From an uncultured Spirochaetales bacterium (lineage in GTDB: Bacteria > Spirochaetota > Spirochaetia > Sphaerochaetales > Sphaerochaetaceae): DNA of 51,115 nucleotides. Numbering within the stretch: position 1 is the stretch's first letter; each line of letters starts with the position of its first letter. The stretch covers positions 1 to 51,115 of the forward strand of contig CACZJR010000007.1 of the NCBI GenBank assembly GCA_902781545.1. Direction: 5' to 3'. The translations under genes were made by a program, and so were the position numbers. Positions 1 to 51,115 of the stretch are shown here, piece by piece. Under the pieces are notes generated by a model that made no database searches, had not been told where the DNA came from, and worked only from the letters and a program-made list of their open reading frames with translations.

Positions 1-1757
1 GGGTCCTGGATGTCCATGGCCTCGAAGATATCGTCCGTGAACCAGACGGGGAGGTTGGATGAGTTGGTGTAATACGGGCTCTCCTCAGTTCCGGCGGTGA
101 TGATCTCGGGGAACTGCTCCTTGTCGTGCTTTGCCAGCCTGTAGGCTGTTGACTCCGCAGGGGTTGCCTCAAGGTTGTAGAGGTCGCCGTACTTGACCTG
201 GTAGTCTGAGAGCTTCTCCCTCATGTGGTCCAGCACCTCACCTGCGAACTTCTGCGCCTCGGCGTGTGTCAGGTCCATCCTGAGCCAGTTGGCGTTGAGG
301 CAGGTCTCGTTCATTCCCACAAGTCCGATTGTGGAGAAGTGGTTGTTGAAGGTTCCCAGATATCTCTTTGTGTAAGGATAAAGGCCGTTGTTGAGGTAGT
401 TGGTCACAACCTCGCGCTTTGTCTTGAGGCTTCTTGCAGAGAGGTCCATCATGGCATCAAGCCTGTTATAGAAGTCCTCCTTGTCCTTGGCAAGATAGGC
501 GATCCTGGGCAGGTTGATTGTCACGACGCCGATTGAGCCTGTTGACTCACCGCTTCCGAAGAAGCCGCCGCTCTTCTTTCTGAGCTCACGGAGGTCCAGG
601 CGCAGGCGACAGCACATTGACCTGACATCGGAGGGCTGCATCTCGGTGTTGCCGATGTAGTTGGAGAAATACGGGGTGCCGTACTTGCTTGTCATCTCGA
701 ACAGGAGCCTGTTGTTCTCAGTGTCTGACCAGTCGAAGTCCTTTGTGAGGGAGTAGGTGGGGATAGGATACTGGAAGCCTCTGCCGTTGGCGTCTCCGTT
801 GATCATGATCTCCAGGAAGGCCCTGTTGACCATGTCCATCTCCTCCTTGCAGTCGCCGTAGGTGAAGTCCATGTCCTTGCCGCCGACAATGGCCGGAAGG
901 TCCTTCAGGTCATCTGGGACGGTCCAGTCAAGTGTGATGTTGCTGAACGGGGCCTGGGTTCCCCAGCGTGACGGGGTGTTGACGCCGAACACGAAGGACT
1001 CGATGCACTGCTTGACCTCGCGGTAGGAGAGGTTGTCTGCCTTCACGAACGCCGAGAGATATGTGTCGAAGCTTGAGAAGGCCTGTGCGCCTGCCCACTC
1101 GTTCTGCATGATTCCGATGAAGTTGACCATCTGGTTGCACAGTGTTGAGAGGTGCTTTGCCGGAGCTGAGCTGATCTTGCCGTCAACGCCCCCCAGTCCC
1201 TCGCGGATCAGCTGCTTGAGGCTCCAGCCCGCGCAGTAGCCGGAGAGCATGGAGAGGTCATGGAGGTGGATGTCGGCGTTCCTGTGGGCATCGCCTATCT
1301 CCTTGTCATAGATCTCGCTGAGCCAGTAGTTGGCTGTCACGGCTCCGCTGTTGGAGAGGATCAGGCCTCCGATGGAGTAGTTGACGGTGCTGTTCTCCTT
1401 GACCCTCCAGTCCTTTGCCCCGAGGTAGCTGTCGATGAGCTTCTTGTAGTCGACCAGTGTCTTTGAGGCCTGTCTGACGTTCTCATGCTGCTTTCTGTAG
1501 AGGATGTAGGCCTTTGCGACATCCTCATAGCCTGCCTGGGCCAGGATCAGCTCCACGCTGTCCTGTATGTCCTCGATGGAGACCTTGTCATCCTTGACCT
1601 TGTCGGAGAAGCGTGCGCTTGCCCTGAGGGCCAGCATCTGGATGACGTCCTCGTTGTAGTTCTTGTTTGTTGCGACGAATGCCCTGACAATAGCGTTCTC
1701 GATCTTCTTGATGTCAAAGGCAACGGTCTCACCGGTTCTCTTCAATACCTGATACAT
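1..1757 (-). CDS. nrdD: Anaerobic ribonucleoside-triphosphate reductase (class III), 3' end cut by window edge
   Basis: This is the oxygen-sensitive glycyl-radical enzyme that reduces ribonucleoside triphosphates to dNTPs. About 585 residues are visible, translated directly from the minus strand from the ATG at 1757, with an SD-like GGGGA just upstream. Residues 1-90 look like the ATP-cone regulatory domain (MYQVLKRTGETVAFDIKK...), followed by the NrdD barrel with motifs such as NADIHLHDLS, GVNTPSRWG and NGRGFQYPIPTYS. The C-terminal Zn-cysteine and glycyl-radical segment lies beyond the window. The gene sits alone behind a cobalamin riboswitch and candidate NrdR boxes. The NrdG activase is not visible and may lie downstream, off the edge. 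Identification is firm. Confidence 0.95.
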   Translation of the reverse strand, partial: MYQVLKRTGETVAFDIKKIENAIVRAFVATNKNYNEDVIQMLALRASARFSDKVKDDKVSIEDIQDSVELILAQAGYEDVAKAYILYRKQHENVRQASKTLVDYKKLIDSYLGAKDWRVKENSTVNYSIGGLILSNSGAVTANYWLSEIYDKEIGDAHRNADIHLHDLSMLSGYCAGWSLKQLIREGLGGVDGKISSAPAKHLSTLCNQMVNFIGIMQNEWAGAQAFSSFDTYLSAFVKADNLSYREVKQCIESFVFGVNTPSRWGTQAPFSNITLDWTVPDDLKDLPAIVGGKDMDFTYGDCKEEMDMVNRAFLEIMINGDANGRGFQYPIPTYSLTKDFDWSDTENNRLLFEMTSKYGTPYFSNYIGNTEMQPSDVRSMCCRLRLDLRELRKKSGGFFGSGESTGSIGVVTINLPRIAYLAKDKEDFYNRLDAMMDLSARSLKTKREVVTNYLNNGLYPYTKRYLGTFNNHFSTIGLVGMNETCLNANWLRMDLTHAEAQKFAGEVLDHMREKLSDYQVKYGDLYNLEATPAESTAYRLAKHDKEQFPEIITAGTEESPYYTNSSNLPVWFTDDIFEAMDIQD

Positions 1758-1795
1758 AGGATCCCCATGTAGCCAGGAAGTCTTGGAAGGAGTGC

Positions 1796-1839
1796 AGTAA
1801 TGACATTACTGTGAGCGCAGGGGTCCCCTGAGCTCTCAC
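1796..1839 (-). promoter_or_regulatory. Probable riboswitch expression platform: two hairpins between aptamer and nrdD
   Basis: Two inverted repeats lie between the cobalamin aptamer and the nrdD start. One has arms GTGAG...CAGGGG / CCCCTG...CTCAC (1811-1839). The other is the perfect palindrome AGTAATGACATTACT (1796-1810). Neither is followed by a T-run, so a Rho-independent terminator is not supported. The CCCC of the larger hairpin could pair with the GGGGA of the nrdD ribosome-binding site, which would suit translational control. That is an inference. Confidence 0.5.
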
Positions 1840-1876
1840 GCCTGTGCCATACTCCGTGGCAGCGTATACGTAACAG

Positions 1877-2040
1877 TACAGGCAGGTCTTCTGACTCATG
1901 CCGATTCCGATGAACCTTCCCGGGATTCTGACCCAGTGGCTATCTCATCATCTGAAAGTCGTTTACGGCTTTCCGGCATTCACAGCGGCGGGACCGTGGA
2001 GTTTTTTACTCACTTCTCTATTAAGCTGAAAGCACCTGTA
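1877..2040 (-). promoter_or_regulatory. Cobalamin (B12) riboswitch aptamer
   Basis: On the minus strand the hallmark B12-box AGTCAGAAGACCTGCC is present, preceded by GCCACTG and GGGAAGG and by a CCGCCGCTGTGA segment matching the conserved CCCGCTACTGTGA region. The ends TACAGG and CCTGTA pair as a closing stem. All conserved blocks occur in the expected order. It lies between the predicted transcription start and nrdD, so adenosylcobalamin should repress nrdD. B12 riboswitches on B12-independent isozymes are a known arrangement when a B12-dependent isozyme (here a class II NrdJ) exists elsewhere. Confidence 0.93.
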
Positions 2041-2099
2041 TCTAGTGTGTCTGTTTGATACCGAACACTATATTAAGGCCTGCATGAGGAATCTGTCAA
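2033..2099 (-). promoter_or_regulatory. nrdD promoter with two candidate NrdR half-matched boxes
   Basis: On the minus strand TTGACA (2094-2099) and TAATAT (2070-2075) are 18 bp apart, a good sigma-70-type promoter. Two 16-bp stretches, 2065-2080 (left half ACACTATAT) and 2033-2048 (right half ATCTAGTGT), each match one half of the NrdR consensus perfectly. They lie exactly 32 bp apart, the usual NrdR-box spacing. The promoter is well supported; the NrdR assignment is tentative because each box has a weak half. Confidence 0.55.
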
Positions 2100-2105
2100 T
2101 ATGGA

Positions 2106-2981
2106 TCAGAGACTTTTTCTTACAAAATCTATGAAAGCCTCGTCGGCAAGAGGAAGGGGCTTTCCCTTGAGCCAGACAAACAGGTACTCCACAAGCCGTC
2201 CGGAGTTGACTATCTCCTTTGCCACTATCTGCTGGTTAAGGACATAGGAGGTCTTGGGAAAGAGGCTCACTCCCACGTTGCAGCCTGCCAGGGCGGCGAC
2301 ATCCAGGTAGTTGTCCATCTTGCAGACAATCCTGGGCTCGGCCTTTATCTCCTTGAACCACTCGTAGATCATGTCGTTGATCGACTCCCGGCTGGGAACG
2401 ATCAGGCTCTGGTCCTTGAGCAGCGACAGGTCTATGGTCTCCCCGGGAAGCTGGGACAGGGGGTTGTCCTTGCTCATGAAGGCGGTCATCTTCTCCTGCC
2501 CGACCTTGAAGCTGTTCAGCAGCGTCTGGTCACAGGGGGAGGTGATTACGGCCAGGTTGATCAGGCCGCTTCTCAGGCGCTCTATGAGCTCATCGCTGTT
2601 TCCGTCCATGATCCTGAACTTTATGTCAGGGTATTTGCGTATGAATGACTCAATCCACTTGGATGCGATGTCAGGGGCAGAGCCCTCGACAAGGCCGATC
2701 GAGATGGTGCCGCTGATGTTCTTCCCCATCTGGCGGATCTCGTTCGAGGTCTTCTCGGAGAGGCTGAGGATCTCCTTGGCGTGCCTGTACAGAAGCTGCC
2801 CTGACTCCGTGAGAAGCAGATGGCGCTTTCCCCTGATGAACAAGACGGTGTCCAGCTCCTCCTCAAGGGCTCTGATCTGGTTGCTCAAAGGCGGCTGGCT
2901 GATGTTGAGCTTCTCGGCCGCCCTTGTGATGTTCAGCTCCTCTGCGACGGTGACAAAGTATTTCAGTACCCTGAGTTCCAT
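2106..2981 (-). CDS. LysR-family transcriptional regulator
   Basis: A 291-residue LysR regulator. Residues 1-60 form the winged HTH (MELRVLKYFVTVAEELNITRAAEKLNISQPPLSNQIRALEEEL), followed by a linker helix and an effector-binding domain (ISIGLVEGSAPDIASKWIESF...). The start at 2981 is chosen because GGAG lies 7-11 nt upstream and the protein then begins at the canonical LysR N-terminus; a longer reading frame upstream has no conserved content. It is divergent from asnB-glnN-pyrG with 119 bp between starts and interleaved promoters, so it probably regulates that operon, possibly in response to a nitrogen signal. The effector is unknown. Confidence 0.9.
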   Translation of the reverse strand: MELRVLKYFVTVAEELNITRAAEKLNISQPPLSNQIRALEEELDTVLFIRGKRHLLLTESGQLLYRHAKEILSLSEKTSNEIRQMGKNISGTISIGLVEGSAPDIASKWIESFIRKYPDIKFRIMDGNSDELIERLRSGLINLAVITSPCDQTLLNSFKVGQEKMTAFMSKDNPLSQLPGETIDLSLLKDQSLIVPSRESINDMIYEWFKEIKAEPRIVCKMDNYLDVAALAGCNVGVSLFPKTSYVLNQQIVAKEIVNSGRLVEYLFVWLKGKPLPLADEAFIDFVRKSL

Positions 2982-3027
2982 GATGCGCTCCTTTTTTATC
3001 ATATGAAAAAGATATGATAACCATAAT

Positions 3028-3067
3028 ATTATATGTATTTGTTTGTTTTTCTTCAAGTTTGTATAAT
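3028..3067. promoter_or_regulatory. Overlapping divergent promoters for lysR and asnB
   Basis: For asnB (+): TTGTTT (3039-3044), 17 bp, TATAAT (3062-3067). For lysR (-): TTGAAG (complement of 3051-3056), 17 bp, TATAAT (complement of 3028-3033). The two promoters face each other and overlap, so RNA polymerase binding should be mutually exclusive. An AT palindrome ATAATATTAT at 3023-3032 is a possible LysR site. This geometry is typical for a LysR gene and its target operon. Confidence 0.6.
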
Positions 3068-3100
3068 CTCCCCAAAATGATACCGGACAGGGGGTGTGAT

Positions 3101-4684
3101 ATGTGTTCAATCATCGGTTTCTCATCACATGAAGTATCGCCCGACTGTGTCAGGACTCATTTCGGATTGTCCGTCTCAAGAGGTCCTGACCAGACTCGAT
3201 TCGTGAACGCGGGCAATAACAATTATCTGGGCTTCAACCGTCTTGCCATCATGGACCTGAGCGAGGACGGCATGCAGCCGTTCCATCTGGGCGGTGACAG
3301 CGTGGTCTGCAACGGGGAGATTTACGGCTTCAGGAAGATTAAGAGTCATCTTGAGAAGAGCTACTGCTTCAGGAGCCAGTCGGACTGCGAGGTCCTTCTT
3401 CCGTTATGGAGGGAGAAGGGGACAGACATGTTCGCGGATCTGGATGCCGAGTTCGCCCTTGTTATCTATGACTCTGAGAGCGGTAGCCTTGTGGCTGCCA
3501 GGGACCCCATAGGGATAAGGCCGCTTTTCTACGGATATCTGTCTGACGGAAGCATCATCTTCTGCAGCGAGGCAAAGTGCCTTGTGGGGCTTTGCGAGAG
3601 GATAATCCCGTTTCCGCCTGGGTGCTACTACAAGGACGGCAGGTTCGTCAGGTACGCAGATCCTGCCCGTGTTGAGTCCTATATAAATGGAGATATAGAT
3701 GCAGTCTGCAGGGGAATCCGTGACAGGCTCATTGACGGGGTGGAGAAGCGCCTGGACGCAGATGCCCCGCTTGGGTTCCTGCTCTCAGGAGGTCTGGACT
3801 CAAGCCTTGTATGCGCCATCTCTTCCAAGATCCTAGGCAAGAGGATAAGGACATTCGCAATAGGAGTGGACACTGATCCGATTGACCTCAGATATGCCAG
3901 GCAGGTGGCGGATTTCATAAAGAGTGACCATATGGAGGTCACCATGACGACTGAGGATGTCCTTGAGAGCCTGGATACGGTGATATCGATCCTGGGTACA
4001 TGGGACATCACCACAGTCAGGGCAAGTCTGGGCATGTATCTGTGCTGCAAGGCCATCCATGAGAGGACCGATGTCAAGGTCCTTCTTACCGGAGAGATCT
4101 CAGACGAGCTTTTCGGCTACAAGTACACGGATTTCGCCCCTGATGCGCAGGCCTTCCAGGAAGAGGCCCAGAAGCGTATCCGCGAGCTTTTCTACTACGA
4201 TGTGCTCAGGGCTGACAGGTGCATATCGGACAACTCCATCGAGGGGCGCGTGCCTTTCGGGGACCTTGAGTTCGTCAGATATGTCATGTCCATAGACCCT
4301 GAGATGAAGATGAACCGCTACAACATGGGCAAGTACCTTCTGAGGAAGGCCTTTGCGGACGATCATATCCTGCCGGATGAGATCCTGTGGCGCCAGAAGG
4401 CGGCGTTCTCTGATGCCGTGGGCCACAGCATGGTGGACAACCTCAAGGCATATGCGGAGAAGAAGTATTCGGATGAGGAGTTCGGGAGGCTGCGTAGGCG
4501 ATATGCCTACTGCATGCCTTTCACAAAGGAGAGCCTGCTGTACAGGGAGATCTTCGAGAGCCATTATCCCGGTCAGGCTGAGATGATACCTGACTACTGG
4601 ATGCCTAACAGATCATGGGAGGGCTGCAACGTGGACGACCCGTCTGCAAGGGTGCTCTCCAACTATGGGGCAAGTGGAATCTGA
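3101..4684 (+). CDS. asnB: Asparagine synthase (glutamine-hydrolysing)
   Basis: Makes asparagine from aspartate, glutamine and ATP. The start at 3101 (SD GGGGGTG) leaves Cys2 as the N-terminal nucleophile of the class II glutaminase domain (MCSIIGF..., with SRGPDQ and CNGEIYG). The synthetase domain carries the PP-loop SGGLDSS near residue 230 and LLTGEISDELFGY near residue 332. At 527 residues the length is typical. It is the first gene of an operon with glnN (21-nt gap) and pyrG, grouping glutamine-making and glutamine-using enzymes. Both domains look intact. Confidence 0.95.
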   Translation: MCSIIGFSSHEVSPDCVRTHFGLSVSRGPDQTRFVNAGNNNYLGFNRLAIMDLSEDGMQPFHLGGDSVVCNGEIYGFRKIKSHLEKSYCFRSQSDCEVLLPLWREKGTDMFADLDAEFALVIYDSESGSLVAARDPIGIRPLFYGYLSDGSIIFCSEAKCLVGLCERIIPFPPGCYYKDGRFVRYADPARVESYINGDIDAVCRGIRDRLIDGVEKRLDADAPLGFLLSGGLDSSLVCAISSKILGKRIRTFAIGVDTDPIDLRYARQVADFIKSDHMEVTMTTEDVLESLDTVISILGTWDITTVRASLGMYLCCKAIHERTDVKVLLTGEISDELFGYKYTDFAPDAQAFQEEAQKRIRELFYYDVLRADRCISDNSIEGRVPFGDLEFVRYVMSIDPEMKMNRYNMGKYLLRKAFADDHILPDEILWRQKAAFSDAVGHSMVDNLKAYAEKKYSDEEFGRLRRRYAYCMPFTKESLLYREIFESHYPGQAEMIPDYWMPNRSWEGCNVDDPSARVLSNYGASGI

Positions 4685-4705
4685 TTAAGAAGGGAGATAT
4701 CAAGT

Positions 4706-8778
<4,073 letters not shown>

Positions 8779-8853
8779 CAGGCTGATGATACATCTGTTT
8801 TCCCTTCTTATGTAGGGGGTTTCTGAGCGGAAAACCTGTTTTTGGCAAATAAT

Positions 8854-8915
8854 GTTTCTGTACATAGAAACTTTTTTCGGAAAACCTATTGACTTTTGTT
8901 TCTGTTTATAGAAAC
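8854..8915. promoter_or_regulatory. Tandem palindromic operators upstream of the ABC importer
   Basis: Two 18-bp palindromes share identical arms: GTTTCTGTACATAGAAAC (8854-8871) and GTTTCTGTTTATAGAAAC (8898-8915), centre-to-centre 44 bp, about four helical turns. Each is preceded by the same block CGGAAAACCT (8828-8837 and 8878-8887). TTGACT (8889-8894) lies just before the second palindrome, so that site would overlap a promoter. The binding protein is not identifiable from the sequence. Confidence 0.7.
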
Positions 8916-8960
8916 ATGTGGGCAACTGGAACGGGTGTTCCGTTAAAGGAGAGGAGAAAA

Positions 8961-9989
8961 ATGAAGAAAACAGTTGTCTTATTGATGGTTTTGGTTATTG
9001 CACTGTCTGCTGCCTTCTGCGGTGGAAGCTCAGAGGCATCGTCCTCGGGGAAGAAGACATACACGGTCGGTATCTGCAATTTCGTCGATGACGCATCGCT
9101 CAACCAGATCTGCGAGAATATCCAGAACGAGCTTGCCTCGATCGCGGAGAAGAGGGGTGTGGAGATCAAGGTCAAATATGACAACTGCAACGCTGACGCG
9201 AATGTCATGAGCCAGATCATCGCCAACTTCATCGCCGACAAGGTGGATGTGATGGTAGGAGTAGCCACACCTGTGGCAATGCAGATGCAGGCCGCTACAG
9301 AGGACAACAAGATCCCCGTGGTGTTCGCCGCTGTGTCTGACCCGCTTTCCACCGGAATAGTCGCATCACTTGAGGCACCCGGCGCCAATGTCACCGGAAC
9401 AAGTGACTTCCTGGACACGAATGCGGTGATGAACCTCATCTTCGCGCTGAATCCTGCTGCCAAGAAGGTTGGACTTCTGTACGATGCAGGTCAGGATGCG
9501 TCCACGACTGCGATTGCAACAGCCAAAGAGTACCTGAAGGCCAAGGGAGTGGAGGTCGTGGAGAGAATGGGGACAACAGTCGACGAGGTGATTCTTGCGG
9601 CCAACGCCCTGGTCGCAGACAAGGTCGATGCCGTCTTCACACCTTCTGACAACACGATCATGACTGCGGAGCTCTCAATCTACGAGGCTCTTGCGGCAGC
9701 CAAGATCCCTCACTACGCAGGTGCAGACTCATTCGCACTCAACGGGGCGTTCCTCGGATACGGAGTCGACTATGCTAACCTCGGAAGGGTGACAGGTGAC
9801 ATGGTCGCCGAGATCCTGCTTGACGGCGCAAAGCCCGAGACAATGGCTGTCAGGACCTTCGACAACGGAACCGCAACGGTCAATGTTGAGACTGCGGCCA
9901 TAATGGGATATGATTTTGAGAAGCTTGCGGCCACATTCGGACCGTACTGCACCAAGGTTGTGCAGATCACAACCGCGGAGAGCTTCTGA
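8961..9989 (+). CDS. ABC transporter substrate-binding lipoprotein, TrpX-like
   Basis: A 342-residue periplasmic binding protein. Residues 1-20 are a lipoprotein signal peptide ending in SAAFC. The mature part follows the ABC_sub_bind (PF04392) pattern: TYTVGICNFVDDASLNQICENIQNELA, VGVATPVAMQMQ, PVVFAAVSDPLSTGIV, GTSDFLDTNAVMNL and a KKVGLLYDAG hinge segment. AGGAGAGGAG precedes the ATG. It is followed by permease and ATPase genes as in TrpXYZ-type importers of spirochaetes and streptococci. The ligand may be tryptophan or another aromatic compound; the sequence alone does not decide. Confidence 0.9.
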   Translation: MKKTVVLLMVLVIALSAAFCGGSSEASSSGKKTYTVGICNFVDDASLNQICENIQNELASIAEKRGVEIKVKYDNCNADANVMSQIIANFIADKVDVMVGVATPVAMQMQAATEDNKIPVVFAAVSDPLSTGIVASLEAPGANVTGTSDFLDTNAVMNLIFALNPAAKKVGLLYDAGQDASTTAIATAKEYLKAKGVEVVERMGTTVDEVILAANALVADKVDAVFTPSDNTIMTAELSIYEALAAAKIPHYAGADSFALNGAFLGYGVDYANLGRVTGDMVAEILLDGAKPETMAVRTFDNGTATVNVETAAIMGYDFEKLAATFGPYCTKVVQITTAESF

Positions 9990-10003
9990 CAACAGGGTGA
10001 GAG

Positions 10004-10933
10004 ATGTTGACCACCATACTAGGGCTTGGCGCCACGGCACTTGAGCTGGGGCTTATAAGCTCACTTACAGTACTTGCATTATTCCTGAGCTATTCGATGC
10101 TCAATGTATGTGACCTTTCAACTGACGGCTGCTTCACTTTAGGGGCGGCCGTTGGTGCTGTGGTCGCCATATCAGGCCATCCGTATCTGTCGATCCTGGC
10201 GGCCTTGTGCGTGGGGATGGTGTCGGGATTCATTACCGCGCTTCTTCAGACGAAGATGGGCATTGACAGCCTGCTCTCGGGAATCATAGTGAACACGGGC
10301 CTTTATTCAGTGAACATCGCCATAATGGGTGGTGCTTCGTTGCTGAACTTGAACAAGACGGAGACAGTCTTCACAAAGGCAAGGACCCTGCTCGCGGGGA
10401 CATTCCTCTCGTCCCAGTACAGGCTTGCGGTCGTGATCCTGTTCGTGGCGCTGGCACTTGCGCTTATGACATGGTTCCTGAAGACAAGGCTGGGCCTTGC
10501 CATCCGTGCCACAGGAAACAACCCGGACATGGTCAAGTCATCCTCGATAAACCCGGCCTTCACCACGATAGTCGGGCTCTGTCTCTCCAACTCACTGACC
10601 GCACTTTCCGGATGCCTTCTGGCTCAGAGCCAGAAATCGGTGAATGTGACCATCGGTTCAGGCATGGTGACAATAGCCCTGGCCTCGCTTCTGATTGGAA
10701 GGGCCTTCATGGGCAAGGGATCAATAGGGAAGAGGGCCGTGGGAGCGGTCCTGGGAGCCTTTGTGTTCCGTCTTGTATACACCATAGCCCTCAGGTTCAA
10801 CCTGCCGGCATACATGCTGAAGCTGGTGTCTTCCGTCATTGTCATAATCGCCATAGCAGGTCCGTACTTCAAGAAGCGGTTCCCTGAGTTCAAGAGGGTG
10901 CATGACGCATCAAAGGGGGGCGGGAATGCTTGA
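10004..10933 (+). CDS. ABC transporter permease, TrpY-like
   Basis: 309 residues with about eight hydrophobic helices, of the branched-chain-amino-acid/ribose-like permease family. It has the conserved mid-region TRLGLAIRATGNNPDMVKSSSINPAFTTIVGLCLSNSLTALSGCLLAQSQ, typical of TrpY-type permeases. It starts 14 nt after the binding protein with GGGTGAG upstream and overlaps the ATPase start by 8 nt, so the three genes are translated together. Confidence 0.9.
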   Translation: MLTTILGLGATALELGLISSLTVLALFLSYSMLNVCDLSTDGCFTLGAAVGAVVAISGHPYLSILAALCVGMVSGFITALLQTKMGIDSLLSGIIVNTGLYSVNIAIMGGASLLNLNKTETVFTKARTLLAGTFLSSQYRLAVVILFVALALALMTWFLKTRLGLAIRATGNNPDMVKSSSINPAFTTIVGLCLSNSLTALSGCLLAQSQKSVNVTIGSGMVTIALASLLIGRAFMGKGSIGKRAVGAVLGAFVFRLVYTIALRFNLPAYMLKLVSSVIVIIAIAGPYFKKRFPEFKRVHDASKGGGNA

Positions 10934-11711
10934 GCTCTTTGATGTCTGCAAGACCTTCAATGCAAAGACCATATTCGAGAAGGTTGCCCTTGATCATGTG
11001 AGCCTCAAGGTCAATGACGGGGACTTCATATCCATAATCGGTGCAAACGGGGCAGGGAAATCAACCCTGTTCAATGCGATCTGCGGCTCTTTCCTGACTG
11101 ACAGCGGCAGGATAATCCTTGACGGTGAGGACATCACGTTCAAGCCTGACCACAAGAGGGCAAAGACCATAGGCCGGCTTTTCCAGGATCCAATGCGCGG
11201 CTCCGCACCTGGGATGAGCATTGAGGAGAACCTTGCCCTGGCCGCAGGCCATGGGGGCTGGCTGAGCAAGATCTCCAAGGCCGACAAGGAGGCATTCAGG
11301 GAGAGGCTTTCCCTGCTGGGAATGGGGCTTGAGGACCGCATGCGCCAGCCTGTGGGGCTTCTCTCCGGCGGCCAGCGTCAGGCCCTGACCCTTCTGATGT
11401 CCACATTCAACCCTCCGAAGCTTCTCCTGCTGGATGAGCACACGGCGGCCCTGGATCCGGCGACATCGGAGAAGGTGCTTGAGCTGACCAAGAGCATAGT
11501 CAGGGACAACAGGCTCACATGCCTGATGATAACACACAACATGCAGAGTGCCCTGGATCTGGGAAACAGGACCATAATGATGCACGGCGGAAGAATCATC
11601 TACGATGTCTCAGGAGATACAAGGAACGGCCTTGAGGTCTCCGACCTGCTGAGCCAGTTCAAGGCTGCAGCCGGAAAGGACCTGGACAACGACAGGATGA
11701 TGCTGGTATGA
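10926..11711 (+). CDS. ABC transporter ATP-binding protein, TrpZ-like
   Basis: A 261-residue ATPase of the importer. Walker A is GANGAGKST (about residue 40), the signature is LSGGQRQALTLLMST, Walker B is KLLLLDEHTAALDP, and the switch histidine lies in MITHNM. The start at 10926 inside the permease 3' end is chosen because the domain begins there (MLELFDVCKTFNAK) and GGGGGG precedes it. No key residue is missing. Confidence 0.93.
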   Translation: MLELFDVCKTFNAKTIFEKVALDHVSLKVNDGDFISIIGANGAGKSTLFNAICGSFLTDSGRIILDGEDITFKPDHKRAKTIGRLFQDPMRGSAPGMSIEENLALAAGHGGWLSKISKADKEAFRERLSLLGMGLEDRMRQPVGLLSGGQRQALTLLMSTFNPPKLLLLDEHTAALDPATSEKVLELTKSIVRDNRLTCLMITHNMQSALDLGNRTIMMHGGRIIYDVSGDTRNGLEVSDLLSQFKAAAGKDLDNDRMMLV

Positions 11712-12607
11712 GACAGAGACAGCTGCTCGGAAGCCTTATCCTGCTGATTGTGGCGGTGATCTGGGGCACTGCGTTTGCATTCCAGCGCATGGGCACCGGC
11801 GTGATAGGGCCCATGACATTCACGGCCTCCCGAATGACGCTCTCCGCCGTTGCGGTGGGGTTTGTGTCATTTCTCATAAAGGACCCGGAGATGACAGATG
11901 CCGCAGGATCTTCCGCAAGGAGGCGCGACACCCTGACAGGAGGAGTCCTCTGCGGTCTCTTCCTTGTGTCCGCAACCCTTTTCCAGCAGATCGGGATAGC
12001 CTACACCACTGCGGGGAAGGCAGGTTTCATCACTGCACTCTACATACTGCTTGTCCCGATTATCAGCACGGTTTTCCTTAGAAAGCCAAGCAGCTGGATA
12101 GTATGGATCGCAGTGCTTCTTGGACTTGCGGGAATGTATCTTCTCTGCATGACGGAGGGTTTCAGCCTTGCCAGAGGCGATGCGCTAGTCTGCGTGTGCG
12201 CCATGCTGTTCACCGGCCATATCCTTTGCTGTGACCGCTATGCTGGAAGGGGGAATCCCGTGAGGATCTCGGCCATCCAGTTCGTGACGGCCTCTGTTGT
12301 ATCGTGGACCCTGGCGTTCATCTTCGAGACTCCTTCCGTTGAGGCGATCAGGTCCGCGCTTGTCCCGATCCTCTATTGCGGCCTTGCCTCAGGGGGCATA
12401 GGCTATACGCTTCAGATAGTAGCGCAGAGGTTCACCAATCCGACGGTGGCATCGCTTCTGATGAGCTTCGAGTCGGTGTTCGCTGTCCTGGGCGGAGCCG
12501 TCCTGCTTCACGAGAGGATGAGCACCCGCGAGCTTCTGGGCTGCATGGTCATGTTCATCGCAATCATAGTCGTGCAGGTTCCCGTCCCTCATAAGAGTCA
12601 GGACTGA
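11708..12607 (+). CDS. EamA/DMT-family transporter
   Basis: 299 residues with ten predicted hydrophobic helices in two EamA repeats. The first repeat begins LILLIVAVIWGTAFAFQRMG, and the second contains IQFVTASVVSWTLAFIF and LLMSFESVFAVLGGAVLLHERM. It overlaps the ATPase stop by 4 nt (ATGA), so it belongs to the transporter operon. DMT proteins often export amino acids or other metabolites; pairing with an importer might balance the same compound, but that is an inference. Confidence 0.88.
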   Translation: MRQRQLLGSLILLIVAVIWGTAFAFQRMGTGVIGPMTFTASRMTLSAVAVGFVSFLIKDPEMTDAAGSSARRRDTLTGGVLCGLFLVSATLFQQIGIAYTTAGKAGFITALYILLVPIISTVFLRKPSSWIVWIAVLLGLAGMYLLCMTEGFSLARGDALVCVCAMLFTGHILCCDRYAGRGNPVRISAIQFVTASVVSWTLAFIFETPSVEAIRSALVPILYCGLASGGIGYTLQIVAQRFTNPTVASLLMSFESVFAVLGGAVLLHERMSTRELLGCMVMFIAIIVVQVPVPHKSQD

Positions 12608-12661
12608 CTTGTTCTTGTCATTAATGCCTCTTTGTGGTTTCATTTCGGTGGAGGGGCGTCA

Positions 12662-13843
12662 ATGCGTAAGCTTCTTGGTATTGTTTTTCTTGTTTTATCA
12701 CTGTTTCTGGTCGTCTCATGCTCTACCACTGCATTGAAGGAGAATGAGGCTTATACAATCCGGATCATAGGTCTTGAGAGGGACATCAGTACTACAAAAC
12801 ACGGCAACATCAGGACTGACGAGGACAGCTTCACGTTCCTTGAGAACTCGGGCTTCGAGCTGGGAGACATAGTGGAGGTGAGTTTCCTTGACAAAAAGAT
12901 GGACCTTCCGCTTGTGCCGTCCTATTCCTCAGTTCCTGCAGGGCAGGCAGGTCTTGCGCTGAGAATAAATGACGCCTCCAATAATCCCAATGACTATCTT
13001 GCCACGCTCTTCATGAACGCAGGTGATTTCATGACCACATACGGCATTGCCGTGAAACAGACCAACGAGGACAACAGCTGGGACTGGGTGGCCTGTGACG
13101 GGGTGACTTTCCCGATAGAGGTTGAGATCAGGATGAAGGAGAAGGGCGGTTATCTCAGCCAGCTTGCCCTGGCGGACCTGAGCAAGTCAAATGAGCGTTC
13201 CGATTATCCTGAGCTCGATGACCGAGGTTTCGCGAATTTCAGGAAGGTCTCCACAACCGGGATGGGTGACTGCCTGTACCGCTCCAGCTCCCCGCTGAAT
13301 GATGTCAACGGCAGGGACACCTATGCAATGAAGGCCATTGAGGAGGCAGGTGTGAATGTCATAGTCAATATCGAGGAGGCTAAGGACATTGCCCAGAGCA
13401 GAGCATCATATGAGGGCTCTTATTACTCAAGGCAGAAAGTTTCTTATTTCCTTATGACTACTGATTTTATGGGTAAAACCAATAACGGGCCCCTGTGTGA
13501 TGCCTTGCGCTTCATGGCCGAGAATCCGGGAATCTACTGCATCCACTGCAAGGAGGGAAAGGACAGGACAGGCTTTGTGACAGCGGTCCTTGAGCTTCTT
13601 ATGGGTGCCACCATGTATGAGGTCATAGATGACTACATGGTCACATACATGAACTTCTTCAAGGTGGAGAAAGGCACAGAGCAGTACTCATATATCTCGA
13701 ACCTGATCACGGATGAGCTAAAGGCAAACGGAATAACTGATAATGGTTCTCTCCAGGAGCAGACTGAGCAGTTCCTGAAGGAAATAGGACTTACATCAGA
13801 TGAGATCTCCGCGCTTAAGGCCAATCTCTCAGCCAGGATATAA
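12662..13843 (+). CDS. Lipoprotein with CX5R protein-tyrosine-phosphatase domain
   Basis: 393 residues. Residues 1-20 form a signal peptide with lipobox LVVSC, so it should be anchored in a periplasmic membrane leaflet. Residues about 30-180 contain GDIVEVSF...VPSYSSVPAGQAGLALRINDASN, which resembles the C-terminal domain of SAM-hydroxide adenosyltransferases. The C-terminal half is a phosphatase domain with the signature HCKEGKDRTG (about residues 294-303) and RSSSP near residue 207. The substrate is unknown; phosphotyrosine, phosphoinositide and inositol phosphate are all possible. A GGAGGGG precedes the ATG. Close spacing suggests co-transcription with the Nudix gene. Confidence 0.82.
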   Translation: MRKLLGIVFLVLSLFLVVSCSTTALKENEAYTIRIIGLERDISTTKHGNIRTDEDSFTFLENSGFELGDIVEVSFLDKKMDLPLVPSYSSVPAGQAGLALRINDASNNPNDYLATLFMNAGDFMTTYGIAVKQTNEDNSWDWVACDGVTFPIEVEIRMKEKGGYLSQLALADLSKSNERSDYPELDDRGFANFRKVSTTGMGDCLYRSSSPLNDVNGRDTYAMKAIEEAGVNVIVNIEEAKDIAQSRASYEGSYYSRQKVSYFLMTTDFMGKTNNGPLCDALRFMAENPGIYCIHCKEGKDRTGFVTAVLELLMGATMYEVIDDYMVTYMNFFKVEKGTEQYSYISNLITDELKANGITDNGSLQEQTEQFLKEIGLTSDEISALKANLSARI

Positions 13844-13855
13844 GAGGGCAGGCAA

Positions 13856-14674
13856 ATGATACAGGACATAGCACCGAGCAAGCTCATCAACAGTTTCGCC
13901 TCATTCGAGCTCAGGGAATCAGACAGTCTGTTTTTCTTTGATGATTCCGGCAAGGCACTGGTCGGAGGGACCGAAGGGACGATGGAGATCCCGAGAGGCA
14001 GTGACGCTCCCGCACAGAAGGCCGTTTATCTATTCTCCATAGATGACACCAGGTACTTCCTCGCAGATGGCTGCACTGATTTCTCCAAGGAAGGGTTCAG
14101 ATATCTCTCAATCAGGGAGATCAGGGATGCCTTTGAGGGCAAGGAGGTCTTTGCGGCGTTCACCGCCTATCACCTCTGGCGCTGGTATGCGGACAACAGA
14201 TTCTGCGGCAGATGCGGCTGCAGGCTGGACCATGACAAGAAGGAGAGGGCTCTGAGGTGTCCTGAATGCAACAACGTCATCTACCCCAGGATCAATCCGG
14301 CTGTCATAGTCGGGGTGACCAAGGGGGACTGCCTCTTGATCACCAGATACCGCAGCGGCTACGGCCACAACGCCCTTGTGGCAGGCTTCACCGAGATAGG
14401 TGAGACCCTGGAGGAGACGGTTGCCAGGGAGGTGATGGAGGAGACCGGAGTCAGGGTGAAGAACATCCGCTACTACAAGTCACAGCCGTGGGGCATGGCC
14501 CAGGACATACTCGCGGGTTTCTTCTGCGAGGCTGACGGGGACGCGAGAATCCGCATGGATGAGAACGAGCTACGCTATGCGCAGTGGGTGAAGAGGGAAG
14601 AGATTGAGCTTCAGCCTAACAACCTGAGCCTGACCAATGAGATGATGAGGATGTTCAAAGAGAGGTTAGCCTGA
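13856..14674 (+). CDS. nudC: NAD(H) pyrophosphatase / NAD-RNA decapping Nudix hydrolase, NudC-like
   Basis: 272 residues with the NudC domain order: a variable N-terminal domain, a four-cysteine zinc ribbon (CGRCGC...CPEC, about residues 117-137), then the Nudix box GFTEIGETLEETVAREVMEETG (about 177-198, split here only by position) and the NudC signature start SQPW. The usual SQPWPFPxS reads SQPWGMAQD, which is common in the wider family. It hydrolyses NADH or removes NAD caps from RNA in the cytoplasm. It ends tail-to-tail with the MmcQ gene, overlapping by 20 nt. Confidence 0.9.
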   Translation: MIQDIAPSKLINSFASFELRESDSLFFFDDSGKALVGGTEGTMEIPRGSDAPAQKAVYLFSIDDTRYFLADGCTDFSKEGFRYLSIREIRDAFEGKEVFAAFTAYHLWRWYADNRFCGRCGCRLDHDKKERALRCPECNNVIYPRINPAVIVGVTKGDCLLITRYRSGYGHNALVAGFTEIGETLEETVAREVMEETGVRVKNIRYYKSQPWGMAQDILAGFFCEADGDARIRMDENELRYAQWVKREEIELQPNNLSLTNEMMRMFKERLA

Positions 14675-15335
14675 AGCTGTCATCCACCAGTATCATCACT
14701 TCCTCATCGTGAAGACTCTCATTCAGTGCAACGGAGATCCAGAGCCTGTGGTTCATGTGGTAGGCGGGGAATACTCCGTTGATGTTTCTGATCCGGTCGG
14801 CATCGTATGTGTCAAGCTTGAGGTTTATCACGTCAACAGGGGTCCTGTCGTTGTTCTTCAGCAGTGCCCCCATCCTTATGTTCATTATCAGGCCGAACCA
14901 CTTCCTGCTGTCGGCATGCCTGAAGACGCCTGCGGCATTATACGGGTCCTCGTCCCACGGGAAATCGGGAATGACGTTGTACCGCTCCTGTATGAGATCT
15001 GTTATGCGGTTTGCCTGGTCTGAGGCGAACAGGACATCCCTGCAGCATCCTGATGCGATTTCCTCCAGAAGCATCCTGTATGTGGTTCTGACTGAATTGA
15101 CGTAGGCTCCGTTGAAGTTCTCATGACGCATCTGGACATAGTCCTCGTCGTTCATCACGTCAATGACCCTGCCTGCGACTGAGCCGTCCGCCTTCACGGT
15201 GAGAACAGAACGGAAGCTTCCGTCCATGAAATCGCTTTCCAGCACCATGTCTTTCCCGGCCTCCTGGAATCCGCTTTCCTTCATCAGGGAGGGTACAAAT
15301 CGTTTACGCTGGAAAACCTGCTGCTCTATTTCCAT
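14655..15335 (-). CDS. MmcQ/YjbR-family protein
   Basis: 226 residues. The C-terminal half matches the MmcQ/YjbR fold: FPWDEDPYNAAGVFRHADSRKWFGLIMNI followed by a VDVINLKLD segment and YHMNHRLWISVAL. The N-terminal ~100 residues are an additional domain often seen in this family. Members bind DNA-like ligands structurally, but no defined function is known. The gene is convergent with nudC and divergent from the outer-membrane protein gene at 15400. Confidence 0.85.
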   Translation of the reverse strand: MEIEQQVFQRKRFVPSLMKESGFQEAGKDMVLESDFMDGSFRSVLTVKADGSVAGRVIDVMNDEDYVQMRHENFNGAYVNSVRTTYRMLLEEIASGCCRDVLFASDQANRITDLIQERYNVIPDFPWDEDPYNAAGVFRHADSRKWFGLIMNIRMGALLKNNDRTPVDVINLKLDTYDADRIRNINGVFPAYHMNHRLWISVALNESLHDEEVMILVDDSFRLTSL

Positions 15336-15399
15336 GAGATTGATGTTAACACATATAATCTCATTGAGGAATTGACCTGTGTATGATAATTTAAACTAG

Positions 15400-16932
15400 A
15401 TGAAGAAACGGCTTGCTTTGTTTTTGTGTCTTTTGACTGCAATCTCTCTTTTTGCCTCGGATTTCTTAGGTGATTTCAACAAGAGGGAATCATACATACC
15501 TGATCATATTGTCTTATCGACAGGAAACGACCTCTTCAACTTCGGCATCTCTCGTAATGATGATGACCAGCTCTCATATTCCTTCGACTTCCAGCTGGAG
15601 GCTCCGCTGTGGTACCTGCGCTTCAATGCGAACGGAATCACAAACAGGGGATGGCGTGACGGATGGGACATGGCAGACTATTCCAGGCCGTTTAATCCCG
15701 GCGCTCATGTGATCAGGGGAAGGTATGACTCAATCGAGACGGTCCTTGGAATGAAGCTGAGACCGGTCGAGGATGATTTCTACGTTCATCTCTATCCTGA
15801 GATCGGCTTTGCCCTGACTGGCGACTACGGCTGGGAGTGGGGGCAGAACGTGATCCATAAGATCATGAACATCCATGAGGTGGTTCTCCCTTACGACAAC
15901 GCAGGGGAGAGGAACGTCCATATGATGATGGACCTGCGCGCGAATCTCGGTTATAAGATCTACAACTTCGAGAGGACCAGCCTCATTGCCGAGGTTGAGG
16001 CCTCCACAAAGAACATCATAGGCTTCCAGTCGGAGAACCAGATATTGGGCAGGGTCTCCGTGTCCACCATGACACATGACCTGATCGGGTTCCATGTGGG
16101 CTACATGTATGCCACGGACCTCGGAGATGACACAAGCTACACACAGGATCTCTATATCCGTTACCTGAACGGCCTCAGGGCCGGCTTCACCGTCGACACC
16201 GGCATATTCTTCGTCAAATACACATGCAGCCCGATGAACAATTACGGATACGGATACCTGGGTTTTGACGTCATGGAATTCTTCAAGCCCAGGACCTGGG
16301 AGGAGAGCGATGCCTTCATGCGCTTCTCCGGTGCCGGTTTCTATGACCGCAGCTACAATTACATCTCACTTGGCATCCCGTTTGCAGGGGATTTCGCCTT
16401 CATGGTCAAGAGCTCCTATCTGGGAGGCGATGCCATGATGCCTAAGCAGGAGGCTTCTGAGGACCTGAACAAGAATGTGAGATTCAAGCGTGATTATTCA
16501 TTCTTCTCCGCAGGCGTCAGGTACAATCTCCCTGAGTTCCTGTACGGTTATGTCACTCCTTTCGTGGAGCTGACTGCAGGTCTTCAGATCTTCAGGATCT
16601 GGGTACTGAACAACCAGCTTGATGATGACCATCTGATTGTAAAAAACCCGTCATACAAGTTTGATCTTGACAACTATTACGGGCTCATCAGCTTCGAGGG
16701 AGGTCTGACGCTCCTTCCTGAGAACCTGCTGGTCTTCGGGGACACAAGCGCTCAGGTTGAGCTGTTCGGTGGGGTTAACGTGATCTTCGGCGGCAGCACA
16801 TTGGAGCTTTCTTTCTACAGGTTCCTCCACAGGTGGCTGGAAGACCTCGATTATCCCCTGGATGACATGGGGACAGACGCACGCTTCATCCCTTATTTCG
16901 GATTCGGGGTAAAGTTGGGATTCGACCTGTGA
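15400..16932 (+). CDS. Predicted outer-membrane beta-barrel protein
   Basis: 510 residues with a signal peptide (MKKRLALFLCLLTAISLFAS). The mature protein is rich in alternating hydrophobic/polar strands and aromatic residues, as expected for a barrel, and ends in FGFGVKLGFDL. The early segment STGNDLFNFG faintly recalls the ND motif of LpxR-type lipid A deacylases, but the remaining catalytic pattern is not evident, so no enzyme function is assigned. No clear SD precedes the ATG, and -10-like sequence ends within about 8-10 nt of it, so initiation may be leaderless. Confidence 0.75.
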   Translation: MKKRLALFLCLLTAISLFASDFLGDFNKRESYIPDHIVLSTGNDLFNFGISRNDDDQLSYSFDFQLEAPLWYLRFNANGITNRGWRDGWDMADYSRPFNPGAHVIRGRYDSIETVLGMKLRPVEDDFYVHLYPEIGFALTGDYGWEWGQNVIHKIMNIHEVVLPYDNAGERNVHMMMDLRANLGYKIYNFERTSLIAEVEASTKNIIGFQSENQILGRVSVSTMTHDLIGFHVGYMYATDLGDDTSYTQDLYIRYLNGLRAGFTVDTGIFFVKYTCSPMNNYGYGYLGFDVMEFFKPRTWEESDAFMRFSGAGFYDRSYNYISLGIPFAGDFAFMVKSSYLGGDAMMPKQEASEDLNKNVRFKRDYSFFSAGVRYNLPEFLYGYVTPFVELTAGLQIFRIWVLNNQLDDDHLIVKNPSYKFDLDNYYGLISFEGGLTLLPENLLVFGDTSAQVELFGGVNVIFGGSTLELSFYRFLHRWLEDLDYPLDDMGTDARFIPYFGFGVKLGFDL

Positions 16933-16979
16933 ACAACATGTGATTTGTGGTATAGTTCGGGTAAGTTTACGGAGGATGA

Positions 16980-18281
16980 ATGGGAAAAGTTGTTGACAAG
17001 ATCAGGAAGAGGAACGGGAAGATCAAGCTTCATGCGGTGACGCTTGAGCAGGACATCCGTTACAGGGGACCTCTCTCATACAGGGAATTCAAAATCTTCG
17101 GATGGGCCTGTATCATCCTCAGTCAGGTCATTGTGATGATGACCCTTGGCGGGAAGGTCAATGCCGATCTGGCTATGCGTCAGGCAGGTTGGAAACAGGT
17201 TCTTATGTGGTTCTCTGATCTGGCGCTTCCGTTTCTGCTTATGTCAAACTTCGCAATCATCCTTGACAACCGTAAGAGCTACAAGGATCAGATCATCTCA
17301 AACGGCATACTGATGGTGTCCATCTTCCTGCTGTTCGTCATCCTGTTCTACCATTTTGTGCTTGGCTCGCTTGCCGCCCTTGGTGACGGCACCGTGAATT
17401 TCATACAGGTGGCGAGGAAATTCTATCATTCATCATCTTCTTACGGGTTCTTCTGCTTCAACATTTTCGTCGACCTGTTCCTGTGCACGCTTTTCATGTT
17501 CTTCGTGAACTACAGGCCAAGCCGCTTCTTCCAGGGAAAGAAGATCATCATCTTCAGGCTTTTCGCCATACTGCCTATCGCATATGAGATCGGGTCATTT
17601 GCACTGAAATGGTTGTCAGCAGGCGGTGTCATACGGATTCCGTTCATCCTGTTCCCGCTTCTGACCGTTAAGCCCCCAATGACATTCTTTGTCTTCGTTA
17701 TCCTGACATTATTCGTCAAGAGGCGTGAGAGAAGATTCATCAAGCAGGGCGGCTCATATGAGGATTATCAGCTTTTCCTTCAGACAAACCGTAACTCATT
17801 CAGCTTCTCCGTTCATGCGACAATCGTTTTATTCATCGCAGGTCTCCTGGATCTCATTTTGTTCGTGCTGCTTCCGTCCTTCCAGCTTATTGCTGCCCAG
17901 TCTGCTGCCGTGGATGTGATGGTGGTTGAAGGAGGCTTGAATTCTGCTGAGGCCCTAGAGGTGGTTAAAGGCATTGACATGGATATGGCCCTTTACAGTT
18001 TCATGAGCCGTCTTTATGCAATCGGAGTAGGAGAGGCTTATTCGCTGATTCTGATTGCACCTCTGATGCTTCTGTTCTCTTACACAAGAAAGCGTAACAA
18101 CCCGGTCGTTGACTCCCTTATTCCGGTTGTGGCGATTGTGCTCATCCTTCTGGTCTATCTGCAGAGTTTCTATCAGATCATGCATGTGCTGCCTATAAGC
18201 GGCAAGATCAACTTCCAGGAGGTCATGGACACCTTTGACTCCGCACTGGATATGATTCCGGAGATGCTCACGGCACAATAA
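16980..18281 (+). CDS. Integral membrane protein of unknown function
   Basis: 433 residues with about nine hydrophobic helices after a basic N-terminus (MGKVVDKIRKRNGKIK). I recognise no family. A long soluble stretch near residues 300-345 separates the last helices. GGAGG sits 6 nt before the ATG. The downstream PerM gene starts 14 nt after its stop, so the two probably form an operon and may share a membrane role. Confidence 0.8.
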   Translation: MGKVVDKIRKRNGKIKLHAVTLEQDIRYRGPLSYREFKIFGWACIILSQVIVMMTLGGKVNADLAMRQAGWKQVLMWFSDLALPFLLMSNFAIILDNRKSYKDQIISNGILMVSIFLLFVILFYHFVLGSLAALGDGTVNFIQVARKFYHSSSSYGFFCFNIFVDLFLCTLFMFFVNYRPSRFFQGKKIIIFRLFAILPIAYEIGSFALKWLSAGGVIRIPFILFPLLTVKPPMTFFVFVILTLFVKRRERRFIKQGGSYEDYQLFLQTNRNSFSFSVHATIVLFIAGLLDLILFVLLPSFQLIAAQSAAVDVMVVEGGLNSAEALEVVKGIDMDMALYSFMSRLYAIGVGEAYSLILIAPLMLLFSYTRKRNNPVVDSLIPVVAIVLILLVYLQSFYQIMHVLPISGKINFQEVMDTFDSALDMIPEMLTAQ

Positions 18282-18295
18282 GGGGAGATGAAGAA

Positions 18296-19432
18296 GTGAA
18301 ATCAATCAAAGAGAAAGCCTGGTATCCGTATGCCGTAGCCGCATGCATCGCAGTGGTGCTTTTTGTTTTCTTAAGTAACTTCCAGACTATCTGGGGTGCG
18401 GTCAAGACCTTCTTCGGGTTCTTCAGAATCGTGATCCTGGGCTGCATCATCGCCTTCATAGTGAATCCTCTCTCCAAGCTGCTGGCAAGGACGGTCTTCA
18501 AGAAGGTCAAGAAAGACAAGGGCCGTCTGGCCATGTCAAACCTTGTCGCATTCATCATTGTCATCCTGTTCATAGTGTTCTCACTTGTAATTGTCATTCC
18601 GCAGCTGATTGACAGCATACAGAAATTCCTCGAGAACCTGCCGGTGTACAGGGATACCATCATGGGATGGCTGGATAACGCGGGAATCACACTTGAGTCG
18701 CTGGGGCTGGGCTCTGATGAGGCGGAGGAGGTTGCCAAGCTGGAGGCATCGTCGCTTCTGGGCAACATCGGCCAGTATGCGGGGACAATAATGTCAACAA
18801 CGATGAACGTCGGAAAGGTCGTGTTCAACTTCGCCGTGGCATTCATGATGTCAATGTACATCCTCGGAGCCAAGGAAAGCCTGAAGAAGGGCTGCGGGAG
18901 ACTCCTGAAGGCCATCTTCGGGGAGTCCAAATACGGCGGGGTCTGCACCTTCCTTCAGAAGAGCAACGCAGTGTTCAATTCCTACATAGTGTACAACCTC
19001 ATTGACAGCCTGATCATAGGAACGCTGAACGCAATCTTCATGCTGATACTCGGAATGGATTACATGGGACTGATCTCCTTCGTTGTGGCGATCTTCAACC
19101 TGATTCCGACATTCGGACCTCTGATCGGCGGAGCCATAGGAGCCTTCATCCTGCTTCTGGTAAGACCTTTGCATGCTCTGATCTTCCTCGGCTTCACCGT
19201 GATACTGCAGCTCTTTGACGGATATGTCCTGAAGCCCAAACTCTTCGGTGACTCACTGGGTGTCTCCGGACTTTGGATCCTGGTCGGTGTGATTGTCGGC
19301 GGAAAGATGTTCGGAGTGGTCGGAATCCTCCTGTCAATCCCGGTTGTGGCTCTCATCGATTTCCTGTATTCAAACTACCTTTTACCTGCGCTTGAGAGAA
19401 AACGGGGAATCAAACAGCTTCAGGACAATTGA
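18296..19432 (+). CDS. AI-2E/PerM-family transporter
   Basis: 378 residues of the AI-2 exporter (PerM/YdbI) superfamily. It has an N-terminal helix pair, a soluble central region and the conserved C-terminal block FNLIPTFGPLIGGAIGAF...VILQLFDGYVLKPKLFGDSLGVSG, then GKMFGVVGILLSIPVVAL. The start is GTG at 18296, supported by AGGGGAG 8 nt upstream; the ATG at 18288 runs into a stop. Substrates in this family are diverse (AI-2, Na+/H+, other), so none is claimed. Confidence 0.9.
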   Translation: MKSIKEKAWYPYAVAACIAVVLFVFLSNFQTIWGAVKTFFGFFRIVILGCIIAFIVNPLSKLLARTVFKKVKKDKGRLAMSNLVAFIIVILFIVFSLVIVIPQLIDSIQKFLENLPVYRDTIMGWLDNAGITLESLGLGSDEAEEVAKLEASSLLGNIGQYAGTIMSTTMNVGKVVFNFAVAFMMSMYILGAKESLKKGCGRLLKAIFGESKYGGVCTFLQKSNAVFNSYIVYNLIDSLIIGTLNAIFMLILGMDYMGLISFVVAIFNLIPTFGPLIGGAIGAFILLLVRPLHALIFLGFTVILQLFDGYVLKPKLFGDSLGVSGLWILVGVIVGGKMFGVVGILLSIPVVALIDFLYSNYLLPALERKRGIKQLQDN

Positions 19433-19486
19433 TTTGAGTCCATGAAAAAGGGTATAAATTAGAACATATAATAGGAGTTATCCAAG

Positions 19487-19786
19487 ATGTTGAAAATTGA
19501 TAAGAGATCTGAGGGAAAGAACGTGGAGATGGCACTGTCAGGAAGACTTGATACAACTACAGCTCCTGAGCTTGATGCTGAGCTGAAGGCTGTATTTGAC
19601 GGCGCTGAGACCCTCACATTTGATTTCACTGATCTTGAATATATCTCTTCAGCAGGACTCAGGGTCCTGCTCTCGGCCCAGAAAGTCATGAGCAAGAAAG
19701 GCTCAATGAAGCTCACACACGTCAGCAAGAGTGTGATGGAAATCTTCGTTGTAACCGGATTCTCTGAGATTCTTACAATCAACTGA
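19487..19786 (+). CDS. STAS-domain anti-sigma factor antagonist
   Basis: 99 residues forming a single STAS domain: VEMALSGRLDTTTAPELDAEL and FDFTDLEYISSAGLRVLLSAQKVM. The serine in SSAGLRV is the position phosphorylated by anti-sigma kinases in SpoIIAA/RsbV homologues. AGGAG precedes the ATG, and a TTGATT-18-TATAAA promoter-like pair lies near 19432-19460. No kinase or sigma partner is nearby, so its partner must be elsewhere. Confidence 0.9.
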   Translation: MLKIDKRSEGKNVEMALSGRLDTTTAPELDAELKAVFDGAETLTFDFTDLEYISSAGLRVLLSAQKVMSKKGSMKLTHVSKSVMEIFVVTGFSEILTIN

Positions 19787-19794
19787 TCAGCCTG

Positions 19795-20979
19795 ATGGAA
19801 GACAGTGTCCGTTATCTTCTTGATCTGGCCATAATCCTTTTCTCCGCAAAGCTTTTCAGTATCACCGGCAAGAAGATAGGAATCCCCGAGGTCGTAGGGG
19901 AGATACTTGCCGGACTGCTGCTCGGCGGCGCAGTGCTGGGCATTGTCAAGGAATCAGATTTCCTTGCGAAGCTTGCCGAGATCGGCGTGATCATGCTGAT
20001 GTTCGAGGCAGGACTGGGCACAAATCTCAAGGAGTTGAAGCAGTCAGGGCTAAAGGCCACACTGATAGCATGCATGGGAGTTCTTGTGCCGATCATCCTG
20101 GGAGCTCTTCTGTTCATGTGCTTCTATGGCTTTGACGCACCGGGCTCAGAGAGGTTCAACAGAGGTCTCTTCATAGGGACAATAATGTCCGCCACAAGCG
20201 TGAGCATCACAGTTGCCGCGCTCAAGGAGCTTGGAAAGCTCAATGACAGGGTGGGGACAACAATTGTCAGCGCAGCCATCATAGATGACGTGATAGGAAT
20301 CATCGTTCTTACAGTGGTGATAGGGCTTGCCGGGAATGACGGTTCGGTGAATGTTGGAAGCGTCTTCCTGAAGGTGGTCCTTTTCTTTGCCATCGCAATC
20401 GGGACAGGGTTCCTGGTCTTCAAGGGTATGAGCTGGCTTGACCACAGATACACCCACCAGCGCAGGATCCCCATAATCAGTCTCTGTTACTGTTTCCTTC
20501 TTGCATATCTTGCTGAGACATTCTTCAACATCGCAGATATCACAGGCGCCTATGTCGCCGGAGTGGTCCTGTGCAATCTCGCGGACAGAGATTACATCGA
20601 GAGGCGCATAGACATAAGCTCTTATATGATTTTCGCTCCTATCTTCTTTGCGGGAATAGGATTGAAGACAACATTCGGTGCCATGAACGCCACGCTGATC
20701 CTTTTCTCCGTCTGTTTTGTCATTGCGGCTCTCCTGGGCAAGGTGATCGGATGCGGTCTATGCGCAAGGACCCTGGGCTTTGACGGGAAGGACTCGCTCA
20801 GAATCGGTGTGGGGATGATGACGCGCGGAGAGGTTGCCCTGATTACTGCGCAGAAGGGCCTTGCGGTAGGTCTGCTCACAGCTGAGTTCTTCACGCCTGT
20901 TATCCTTCTGATATTGGTCAGCTCCGTGATAACTCCGATTCTCCTTAAGAAGCTCTACCGTGGTTCAGACGAGGCATGA
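19795..20979 (+). CDS. Cation:proton antiporter, CPA2 family
   Basis: 394 residues with about twelve hydrophobic helices and CPA2 landmarks: IPEVVGEILAGLLLG in helix 2, LMFEAGLGTNL, TIMSATSVSITVAALKELGKL, and the paired-acid helix AAIIDDVIGIIVL (ion-binding DD). It exchanges Na+ or K+ for H+ across the inner membrane. No C-terminal TrkA-N domain is present. It starts 8 nt after the STAS gene with a weak ribosome-binding site and abuts the thioesterase gene. Confidence 0.9.
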   Translation: MEDSVRYLLDLAIILFSAKLFSITGKKIGIPEVVGEILAGLLLGGAVLGIVKESDFLAKLAEIGVIMLMFEAGLGTNLKELKQSGLKATLIACMGVLVPIILGALLFMCFYGFDAPGSERFNRGLFIGTIMSATSVSITVAALKELGKLNDRVGTTIVSAAIIDDVIGIIVLTVVIGLAGNDGSVNVGSVFLKVVLFFAIAIGTGFLVFKGMSWLDHRYTHQRRIPIISLCYCFLLAYLAETFFNIADITGAYVAGVVLCNLADRDYIERRIDISSYMIFAPIFFAGIGLKTTFGAMNATLILFSVCFVIAALLGKVIGCGLCARTLGFDGKDSLRIGVGMMTRGEVALITAQKGLAVGLLTAEFFTPVILLILVSSVITPILLKKLYRGSDEA

Positions 20980-20980
20980 G

Positions 20981-21721
20981 ATGAGATACGAATACAGGAA
21001 GGATTTTGAGGTAACTTATTCACAGGTCGACAGATGGCTTGACCTTGATCCCTTCAACGCAATACTGATGGTCCAGCAGATGAACACCCAGTTCTTCAAG
21101 ACTTTCAGCTGTGACAACATCAGCTGCAAGGAGAGGGACAACGCCCTCTGGGTCATCACAAAGACCCGCATCCATTACGAGAGAACCCCGAAGATGGGCG
21201 ACGAGATCAGCGCAGTCACTGCGTCGATAAAGACCCATGGCTACAAGACTGAGCTGGATTCTGCATTCACATTCAGTGACGGCTCTGTCGCATTTGTGGC
21301 CAGACAGGAGCTTTTCGTCATTGACGCCACCAGTAGGGAACCCAGGAAGATCGATACCCTCAGATACCCTGAGGACATGGATTATGTGCCTGAGACCCTT
21401 GCGCTTAAGTTCTTCAGGATCAAGGAGGAGCTGGGGGAGGAGAGTCTTGTCTATTCCGACAGATACAGGCTCACGGACATCGATTACAGCAACCACGTAA
21501 ACAATACCGTGTATGTCCGTTACGCCATGAACGCCCTGTCCCCTGATTTCTTCGAGAATCGTATGATCGTGGATTTCGAGATACAGTACCGCCACGAGTG
21601 CTATGAGGGCCATGAGCTCTCCGTCTACAAGTCAGATATCGATGCGGACACCACGGACATCCAGATAAAAAGCGACGGTAACATCGCCATTGATGTGCGG
21701 ATTGTAAGCCGGATGCGGTAA
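20981..21721 (+). CDS. Acyl-ACP thioesterase
   Basis: 246 residues with two hotdog repeats. The N-terminal repeat begins YRKDFEVTYSQVDRWLDLDPFNAILMVQQ, and the second contains DRYRLTDIDYSNHVNNTVYVRYAMNAL, where N and H of SNHVNN are the catalytic positions of FatA/FatB-type enzymes. It would release fatty acids from acyl carrier protein. The ATG at 20981 comes one base after the antiporter stop, so translation is coupled. Confidence 0.87.
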   Translation: MRYEYRKDFEVTYSQVDRWLDLDPFNAILMVQQMNTQFFKTFSCDNISCKERDNALWVITKTRIHYERTPKMGDEISAVTASIKTHGYKTELDSAFTFSDGSVAFVARQELFVIDATSREPRKIDTLRYPEDMDYVPETLALKFFRIKEELGEESLVYSDRYRLTDIDYSNHVNNTVYVRYAMNALSPDFFENRMIVDFEIQYRHECYEGHELSVYKSDIDADTTDIQIKSDGNIAIDVRIVSRMR

Positions 21722-21741
21722 TCAAGAGCAGAGGTGTTGAT

Positions 21742-22599
21742 ATGAGGGAGAAGCAGAAGGGGTTACTTGTCATTACCGCAGTCTATATCGCCGCATTCAT
21801 AATTGGCGCGATTCCTTATTACCGCATCGATGACATGCTTGCGGCATCGGCTCTGTTTACCGCAGTTGCCACCGTGGTGGTGTTCATCTCATCCTGTGTC
21901 TTCTCAGATGTGTCGATGTATGATCCCTACTGGAGCGTTGAGCCTCCTGTGATAATTGCCCTGAACATGGTCAGATACAGGCTTTACGGCATTAATGCAT
22001 GGATCATCCTCTGTGTTGTGGGACTTTGGGCGGTGAGGCTTACGGCCAACTGGTACGCCATATACAAGGGAATAGGGCATGAGGACTGGAGATACGCCAT
22101 GTACAGGGAGAAATGCAGTCCTGTGCTGTTTGTGCTTTTGAGCTTCTTCGGGCTTCATTTCATGCCCACCGTGGTTGTCTATGCCTCCCTTGTCAGCGGA
22201 TTTCTCGCAATCCGTGCGGAAAGCTTCTCCGTCCTCTCTATCCCTGGGCTGGTTGTCATGCTGCTTGCTGTTCTCCTTGAGCTGGTCTCTGACAGGGCAA
22301 TGCACCGCTTTTTGGAGTCCCATAGGGGTGAGGGCAGGACATGTGACCTTTCTGTGTGGAAGTACTCAAGACACCCCAACTACCTGGGAGAGATGTCATT
22401 CTGGACTGGCATGTTCCTGTATTTTGTCCCGCTTTATCCGTCCACGGCCTATTACGGGCTGGGCTTCCTGACAGTGATAGCCCTGTTCCCTCTGGTCTCC
22501 ATCCCCATGATGGAGAAGCACAACATGCAGAGGCGCAAGGACTATGCCGAGTATAAGAGTCACACCTCGAAGCTCCTGCTGTTGCCGAGAAGGCATTAA
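21742..22599 (+). CDS. DUF1295-family membrane protein (steroid 5-alpha-reductase-like)
   Basis: 285 residues with about seven hydrophobic helices. The diagnostic region is DPYWSVEPP near residue 60 and WKYSRHPNYLGEMSFWTGMF near residue 205, as in DUF1295 and isoprenylcysteine-methyltransferase-like reductases. Its substrate is unknown; neighbouring fatty-acid thioesterase suggests lipid metabolism. SD AGAGGTG precedes the ATG, 20 nt after the thioesterase stop. Confidence 0.87.
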   Translation: MREKQKGLLVITAVYIAAFIIGAIPYYRIDDMLAASALFTAVATVVVFISSCVFSDVSMYDPYWSVEPPVIIALNMVRYRLYGINAWIILCVVGLWAVRLTANWYAIYKGIGHEDWRYAMYREKCSPVLFVLLSFFGLHFMPTVVVYASLVSGFLAIRAESFSVLSIPGLVVMLLAVLLELVSDRAMHRFLESHRGEGRTCDLSVWKYSRHPNYLGEMSFWTGMFLYFVPLYPSTAYYGLGFLTVIALFPLVSIPMMEKHNMQRRKDYAEYKSHTSKLLLLPRRH

Positions 22600-22611
22600 G
22601 TACATGAAAAC

Positions 22612-22640
22612 TTGACAACAAAAGGATTTCAGGTGATATT
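22612..22640 (+). promoter_or_regulatory. Candidate promoter for an antisense antitoxin RNA
   Basis: TTGACA (22612-22617), a 17-bp spacer, then GATATT (22635-22640; an alternative TATTTT lies 2 bp further). Transcription would start near 22647 and copy the complement of the toxin mRNA 3' part. The hairpin at 22694-22728 (arms GATCGCC and GGCGATC), followed by a T-rich stretch, could end an RNA of about 85-90 nt. Promoter strength and transcript are inferred. Confidence 0.5.
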
Positions 22641-22907
22641 TTAAACAAGAGGCACTGCCGTTGGACGGTGACCTCAAACAATTCAAGAGCGAAGATCGCC
22701 TTTGACTGGTCAAGAGTCGAGGGCGATCACTTTCTATTCAGACATGCAATCACAATAGTGATAACCATAAGGACTATCACCAGGATCTCATAATCACTCA
22801 TAGACATCACCTCCTTTCTCATCTTCCGACGAATCGGGAGGCAACACCTCCCGATATCCGTTTCCGAATGCGAGAGGGCAACCGTCCAACCATCACTGGC
22901 AGTGCCA
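22641..22907 (-). ncRNA. Structured type I toxin mRNA with long-distance 5'-3' pairing
   Basis: The predicted transcript begins around 22906 and ends in the T-rich tail after 22651. Its first bases pair with its last: 22898-22906 with 22651-22659 (9 bp) and 22881-22890 with 22660-22669 (10 bp). Inside are a perfect 9-bp hairpin (22833-22855, arms ATCGGGAGG) upstream of the toxin SD and a 7-bp hairpin (22694-22728) at the stop codon. Such end-to-end folding holds type I toxin mRNAs untranslated until processed. Confidence 0.6.
22727..22801 (-). CDS. Small holin-like type I toxin peptide (24 aa)
   Basis: A 24-residue peptide beginning MSDYEILVIVLMVIT and ending CLNRK: a short polar start, one hydrophobic helix and a basic tail. 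This matches putative holin-like toxins of the Fst/TxpA/BsrG type, which depolarise the inner membrane. The ATG at 22801 is chosen over the in-frame ATG at 22807 because AAGGAGGT lies at proper distance only from the former. It is embedded in a strongly structured RNA with an opposing promoter. I infer toxicity from family resemblance. Confidence 0.72.
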   Translation of the reverse strand: MSDYEILVIVLMVITIVIACLNRK

Positions 22908-22913
22908 TTTATT

Positions 22914-22942
22914 AGTATATTTCATAAACACTTAACAATCAA
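22914..22942 (-). promoter_or_regulatory. Toxin promoter
   Basis: On the minus strand TTGATT (22937-22942), exactly 17 bp, TATACT (22914-22919). The predicted start, 6-8 nt beyond the -10, falls at the first base of the GGCACTGCC arm, so the 5' end of the RNA is the pairing arm itself. Confidence 0.65.
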
Positions 22943-23040
22943 TAAGCGATATGCTTAAGATTACTGCACTTATCTCTTCTTGCTTTTTCTCTTCAGTCGG
23001 ATTTAGCATGAAAAAAGAAAAAATACCCTTGCGTCATATA

Positions 23041-23071
23041 TTGCTTGTTACGCAGCGTCATGTCCTAGAAT
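23041..23071 (+). promoter_or_regulatory. MerR-type promoter with 19-bp spacer and dyad
   Basis: TTGCTT (23041-23046) and TAGAAT (23066-23071) are separated by 19 bp, the over-long spacer characteristic of promoters activated by MerR proteins through DNA untwisting. The spacer holds the near-palindrome TTACGC-A-GCGTCA. The promoter drives the MerR gene itself, implying autoregulation. Confidence 0.7.
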
Positions 23072-23093
23072 CCATGGCAGAGGAGGAAAAGCT

Positions 23094-23819
23094 ATGTCGA
23101 AATACACGACGGGAGAACTTGCAAAACTCTGCAATATCACAGTCCGTACAGTCCAGTACTATGACAGCCGGGGCATCCTTGTTCCCAGCGAGCTATCCGA
23201 AGGGGGAAGGAGACTCTATTCAGAAGACGACCTGAACCGGATGAAGGTGATCTGCTTTCTGCGGGAACTGGATCTTCCGATCAATGCCATCTCCCAGATC
23301 CTTCAGGAAGAGCATCCAGAGAAGGTCATATCTCTTCTGATTGAGAATCAGGAGAAAGAGCTTTCGGATGAGGTCTCTGAGAAGCAGGGAAAACTGGATA
23401 GGCTCCGTGAGCTGAAAAAGGGACTGAAGGGTAAAGAGTCATTCTCCCTCGAATCCATCGGTGACATGGCAGTTATTATGGACAGCAAGAAAAAACTTAG
23501 GAAAATGCACTGGACAATGGTCCTGACAGGGCTTCCGGTTACCGCGCTTCAATGGTTCTCAATCATTTTCTGGATTGTCAGAGGTATCTGGTGGCCATTC
23601 GTCATCTGGGTCATTGTGGCTGCCTCATGGGGCATTCTGATCAGCAGGTATTATTTCAGACATGTCAAGTACATATGTCCGGAATGCCATGAGATATTCA
23701 AGCCAAAGCTGAAGGAAGCTTTTTTTGCAAATCATACTCCTACAGCACGTAAGCTGACCTGCACGGGATGCGGTCACAAAGGTTTCTGTGTGGAGATCTG
23801 GGGAGGCGATGAGAGATGA
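23094..23819 (+). CDS. MerR-family regulator with membrane segment and C-terminal zinc ribbon
   Basis: 241 residues. Residues 1-70 are a MerR HTH (YTTGELAKLCNITVRTVQYYDSRGILVPSELSEGGRRLYSEDDL). A coiled coil spans about 80-120. Two hydrophobic helices cover about 140-185. The C-terminus carries CPEC...CTGCG, a probable zinc site. A membrane-anchored MerR is unusual and suggests sensing at the membrane. It overlaps the YhfC gene by 4 nt (ATGA), so YhfC is probably its partner or target. Confidence 0.87.
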   Translation: MSKYTTGELAKLCNITVRTVQYYDSRGILVPSELSEGGRRLYSEDDLNRMKVICFLRELDLPINAISQILQEEHPEKVISLLIENQEKELSDEVSEKQGKLDRLRELKKGLKGKESFSLESIGDMAVIMDSKKKLRKMHWTMVLTGLPVTALQWFSIIFWIVRGIWWPFVIWVIVAASWGILISRYYFRHVKYICPECHEIFKPKLKEAFFANHTPTARKLTCTGCGHKGFCVEIWGGDER

Positions 23820-24649
23820 AGGTCTTTGAGAATATAGTCGTCGGGAAAAGCAGCATCCCGTCACTGGTCATCACAGTCATCCTGATGGTCGCTATTCCTG
23901 TCGCCTCATTCATCTTCTGGCGTATAAGGCACAGGAAAGAGACGAATCTCGGCTATCTGATTGCCGGAATCATCGGTTTCCTGGTCTCCGCCCGGGTATT
24001 GGAGCTTGGCGTGCATTACCTGTGCATCATCTCCGATAATCCTGTCTCCAGGTTCATCAACGGAAACACAATAGCCTATGTGCTTTACGGGATAACCATG
24101 GCAGGTGTCTTCGAGGAGTGCGGAAGGTTCATCATCCTCAGATTTATCCTCAAAAGAAACCGCACACGGGAGAATGCTGTCATGTATGGAATTGGCCATG
24201 GCGGAATTGAGATCCTTGCCGTGATCCTGCCTTCCATTATCCTGTATCTGGTCATAGCGGTGTTCTTCTCTGCAGGAGACGTGGGAAAGGCAATGAGTGC
24301 CCTGAAAATCACGGAGGAGACTGCAGCCACGGCTCTTCCGTCTGTCATGGCCGCCGCTGCATTCGATTTTCCGCTGATGGCAATGAACGTCCTTGAACGC
24401 ATCCTTGCCATGGTCGCCCATATCGGATTCTCGGTCATTGTGTTCTACGGTGTCTGCAATGCAAAAAAAGCCTTTCTGCCGTTGGCTATCCTTTTGCATA
24501 TGCTGATGGATACCTTCCCGGCGCTGTATCAGAGAGGCGTTGTCCCGCTCTGGTCCGTGGAGGTCTGGGGAGCTTTCTGTGTTGCCTTGATAGCGTTGAT
24601 AGCAATCAGGCTTTACAGGTTGAGACCTGCGACCCCAGGAAGTCGATGA
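23816..24649 (+). CDS. YhfC-family predicted intramembrane protease
   Basis: 277 residues, about eight hydrophobic helices. Motifs of the YhfC/CPBP/PrsW clan are visible: FEECGRF (about residue 100, paired glutamates), YGIGHGGIE (about 124) and LLHMLMD (about 221), which together supply likely metal ligands. The family is predicted, not proven, to cleave membrane proteins. The overlapping membrane-bound MerR upstream is an obvious candidate substrate or regulator. Confidence 0.82.
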   Translation: MKVFENIVVGKSSIPSLVITVILMVAIPVASFIFWRIRHRKETNLGYLIAGIIGFLVSARVLELGVHYLCIISDNPVSRFINGNTIAYVLYGITMAGVFEECGRFIILRFILKRNRTRENAVMYGIGHGGIEILAVILPSIILYLVIAVFFSAGDVGKAMSALKITEETAATALPSVMAAAAFDFPLMAMNVLERILAMVAHIGFSVIVFYGVCNAKKAFLPLAILLHMLMDTFPALYQRGVVPLWSVEVWGAFCVALIALIAIRLYRLRPATPGSR

Positions 24650-24677
24650 TAAGTGAGGATCAGCCTGCGCACAATGA

Positions 24678-26273
24678 TCAAAGGACAGGCATCGAGCGGC
24701 CGGATGTCTTGAGGGCTTTCTCGTCGAGCTTGTCATCATCCAGGACGAGACGTCCGTTGATGAAGACCTTCTCGATCCCGAATGCCTTCTCCTGGTCCGG
24801 GATTCCGTTCTTGACTTTTTCCTCATCAAAGACCGTCAGGTCCGCGTAATAGCCTTCCTTCAGGTATCCGCGCTCCTTAATCATGAACCTGTCTGCCACG
24901 GCTCCTGTCATCTTGCGGACGGTATTTGGCAACGTGTCTCCGAGGCCGGTGACCGCATCCTGGAGGAACTTGGGGAAGCAGTCGTAGATGGCCGGGTTCT
25001 GGACTCCGAAGTCCTCCACCCAGGCATCGGTCATGTAGAGGACGTTGTCCTTGTGCTCAAGGTCACGGATGATCTCGGGAGTGGAATAGGGCCCCATGTT
25101 TGCACGGCCTGCGAAGTTGCTCTTCTCACAGAGCATCAGGTATGCGTTAAGGTCGGACATGCCTTCTTCCTTTGCAATCTGATGCACGGTCTTGCCCTCG
25201 TAACGCTCCAGCCCTGGCCCCATATAGGCTACCAGGATATCGTTGAATGTGAATCCGAGCAGGATGCCTGATGCCTTGATCACTGCGAGCTTCAGCCTTG
25301 AGATAAGGCTCTTGCGCTGCTTGGGGTCCATTCCCTGATACCATGCGGGCAGAATCACTGGGATTGATGTGGTGCCCACACACTCATGGTAGATGTCGAA
25401 CATGAGGTCTACGCCGCTGGCCTTGAGGTCATCGAACATCTTCAGAAGCTCATCCTTGCACTTGAAGCTCTTGGTTCCAATAAAGATGACATGTGAGTAC
25501 TGGAGCTTTAGCGGAGTGCCCTTTGCGATCTCCACCAGCTCATCCATTGCCCTGAGAAGATGGGGTCTGCCGAATATCTCCGGGTAGGCCATGGAGACCT
25601 TTCCGAGCGCACGGGCATGGACTGTCAGGGGCTTGTTGTATTTGATACAGAGATCTGCGACCTTCTTCAGCTCATCAGTCCCCGCATAGAGGCCAGGAGT
25701 GTACATAAGGCCTAGCGAGAGACCTGCGGCTCCTCTCTGGAGGGACTCTTCGAGGATGGCGAGCATGTGCTTCTCCTCTTCCGGTGAGAGGGGCCTGTTC
25801 TCGTTGCCGCCTGCAGCAGCACGAGCGGAGCAATGGCCGGCGAGAATCGCGATGTTACAGGGCATGTTCTTGTCTGTGGCCTTGAAGTACTCGTCCGGCA
25901 TGCCGTATCTGCCGGTGGTGTCCCTGAAGCCGAAGATTCCTCCTCCCAGCTTGTCTGTAAATGGATTGTCCTTGTCAAATCCGATGGCGGAGATTCCGCA
26001 GTTTCCTGTGATGAAAGAGGTTATGCCCTGTCTGATGAAGGGGCTGAAGTAGGGAAGAGGGTCCTTCCTGATGGCGAACCAGTCGTTGTGCGAATGGGCA
26101 TCTATGAAGCCTGATGCAATGGATTTACCGGTCAGGTCAATAACATGGTCCGCCTGATCCTCGATATTCGCTGCAATCTTTACAATGCGGTCATCCTCAA
26201 CGAGAATATCGGATACATAGGGTTCCGAACCTGTTCCGTCATAGATTCTGGCGTTCTTAAGCAACTGTCTCAT
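24678..26273 (-). CDS. N-acyl-D-amino-acid deacylase family amidohydrolase
   Basis: 531 residues of the D-aminoacylase/amidohydrolase superfamily. The N-terminal beta-sandwich (MRQLLKNARIYDGTGSEPYVSDILVEDDRI) is followed by the metal-binding HSHND (about residue 61), GNCGIS and later GHCSARAAAGG and HARAL. Such enzymes remove the acyl group from N-acyl-D-amino acids, possible products of peptidoglycan turnover. GGAGG precedes the ATG at 26273. It is convergent with yhfC and divergent from the MBL gene. Confidence 0.87.
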   Translation of the reverse strand: MRQLLKNARIYDGTGSEPYVSDILVEDDRIVKIAANIEDQADHVIDLTGKSIASGFIDAHSHNDWFAIRKDPLPYFSPFIRQGITSFITGNCGISAIGFDKDNPFTDKLGGGIFGFRDTTGRYGMPDEYFKATDKNMPCNIAILAGHCSARAAAGGNENRPLSPEEEKHMLAILEESLQRGAAGLSLGLMYTPGLYAGTDELKKVADLCIKYNKPLTVHARALGKVSMAYPEIFGRPHLLRAMDELVEIAKGTPLKLQYSHVIFIGTKSFKCKDELLKMFDDLKASGVDLMFDIYHECVGTTSIPVILPAWYQGMDPKQRKSLISRLKLAVIKASGILLGFTFNDILVAYMGPGLERYEGKTVHQIAKEEGMSDLNAYLMLCEKSNFAGRANMGPYSTPEIIRDLEHKDNVLYMTDAWVEDFGVQNPAIYDCFPKFLQDAVTGLGDTLPNTVRKMTGAVADRFMIKERGYLKEGYYADLTVFDEEKVKNGIPDQEKAFGIEKVFINGRLVLDDDKLDEKALKTSGRSMPVL

Positions 26274-26331
26274 ATCAATCCTCCATGATGCGCCGTCGCA
26301 CACGATAGATTGTACTCCAGATTACGGCTGA

Positions 26332-26360
26332 TTGATACTTTTTCTTTCTTCCCTTATATT
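26332..26360 (+). promoter_or_regulatory. Promoter giving a near-leaderless transcript
   Basis: TTGATA (26332-26337), 17 bp, TATATT (26355-26360). The predicted start near 26367 leaves only about 5-6 nt before the ATG at 26373, with no room for a ribosome-binding site. Confidence 0.6.
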
Positions 26361-26372
26361 AAAAAACATATT

Positions 26373-26942
26373 ATGGAAACTGTTGTTCTAAGATACGGCA
26401 ATACAAATACTTATCTGATAAATGGGTCTTCCGGTGGCATTCTGGTCGATACCGATATGCCCGGAACAATAGGAGCGTTTTTCAAGGAAATCAAGAGGCA
26501 CGGTATCCGGATCAAGGATATTTCATTTGTCATGGCCACACACTATCACCCGGACCATATGGGATTGATCAGTGAATTGATGGATATGGGAGTCCGGCTC
26601 CTCCTTGTGGATATCCAGAACAGTCACATACATGACTGGGAGGCAAAGATCGGTTCCAAGCCAATTGACGGTGAATCAGCCAGAATCATTTCAATCGATG
26701 AGAGCCGTTCGTTTTTGGGGGAACTCGGAATCCACGGGGAGATGATACATATTCCAAGCCACAGTGAGGATAGCGTCGGAATCATGCTGGATGACGGGAC
26801 ATTGATTGCCGGTGACCTCTCTCCGATTAGTTACCTGCAGAGCGAACCGGAAGTCTCCCAGCTGAGGGATGACTGGAATCTGATTCTGGACCATCATCCT
26901 AAACTGGTATTGTTCGCCCATTCCAACCAGTTGGTTTTCTGA
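26373..26942 (+). CDS. Metallo-beta-lactamase-fold hydrolase
   Basis: 189 residues with an abbreviated MBL fold: ILVDTDMPG, THYHPDHMG (metal ligands HxHxDH, about residues 66-71), HIPSHSEDSVGI and IAGDLSP. The domain is short, about 190 residues against 220-250 usually, but has the main metal motifs. The substrate is unknown. The start is at MET in METVVLRYGNTNTYLI; no SD is present. Confidence 0.85.
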   Translation: METVVLRYGNTNTYLINGSSGGILVDTDMPGTIGAFFKEIKRHGIRIKDISFVMATHYHPDHMGLISELMDMGVRLLLVDIQNSHIHDWEAKIGSKPIDGESARIISIDESRSFLGELGIHGEMIHIPSHSEDSVGIMLDDGTLIAGDLSPISYLQSEPEVSQLRDDWNLILDHHPKLVLFAHSNQLVF

Positions 26943-27040
26943 GGTAATGACAGCTGGACTTTTAGCCGCTCAAACTTGCCGGAGTCTTGTGTGGCTTTTT
27001 CCCCATGCAAGGCTGTTCCTTCTTACTGAGGTTTTTGACA

Positions 27041-27967
27041 TTATAGTTTGGAGAGAAGGGCAGACAGCATCTTTTCATCATCATTCATACTGATTTCGAA
27101 TGTTTTCTTCCCGGCATCCTTTATTGATGCTCCAATGTGATAAAGTTCCTTTTTGTCTAGTATCAGGAATCTGTCATGGAAATCGTCAGTATATATGATT
27201 TCAAGTTCTCCGTATTGACTTCGGAATGCACTGATTTCCTTTCCGGTGAGTTTGCAACTCTTCTGGTTTGTGTAGATTGAGATTGTGGCTCCTGTTTTCT
27301 TTCTGGAAAGCATGTCCAGTGTGCCCTTGTCCACATAGCTGTCAATCAGGATAATTGATTTCTCTGCCTTCCCGATTATCTCCTCAATACAACTGGTTGC
27401 ATCCCACATCTGGCCTCGGAAGAAGATTACTGCCTTGTCCGGTTTTGGGGATTGAAGAATGTCATACAGCATATTTATCCGATGGTCAGAGTCTATCTGT
27501 TTTATCTCAATCCAATCCAGTCTTTGAAACACAATTGCATTATCAGCCAAGAATTGTCTCATTGCCCGAAATGCTCTCATGATGAGAATACTTTGCTTTT
27601 CTGCTATTTCTCCGTGCAGAACCGAGGCAAGCATGTAAATGCCTTGCTCGGTGAATGCCAAAGGTGGTTTTCGCCTGCCACCTTCTTGTCCCGCAAAGAA
27701 ATTTGATGGCCGTGATGTCACAATTTGTGATTTCACGAGGCTTACTTCTTCATTAGTGAGTTCGAACATAAAATCAGAGGGGAATCTTGATATATTTCTT
27801 CTGACCTGTTGATTGAAGGATCTGACATCATAACCATAGAATTCAGCCAAATCTGAATCCAGCATGACCCGTACTCCACGTATGGTATAGATCCTGTTAA
27901 AGACCTCAGCAGTGGTGATCGTCAGAGGAATCGAAGGTTGATTATTTGTATCAAACACCTGGGACAT
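27041..27967 (-). CDS. ORF6N-domain protein with PLD-like C-terminal domain
   Basis: 308 residues. The N-terminal ORF6N (KilA-N-related) DNA-binding domain spans about 20-105: YTIRGVRVMLDSDLAEFYGYDVRSFNQQVRRNISRFPSDFMFELT. The C-terminal part (about 200-305) contains IILIDSYVDKGTLDML and FHDRFLILDKKELYHIGASIKD, a PLD-like phosphodiesterase fold with HxR in place of HxK. ORF6N proteins occur in phages and islands. It marks the left side of the accessory region. Confidence 0.87.
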   Translation of the reverse strand: MSQVFDTNNQPSIPLTITTAEVFNRIYTIRGVRVMLDSDLAEFYGYDVRSFNQQVRRNISRFPSDFMFELTNEEVSLVKSQIVTSRPSNFFAGQEGGRRKPPLAFTEQGIYMLASVLHGEIAEKQSILIMRAFRAMRQFLADNAIVFQRLDWIEIKQIDSDHRINMLYDILQSPKPDKAVIFFRGQMWDATSCIEEIIGKAEKSIILIDSYVDKGTLDMLSRKKTGATISIYTNQKSCKLTGKEISAFRSQYGELEIIYTDDFHDRFLILDKKELYHIGASIKDAGKKTFEISMNDDEKMLSALLSKL

Positions 27968-27989
27968 GTTATCTGATATGCTTTACATC

Positions 27990-28412
27990 TTATTTGAAAG
28001 CATCGCAATGGCCATTGATTTCAGGATAATTCCTGTCATATTCTTGCCTTCGTAGGTGAATCAGCCTGTATTCCCATTTGATAGATTCCTCAACTCTGCT
28101 GTTATGAGTTTCTATATAGTTAGTAAATTTGCATTCCTGAACTATTTCTGGATCTCCAATGACACGGTACCCTAACGGCGTGAAAAGATCTTTCACGAGT
28201 AAATTATACCAGGCATAGACTTCACCGTATTTTGCCGAATATGATGAGAGCTCATTTGACTCATTGAAATACCAGGTGCAGGGACAATACAACCCGGGAT
28301 TCTCTTCATAAGGATAGTGAGACCTGCAGAATGAATCAAATCTGAGAATAAAGGAATCATCCACTTCAGGACTAAGCTTTACCGGATTCCTGTTCATCAA
28401 CCAAGTACCCAT
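27990..28412 (-). CDS. Hypothetical protein
   Basis: 140 residues starting MGTWLMNRNPVKL, with AATGGAGG upstream deciding the start at 28412. I recognise no family. It contains CPCTWYFNESNELSSYSAKYGEVYAWYNLLV and a C-terminal segment rich in R and H. It ends 22 nt before the ORF6N gene start on the same strand, so both are probably co-transcribed. Confidence 0.65.
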   Translation of the reverse strand: MGTWLMNRNPVKLSPEVDDSFILRFDSFCRSHYPYEENPGLYCPCTWYFNESNELSSYSAKYGEVYAWYNLLVKDLFTPLGYRVIGDPEIVQECKFTNYIETHNSRVEESIKWEYRLIHLRRQEYDRNYPEINGHCDAFK

Positions 28413-28585
28413 AATCGAACCTCCATTTCTCATTTTGCATAATGTATTTAACAAAGATAAACTATTTGATTGAATCATAAACTAATATTATATATTTTTC
28501 AAGAGCAAAGTTTACCAATAGTTGTAATAATATATTGATATTTAAATAATGGTATACTACAATTGATTTCCTGAGGATGGAGAAA

Positions 28586-28924
28586 ATGACAGCAGAACAG
28601 CAGATAGCAAGTGTGCTGAACGTGTTCTTGAAAGAGAATCGCTATATGACGCAAGCTGAATTGGCACGAAGGATGGATGTCACACCTGCTGCAGTGACAA
28701 AATGGTTGAAAGATGGAGCTGTGTCCATAAACAAGATTCCTCTTCTTTGTGAGACTCTTGGAATCACTCCCAACACCTTGTTCGGGTTTCCTGATTCCAA
28801 GATATCTTCTCAAGCCTTGGATCTTTACAATGCTTTCCTTAAACATCCGGAATACCAGGATTCTGTGATGAAATTGTTGAGTGTTGTGTATAGTGACATT
28901 GAGGAAAATGGACAATGCGACTAA
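28586..28924 (+). CDS. Xre-family helix-turn-helix regulator
   Basis: 112 residues. The HTH is FLKENRYMTQAELARRMDVTPAAVTKWLKDGAVSINKIPLLCETLGI (about residues 15-62), followed by a helical tail. The second ATG (28586) has a better-spaced GGAG than the first at 28577. It is divergent from the 140-residue hypothetical gene across an AT-rich 173-bp region, which probably holds its operator. Confidence 0.85.
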   Translation: MTAEQQIASVLNVFLKENRYMTQAELARRMDVTPAAVTKWLKDGAVSINKIPLLCETLGITPNTLFGFPDSKISSQALDLYNAFLKHPEYQDSVMKLLSVVYSDIEENGQCD

Positions 28925-29096
28925 GAGTACTTTTCGTGTGCCACGGCAGGGGATTTAGAATCTAAAATAACTTACTTTAGCTAAATAAATTATATTTTGA
29001 ATAATTCTTCTGCCACACACGAGCTACACATTTATTTGCCTTGACTAATCAATTGAACTGTATTACATTTGAAATACATATTGAGGAGATGTAATT

Positions 29097-29396
29097 ATGG
29101 CAATTGTTCAGTTGAGGATAGATGACGAATTGAAACTTCAGGCTGTTTCCGTATATGAGAAACTGGGCATTGACTTGTCCAGTGCAATAAGGATGTTCCT
29201 GAAGCGTTCAGTTATGGTCAACGGAATTCCATTCAGCATGATCTTGGACGAGAAAGCATATGATCCTGAAGCTGCAGCCAAGGCCATGAAGAATATGAAT
29301 GACTCTGCAAAGAAAAGCGGTGCATCGAATATGACATTGGAAGAGATAAACGCAGAAATCTCAGCCTACAGGAAAGAGAAAAGACGAGGCAAATAA
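29097..29396 (+). CDS. RelB/DinJ-family antitoxin without visible toxin
   Basis: 99 residues: a ribbon-helix-helix start (MAIVQLRIDDELKLQAVSVYEKLGIDLSSAIRMFLKRSV) and an extended C-terminal toxin-binding tail (MTLEEINAEISAYRKEKRRGK). GAGGAG precedes the ATG. A palindromic GTATT...AATAC at about 29059-29076 could be its operator. The next 160 nt contain no toxin gene, so it is an orphan. It may act in trans on another toxin or serve only as a repressor. Confidence 0.85.
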   Translation: MAIVQLRIDDELKLQAVSVYEKLGIDLSSAIRMFLKRSVMVNGIPFSMILDEKAYDPEAAAKAMKNMNDSAKKSGASNMTLEEINAEISAYRKEKRRGK

Positions 29397-29519
29397 ACGT
29401 TTCAGAGAAATCAAAGAAGCCTATGACTATTTGAAAATTAATTATTAGTCTTATTTGAATATGCGTTCTTTGGTCATACATTCTAGAAAAGAAACACTTA
29501 AACAAAAAAAAGAGGCAAA

Positions 29520-29542
29520 AGTGTTCCATTAATCCGAACGTT
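29520..29542 (+). promoter_or_regulatory. 23-bp regulon element, site 1 (upstream of pseudo-DnaE operon)
   Basis: Arms AGTGTTC and GAACGTT separated by exactly 9 nt. Six nucleotides later comes TAAGTAT, the weakest -10-like match of the five sites. See the findings for the shared architecture. Confidence 0.7.
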
Positions 29543-29550
29543 GACATGTA

Positions 29551-29599
29551 AGTATTCCTCTTGTTAAGGCAGAACTGGAGGCTGGAAATGAGGAATACT
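29551..29599 (+). promoter_or_regulatory. Inverted repeat enclosing the pseudo-DnaE start codon
   Basis: AGTATTCCTC (29551-29560) and GAGGAATACT (29590-29599) are perfect 10-bp complements. The RNA hairpin would hold the ribosome-binding site GGAG in its loop and place the ATG (29588) at the base of the 3' arm, suggesting translational control. Confidence 0.55.
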
Positions 29600-31285
29600 G
29601 ACTACCCTCAAAGTGAGCTCATAAAGAGTGAAGTGGATGAGATGGAAGACTTCAGTTACCATTTTGAATCTGCGGATTCGACAGATCCTATTTGCGGCAG
29701 AAACATAAGCGATAATGAATTGTCTGTCATACTTGAGATACTAAAGAATGAGACCCGTTTCTCAATTGAGTATGAAGATTCTAATGATGAGGAATTGCTT
29801 GCCATAGACATCCCGTTGTCCAGGGAGGCATTGATATCTGCCGAGATAGAACAGGAGTTGTTCTATGCGTGGCATTCTCCAGATAGGGTTTTTTGGAACG
29901 ATACAGATAGCATCTGGCCAAGAGGGTTAACAACATACCGATATTCGGTTGATGACCCGAAGATGCCCAAACCTCCACAGTCAAGAAAAAGGGTTCTGGG
30001 GTTTTATAAAGAACAGTTTCTTTGCCTCTTCTTTGAAGAGTATAAAGGGAAAGACTCTGAAAGAAATAACAAATTGCTAAAGAGAAAATTCATGAAAATT
30101 CTATCAGAAAAGGGTGAAACCAAAAATCTTAAAGAGGTTGAGAAGAGGCTTGATTTTGAACTGCGCTTAATTAGAAAAGTGGGGTTGGAACAATATGTAC
30201 TTGCCTTTGATGCGGTTTTGTCTCTGGCAAAGAGAAAGCATACTCCCATGTTCGTTGATTCATTGGACGGAGAAGGTTCTCTTGTTCTTTATTGTCTGGG
30301 AATAATACGTAGAAATCCCCTGCAGTATGGTCTCGGATTCGCCTCATTCCTCAGTATGGAAAGGGTAAGAATACCATGGTTCGGTATCATTTGTCGTAAA
30401 GAAGATACCCGGTCCATCTATAGTGAGATGGTGAAACAATTCGGAGAAGACAAAGTCGGATTGATTCCTAATGGTGTAGGTCTTCTCCTAAACAAGACGG
30501 GTCTTGGAGAACCTGTTCCGTCTGTGATTGATGATTATACCTTGGAACGGAATTTCCTCGTCCAGCCTGAGGAATTTGAAAAGAATGGAATCGTTCCGGT
30601 TTATTTGGATCTTGATAAGACTCTTGATGATTTGGTTTGCATCAAGGAACTGATAAGGCAGAGCACACCGAGTTTCAGTCTCGATTCAATTCCAGATGAA
30701 GATTCTGAGACATTCGAAATGCTATCAAAAGGGGAGTCCGAAGGAATTCCGCTTCTCAATGACAATTGGATTCGGAAGTGTCTAAGAATCTTAGGACCAA
30801 GTAATATCGATGAACTCGATGCCCTGATATCTCTCTATCACAATGGCCCGACTGATCTGATACCGATGTACATGGATGCCAAGAGGGGAATGCTGCCGCA
30901 AAACTATCAGGATCTACAGGAAATTGATCCGCTTAAAAGAACTCATGGGGTCATCGTATACAAGGAGCAGATTGTAGATGTGCTCATTCAGATTGCCAGA
31001 TTCTCAGAGGCTGATGCACTTTGTTTCTGCCGTGCTTTATCTAGGGGCGATAGAGATGTAATCGATCGGTATGAAGAGAAGTTCAAAAACAACATGACCA
31101 GTTTCCACTGGGATAGTCAGTATGCGGAAAAGCTTATCGATATGATTAGAAGGTTCTCCTCTGAATCCTACAAGAGAAAGGTCGGGTTCTGGCATGCGGT
31201 TCTTTCATACAGGCTTGCATTCATCAAATGCCATTTTCCGGATGAGTTTGATAATGTGATGATTCTCAAAACGAAGGAGGATTAA
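29588..31285 (+). CDS. Catalytically degenerate DNA polymerase III alpha (DnaE) homologue
   Basis: 565 residues. About residues 195-565 align by eye with DnaE palm and fingers: LDFELRLIRKVGLEQYVLAFDAVLSLAKR, GEGSLVLYCLGIIRRNPLQYGLGFASFLSMERVRIP, then LSKGESEGIPLL, DELDALISLYHNGPTDLI, THGVIVYKEQIVDVLIQIARFSEADAL and SYRLAFIKCHFPDEF. The catalytic PDIDIDF is PWFGIIC (263-269), the third aspartate region reads VYLDLDKT, GRGS is lost and NKSH is lost. PHP, beta-binding, OB and tau domains are absent. The N-terminal ~190 residues are unrecognised. So it is probably a non-polymerising paralogue. It is coupled to the AAA+ gene (3-nt gap). Confidence 0.82.
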   Translation: MRNTDYPQSELIKSEVDEMEDFSYHFESADSTDPICGRNISDNELSVILEILKNETRFSIEYEDSNDEELLAIDIPLSREALISAEIEQELFYAWHSPDRVFWNDTDSIWPRGLTTYRYSVDDPKMPKPPQSRKRVLGFYKEQFLCLFFEEYKGKDSERNNKLLKRKFMKILSEKGETKNLKEVEKRLDFELRLIRKVGLEQYVLAFDAVLSLAKRKHTPMFVDSLDGEGSLVLYCLGIIRRNPLQYGLGFASFLSMERVRIPWFGIICRKEDTRSIYSEMVKQFGEDKVGLIPNGVGLLLNKTGLGEPVPSVIDDYTLERNFLVQPEEFEKNGIVPVYLDLDKTLDDLVCIKELIRQSTPSFSLDSIPDEDSETFEMLSKGESEGIPLLNDNWIRKCLRILGPSNIDELDALISLYHNGPTDLIPMYMDAKRGMLPQNYQDLQEIDPLKRTHGVIVYKEQIVDVLIQIARFSEADALCFCRALSRGDRDVIDRYEEKFKNNMTSFHWDSQYAEKLIDMIRRFSSESYKRKVGFWHAVLSYRLAFIKCHFPDEFDNVMILKTKED

Positions 31286-31288
31286 GGA

Positions 31289-32143
31289 ATGGATAGTATT
31301 GCTGTTGAAAGCGCACAAATCCAGGAATCTGATTTTTTGGTTGCAGTTCGGGAACTTAATTCTCTCATCGGACTGAAGACGGTGAAAACGGAGATTGAAA
31401 GAATCATAAATCTGGCAAAAGTCGATGCAATCAGACGCAGACGCGGCCTTCAGACTGCAGATATGAGTTTTCATATGGTGTTCAGCGGCAATCCTGGAAC
31501 CGGAAAAACCACAGTTGCAAGACTTCTGGGAAGATTATTCAAAGGCCTTGGACTGCTCTCCAAAGGGCATCTCGTCGAGGTTGATCGATCTTGCCTTTGC
31601 GCGGACTATGTCGGCCAAACAGCAACAAAGACAAAGAAGGTGATTCAGTCTGCGCTCGGCGGTGTGCTGTTTATTGACGAAGCATATTCCCTGAATACAA
31701 AAAATGGCTCAGGCTCTCAGGACTACGGCAAGGAGGCAGTGAGTACGCTGCTGAAGGAGATGGAAGATCACCGTGATGATTTGATAGTCATTGTTGCCGG
31801 CTATACGGACCTCATGGATGATTTCATCTCAATGAATCCGGGGCTGGAGTCAAGATTCAGATTCAAGATATGGTTTGAAGATTATACTTCAGAAGAAATG
31901 GCAATGATCTTCTGGTCTTTCTGCAAACGCAACGGTTTCGGAATCACAAAGGAAGCATATGCGAGGATTCAGAGATTGTTTGTTTCCCACACCTCAGGAA
32001 AGGAACAGCCGTTTTCCAATGCCAGATTGGCAAGAAATCTATTTGAAGATGCTGTAATAAATCAGGCACAGCGGCTATCCAAGGTTGATAATCCGAAAGA
32101 TCAGGAACTCTGCATTCTTTTGCAGGAAGACATAAGTGCGTAA
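31289..32143 (+). CDS. CbxX/CfxQ-like AAA+ ATPase
   Basis: 284 residues. It begins with a short helical part (LIGLKTVKTEIERIINLAKVDAIRRRRGL), then Walker A GNPGTGKTT (about 67-75), VGQTATKTKKVIQSA (pore-loop region), Walker B GGVLFIDEAYSL (about 125), a sensor-1-like IVIVAGY and an arginine-finger segment LESRFRF. This is the SpoVK/CbxX class of chaperone-like remodelling ATPases. AAGGAGG precedes the ATG. Adjacent coupling suggests it remodels the DnaE-like protein or a complex containing it. Confidence 0.92.
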   Translation: MDSIAVESAQIQESDFLVAVRELNSLIGLKTVKTEIERIINLAKVDAIRRRRGLQTADMSFHMVFSGNPGTGKTTVARLLGRLFKGLGLLSKGHLVEVDRSCLCADYVGQTATKTKKVIQSALGGVLFIDEAYSLNTKNGSGSQDYGKEAVSTLLKEMEDHRDDLIVIVAGYTDLMDDFISMNPGLESRFRFKIWFEDYTSEEMAMIFWSFCKRNGFGITKEAYARIQRLFVSHTSGKEQPFSNARLARNLFEDAVINQAQRLSKVDNPKDQELCILLQEDISA

Positions 32144-32158
32144 AAAAAAATCATCAGA

Positions 32159-32181
32159 AGCGTGCCATAAAAGCGAACGCA
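32159..32181 (+). promoter_or_regulatory. 23-bp regulon element, site 2 (upstream of UDG-like operon)
   Basis: Arms AGCGTGC and GAACGCA with a 9-nt spacer; six nucleotides later CTATCCTG. It lies 36 nt before the ATG at 32218, with GGAGG in between. Confidence 0.7.
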
Positions 32182-32217
32182 GTACCTCTATCCTGTGTCT
32201 GTCACGGAGGATGGCAT

Positions 32218-33048
32218 ATGACAGACATTGAATCAGAGAAGAAACAGCAGCTTCTGAATTGGTACAAAGACCTCAAAACACTTGTCTCGACAAAAAAGAG
32301 GATATTGCTTCCGGATGATGGAGTTGAATACAAGGCCGGTGATTTGCTGAATCTTGACGGCTTCTATCCCGGCTATTTCAGTTCAAACCCCAAGGTTCTT
32401 TTCTTTGACAAGGAGTCCAGGGATGTTGCTGGGCAAGACAGGATGGAAACAGACCTTGAATATCTCAAATCCAATGACATTAACGGGATGTGGTATCCCA
32501 AATGGCAGAAGATCTTCTACATCATTTACGGTATAGGAAAGAAAGGTACAATGCCTTTCAAGGATATTCCGGTAGCAGACGAAATCAAGAACAAGTGTTT
32601 CAAAGAGAACTGCTTTCCGTTCGCATTCATCAATATCAGCAAGTACTCGAATGACAGCATAAGGCTAAAATCGGATGCAATTCTGATAAACAGATTTCTG
32701 GAAGATGCGGAACTCGACAAGAGGAACATCCTAATGGAGCAAATCTCCATTCTAGATCCGGATGTGATAATCACCTACAACTTCTGGGATGATTCTGGCA
32801 TTGAGTCCGATAAGAGAGCTCTGATTCTTCCGAAAAACTGCTTCAGCAAAAGAATCAAGGAACTGTCATCTGATGGAATCTCAGATGTTTATGACTTCAA
32901 ATACAATGGCAAATCCATACGTTTCATTGCTCTCAAACGGCTGACAACGCTCCGCTTCGGCGATGATATGGGATGTGAGCTGGATCAGAAGTATTTTTAT
33001 GATCCAGTGATGAAAGCACTTTTCAGCGAGGCCAAGATTAATGCCTGA
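32218..33048 (+). CDS. Uracil-DNA-glycosylase-fold-like protein
   Basis: 276 residues. The pattern PKVLFFDKES (about 59-68), WQKIFYIIYGIG, FAFINISKYSN (about 139-149) and EQISILDPDVIITYNFW (about 177-193) follows the layout of UDG-superfamily relatives (nucleotide-pocket loop, central NxxK-like strand, PDVIIxxG-like strand). Classical UDG catalytic motifs are not complete, so glycosylase activity is uncertain. It overlaps the DEDD exonuclease gene by 8 nt and carries site 2 of the shared promoter element upstream. Confidence 0.6.
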   Translation: MTDIESEKKQQLLNWYKDLKTLVSTKKRILLPDDGVEYKAGDLLNLDGFYPGYFSSNPKVLFFDKESRDVAGQDRMETDLEYLKSNDINGMWYPKWQKIFYIIYGIGKKGTMPFKDIPVADEIKNKCFKENCFPFAFINISKYSNDSIRLKSDAILINRFLEDAELDKRNILMEQISILDPDVIITYNFWDDSGIESDKRALILPKNCFSKRIKELSSDGISDVYDFKYNGKSIRFIALKRLTTLRFGDDMGCELDQKYFYDPVMKALFSEAKINA

Positions 33049-33754
33049 CATTATTAACACTGAAAACATAAGGAGCTTCCTGGCTGAGCTTTCATATCCA
33101 TTGTTTTTTCTGGATTTCGAGACCATTTATCCTGCTGAACCACTATTTGACGGTGTGCGGCCTTATCAGCAAATACCATTCATGTATTCACTGCATTGGA
33201 TAGAGAAGGAGGGCGGGGATCTGCACCATACTGTATTCTTCTCCTATCCTGGACGTGATCCGAGGAGATTCATAGCGGAAGAACTGTGCACTGATATCCC
33301 AAAAGGGGTCTGCACCGTTGCCTACAACATGTGTTTTGAGAAGGCAAGGGTTAGGGAGCTTTCGGAATTGTATCCAGACCTTGCAGATCATCTGATGGAT
33401 ATCCATGACAACATGAAGGATCTCATGGTGCCGTTCCGAAGGAAATGGTATTACACCGATGCCATGGAGGGATCATATTCCCTGAAAGCCGTTCTACCGG
33501 CGCTTTATCCCGATGACCCTGAACTTGATTACTCTCTGCTTGATGGAATCCACAACGGCTACGAGGCTTCTGAAACCTATCTTGCCATGTGGCAGAACCC
33601 TGATGACAGGACCCCGGAGAGATGTCGGCAGCTTAGTGAATACTGTGGGCTGGACACATATGCGCTGGTCAAGCTGTGGGAGAAGTTGAGAAATGTTTCT
33701 TCGACTAACGAAATCGATGATAGAATGAACACGGAGGAGAAAAATGAGGTATAG
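33041..33754 (+). CDS. Stand-alone DUF2779 DEDD-type exonuclease
   Basis: 237 residues corresponding to only the DUF2779 domain: FFLDFETIYPAEPLFDGVRPYQQIPFMYSLH (DxE, about residues 24-26), VAYNMCFEKARVRELSELYP, GSYSLKAVLPALYPDDPELDY, and SEYCGLDTYALVKLW (YCxxD, DEDDy-like). The pattern is that of an RNase-H-fold 3'-5' exonuclease, with the expected acidic residues present. In other genomes the domain usually sits at the C-terminus of a larger nuclease. Its start overlaps the preceding stop and its end overlaps the next start. Confidence 0.87.
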   Translation: MPDIINTENIRSFLAELSYPLFFLDFETIYPAEPLFDGVRPYQQIPFMYSLHWIEKEGGDLHHTVFFSYPGRDPRRFIAEELCTDIPKGVCTVAYNMCFEKARVRELSELYPDLADHLMDIHDNMKDLMVPFRRKWYYTDAMEGSYSLKAVLPALYPDDPELDYSLLDGIHNGYEASETYLAMWQNPDDRTPERCRQLSEYCGLDTYALVKLWEKLRNVSSTNEIDDRMNTEEKNEV

Positions 33755-34616
33755 AATTCACAATATGATTTGTAGGATATGCGGTTCTAATGATATCATC
33801 CTTGATTTAGCTACTTATAATTGTATGAATTGTGGAAATAGATGGTTTGTAGACGGATATGAACCAACAGAACTTGAGTATCTTGAGATGGAAAACGAGA
33901 TACGAATGAACAGTGAAAAAAGAAGATTTGAACATCGAGTCAGGCGTCAGGATGTGATGATGGCGTTCAGCCCATCTGAAAGGTTTTCAAAGAATCTTGA
34001 AAGTGATTTGGGAACAGGGGTCCCTTTGGGAAGATATAGATATGAATTGGGTTCCCTTCTTTTGGAAGGAGCAAGTTTTCATGAGGTTAAGGACGTCTCG
34101 ATTCCAGCAGGATGCTCAAAAGCTGATTTTGACGCCTATATCAGAGATTATCTAAGCAGCAGAGACGAGCTACCGTTTTCTCCAAGTCTTGATGATTGGT
34201 GTAAATATCTTCATGCATCGGAAAAAGAATTGAACGGAATCTATGAATCAGAACCTCATGTAAATATCTCTTATTTCCTGAATCCGGATATGATTATCCA
34301 TGATGTGTTTTCCATTGTATTCTCCGGGAGAATCAAAGCAGCAGTAGACCAACTGGACGAAGGCCATTTAGATATGCTATATGAGAATACTGCTCCTGAA
34401 TTCTGTTTTGAAGACTATTATGACGGTAATTCATATGCTGAATTCTTTGTTAATCAATTCCTCAACGAAGAAAAAAACGTGATTGATCGTTTCTTTGTTG
34501 CAGGAAAAGAAAAAGGGCAAGAATTCTATAACAAGGCAATTGAGGAGCATCTGTCTATTATCGATACCATGATGCTGTTTGTGGATTATGCATTTGAGGG
34601 GTATAATGGATACTAA
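33744..34616 (+). CDS. Zinc-ribbon protein of unknown function
   Basis: 290 residues. Residues 9-31 hold CRIC...CMNC, a small zinc ribbon. The rest is unrecognised and acidic, with FNAYIRDYLSSRDELPF-like helical segments. GGAGGAG sits before the ATG at 33744, and the gene overlaps the exonuclease by 11 nt, so it is in the same operon. Its base composition is visibly more AT-rich than the two genes before it, suggesting a separate origin. Confidence 0.7.
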   Translation: MRYRIHNMICRICGSNDIILDLATYNCMNCGNRWFVDGYEPTELEYLEMENEIRMNSEKRRFEHRVRRQDVMMAFSPSERFSKNLESDLGTGVPLGRYRYELGSLLLEGASFHEVKDVSIPAGCSKADFDAYIRDYLSSRDELPFSPSLDDWCKYLHASEKELNGIYESEPHVNISYFLNPDMIIHDVFSIVFSGRIKAAVDQLDEGHLDMLYENTAPEFCFEDYYDGNSYAEFFVNQFLNEEKNVIDRFFVAGKEKGQEFYNKAIEEHLSIIDTMMLFVDYAFEGYNGY

Positions 34617-34629
34617 GTAAATCTAGGGA

Positions 34630-34951
34630 ATGCTTTCTTCTGGTTGCTATAGCCTTTTTGACGGAACACATTCTCTTATCAGGGTTAAAGGATTTGATAC
34701 AGTAAATCCGATTATTTTTAATTTTGCATACTCCTGTGATCTAAATAATCCTCAATTCTATTCCCCCTGATCAAACACAAAGAGTACATGATTCTATTAA
34801 GCATGGGATAATGGAAAGAGTAAGACTCATTTCCCCTTGTTGTTTATTACAGTTTCATATTCCGTTTCTTAATAGCGAAAGCATTGCTGAGCAATCTGGT
34901 TATTTTTTTGTTAGAACAAATTATATTTATTATGATAAATACCTGTTTTAG
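34630..34951 (+). pseudogene. Frameshifted small gene
   Basis: The ATG at 34630 opens a frame (MLSSGCYSLFDGTHSLIRV...) that hits a stop right after the run CCCCC at 34763-34767. Removing one C restores a frame of about 106 codons to the TAG at 34949-34951 (...SPDQTQRVHDSIKHGIMERV...). So this is a single-base frameshift in a homopolymer, either a real inactivation, a phase-variable tract or a read error. No family is recognised. It follows the zinc-ribbon gene by 13 nt and is equally AT-rich. The remaining bases 34952-34996 show nothing clear. Confidence 0.55.
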
Positions 34952-34996
34952 AATCTCGGAATAAGCATTTATTGATAATTGACTAGTGTTATTATT

Positions 34997-36127
34997 CTAG
35001 TGTTTTGCCTCTATTGCATCTTTGAAGGATATAACTGTTTCGCGAAGTAGTTGTTTTATTCCATCTTGGTCAAAGATTTTATCTGAGGAGAAAGTGTAGA
35101 ATGATCCTTCTTGTGCAGGTTTCTGGAAAAACCACTTGTTCCCTATAAGCTGCCTAATGTGGTCGCATGCTTCATTTACATTAACATCAGTATTTCTGAT
35201 ATGGAGTACAAGTTCTATTGAGTCTGACGAGAACCAAATATCAACCACATAGTTAATATCACCAAGTATTATGCTATCAATAAAAACACAGGTTCGTGTG
35301 TATCGTCCAACTTTCCATGTTTTTGGCATAATACCATCAGATCGTAATCCTTGAAGATATTCATAGTAGTAATCTCGCATAGTGTTTGGTAAGTCATTAA
35401 ATAATTGAACGAGTCTTTTCATCTTGTCTGAATTATTGTCTTGATTTAATAACGTCATGTATTCTTCAAAGTCGCTATTGCTCATTATATTTTCCCCATT
35501 AATAATATTTTTAAATAGTGTTTTTAATTCCATAGAAAAAGCTGTGAGTCTGATGTCATTAGACTCCTTAATGACTTCATTTATTATTTTATCTGTGAAA
35601 CTGTTTGGCCCTGTTAAGGTCGTAACCAACAGTAAAGCCTTTATTTCATCTATATCCTCATTCTTCCAGCCGGTATAAGAAGGTTCTTTGAGGGTTTTCT
35701 TGTTTAAATAGACAACTGCATCAACGGAAACATTGTTTTTTATGAGATCCATGTAGTATCTATAAACCTGTTGGTCCATATCTTCTGCATCATTTGATTT
35801 GTTCTCAATGAAAATTGCACGTTTATGATCTTGGGAGTAAATAGTAATGTCTCTTCTTCCTTCTTCCCTAATAGGAGTACTGTATTCATATTCAGAATAT
35901 ACAATCTCTTCTGTTTCGTTCTTCGCTTTCAGCTGTTCATTTAACCATGAGATTAAGCATTTCTTGGGGAGATCATAGGATAAGTAATATGCAATGACAT
36001 CACTGTGAAAGTTTTCTCTATAATACAAATCAGATATGGAATTAAAGATACATTTTTCTGGTTTGTTTTTTCCATAAGAGATTAGTTTATTACTAAGGCA
36101 GTTAAACAGATTGATTAAGTCTTTCAT
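34997..36127 (-). CDS. PD-(D/E)XK nuclease superfamily protein
   Basis: 376 residues from the ATG at 36127, which GGAAG precedes; an in-frame ATG at 36154 lacks an SD. The N-terminal half has ENFHSDVIAYYLS, RRDITIYSQDHKRAIFIENKSNDAEDMDQQVYRYYMDLI, matching the PDDEXK_4 pattern of D...ExK plus QxxxY. The C-terminal half is unrecognised. Such proteins are often solitary defence nucleases. Visibly AT-rich, convergent with the frameshifted gene. Confidence 0.82.
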   Translation of the reverse strand: MKDLINLFNCLSNKLISYGKNKPEKCIFNSISDLYYRENFHSDVIAYYLSYDLPKKCLISWLNEQLKAKNETEEIVYSEYEYSTPIREEGRRDITIYSQDHKRAIFIENKSNDAEDMDQQVYRYYMDLIKNNVSVDAVVYLNKKTLKEPSYTGWKNEDIDEIKALLLVTTLTGPNSFTDKIINEVIKESNDIRLTAFSMELKTLFKNIINGENIMSNSDFEEYMTLLNQDNNSDKMKRLVQLFNDLPNTMRDYYYEYLQGLRSDGIMPKTWKVGRYTRTCVFIDSIILGDINYVVDIWFSSDSIELVLHIRNTDVNVNEACDHIRQLIGNKWFFQKPAQEGSFYTFSSDKIFDQDGIKQLLRETVISFKDAIEAKH

Positions 36128-36180
36128 AATGGGTGCTTCCACATGTTTAATCATATTATGATTTGAAGGAAATGATACTA

Positions 36181-37209
36181 TTAGTTTTCATTTTTGCCCT
36201 TATATTGGCAATTAATCTTTATGAGTTCTCTTTTTATTTCATCAACAAGAACTATCGGCTCAAGGCATTTGGCCTGACATCCCAAGCTTAGAATCCACTT
36301 CTTGCAGGCGTAGCGGTTACGGGTCTGTACGGTCATGATAATGGAGCCATCCTCATTCTCTGTGATATGGGCATTCTTGGAACGAGCAGACTCTTTCTCA
36401 AAGATTGCCTGATCCGGGTCAATCCATACCTTGACCGTTATGGGCTCGTCATCAGTGACTATACCGAAGGGATCGATAATCTGGGAGAGGTCTTTGAATT
36501 CGTCCGGTGTGACTGCATCTTCAAAGATTTCTATGTTCCTGATTCGTGAGAAGGCATGGACCATTGTGTGATTGAAGTAGGGATTATAGGAGAGGAGGTA
36601 GAGGATATCATTTTGGGAGAAAATGCCTATTGGATTGATTGTGTATTTCTTGGGCTCTTCTGACCACGGGGCTTTGTATGTTATCCACACGGATTTGCTC
36701 TGATCTATGGCTTTTAGAATATCGGGAACGAATTGCTGCCCTTCGCCACCAAGCTGCATGTCCGGGCTGTAGCTGACCATCGGAATTATTCCCTTAGATG
36801 CAAAACGGCTTAGAGAAAGGTGCTCCTTTAGTCTGTTTATCATGTCACCGTAAAGACCTGTAGATTCAGCCATATCCATGAGGATGGTCAGGATTGTACG
36901 ATCTTCGTTGGTGAGTGAGCTTATTTGGTACAACTCCTTTTCCGCACGTTTAAGACTGTCGCTAGTGAGTCTGTATTTCAATGGACTGTTGTCGGCATTG
37001 CGTTCTTCTTCGTTGCTTTCAAGGCATGGAAGATAATATGTCAATGATTTATATAGTCGGCAGGCCTGTGTCTTTCCGATATCCAATGCTTTCTGCATCT
37101 GATTTCTGCTTATCCAGACATCCGGATGGTATATGAAGTAGCTTACTGCCTGTTGTAGAAGCTTCTCTGAAACGCCTTCCTTCGAATCATCTCTTTTCTT
37201 TTCGCTCAT
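36181..37209 (-). CDS. WYL-domain transcriptional regulator
   Basis: 342 residues. The start at 37209 has AAGGGAG upstream. The N-terminus is a winged-HTH region (SRNQMQKALDIGKTQACRLYKSLTYYLP, about 35-62). The WYL domain spans about 160-240 (SKSVWITYKAPWSEEPKKYTINPIGIFSQNDILYLLSYNP), followed by a WCX region (ITVKVWIDPDQAIFEKE...). WYL regulators sense nucleic-acid-like ligands and control phage-defence and DNA-damage genes. Site 5 of the shared 23-bp element lies in its own promoter, so it is the prime candidate for the regulon's controller. Confidence 0.88.
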   Translation of the reverse strand: MSEKKRDDSKEGVSEKLLQQAVSYFIYHPDVWISRNQMQKALDIGKTQACRLYKSLTYYLPCLESNEEERNADNSPLKYRLTSDSLKRAEKELYQISSLTNEDRTILTILMDMAESTGLYGDMINRLKEHLSLSRFASKGIIPMVSYSPDMQLGGEGQQFVPDILKAIDQSKSVWITYKAPWSEEPKKYTINPIGIFSQNDILYLLSYNPYFNHTMVHAFSRIRNIEIFEDAVTPDEFKDLSQIIDPFGIVTDDEPITVKVWIDPDQAIFEKESARSKNAHITENEDGSIIMTVQTRNRYACKKWILSLGCQAKCLEPIVLVDEIKRELIKINCQYKGKNEN

Positions 37210-37257
37210 TGTCTTGTCTCCCTTGACTATATTCAGTTTACCATAAGATACAGGACA

Positions 37258-37280
37258 AGCGTTCGGAAATATGGTGCGCT
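37258..37280 (-). promoter_or_regulatory. 23-bp regulon element, site 5 (WYL regulator promoter)
   Basis: Read on the minus strand: arms AGCGCAC and GAACGCT with a 9-nt spacer, six nucleotides (TGTCCT), then GTATCTTA. It lies 49 nt before the WYL start codon, pointing to autoregulation. Confidence 0.68.
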
Positions 37281-37283
37281 TTT

Positions 37284-37625
37284 TCAATTATTGTCGGATT
37301 CGTTCCCTTGAATGATGCCTTCAATGTTTCTGCCGCCGTAGAATATGCGGATAATCGAAACAACAGAAGAATCGGAATCAACCGTATAAAATACAACGTA
37401 CTTGCCGACAGGGACTTTATGCATTCTCATGGATGCCCAGGGTTCCCATTCAACAATGGGATATCTTTCAGGCATCTCCTCGAGAGAACGTATTTCATTT
37501 CTGATTCTGGTTGTGACGTTCTGTGCCGCCTGCGGGGCTTTCAGCTCAAAAAGGATGTATGAGGCGATGCTTCTGAGATCGTTTTTTGCTTCCGGGGAGT
37601 AGATTACATTGAAGCGTGAGATCAC
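37284..37625 (-). CDS. RelE/ParE-family toxin
   Basis: 113 residues: FNVIYSPEAKNDLRSIASYILFELKAPQAA (ParE-like helical hairpin) and the core MRMHKVPVGKYVVFYTVDSDSSVVSIIRIFYGGRN. It starts with GTG overlapping the antitoxin stop by 4 nt. It may cleave mRNA at the ribosome or inhibit gyrase; the two subfamilies are not separable here. Confidence 0.9.
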   Translation of the reverse strand: MISRFNVIYSPEAKNDLRSIASYILFELKAPQAAQNVTTRIRNEIRSLEEMPERYPIVEWEPWASMRMHKVPVGKYVVFYTVDSDSSVVSIIRIFYGGRNIEGIIQGNESDNN

Positions 37626-37924
37626 AAGCCGAATTCCTCCGCCATGATGGAATCAACTTCATCTGCTGAGAAACTACCCGTCTTCAGAGATGCAACTCCT
37701 TTCGTAAGTTCTGCATCAAGCTGCTCTTTTGTCATTCCTCCGATGGCCACAGGCTTTGACGCAGGAACCTTCAGGTCAAAAGGCATGCCGTTCTGCAGGA
37801 CAATCTGGCTATAGAGCATCTGTATTGCACTGGATGGACTTATCCCAAGAAGAAGCAGGATTTTTTCTGCGTTATCCTTCAATTCTGTATCGATGCGGGC
37901 GTAAAGTACTGATGTGTTTGCCAT
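37622..37924 (-). CDS. RelB/DinJ-family antitoxin
   Basis: 100 residues: N-terminal ribbon-helix-helix (SVLYARIDTELKDNAEKILLLLGISPSSAIQMLYSQIVLQNGMPFDL) and a C-terminal toxin-binding tail. AAGGAAGG precedes the ATG. It is the first gene of the pair and should repress its own promoter. Confidence 0.92.
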   Translation of the reverse strand: MANTSVLYARIDTELKDNAEKILLLLGISPSSAIQMLYSQIVLQNGMPFDLKVPASKPVAIGGMTKEQLDAELTKGVASLKTGSFSADEVDSIMAEEFGL

Positions 37925-37946
37925 TCTGATTCCTTCCTTTCTTTCA

Positions 37947-37995
37947 ATGATACAGTCATATTATTGAAATTGCAAGCATTTGCATGCAATTGCAA
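37947..37995 (-). promoter_or_regulatory. RelBE promoter with phased TTGCAW repeats
   Basis: On the minus strand TTGCAA (37970-37975), 17 bp, TATCAT (37947-37952). The -35 hexamer is one of three TTGCAW units repeated every 10 bp (37970, 37980, 37990), the middle one forming the palindrome TTGCATGCAA. One unit per helical turn is a plausible RelB operator. Confidence 0.6.
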
Positions 37996-38019
37996 ATTGT
38001 CAGTTTTGTTTTTTAGGAG

Positions 38020-38550
38020 TCAGACAATCGGATCCCCGCAGAATTCTTTTCTTCGGCAGTTCTTGCAGAAAGATCCCATCCAGACAGTATCGAACTGATC
38101 GATTGCTGCATTCACAAGTTCTTTGTCTGTTGTCAGTATACCAGCCTCGAAGTTGCGGGTGTTTTCTCCCTTCATGCCCAGACCGGCACCTGTGAGGTTT
38201 GCAGAACCTATATAGGCCGTCTTGAGATCGAAGATGATTATCTTGAAATGCACTCTGGGGCAGAGGACGCGCTCCATTCCTTTGATGAGGGCAGGGTATT
38301 TGTCAAAGTCCTCCCTGAACGCCGGTCCGGGTTCCTTTGCATGAATGAGCCTTATCTCAACTCCGTTCTTTACGAGGTCTGAAAGAACCTTCAATAGCGG
38401 TTTCATTCCTCGGATATCACGGACATAGAGGTTCTTGATATCTGCGGTTCCTATCCAGAGCACCCTCTTTACGTTCTTAATCCGCTCTATAACTTTTTCG
38501 TAGTGATCTTCGTTTGATATGAACTGTGTTGCAGGGGCAGGTCCGATCAT
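38020..38550 (-). CDS. Phospholipase-D-family nuclease
   Basis: 176 residues from the ATG at 38550. One HKD motif: HFKIIIFD followed by GSANLTGAGLGMKGENTRNFEAG (about residues 112-146). Upstream, KRVLWIGTADI and GVEIRLIHAKEPG are typical PLD strands. The C-terminus carries FCKNCRRKEFCGDP, a possible metal site. Single-HKD proteins dimerise to form one active site. Its own -10 (TAGAAT, near 38574) lies between it and site 3 of the shared element, so its membership in the regulon is uncertain. Confidence 0.85.
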   Translation of the reverse strand: MIGPAPATQFISNEDHYEKVIERIKNVKRVLWIGTADIKNLYVRDIRGMKPLLKVLSDLVKNGVEIRLIHAKEPGPAFREDFDKYPALIKGMERVLCPRVHFKIIIFDLKTAYIGSANLTGAGLGMKGENTRNFEAGILTTDKELVNAAIDQFDTVWMGSFCKNCRRKEFCGDPIV

Positions 38551-38618
38551 CCGTATTTCATCCTCTCTTTTCGATTCTATCAGCAAAAAAGTGCAGACAA
38601 AAATAAAAAAAACAGCAA

Positions 38619-38641
38619 AGCGTTCCTTATAAGTGAACGCT
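38619..38641 (+). promoter_or_regulatory. 23-bp regulon element, site 3
   Basis: Arms AGCGTTC and GAACGCT, fully complementary, with a 9-nt spacer; six nucleotides later ATAATCTG. It lies in the divergent region between the PLD gene and the gene at 38698. Confidence 0.75.
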
Positions 38642-38697
38642 GTGAGCATAATCTGCACGTGTTCGTAAGTCATTTCCTTTACACGGGAGGATGCGGT

Positions 38698-39333
38698 ATG
38701 GAGGAACTGCTGAGAGACATCATCATGAGAATACGGTCAAAGGTGTTCAGGGACTATTATCTTGAGCATCTCCCTGAATGGAATCTCTGGCAGATTACGG
38801 ATGTGATCCTGAGTCAGGTCAGTTCCCGGTATGCCGCATCCTCTTTCTTCAAGAGACTTGTCGGGTATCTCCCAAATCCGGACGAAAGGGCGGTGAGTCG
38901 TATGCTTTCAGAGGACCTTAGGAGATATGATGATATACGTCCAGGCACTGAAGCATTTGTTAAGAATACGTTTCCATGCCTCAAATGGAATCGCTATTTC
39001 TCCCGTTCATATTTAGGACAACCGAAGTTATTCACTGAGTTCGAGGTGGTGAAGTATTGGATTCCATGGAGATATGGAAATGGATATCAGATAGGTTTTC
39101 TCGCTAGCTCTGGATATGAATGGGATACCGAGTCTGAGACTCTTTATGAAATCTACAATCTTAGGAGGATGGATTTGCCGAGCGAGAATATAACTTGGGT
39201 GTACAAGGCTGATTTGGTCAAGCCTTTCTTTGTCGACAAATACAACATCAGGTGTCTCGATTCCAAATGCGCTCGAAACCTCAGGATAATCAGGGAGAGA
39301 ATAGCGGAAGCAGGGAAGTGGCCGATATATTGA
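38698..39333 (+). CDS. Hypothetical protein of the WYL-linked regulon
   Basis: 211 residues starting MEELLRDIIMRIRSKVF, with GGGAGG 7 nt upstream deciding the start. No family is recognised. It is rich in aromatic and arginine residues (WNRYFSRSYLGQPKLF, VKYWIPWRYGNGYQIGF), compatible with nucleic-acid contact, but nothing more can be claimed. The cysteine-rich gene follows 65 nt downstream without an obvious promoter of its own. Confidence 0.65.
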   Translation: MEELLRDIIMRIRSKVFRDYYLEHLPEWNLWQITDVILSQVSSRYAASSFFKRLVGYLPNPDERAVSRMLSEDLRRYDDIRPGTEAFVKNTFPCLKWNRYFSRSYLGQPKLFTEFEVVKYWIPWRYGNGYQIGFLASSGYEWDTESETLYEIYNLRRMDLPSENITWVYKADLVKPFFVDKYNIRCLDSKCARNLRIIRERIAEAGKWPIY

Positions 39334-39398
39334 ACTGTTCCCTTTGTGTTCCGAGAAAACGGGTGTAGAATCAGAACTACAAAAGGTGGAAACAAGCT

Positions 39399-39635
39399 AT
39401 GGCAAATTGCAAAGAGTGCAGGTTCTATGAGAAAAGCAAGTGTCTGGAGCGGAATTTCAGGACAGAGCCGTACAGTTCGACATGCTCATACTTCTCTGCT
39501 TACAGTACCAGAAACGATTCTGACTTCAGGCAATGCAAGGACTGCCGGTTCTATTCGGGCGGAAGGTGCAGCGAGCGTGATTGCAGTACATATCCGACAT
39601 CAAGCAAGTGTGGTTTCGGATCAATCTGCAGATAA
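39399..39635 (+). CDS. Cysteine-rich small protein, paralogue A
   Basis: 78 residues with two internal repeats of the pattern CKxCRFY...C..R (NCKECRFYEKSKCLERNF and QCKDCRFYSGGRCSERDC), each followed by a further cysteine and aromatic segment. The spacing suggests two zinc-binding knuckles. It is about half identical by eye to the protein at 39746 (same MAN start, same CKDCRFY core, same GSICR end). Function unknown. Confidence 0.75.
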   Translation: MANCKECRFYEKSKCLERNFRTEPYSSTCSYFSAYSTRNDSDFRQCKDCRFYSGGRCSERDCSTYPTSSKCGFGSICR

Positions 39636-39686
39636 ATCACATCAGAATTATCTCTCTCATTTTCAAAAAGACAGAAAAGGATCTTA

Positions 39687-39709
39687 AGTGTTCGCTGATT
39701 ACGAACGCT
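39687..39709 (+). promoter_or_regulatory. 23-bp regulon element, site 4
   Basis: Arms AGTGTTC and GAACGCT with a 9-nt spacer; six nucleotides later TTATCCTG. A hairpin CCTGAAG-ATA-CTTCAGG follows at 39720-39736, immediately before the ribosome-binding site of the gene at 39746. Confidence 0.75.
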
Positions 39710-39745
39710 CTCTCTTTATCCTGAAGATACTTCAGGAGGCTTTTT

Positions 39746-39988
39746 ATGGCAAACTATTGTAAGGGATGCAGATTCTTTAATGATGAAGGCAGATGTGAGG
39801 CAAGGAATTTCCAGCCAAGCGCGCAATCTACTGCATGCTACTCATATGCCGCATACAGTTCCAGGAATCCGGGTGACTTGAAATACTGCAAGGATTGCAG
39901 ATTCTATACTGGTTCAAGATGTAGTTTACGCAAGTTCTCCCCAACACCCGAAACAAGCAAATGCTATGACGGTTCAATATGCAGATAA
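39746..39988 (+). CDS. Cysteine-rich small protein, paralogue B
   Basis: 80 residues, paralogue of the protein at 39399, with two CKxCRFxx...C repeats (YCKGCRFFNDEGRCEARNF and YCKDCRFYTGSRCSLRKF). AGGAGG precedes the ATG. Its stop overlaps the FtsK-like gene start by 10 nt, tying the two together. Confidence 0.78.
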   Translation: MANYCKGCRFFNDEGRCEARNFQPSAQSTACYSYAAYSSRNPGDLKYCKDCRFYTGSRCSLRKFSPTPETSKCYDGSICR

Positions 39989-41049
39989 ACCATTATGATT
40001 TTTGCATCAGCAAGACGATTGTTGAGACTCTCAACTGTTTCGGCATAAAGTCGGAAATCATAAGCTGCACAAATGGTATGTTGTATACCCTGTATGAGAT
40101 AAAGGTTTCTCCCGGGACAAGGGCTTTGTCGGTACTCTGTCATGAGGAGGATTTGGCAGTAGCATTATATGAAGAAAAAGTCCGTATTATTGCTCCGATT
40201 CCAGGAAAAAGAACAATAGGAGTGGAAGTTCCGAACATAATCGGATGCAGTGTCAATTTTTGTTCCTTCGTCCCGGAACTTGAAAAGAGTTCCGGAGCGA
40301 TTCCGATTGTGCTCGGAATGGATGTGTATGGAAACAGATACGTCACGGATCTTGCGGGATGCCCTCATCTTCTTATTGCCGGAAATCCGAGAACAGGCAA
40401 GACAACTTTCATCAACTCTCTTATTCACTCAATTCTGCTGACAAGAACACCAGCTGATGTGAAACTCGCCCTGATAGATACAAAGGACACATTGTATGCG
40501 GAAAGGATGGAAATCCCCAATCTGCTGTTCCCGATAATAACTGAGCCGAAAGCAGCACTGGACTTCTTTGACTATCTGTTCGAGGAGAAGGAGCGGCGAT
40601 TGGAATTACTCAAGGCAAAAGGTGTCCGAAACATATCCGAGTATAACGGATGTATATCGGAGGAGGATCCTTCAAATCAGAGAATTCCATATCTTGTGGT
40701 TATTGTTGACGAGTATTCGGATCTGATGCTTGAGGATGGAAAATGGTTTGAGTCGATGATAGGGCAGATTGCACCCAAGGGTGAGACTGTTGGTATTCAC
40801 CTTGTAATGTCTACGAACAGGTGTACATCTGATGTCATAACCGGGGTAATCAAAACTCAATTTCCTTCACAGCTTGCATTCGCGGTTTTAAGTGGTTTGA
40901 ACAGCAGGATTGTGATTGATCAGCTTGGAGCCGAGCGATTGCTTGATCATATCGGGGATTTCCTATATTGCGCAAAAGGATCCCGGACTCCCCTCAGACT
41001 CCAGGGAACTGACATTATCAATGGAGACAATCCGTTCTTGTATAAATGA
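39979..41049 (+). CDS. Truncated FtsK/SpoIIIE-type DNA translocase
   Basis: 356 residues comprising only the FtsK alpha and beta motor domains. The alpha part has PGTRALSVLCHEEDLAVALYEEKVRIIAPIPGKRTIGVEVPN, closely matching FtsK. Walker A is AGNPRTGKTTF (about 134-144), Walker B VVIVDEYSDLML (about 241), then HLVMSTNR. Membrane helices and the KOPS-reading gamma domain are absent, so it would be a soluble DNA pump. It is coupled to cysteine-rich protein B, a possible DNA- or partner-recognition subunit. Confidence 0.88.
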   Translation: MQINHYDFCISKTIVETLNCFGIKSEIISCTNGMLYTLYEIKVSPGTRALSVLCHEEDLAVALYEEKVRIIAPIPGKRTIGVEVPNIIGCSVNFCSFVPELEKSSGAIPIVLGMDVYGNRYVTDLAGCPHLLIAGNPRTGKTTFINSLIHSILLTRTPADVKLALIDTKDTLYAERMEIPNLLFPIITEPKAALDFFDYLFEEKERRLELLKAKGVRNISEYNGCISEEDPSNQRIPYLVVIVDEYSDLMLEDGKWFESMIGQIAPKGETVGIHLVMSTNRCTSDVITGVIKTQFPSQLAFAVLSGLNSRIVIDQLGAERLLDHIGDFLYCAKGSRTPLRLQGTDIINGDNPFLYK

Positions 41050-41172
41050 AGCAAAATACGTTTAGAATCTACAAGCCTGAAGCAATTTAAACCAATGATT
41101 TAAACCAATGGATTCTTTTTTATTTGGTTTTTCTTATGGAGTGACATACAATTTCGTTAAAGAAGGGATCAT

Positions 41173-41817
41173 ATGGATAGTAAATTGTTAAAACTCCTTA
41201 CTCACTATAACCTTGATGCATACTATGGAAAGCTGGTCATACTTGGAATTGATACGTTGGAAGGTTTTTCGACTATTTCAGATGAATCCATATTGTCTCT
41301 TGGCATAGAAAGGGATTCAAATGATTTCATTCAAATCAAGAAGCTTTCAGATCTAGTTCGCTCCACACTAGAGAAAATGGAGAAACAAAAGGAAGAGATT
41401 CAGAGTAATAATACAAAAGCAGGTAAAACATCAATACTCAAATCAATGAGGGTTTTCTTTGTTGTGGTGGCACTGATGATTGCGGTATCTGTAGGAATTA
41501 CTCTTTTTCAAAATGGAAATCAGCCAAAGAGTTCATCCACATTATCCTGGAGAGAAATGGACAACAGCAGGGATGCGTATGAAATCACCGTCGATATGCT
41601 GTATGAATCTCAAGGATCATCAATAAAAATGTGTGGCTATTCAAACGCATCAGTCTCTAAAGATGGGACACGATATACGGTGAAAGGTTATTTTGATACC
41701 AAATCGGTATACTCTAACAACATGGTGCGGATGGATTACACTATTGTAGTCGAGCAAACGTCTGCAACAACATTTGTACAGAAGAGTGCTTCTGTATCTA
41801 ATGCCAGGTTCATATAA
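41173..41817 (+). CDS. SAM-domain protein with one membrane helix
   Basis: 214 residues. Residues about 5-70 form a sterile-alpha-motif-like helical bundle (LLTHYNLDAYYGKLVILGIDTLEGFSTISDESILSLGIERDSNDFIQIKKLSDLV). A helix follows at about 95-112 (VFFVVVALMIAVSVGITLF), then a C-terminal beta-rich domain, probably outside the cytoplasm. SAM domains polymerise or recruit partners and appear in some bacterial defence proteins. The SD AAAGAAGGG is upstream. Its link to the regulon is unproven; no 23-bp site precedes it. Confidence 0.72.
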   Translation: MDSKLLKLLTHYNLDAYYGKLVILGIDTLEGFSTISDESILSLGIERDSNDFIQIKKLSDLVRSTLEKMEKQKEEIQSNNTKAGKTSILKSMRVFFVVVALMIAVSVGITLFQNGNQPKSSSTLSWREMDNSRDAYEITVDMLYESQGSSIKMCGYSNASVSKDGTRYTVKGYFDTKSVYSNNMVRMDYTIVVEQTSATTFVQKSASVSNARFI

Positions 41818-41877
41818 CTCAAGTATTCAAGTGTCTTTTGCAAAAATGTACCGAATGATATGTAGTAATAGTCATGG

Positions 41878-41931
41878 AGTAGTCGGATGCCAGTAGTCTC
41901 TAAATCCCGGTTTGACTACTTTTCGACTACT
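41878..41931. repeat. Array of two AGTAGTC and two GACTACT units at the island edge
   Basis: AGTAGTC occurs at 41878-41884 and 41892-41898, and its complement GACTACT at 41914-41920 and 41925-41931. This paired, mirrored array lies in the gene-free stretch between the accessory island and the core gene at 42063. It could be a regulator-binding or recombination site. No cloverleaf tRNA can be folded here. Confidence 0.55.
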
Positions 41932-42004
41932 TTTGACGGTAGAGATACGTGACGATTCGTGGACTTTACGGTAGTAAATGGCATAGCTACGGCATAAATG
42001 CCCT

Positions 42005-42039
42005 CTATTCAAACGATTATTAATCGTTGTAGAATAAGG
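42005..42039 (+). promoter_or_regulatory. Promoter with central palindrome before the LMW phosphatase gene
   Basis: The perfect palindrome ACGATTATTAATCGT (42013-42027) lies between TTCAAA (-35-like, 42008-42013) and TAGAAT (-10-like, 42030-42035). A protein bound there would block transcription of the gene at 42063. Confidence 0.5.
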
Positions 42040-42062
42040 AATAGCAAATAGCGGGAGTAGTA

Positions 42063-42497
42063 ATGACAAAGGTTTTGTTTGTATGCCACGGCAACATCTG
42101 CAGGAGCCCCATGGCGCAGTACATATTCACCAAGCTCGCAGAGGAGGCGGGGGTAGCTGACCGGTTTGAGGTGGACAGCGCGGCCACCAGCCGAGAGGAG
42201 ATCGGCAATCCCGTATATCCGCCTGCAAGGCGCATCTTGGCAGCTCACGGGATAAAGAGGATGGACCACAGGGCCCGCCAGATGACCATGGATGACTACA
42301 GGTTTTTTGATCATATCATTGTGATGGATGCAGAGAACCTATGGAATGCCAGGCGCATGACAGGCGGAGATCCTGAGGGCAAGATAGAGATGCTTCTGGA
42401 CCGCCAGGTCGCCGATCCCTGGTTCACAGATGACTTCCAGACCGCCTATGACGATATCCTTGAAGGCTGCAGGGATTTACTGGAGAGCTATCTGTGA
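42063..42497 (+). CDS. Low-molecular-weight protein-tyrosine phosphatase
   Basis: 144 residues with the P-loop CHGNICRSPMAQ (Cys8, Arg14) and the general-acid loop containing ADPWF (about residue 118), as in LMW-PTPs. GGGAG precedes the ATG. It dephosphorylates tyrosine residues, often of capsule-assembly kinases; a Wzi-like barrel lies 0.7 kb downstream, though no tyrosine kinase is visible. Confidence 0.92.
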   Translation: MTKVLFVCHGNICRSPMAQYIFTKLAEEAGVADRFEVDSAATSREEIGNPVYPPARRILAAHGIKRMDHRARQMTMDDYRFFDHIIVMDAENLWNARRMTGGDPEGKIEMLLDRQVADPWFTDDFQTAYDDILEGCRDLLESYL

Positions 42498-42510
42498 TAG
42501 AATTAAGCCC

Positions 42511-43215
42511 ATGAGAGAACTGTTTGAAAACACATGGGCACTTGAGGACATGGGTGTGCGAATCTTCCTCCTTGCGGGCAGGGAGCGTGCACTGGTCATA
42601 GATACAGGAATGTCAGGCCTTGATATCCCTTCAGAGGTCAGAAAGCACACAAGCCTTCCGTTTGAGCTTCTGAACACACATGCGGACAGGGACCATATAG
42701 GCGGAAATTCTGCGTTTTCCGAATTCTACATGCATCCGTCCGAGTTCGCGTTCTACAGGAATGCTCAGAAGGGAGAAGGGAAGATGATTCCCGTTTTTGA
42801 CGGGGATGTCATTGATCTGGGAGGCCGCCTCCTGCAAATCATCCACCTTCCCGGCCATACTCCGGGGAGCATCACTGTCCTGGACATCGGATCCAGGTGC
42901 CTGATAGGAGGAGATCCCATCCAGGAGGACGGGCACATATACATGTTCGGGGCCCACCGTGACATGGATGCCTACATCGCCAGTCTTGAACGGCTTGATA
43001 AACGCAAGGACTTTGATTATGTATATCCTTCCCACGCAAAGGAAAAGGTCGGAAGGGAAGTCATTCCTGCCCTGATTGAGGGTGCAAGAAGGATCCTTCG
43101 CGGTGAGATCAAGGGCTCAGAGGAGGACCGTCACGGGAAGACAGTCCTCTCCTGTGATGCCGGCGTCTCAAGGTTCCTTGTCGAGCTGCCAACATCAGTG
43201 GGTGATAGATCATGA
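42511..43215 (+). CDS. Metallo-beta-lactamase-fold hydrolase
   Basis: 234 residues: LVIDTGMSGLD, NTHADRDHIGGN (metal motif HxDRDH), HLPGHTPGSI, LIGGDPI and YPSHAK, the full set of MBL metal ligands with Asp/Arg variation in the first motif. The start at 42511 fits the fold's N-terminus. It overlaps the next gene by 4 nt (ATGA). Substrate unknown; glyoxalase-II-like and lactonase activities are possible. Confidence 0.9.
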   Translation: MRELFENTWALEDMGVRIFLLAGRERALVIDTGMSGLDIPSEVRKHTSLPFELLNTHADRDHIGGNSAFSEFYMHPSEFAFYRNAQKGEGKMIPVFDGDVIDLGGRLLQIIHLPGHTPGSITVLDIGSRCLIGGDPIQEDGHIYMFGAHRDMDAYIASLERLDKRKDFDYVYPSHAKEKVGREVIPALIEGARRILRGEIKGSEEDRHGKTVLSCDAGVSRFLVELPTSVGDRS

Positions 43216-44705
43216 AACGCCTCTGTCTGATTCTTGTCTTCTCTCTTTTTTTGTGTGCATCAATGACTGCCGCCTTCAGGCCTGTGGCGGATCTCAGCCC
43301 GTACTTCACCTTTGACAACACTCCCTCCGGAATCGCGGAAGGTTCCCTGGACTGGAGGAAAGCCTCCGGGCTCCAGAATGAGTCATGGTGGGAGACCAGA
43401 CAGGACTACTGGCTGGATGCGTTCTCCAGGGCATCGTTTTTGAATCTGGGCTTCATTGTGGATACCGATGCGGTGGACATGGTGGTGCTTGTGGATGTGA
43501 TCCAGGATGTCTTTGTGAGCATCAGGGACCGCGGGAGCCTGTATACGAATATCCCGTTCGTGAACGGCGGGAACCTTGACCTGACATTCCCCAGGGTCGG
43601 TTATGTGGATTACACCTCCTTGTCCGGGGACATCTATCTGTCCTTGGGCAGGAGGAAGATCAAGTGGGGGCCGGGTACGTACGGCATGGCCATATCGGAT
43701 TCCCAGCCGTATCTGGACAACCTTTATGCGCGATTCGGGACGGATATCTCTGATTCCTGGAGGTTCGGCTATGATTTCACGGCGCTGGCCTTCAAGCATT
43801 TTTTGGACATCGGGGTGGAGGCGAACGGGGCTCCTCAGACCACTTTCGCGCACAGGTTCTCGTTTGAGAACAGTGTCTTCAGGGCATCGTTTGCGGAGAT
43901 GAACAACATCTACGGCAAGGTGCCGTCGCTTCTGGACTGCACACCTATCGCGTTGTGGCACAACAACTTCCAGGATGACTGCTCCAATGTGATGATTGAC
44001 CTCTCCCTGGAAGGAAGGATCGGACCGGTGAGGCTTTTCGGTAGCTTCGCCATGGATGACCTCAAGCTCGCCGATGAGCCGAACACCAATCCGTCGGCTA
44101 TAGGAGCCAGTGCGGGCGTTGAGTGGAATGTGATCTCAGGTGAGGCTTTCGAGGGCAGGGATTTCTCAAATGACGCATATGCGATCAAGGACCGGACATT
44201 CCATGTGCCGGGCGGCCTGAATGTGTCATATGAGTTCTACTACTGCAGCACATACATGTACAACAGGGCCGTGGACGCAGGTAAGTTCACATCGGATTTC
44301 CAGGTCAACTCCAACGCAGGTCCAAAGAAGTTCTATGATGACAACGCGTTCTTTCTGGGCTTCAGGTTCGGGCCGGGCTCTGTCGTGCATCTGCTGAAGG
44401 CAAGCTATGAGACAGAGAAGCTCCGCTCTGATCTGAGCGTGCAGCTCCTGCGCCGCGGCTCTTATTACATCGACAGTCCGTATGACGATGAGGCAAAGGC
44501 AGAATTTGATCCTTTCGGTCTGCCGGGAACTGTCACAGATGTGCTTTGCGTGAGCTCTTCAGTCAGGTATTATCTTCAGCCGGGGCTTGGACTTGACGCG
44601 TCATTCTCCTTCAGCTATGACATGACGCATTCGGCTTCTGCCGTTAAGGCGTATGCCGGAGTGTGCATGGCCCTGTGTGATGTGGACTGGAGGAATCTTT
44701 TCTGA
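43212..44705 (+). CDS. Outer-membrane barrel, capsule assembly Wzi-like
   Basis: 497 residues with a signal peptide (MKRLCLILVFSLFLCASMTAA). The segment LSLGRRKIKWGPGTYGMAISDSQPYLDNLYARF (about 140-172) is the characteristic Wzi-family GRxxxxWGPG pattern, followed by alternating barrel strands and an aromatic C-terminus (WRNLF). Wzi anchors capsule polysaccharide at the cell surface. It is translationally coupled to the MBL gene. Confidence 0.75.
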   Translation: MKRLCLILVFSLFLCASMTAAFRPVADLSPYFTFDNTPSGIAEGSLDWRKASGLQNESWWETRQDYWLDAFSRASFLNLGFIVDTDAVDMVVLVDVIQDVFVSIRDRGSLYTNIPFVNGGNLDLTFPRVGYVDYTSLSGDIYLSLGRRKIKWGPGTYGMAISDSQPYLDNLYARFGTDISDSWRFGYDFTALAFKHFLDIGVEANGAPQTTFAHRFSFENSVFRASFAEMNNIYGKVPSLLDCTPIALWHNNFQDDCSNVMIDLSLEGRIGPVRLFGSFAMDDLKLADEPNTNPSAIGASAGVEWNVISGEAFEGRDFSNDAYAIKDRTFHVPGGLNVSYEFYYCSTYMYNRAVDAGKFTSDFQVNSNAGPKKFYDDNAFFLGFRFGPGSVVHLLKASYETEKLRSDLSVQLLRRGSYYIDSPYDDEAKAEFDPFGLPGTVTDVLCVSSSVRYYLQPGLGLDASFSFSYDMTHSASAVKAYAGVCMALCDVDWRNLF

Positions 44706-44719
44706 GTTGGAGGTCGGAC

Positions 44720-45235
44720 ATGGTTGAATCTTTGATAAGAAAGCTTACTGAGGGAAACAGGCAGTTCATGGATAGCGGAAGCATCGGGCTCAGGCTCAGA
44801 ACCGCAAAGGAAGGCCAGCATCCGTATGCCGTTGTCGTCTGCTGCTCGGATTCCAGGGTAATCCCTGAGCAGATATTCTCCGCGTCAATCGGGGACCTGT
44901 TTGTGATCAGGGTCGCCGGAAATGTCCTGGACAGGCATCAGCTGGGCAGCATCCATTACGCTGCCGACCATCTCGGATGCAGGCTGATCATCATGCTGGG
45001 TCACACCGGATGCGGTGCCATTGCGGCCGCTTTGGACGGCCATGTGGAAGGCTATGTCTCTTACATCACGGACGATATTCTGAAGGCCATTGGAGATGTC
45101 AGAGATCCGGATGAGGCCTGCACTCTGAATGTCCTGCATGGCGTTTCCCTCATCAGTGAGACCGTCGCATCTCCGGCCGTGGAGGTCAGAGGCGCGGTAT
45201 ATGACATAGTAAGCGGAAAGGTGACATGGCTTTGA
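44720..45235 (+). CDS. Beta-class carbonic anhydrase
   Basis: 171 residues with VVVCCSDSRVIPEQIF (zinc Cys and catalytic Asp-Arg dyad, about residues 39-46), RVAGNV, SIHYAADHLG and HTGCGAIAAAL (zinc His and Cys). It interconverts CO2 and bicarbonate. GGAGG precedes the ATG, 14 nt after the Wzi-like gene. Confidence 0.92.
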   Translation: MVESLIRKLTEGNRQFMDSGSIGLRLRTAKEGQHPYAVVVCCSDSRVIPEQIFSASIGDLFVIRVAGNVLDRHQLGSIHYAADHLGCRLIIMLGHTGCGAIAAALDGHVEGYVSYITDDILKAIGDVRDPDEACTLNVLHGVSLISETVASPAVEVRGAVYDIVSGKVTWL

Positions 45236-45310
45236 GCTAGACATGCTTTTGCGTTTGTGAGAATATAAGCCTGTCGATTTTAATAATTGTTTACCTTTGG
45301 AGGTGCATAA

Positions 45311-46057
45311 ATGATGAAGCTTGTGTTGGTCAGACACGGTGAGAGTGAGTGGAACAAGTTGAACCTGTTCACAGGTTGGACTGATGTCGATCTTAGTGAG
45401 AAGGGCCATGAGGAAGCCGCAGCAGCGGGAAGGCTTCTCAAGGCTGAGGGATATGACTTTGATGTCTGCTACACATCATATCTGAAGAGGGCCATCCATA
45501 CCCTCAATCACATCCTCGACGAGATGGACAGGGTCTGGCTGCCTGTCACAAAGACATGGAAGCTCAATGAGAGACATTACGGTGCTCTCCAGGGTCTGAA
45601 CAAGTCAGAGACCGCTGAGAAGTACGGTGAGGAACAGGTCAAGATCTGGAGAAGATCATTCGACGTCAAGCCGCCAAAACTCGAGGAAACTGATGACAGG
45701 AATCCCGCCAACCAGGCAATCTATGCTTCTGTCAATCCCAAGGAGCTTCCGCTCACAGAGAGCCTTGAGACAACAATCGAGAGAGTTGTCCCGTACTTTG
45801 AGAATGTCATCAAGAAGGACATGAAGGCCGGAAAGCGTGTCATCATCGCCGCCCACGGAAACTCACTCAGAGCCCTTGTGAAGTACTTCGAAGACCTGAG
45901 CAAGGATGAGATCCTTGGCGTCAACATCCCGACCGGAGTCCCATTGGTCTATGAGTTCGATGACAACTTCAAGGTCATCAGAAAGTACTATCTGGGCGAC
46001 CAGGAGGCTCTTGCAGCCAAGATGGCAGCAGTTGCCAATCAGGGAAAGGCAAAGTGA
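45311..46057 (+). CDS. gpmA: 2,3-bisphosphoglycerate-dependent phosphoglycerate mutase
   Basis: 248 residues: [27 protein letters not shown] (phospho-His near residue 11), [36 protein letters not shown], and [13 protein letters not shown]. It interconverts 3- and 2-phosphoglycerate in glycolysis. GGAGG with 7-nt spacing supports the ATG at 45311. A strong terminator follows. Confidence 0.96.
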
Positions 46058-46093
46058 CTTTTCGCTGATTACAGCGTCTTTTATGAAATTTCA

Positions 46094-46123
46094 GCCATCG
46101 GAGTCTGCTCCGGTGGCTTTTTT
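46094..46123 (+). terminator. Rho-independent terminator after gpmA
   Basis: Stem GCCATCGGAG / CTCCGGTGGC with loop TCTG, followed by TTTTTTG. A smaller hairpin CGCTG-ATTA-CAGCG with TCTTTT lies just before at about 46067-46084 and may back it up. Confidence 0.9.
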
Positions 46124-46172
46124 GTCGTTTGTGGGATATTCTTTCACTGTGCGTTTTTGCAAGGGGTTGGAA

Positions 46173-47294
46173 ATGATTTATAAGAGCTTCAAGGACATAA
46201 AGCTTTCACGCCTTGGAATGGGCAACATGCGTCTTCCCTCACTTGGAGAGGACAAGTGGAACTCTCCGATTGATTATGCGGAGTCCGCGAGGATGATCGA
46301 TGAGGCGATGAAGGGCGGAGTCAATTATTACGATACCGCTTATGTCTATCAGAACGGTGATTCCGAGCGTTGTGTCGGAGAGGCGATGAAGCGCTATCCG
46401 CGTGACAGCTTCTATCTGGCCACCAAGTTCAACTACAGGGCAAATCCGGACTATAAGGCCGTCTTCGCCGAGCAGCTTGAGAGGCTCCAGACAGATCACA
46501 TTGATTTCTACCTCCTGCACTGCATGACAGAGCGCAACATAGACAACTACCTGAACTGCGGATGCATCGAGTTCTTCGAGCAGATGAAGAAAGAGGGCAA
46601 GATCACCTATTTCGGATTCTCATCCCATGCCCAGCCTGATACCCTCAGGCGCTTCGCGGATGCGCACAAGTGGGATTTCGCCCAGATACAGATGAATTAC
46701 CTTGACTGGGAGTTCAGCACCACCGAGGAGGAATACAATATTCTCACGGAGCGCAACATCCCAGTGATTGTCATGGAGTCCGTCCGTGGCGGGCGCCTGT
46801 CCAGCCTCACACCTGAGCTCGATGCCAGACTTCAGGAGAAGCAGCCTGGCTGGTCCGTATCCTCATGGGCGTTCAGATGGCTCATGACACACGACAACGT
46901 CCTTGTAATGCTCAGCGGAATGTCAACCATGGACCAGGTGAAGGACAACCTCAGGACATTCGATAAGGACAATGCACTGACTCCTGAGCTCTCATCTTTC
47001 CTGATAGACATCGCCCACGAGTTCAAGAAAGGCTTCACAGTTCCTTGCACCGCATGCAGATACTGCACGCCTCACTGTCCTATGAAGCTTGACATCCCGT
47101 CACTTCTGAAGGTCTACAATGACTACAAGTACGACAGGCGCTGGGAGAACAACCTCAAGGACATGGAGGCTGACAAGCTGCCGTCCAACTGCATAGGCTG
47201 CGGTTCCTGCATGGAGCAGTGCCCCCAGAACATCGAGATTCCCACGTACATGGCAAAGCTTTCCAAACTGCATGAGACAGGAAAAGAGGAATAG
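46173..47294 (+). CDS. Aldo/keto reductase with two C-terminal [4Fe-4S] motifs
   Basis: 373 residues. The AKR barrel has MGNMRLPSL, NYYDTAYVYQNGDSE (catalytic Asp and Tyr), LATKFN (Lys) and DFYLLHCM (His). The C-terminus holds CTACRYCTPHCP (about 291-302) and CIGCGSCMEQCP (about 341-352), two ferredoxin-like clusters as in the anaerobe AKR-ferredoxin subfamily. The substrate is unknown. AAGGGG precedes the ATG at 46173; a longer upstream reading frame crosses the terminator and gpmA and is spurious. Confidence 0.92.
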   Translation: MIYKSFKDIKLSRLGMGNMRLPSLGEDKWNSPIDYAESARMIDEAMKGGVNYYDTAYVYQNGDSERCVGEAMKRYPRDSFYLATKFNYRANPDYKAVFAEQLERLQTDHIDFYLLHCMTERNIDNYLNCGCIEFFEQMKKEGKITYFGFSSHAQPDTLRRFADAHKWDFAQIQMNYLDWEFSTTEEEYNILTERNIPVIVMESVRGGRLSSLTPELDARLQEKQPGWSVSSWAFRWLMTHDNVLVMLSGMSTMDQVKDNLRTFDKDNALTPELSSFLIDIAHEFKKGFTVPCTACRYCTPHCPMKLDIPSLLKVYNDYKYDRRWENNLKDMEADKLPSNCIGCGSCMEQCPQNIEIPTYMAKLSKLHETGKEE

Positions 47295-47309
47295 GAGTTA
47301 TCAGAACAG

Positions 47310-47978
47310 ATGGAACTTAAGGGAAAAGTCATAGATTTTCTTGGTGACAGCCTCACTGAGGGCCGTGGAGTGACTGATGAGAATAACCGCTACGACAAGT
47401 ACATCGAGCGTGAATGCGGTCTGAAGAAGGCCAACAACTACGGGATCGGCGGAACAAGGATCGCGTTCCAGGGCAGACCCAGCGTCAAAGCCAAGCATGA
47501 CCTGGATTTCTGCGGACGCTGCTATCTGATGGACCCTGAGGCTGACATAATCGTGGTTTTCGGCGGGACAAATGACTACGGTCACGGCGATGCTCCGTTC
47601 GGTAAGATCGGAGATAAGGAGAGAACCACATTCTGCGGTGCCGTGGACTATCTCATCAACAAGATCAGGGAGCTCTATCCGTCTGCAAAACTTGTCATGG
47701 TCGCACCAGGCCACAGGTTCGACGATGCCACAATGCCGCCGATTGACAAGCTTGAGAGACTCGGCATTGTCGGTGAGCCTCTTGAGGCTTATGTGAACGC
47801 AATAGTCGAGATAGCCTCAAGATATGATGTCCCGGTGCTGAATCTGTACACCGATCTTCCGATTGACCCGAAGAAGCCTGAGGACCGTGAGAAGTACACC
47901 ATTGACGGTCTTCATTACAACGATGCAGGATACATCGAGGTTGCCAAAAAGATCATAGCTTTCCTGGAGAATCTGTAG
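47310..47978 (+). CDS. SGNH/GDSL hydrolase
   Basis: 222 residues with block I FLGDSLTEG (Ser14), GIGGTR (block II), VVFGGTNDYG (block III, Asn) and DGLHYNDAGY (block V, Asp and His). It is an esterase or lipase of the cytosolic SGNH type, as no signal peptide is present. It sits 15 nt after the reductase gene and is probably co-transcribed. Confidence 0.92.
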   Translation: MELKGKVIDFLGDSLTEGRGVTDENNRYDKYIERECGLKKANNYGIGGTRIAFQGRPSVKAKHDLDFCGRCYLMDPEADIIVVFGGTNDYGHGDAPFGKIGDKERTTFCGAVDYLINKIRELYPSAKLVMVAPGHRFDDATMPPIDKLERLGIVGEPLEAYVNAIVEIASRYDVPVLNLYTDLPIDPKKPEDREKYTIDGLHYNDAGYIEVAKKIIAFLENL

Positions 47979-47983
47979 AGTTA

Positions 47984-48013
47984 TTGCATATCAATGCATC
48001 AAGGTGGTATAAA
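47984..48013 (+). promoter_or_regulatory. Promoter of the aconitase-isocitrate dehydrogenase operon
   Basis: TTGCAT (47984-47989), 18 bp, TATAAA (48008-48013). TGCAT occurs twice in the -35/spacer region. The predicted start is about 25 nt before the ATG at 48044. Confidence 0.6.
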
Positions 48014-48043
48014 TATAGAAAAACAGCCATCTTGGAGGCAGAT

Positions 48044-49981
48044 ATGGGACTTGGTGTAGCATATAAGATTCTTTCATCTCATATAGCGGGCGGAAAGCTG
48101 GAGGCAGGATCAAGCATTGACCTGCGCATTGACCAGACACTCACGCAGGATGCTACAGGAACCATGGCTTATCTTCAGTTCGAGTCTCTCGGACTTGATC
48201 ATATCCGTAACGAGCTTGCCGTAAGCTATGTCGACCATAACACAGTTCAGGTCGGTTTTGAGAATGCCGACGATCATCTCTATCTGCAGAGCATTGCTGC
48301 ATCCAAGGGAATTGTCTTCTCTCGCCCGGGAAACGGAATATGCCATCAAGTGCATCTGGAGCGCTTCGGGGTCCCTGGCAAGACTCTGATCGGTTCTGAC
48401 TCACATACTCCCACAGGCGGCGGGATTGGAATGGTGGCAATTGGAGCCGGAGGCCTTGATGTGGCACTTGCCATGGCAGGGGTCCCGTTCTCAATTATCT
48501 GTCCGCGTGTCATAGAGATAAGGCTTACAGGAAAGCTCCGTCCTTTCTGTACTGCAAAGGATGTGATTCTGACTGTTCTTGAGCATTTCGGAGTCAAGGG
48601 AAACGTCAATACTGTATTTGAGTACACAGGTCCGGGCGTTGCCACACTCTCTGTTCCTGAGCGGGCCACAATCTGCAACATGGGGGCCGAGTGCGGTGTG
48701 ACTACATCCGTATTCCCGTCTGATGAGGTAACAAAGGCATTCCTGAAGGCGCAGGGCAGGGAGAAGGATTATTCTCCTGTCACAGCAGATGCGGATGCCT
48801 CCTATGACGGCTTGTTCGAGATAGATCTCTGTTCAGTTGTCCCCATGGCAGCATGTCCGCATTCTCCTGGAAATGTCAGGAAGGTCAGTGAGATTTCAGG
48901 TCTGAAAGTCAGCCAGGTTGCAATAGGCTCATGCACGAACTCATCCTATGCTGATCTTTATAAGGTGGGTCAGATTCTTAAGGGTAGGACGGTTTCTCCT
49001 GACGTGTGCCTCGGTGTTGCTCCCGGATCCAGGGAGGTCCTTCAGATGATAACAGGGGACGGAACACTGTCTAACCTGATTGCAAGCGGGGCCAGGATCC
49101 TTGAGAGCGCATGTGGGTTCTGTATCGGAAACCATTTCTCACCCAACTCAAATGGTGTGAGCCTCAGGACAAACAACAGAAACTTCGAGGGCCGAAGCGG
49201 CACAAAGGATGCTCAGGTCTATCTGGTGAGCCCTGAGACAGCAGCCGTAAGTGCTGTATGTGGTGTGCTTACAGATCCGACCTCTTTGAATCTGCCAGAG
49301 ATTACTGTTCCAGAGGTAAAAAGCTTCAAACAGGACGATAATCTGATTATATTTCCTAATTCGGATGGAAAAAGCGTTGAAATCAAGCGTGGCCCGAATA
49401 TCGGGAATCCTCCTGAGTGTGTTCCTCTTACGGACAATATCTTTGCGGATGTGACCCTGAAGGTGGGCGATAAGATCACAACAGATCATATCATGCCTGC
49501 CGGCGCGAGACTGAAATACAGGTCCAACATTGAGAAGTACTCGACATTTGTATTTGAGCCTGTTGACCCGTCATTCAGTGAGAGAGCTGCCGCCAACAAG
49601 GCTGAGGGTGTAGCTAACATCATTGTTGCAGGCCAGAGTTACGGGCAGGGATCCTCCAGGGAGCATGCCGCTATCTGCCCCATGCATCTCGGTGTCAAGG
49701 CTGTCATGGCTCTCTCAATTGAGAGAATCCATCAGGCCAACCTCTGTAATTTCGGAATCCTTCCCCTCACATTCAAGGACCCTGCAGACTATGAGCACCT
49801 TGATCAGGGTGACAGGCTTGTGATTGAGAATGCTGTCAGTCAGGTCAAAGCCGGCGGTGACATTGAGGTCAAGGATCTGACGTCGGGCAAGCTCTTCAAG
49901 ATGAAACTTGATGTCAGTGCGCTTCAGCGCAAGATGCTTCTTGCCGGCGGCAGGCTGAACCAGATAAAGGAGTCACTGTAA
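48044..49981 (+). CDS. acn: Aconitate hydratase
   Basis: 645 residues, single-chain aconitase of the mitochondrial-like/IPM-isomerase-like type. Cluster cysteines are in GSCTNSS and SACGFC. Other landmarks: [34 protein letters not shown] and [21 protein letters not shown] (substrate-binding SSRE). It converts citrate to isocitrate. TTGGAGG precedes the ATG at 48044. The isocitrate dehydrogenase gene follows after 1 nt, so both steps to 2-oxoglutarate are co-expressed. Confidence 0.95.
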
Positions 49982-49982
49982 G

Positions 49983-51115
49983 ATGGTTGATTTCACGAAA
50001 GTCGTTTACATAGAAGGAGATGGAGTAGGCTCTGAGATAACGCCCGTAATGCGTGCTGTGCTTGATGCCGCCATGGATAAGGCTTATGGAGGTTCAAAAG
50101 CTCTTGCATGGGAGGAGGCCTATGCAGGAGGCAAGGCCGAGATGCTCTTCGGGACGAATCTCCCTGAGGCAACACTGAAGAGGATCCGTCAGGTGGGCCT
50201 GGCCATCAAAGGGCCTCTGATGACTCCTGTCGGAAATGGTGCCAGAAGCATCAACGTCGCATTGCGTCAGAACCTTGACCTCTACGTGTGTCTGAGACCT
50301 GTCAAATACTTTGACGGAGTTCCTTCCCCAGTGCACCATCCTGAAAAGGTGGACATGGTTGTTTTCAGGGAGAACACAGAGGATATTTATGCAGGAATCG
50401 AGTGGGCCTCAGGTACTGAGGAAGTAGAGAAGGTGATAGGATTCCTGCAGTCCGAGATGGGTGTCTCAAAGATACGTTTCCCGGAGACAAGCGCCATAGG
50501 AGTAAAACCTGTGAGCAGGGAAGGCAGCCTGCGCCTGATAGGAGCTGCCATTGATTATGCGCTTTCAAATCACAGACGGAATGTGACACTTGTCCACAAG
50601 GGCAACATCATGAAGTTCACCGAAGGTGGTTTCCGCGCCTGGGGCTATGAGCTTGCCGCATCAAAATACGGTGCTGTTGTCCGCGACGGCAGGACCTTCA
50701 TCCCGCGTGACGGGGAACCTGATCTTGAGATAAAGGACTGCATATGTGATGCGTTTTTGCAGAACATCCTGCTCAAGCCTGAGGAGTACGATGTTGTGGC
50801 TACGCTGAACCTCAACGGGGATTATGTGTCAGACGCCCTTGCCGCCCAGGTGGGAGGAATAGGGATATCTCCAGGCGCCAACATCAATTATGATACCGGA
50901 TGCGCCATCTTTGAGGCCACTCACGGAATTGCCCCTGATATCGCAGGCAAGGATATTGTCAATCCTCTGTCCCTTGTCCTGTCCGGAGAGATGCTGCTGC
51001 GTCATGCCGGATTCCCGGAGGCTGCGGACATGGTCCTTCATTCTGTGGAGAAGTCAATCTCAGAAGGCAAAGTCACCCGTGATTTCCATGTCCTGATGCA
51101 GAAGGAAGGCCAGGC
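49983..51115 (+). CDS. icd: Isocitrate dehydrogenase, NAD-type specificity, 3' end cut by window edge
   Basis: 377 residues are visible. Key motifs: [31 protein letters not shown] (substrate serine of the regulatory phosphorylation type), [24 protein letters not shown] and the coenzyme segment [15 protein letters not shown]. At the two positions that give E. coli ICDH its NADP preference (Lys344-Tyr345) this protein has Asp319-Ile320, the NAD-type pair. Later coenzyme positions also lack Tyr391/Arg395. Only a short C-terminal tail lies beyond the window. Confidence 0.93.

Follow-up and report, generated by a model that had tools for sequence, protein, structure and literature searches.

Can the fold of a replicative DNA polymerase be kept in a genome once its catalytic site is gone, and with which partners? 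The question is raised by a dnaE-like gene in a stretch of 51,115 nucleotides (the window) from an uncultured Spirochaetales bacterium. The C family of DNA polymerases replicates all bacterial chromosomes, and a PHP domain and (HhH)2 are nearly universal in it. For the Y family (ImuB) and the X family, polymerase homologues without catalytic activity are well known. In the C family the active site has been called absolutely conserved, by a survey whose criteria for inclusion called for an intact site (PMC3919608).

The source genome (G000) is a 2.2-Mb draft (93% complete, 2% contamination), and its own replicative DnaE, with an intact active site, is encoded on a different contig. A sequence-only reading of the window had described the gene as a dead paralogue of polymerase III alpha (DnaE), selected rather than decaying, and coupled to a CbxX-like AAA+ ATPase. 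The observation itself, a dead and shortened DnaE paralogue, is confirmed by homology, alignment and domain search; the interpretation as a whole is partly supported.

Homology and active site of the DnaE-like protein

29588-31285, + strand: short dnaE, predicted to be dead, 565 aa (PF07733, PF17657, TIGR00594, PDB 2hpi, AlphaFold2 model and fold match)
29517-29581, + strand: leader directly upstream, 65 bp, 88% identical in G010 (blastn, alignment), including GGAGG at 29577-29581
29588-30061, + strand: N-terminal part, residues 1-158, no Pfam match, absent from G010
30374-30394, + strand: first catalytic strand, PDFDIDF changed to PWFGIIC, D401, D403 and D405 lost (alignment)
30599-30622, + strand: second catalytic strand, MDFLGLKT changed to VYLDLDKT, D555 changed to Y339 (alignment)
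30641-31267, + strand: fingers domain, residues 352-560 (PF17657; C-terminal ends compared)

The gene runs open for 565 codons and has a strong Shine-Dalgarno sequence, as had been read, the GGAGG lying six nucleotides ahead of the ATG. The hairpin reported at the start codon is what chance would give (z -0.03) and was rejected as an argument for selection. The relation to DnaE is far beyond chance in profile searches (Pfam fingers, 5e-28; Pfam palm, 3e-15; TIGR00594, 2.5e-55) and in a PDB search, which returned polymerase III alpha structures only (best 9e-37). Residues from about 155 to 560 correspond to the palm and fingers. An AlphaFold2 prediction that drew on 31 related sequences is confident over the same range and aligns with residues 309-820 of M. 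tuberculosis DnaE1 (Z 34, 409 residues, 3.1 A); because the alignment behind the model consisted of DnaEs, this match is a consistency check and not independent proof. Residues 1-158 have no recognisable DnaE relation, no other family in Pfam, no homologue in the genus and no confident fold (pLDDT mostly under 50, with low confidence over residues 1-154). Their codon-position GC resembles that of the remainder of the gene.

The palm and fingers are like those of the polymerase III alpha subunits of E. coli, T. aquaticus and M. tuberculosis (DnaE1), with E values to 1e-37, but much of the rest of those proteins is missing along with the catalytic aspartates. The PHP, beta-clamp and tau parts had been noted as absent, and indeed Pfam sees palm and fingers only: the PHP, HhH (with its clamp motif), OB and CTD domains are all lacking, and the protein ends at the fingers, 17 residues past the fingers-end lysine (14-25 in other short DnaEs). 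Roughly 70-80 palm/thumb residues between the two catalytic strands have also been deleted (PDB match, alignment).

The loss of all three catalytic aspartates is borne out by an alignment of the protein with 23 other DnaE-type proteins (24 in total). E. coli D401, D403 and D555 correspond to W264, G266 and Y339, the D405 position is I268, and KMDFLG aligns to VYLDLD. GRGS and NKSH are gone as well, GPGRGS aligning to FVDSLD and the NKSH loop being replaced. There are no displaced aspartates from which the site could be rebuilt. An acid nearby, D341, is on the strand of the lost D555 position, two residues away from it, and is also conserved in the homologue of a sister genome (G010); the first strand is free of acidic residues in both copies (W/G/I in G000, W/S/I in G010). 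Since the first strand retains no acid, a two-metal site should be unable to form, and the product is predicted, from its sequence, to be a dead polymerase homologue that cannot synthesise DNA. That it nevertheless polymerises DNA with a changed set of metal ligands, D341 among them, is barely credible: the closeness of this residue to the lost D555 position speaks for it, but the bare first strand of both copies and the loss of GRGS and NKSH speak against it.

Retention and erosion in related genomes

Within the genus, only 1 of 11 genomes, G010, has a close homologue as an intact gene (410 aa, 77% identity). This copy is also dead, with PWFSII and VTLDYE at the two strands. In G001 there is only a short frameshifted remnant. 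No homologue was found in 138 other genomes of the family, nor outside the genus among 393 spirochaete (phylum) genomes at a threshold set to exclude ordinary DnaE. The G010 copy is without the first ~155 codons and the start codon of the G000 form, yet the 65-bp leader is kept, so the 5' end was rearranged in one of the two copies; the simplest course would be a deletion in G010 in which the start codon beside the Shine-Dalgarno sequence was lost.

The two copies differ at 51, 40 and 109 sites in the first, second and third codon positions (Fisher p 5e-16), and dN/dS is about 0.3 (0.28-0.32) over 410 codons. There are no stops in 393 codons, whereas substitution alone at a dS of 0.5 would give a mean of 11. 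As the dead first strand is common to both copies, this constraint acted on an already dead protein: the gene has been kept after the death of its active site, since the split of G000 and G010. The earlier view that the gene is selected and not decaying thus finds support in dN/dS and the open frame. Most neighbour genes are more constrained (dN/dS 0.09-0.19), and synonymous divergence is uneven along the gene (pS 0.06 to 0.58), a pattern suggestive of recombination that makes the dN/dS estimate less certain. Residues 284-333 were rejected as a functional site, synonymous sites being equally conserved there (pS 0.06); the strong conservation reflects low local divergence, probably through recombination.

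Short DnaEs also occur elsewhere in the family. Two are intact, in G055 (804 aa) and in G085 (684 aa, its N-terminal side cut by a contig end), and two are dead, in G055 (764 aa, PYLEICC) and in G049 (753 aa). G131 has a fingers-only DnaE-like protein of 229 aa. A further dead DnaE in G052 (760+ aa; PGIDVAF, KMYFAG) extends beyond the contig, with its C-terminal end out of view. All seven DnaE-like proteins with a visible end, dead and live, stop 14-25 residues past the same lysine: 17 residues in G000, the dead G055 protein and G131, 14 in G010, about 16 in G049, and 25 in the live G055 and G085 proteins. The short-DnaE loci are AT-rich relative to their flanks, where flanks were read.

In the tree, the dead G055 and G049 proteins group at 100% and cluster with the live G055, G085 and G052 proteins; G052 is nested among the intact short DnaEs (99% support), and the G000/G010 pair forms a separate clade on a very long branch. 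The triad would therefore have been lost independently at least three times (G000/G010; G055 and G049; G052), in neighbouring genera as well as in this one, the long branches being a caution. A placement of the dead DnaE as sister of the DnaE at the equivalent position in the G008 island was marginally rejected (p-AU 0.03, a likelihood difference of only 1.6, and long branches). Phage and plasmid best matches to the dead DnaE are under 60% identical, with ordinary annotated DnaEs among them. In IMG/VR, a single-protein scan found no relative, and a profile scan turned up about 80 DnaE loci of viruses, with a lost triad in none of them; viral ORFs lacking the catalytic columns are apparently split or partial genes, and an intein-like insertion interrupts one odd match (L162).

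These family members bear on the main rival explanation, namely that the gene is a slowly decaying relic, a late stage in the repeated inactivation and erosion of island accessory DnaEs, with no present function. Sister genomes evidently do without the full gene, since G010 has lost the 5' part and G001 holds a frameshifted remnant only, and slow erosion accordingly has some probability. The fingers-only piece in G131, the very long branch, the repeated triad loss, the relaxed dN/dS and the loss of its motif by a neighbouring protein of uracil-DNA-glycosylase (UDG) fold all fit such a course. However, the open frames of strongly diverged genes without the triad (565, 753 and 764 codons), the missing stops, the third-position excess and the C-terminal boundary shared by live and dead copies do not. 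Decay without function is a possible account, though a doubtful one.

Several short-DnaE loci have further features. In G055 the dead and the apparently live gene lie about 4.5 kb apart on opposite strands (L067 7021-9315, L048 5798-8212); a WYL protein overlaps the stop of the dead gene, and a DnaB-like helicase and ankyrin proteins are nearby. Proteins of 257-259 aa adjoin short DnaEs (L048 4966-5745, L049 4370-5143) and by eye look like relatives of the DnaB C-terminal part without Walker A; one of the two was scanned and had no Pfam or PHROG match. The G131 fingers-only derivative (C48; L052 833-1522) is near a PD-(D/E)XK protein and a WYL regulator. Another accessory DnaE, in G001 (C23; L046 5201-8317), has 1038 aa and an intact triad and is near proteins that by appearance are caspase-like, toprim/primase-like and sigma-factor-like; this locus is possibly a prophage or integrative element.

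The island and the neighbouring genes

27000-41900, no strand: AT-rich genomic island, GC 0.35-0.45 against 0.49-0.56 around, borders approximate
31289-32143, + strand: CbbX/SpoVK/EccA-clade AAA+ ATPase (TIGR02881 3.5e-87, TIGR02880 1.6e-67, PDB CbbX 1.5e-56)
32218-33048, + strand: uracil-DNA-glycosylase-fold protein (AlphaFold2 pLDDT 88; Z 9.8 to family-4 UDG)
33041-33754, + strand: DUF2779, RNase H-like (DEDD-type) putative 3'-5' exonuclease (PF11074 1.7e-41; LDFET, YNMCFEK, YCGLDTY)
33744-34616, + strand: protein with a weak Zn-ribbon signal, last operon gene, 52% orthologue in G010
36181-37287, - strand: WYL/WCX-domain regulator, one of two WYL proteins found in the genome
39979-41049, + strand: short FtsK/SpoIIIE-like ATPase of the island backbone, the short form found in G000, G010 and G008 only in the genus

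The AT-rich island is acquired. It holds the five-gene operon headed by the dead dnaE, toxin-antitoxin (TA) pairs, the WYL regulator, a PLD protein and the short FtsK-like ATPase, and its backbone (DnaE-like, DUF2779, WYL, FtsK) is in the same order in G000, G008 and G010. PADLOC has no system model that matches the DnaE-like, UDG-fold, DUF2779 or Zn-ribbon protein, and the AAA+ protein of the operon is hit by weak generic AAA matches only. Other genes in the island are a lone RelB-type antitoxin (29097-29396), a ParE/RelB pair (37284-37924) and an ORF6N antirepressor-type protein (27041-27967). Outside it, at 23094-24649, a MerR-type regulator gene overlaps a gene for a YhfC-type intramembrane metalloprotease.

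The AAA+ gene begins 3 nt past the dnaE stop, with its own AAGGAGG inside the dnaE 3' end. Its product is a full member of the CbbX/SpoVK/EccA clade by score and by motifs: AAA core and lid, GNPGTGKT (Walker A), VLFIDE (Walker B), AGY (the GY signature of sensor 1), and ESRF (arginine finger). The coupling of the two genes that had been read from the sequence stands in so far as they share an operon in G000, but it is local to that genome, and the supposed DnaE-CbxX partnership does not hold in a survey of other genomes. In G010 the dead dnaE directly adjoins DUF2779, with no CbxX between and no close CbxX anywhere in the genome. The sole close CbxX in the family (75%) is in the equivalent island of G008, whose DnaE has its full length of 1173 aa and keeps PDFDID and KMDFLG; the order there is DnaE, AAA+, ClpP, CbxX, DUF2779. 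CbxX as an obligate partner of the dead DnaE is rejected by these two genomes. Clade members act as dedicated single-client chaperones (PMC10659427), and with the two genes adjacent in one operon the dead DnaE could be such a client, remodelled or loaded by CbxX; as each occurs without the other, this is very unlikely. No link of the clade to a replication protein was found in the literature searched.

The dead DnaE and CbxX being separable, the constant neighbour is DUF2779, which is present in all three islands. Its orthologues (82-86%) are found in G008 and G010 only within the genus, so that exactly the three genomes with the island have it, with a DnaE-type gene upstream in 3/3. The family has been assigned to the RNase H-like superfamily, in a group of presumed 3'-5' exonucleases (PMC3985635).

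The G008 island (C44; L045 2394-13203) has its genes in one direction: an MBL-fold protein, two IetA-like AAA+ proteins, the full-length second DnaE, ClpP, CbxX and DUF2779. The set is flanked by a pair of short FtsK-like genes, which are about 29 kb from each other, and looks like an undescribed protease/polymerase cassette; the island also carries GmrSD.

A WYL gene lies within 8 kb of a DnaE-like gene in six of nine genomes (G000, G010, G008, G055, G085 and G131); none is nearby in G049, G052 or G001. Genomes have 0-2 WYL genes across the nine and 1-2 in the six positives, and proximity has a p of about 1e-5 with related islands merged, for an association noticed post hoc. WYL factors (such as PafBC and a CBASS-linked regulator) are described as controlling DNA-damage and phage-defence genes, PafBC acting on binding ssDNA (PMC11804915, PMC9122588).

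Possible function and relation to known systems

The proposal we prefer, at about even probability, is that the former polymerase is retained for binding nucleic acid or protein, without catalysis, as part of an island-borne, WYL-associated cassette that includes a putative exonuclease. An accessory DnaE of the AT-rich variable islands in this spirochaete family would have been cut down to palm and fingers, with no clamp, tau, OB or PHP parts, and would have lost the metal-binding triad and so DNA synthesis, retaining the fold. It heads a cassette of five genes, the other four encoding a chaperone of CbbX type, a protein of UDG fold, a putative 3'-5' exonuclease and a zinc-ribbon protein. A WYL regulator is close by, and its class is known to sense ssDNA or nucleotides. 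Through its old polymerase surfaces it may bind a DNA end or primer-template, or a replisome or nuclease partner; the bound target could be handed to the neighbouring exonuclease or kept away from the host polymerase, and the cassette may be under DNA-damage or phage-stress control. We infer binding of DNA or protein, partnership with the exonuclease, most plausibly the DEDD-type enzyme of the same cassette, and induction by damage or infection. The putative roles named earlier, DNA-end binding or blocking of foreign replication, are possible.

Alternatively, the protein might be a dominant-negative or decoy that poisons or titrates phage or element replication at primer-template junctions or polymerase partners. 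The retained fold would suit such a role, as would an island with a WYL regulator, TA pairs and PLD, to which the G008 island adds GmrSD, ClpP and IetA-like AAA+ proteins. However, the protein is without the clamp- and tau-binding parts, GRGS and NKSH are replaced, and it matches no PADLOC defence model, which makes a decoy improbable.

Returning to the cassette proposal, one parallel is ImuB, likewise a catalytically dead polymerase homologue kept under selection, which serves as a scaffold. However, ImuB has a Y-family and not a C-family fold, and its partners, ImuA/RecA-type proteins and DnaE2, have no gene beside the dead dnaE. Noncanonical PolX proteins have also kept the fold and lost synthesis, but act as exonucleases (PMC9226535), whereas the dead DnaE is without the PHP nuclease domain. 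The DnaEX accessory polymerases (Timinskas, 2013; PMC3919608) are likewise extra, diverged DnaE copies, but were required to have the intact active site that is destroyed here. The sections seen of a 2026 survey of 3070 genomes name Y-family proteins that are inactive, as well as PHP or exonuclease domains without activity, and no inactive C-family group (PMC12926913). In the open-access literature we came upon no account of a dead DnaE that is maintained.

New here are short DnaEs with a common fingers boundary, at least three independent triad losses, and WYL proximity in six of nine genomes. Speculatively, short dead C-family polymerases could be a recurrent functional class (pseudo-polymerases) in WYL-associated spirochaete islands, stress- or phage-induced binding modules and a C-family counterpart of ImuB, missed because at least one survey admitted intact active sites only. 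A maintained triad-less DnaE that recurs independently in one bacterial family would mean that the replicative polymerase fold is reusable without catalysis, and the dead short DnaEs are defined proteins for asking what the C-family fold alone can bind.

A second parallel concerns the operon. In the Yersinia/Salmonella DnaE-UDG fusion, a UDG domain replaces the OB/CTD in an accessory polymerase (PMC3919608); here, the UDG fold is a separate protein of the same operon with a changed motif, its HFS, nearly invariant among relatives, being lost in the G000 copy. The family of this protein (32218-33048, L115-L127) has no Pfam model; its members are about 270 aa long, with a GRE...HFS motif pair, and occur in 15 of 393 spirochaete genomes.
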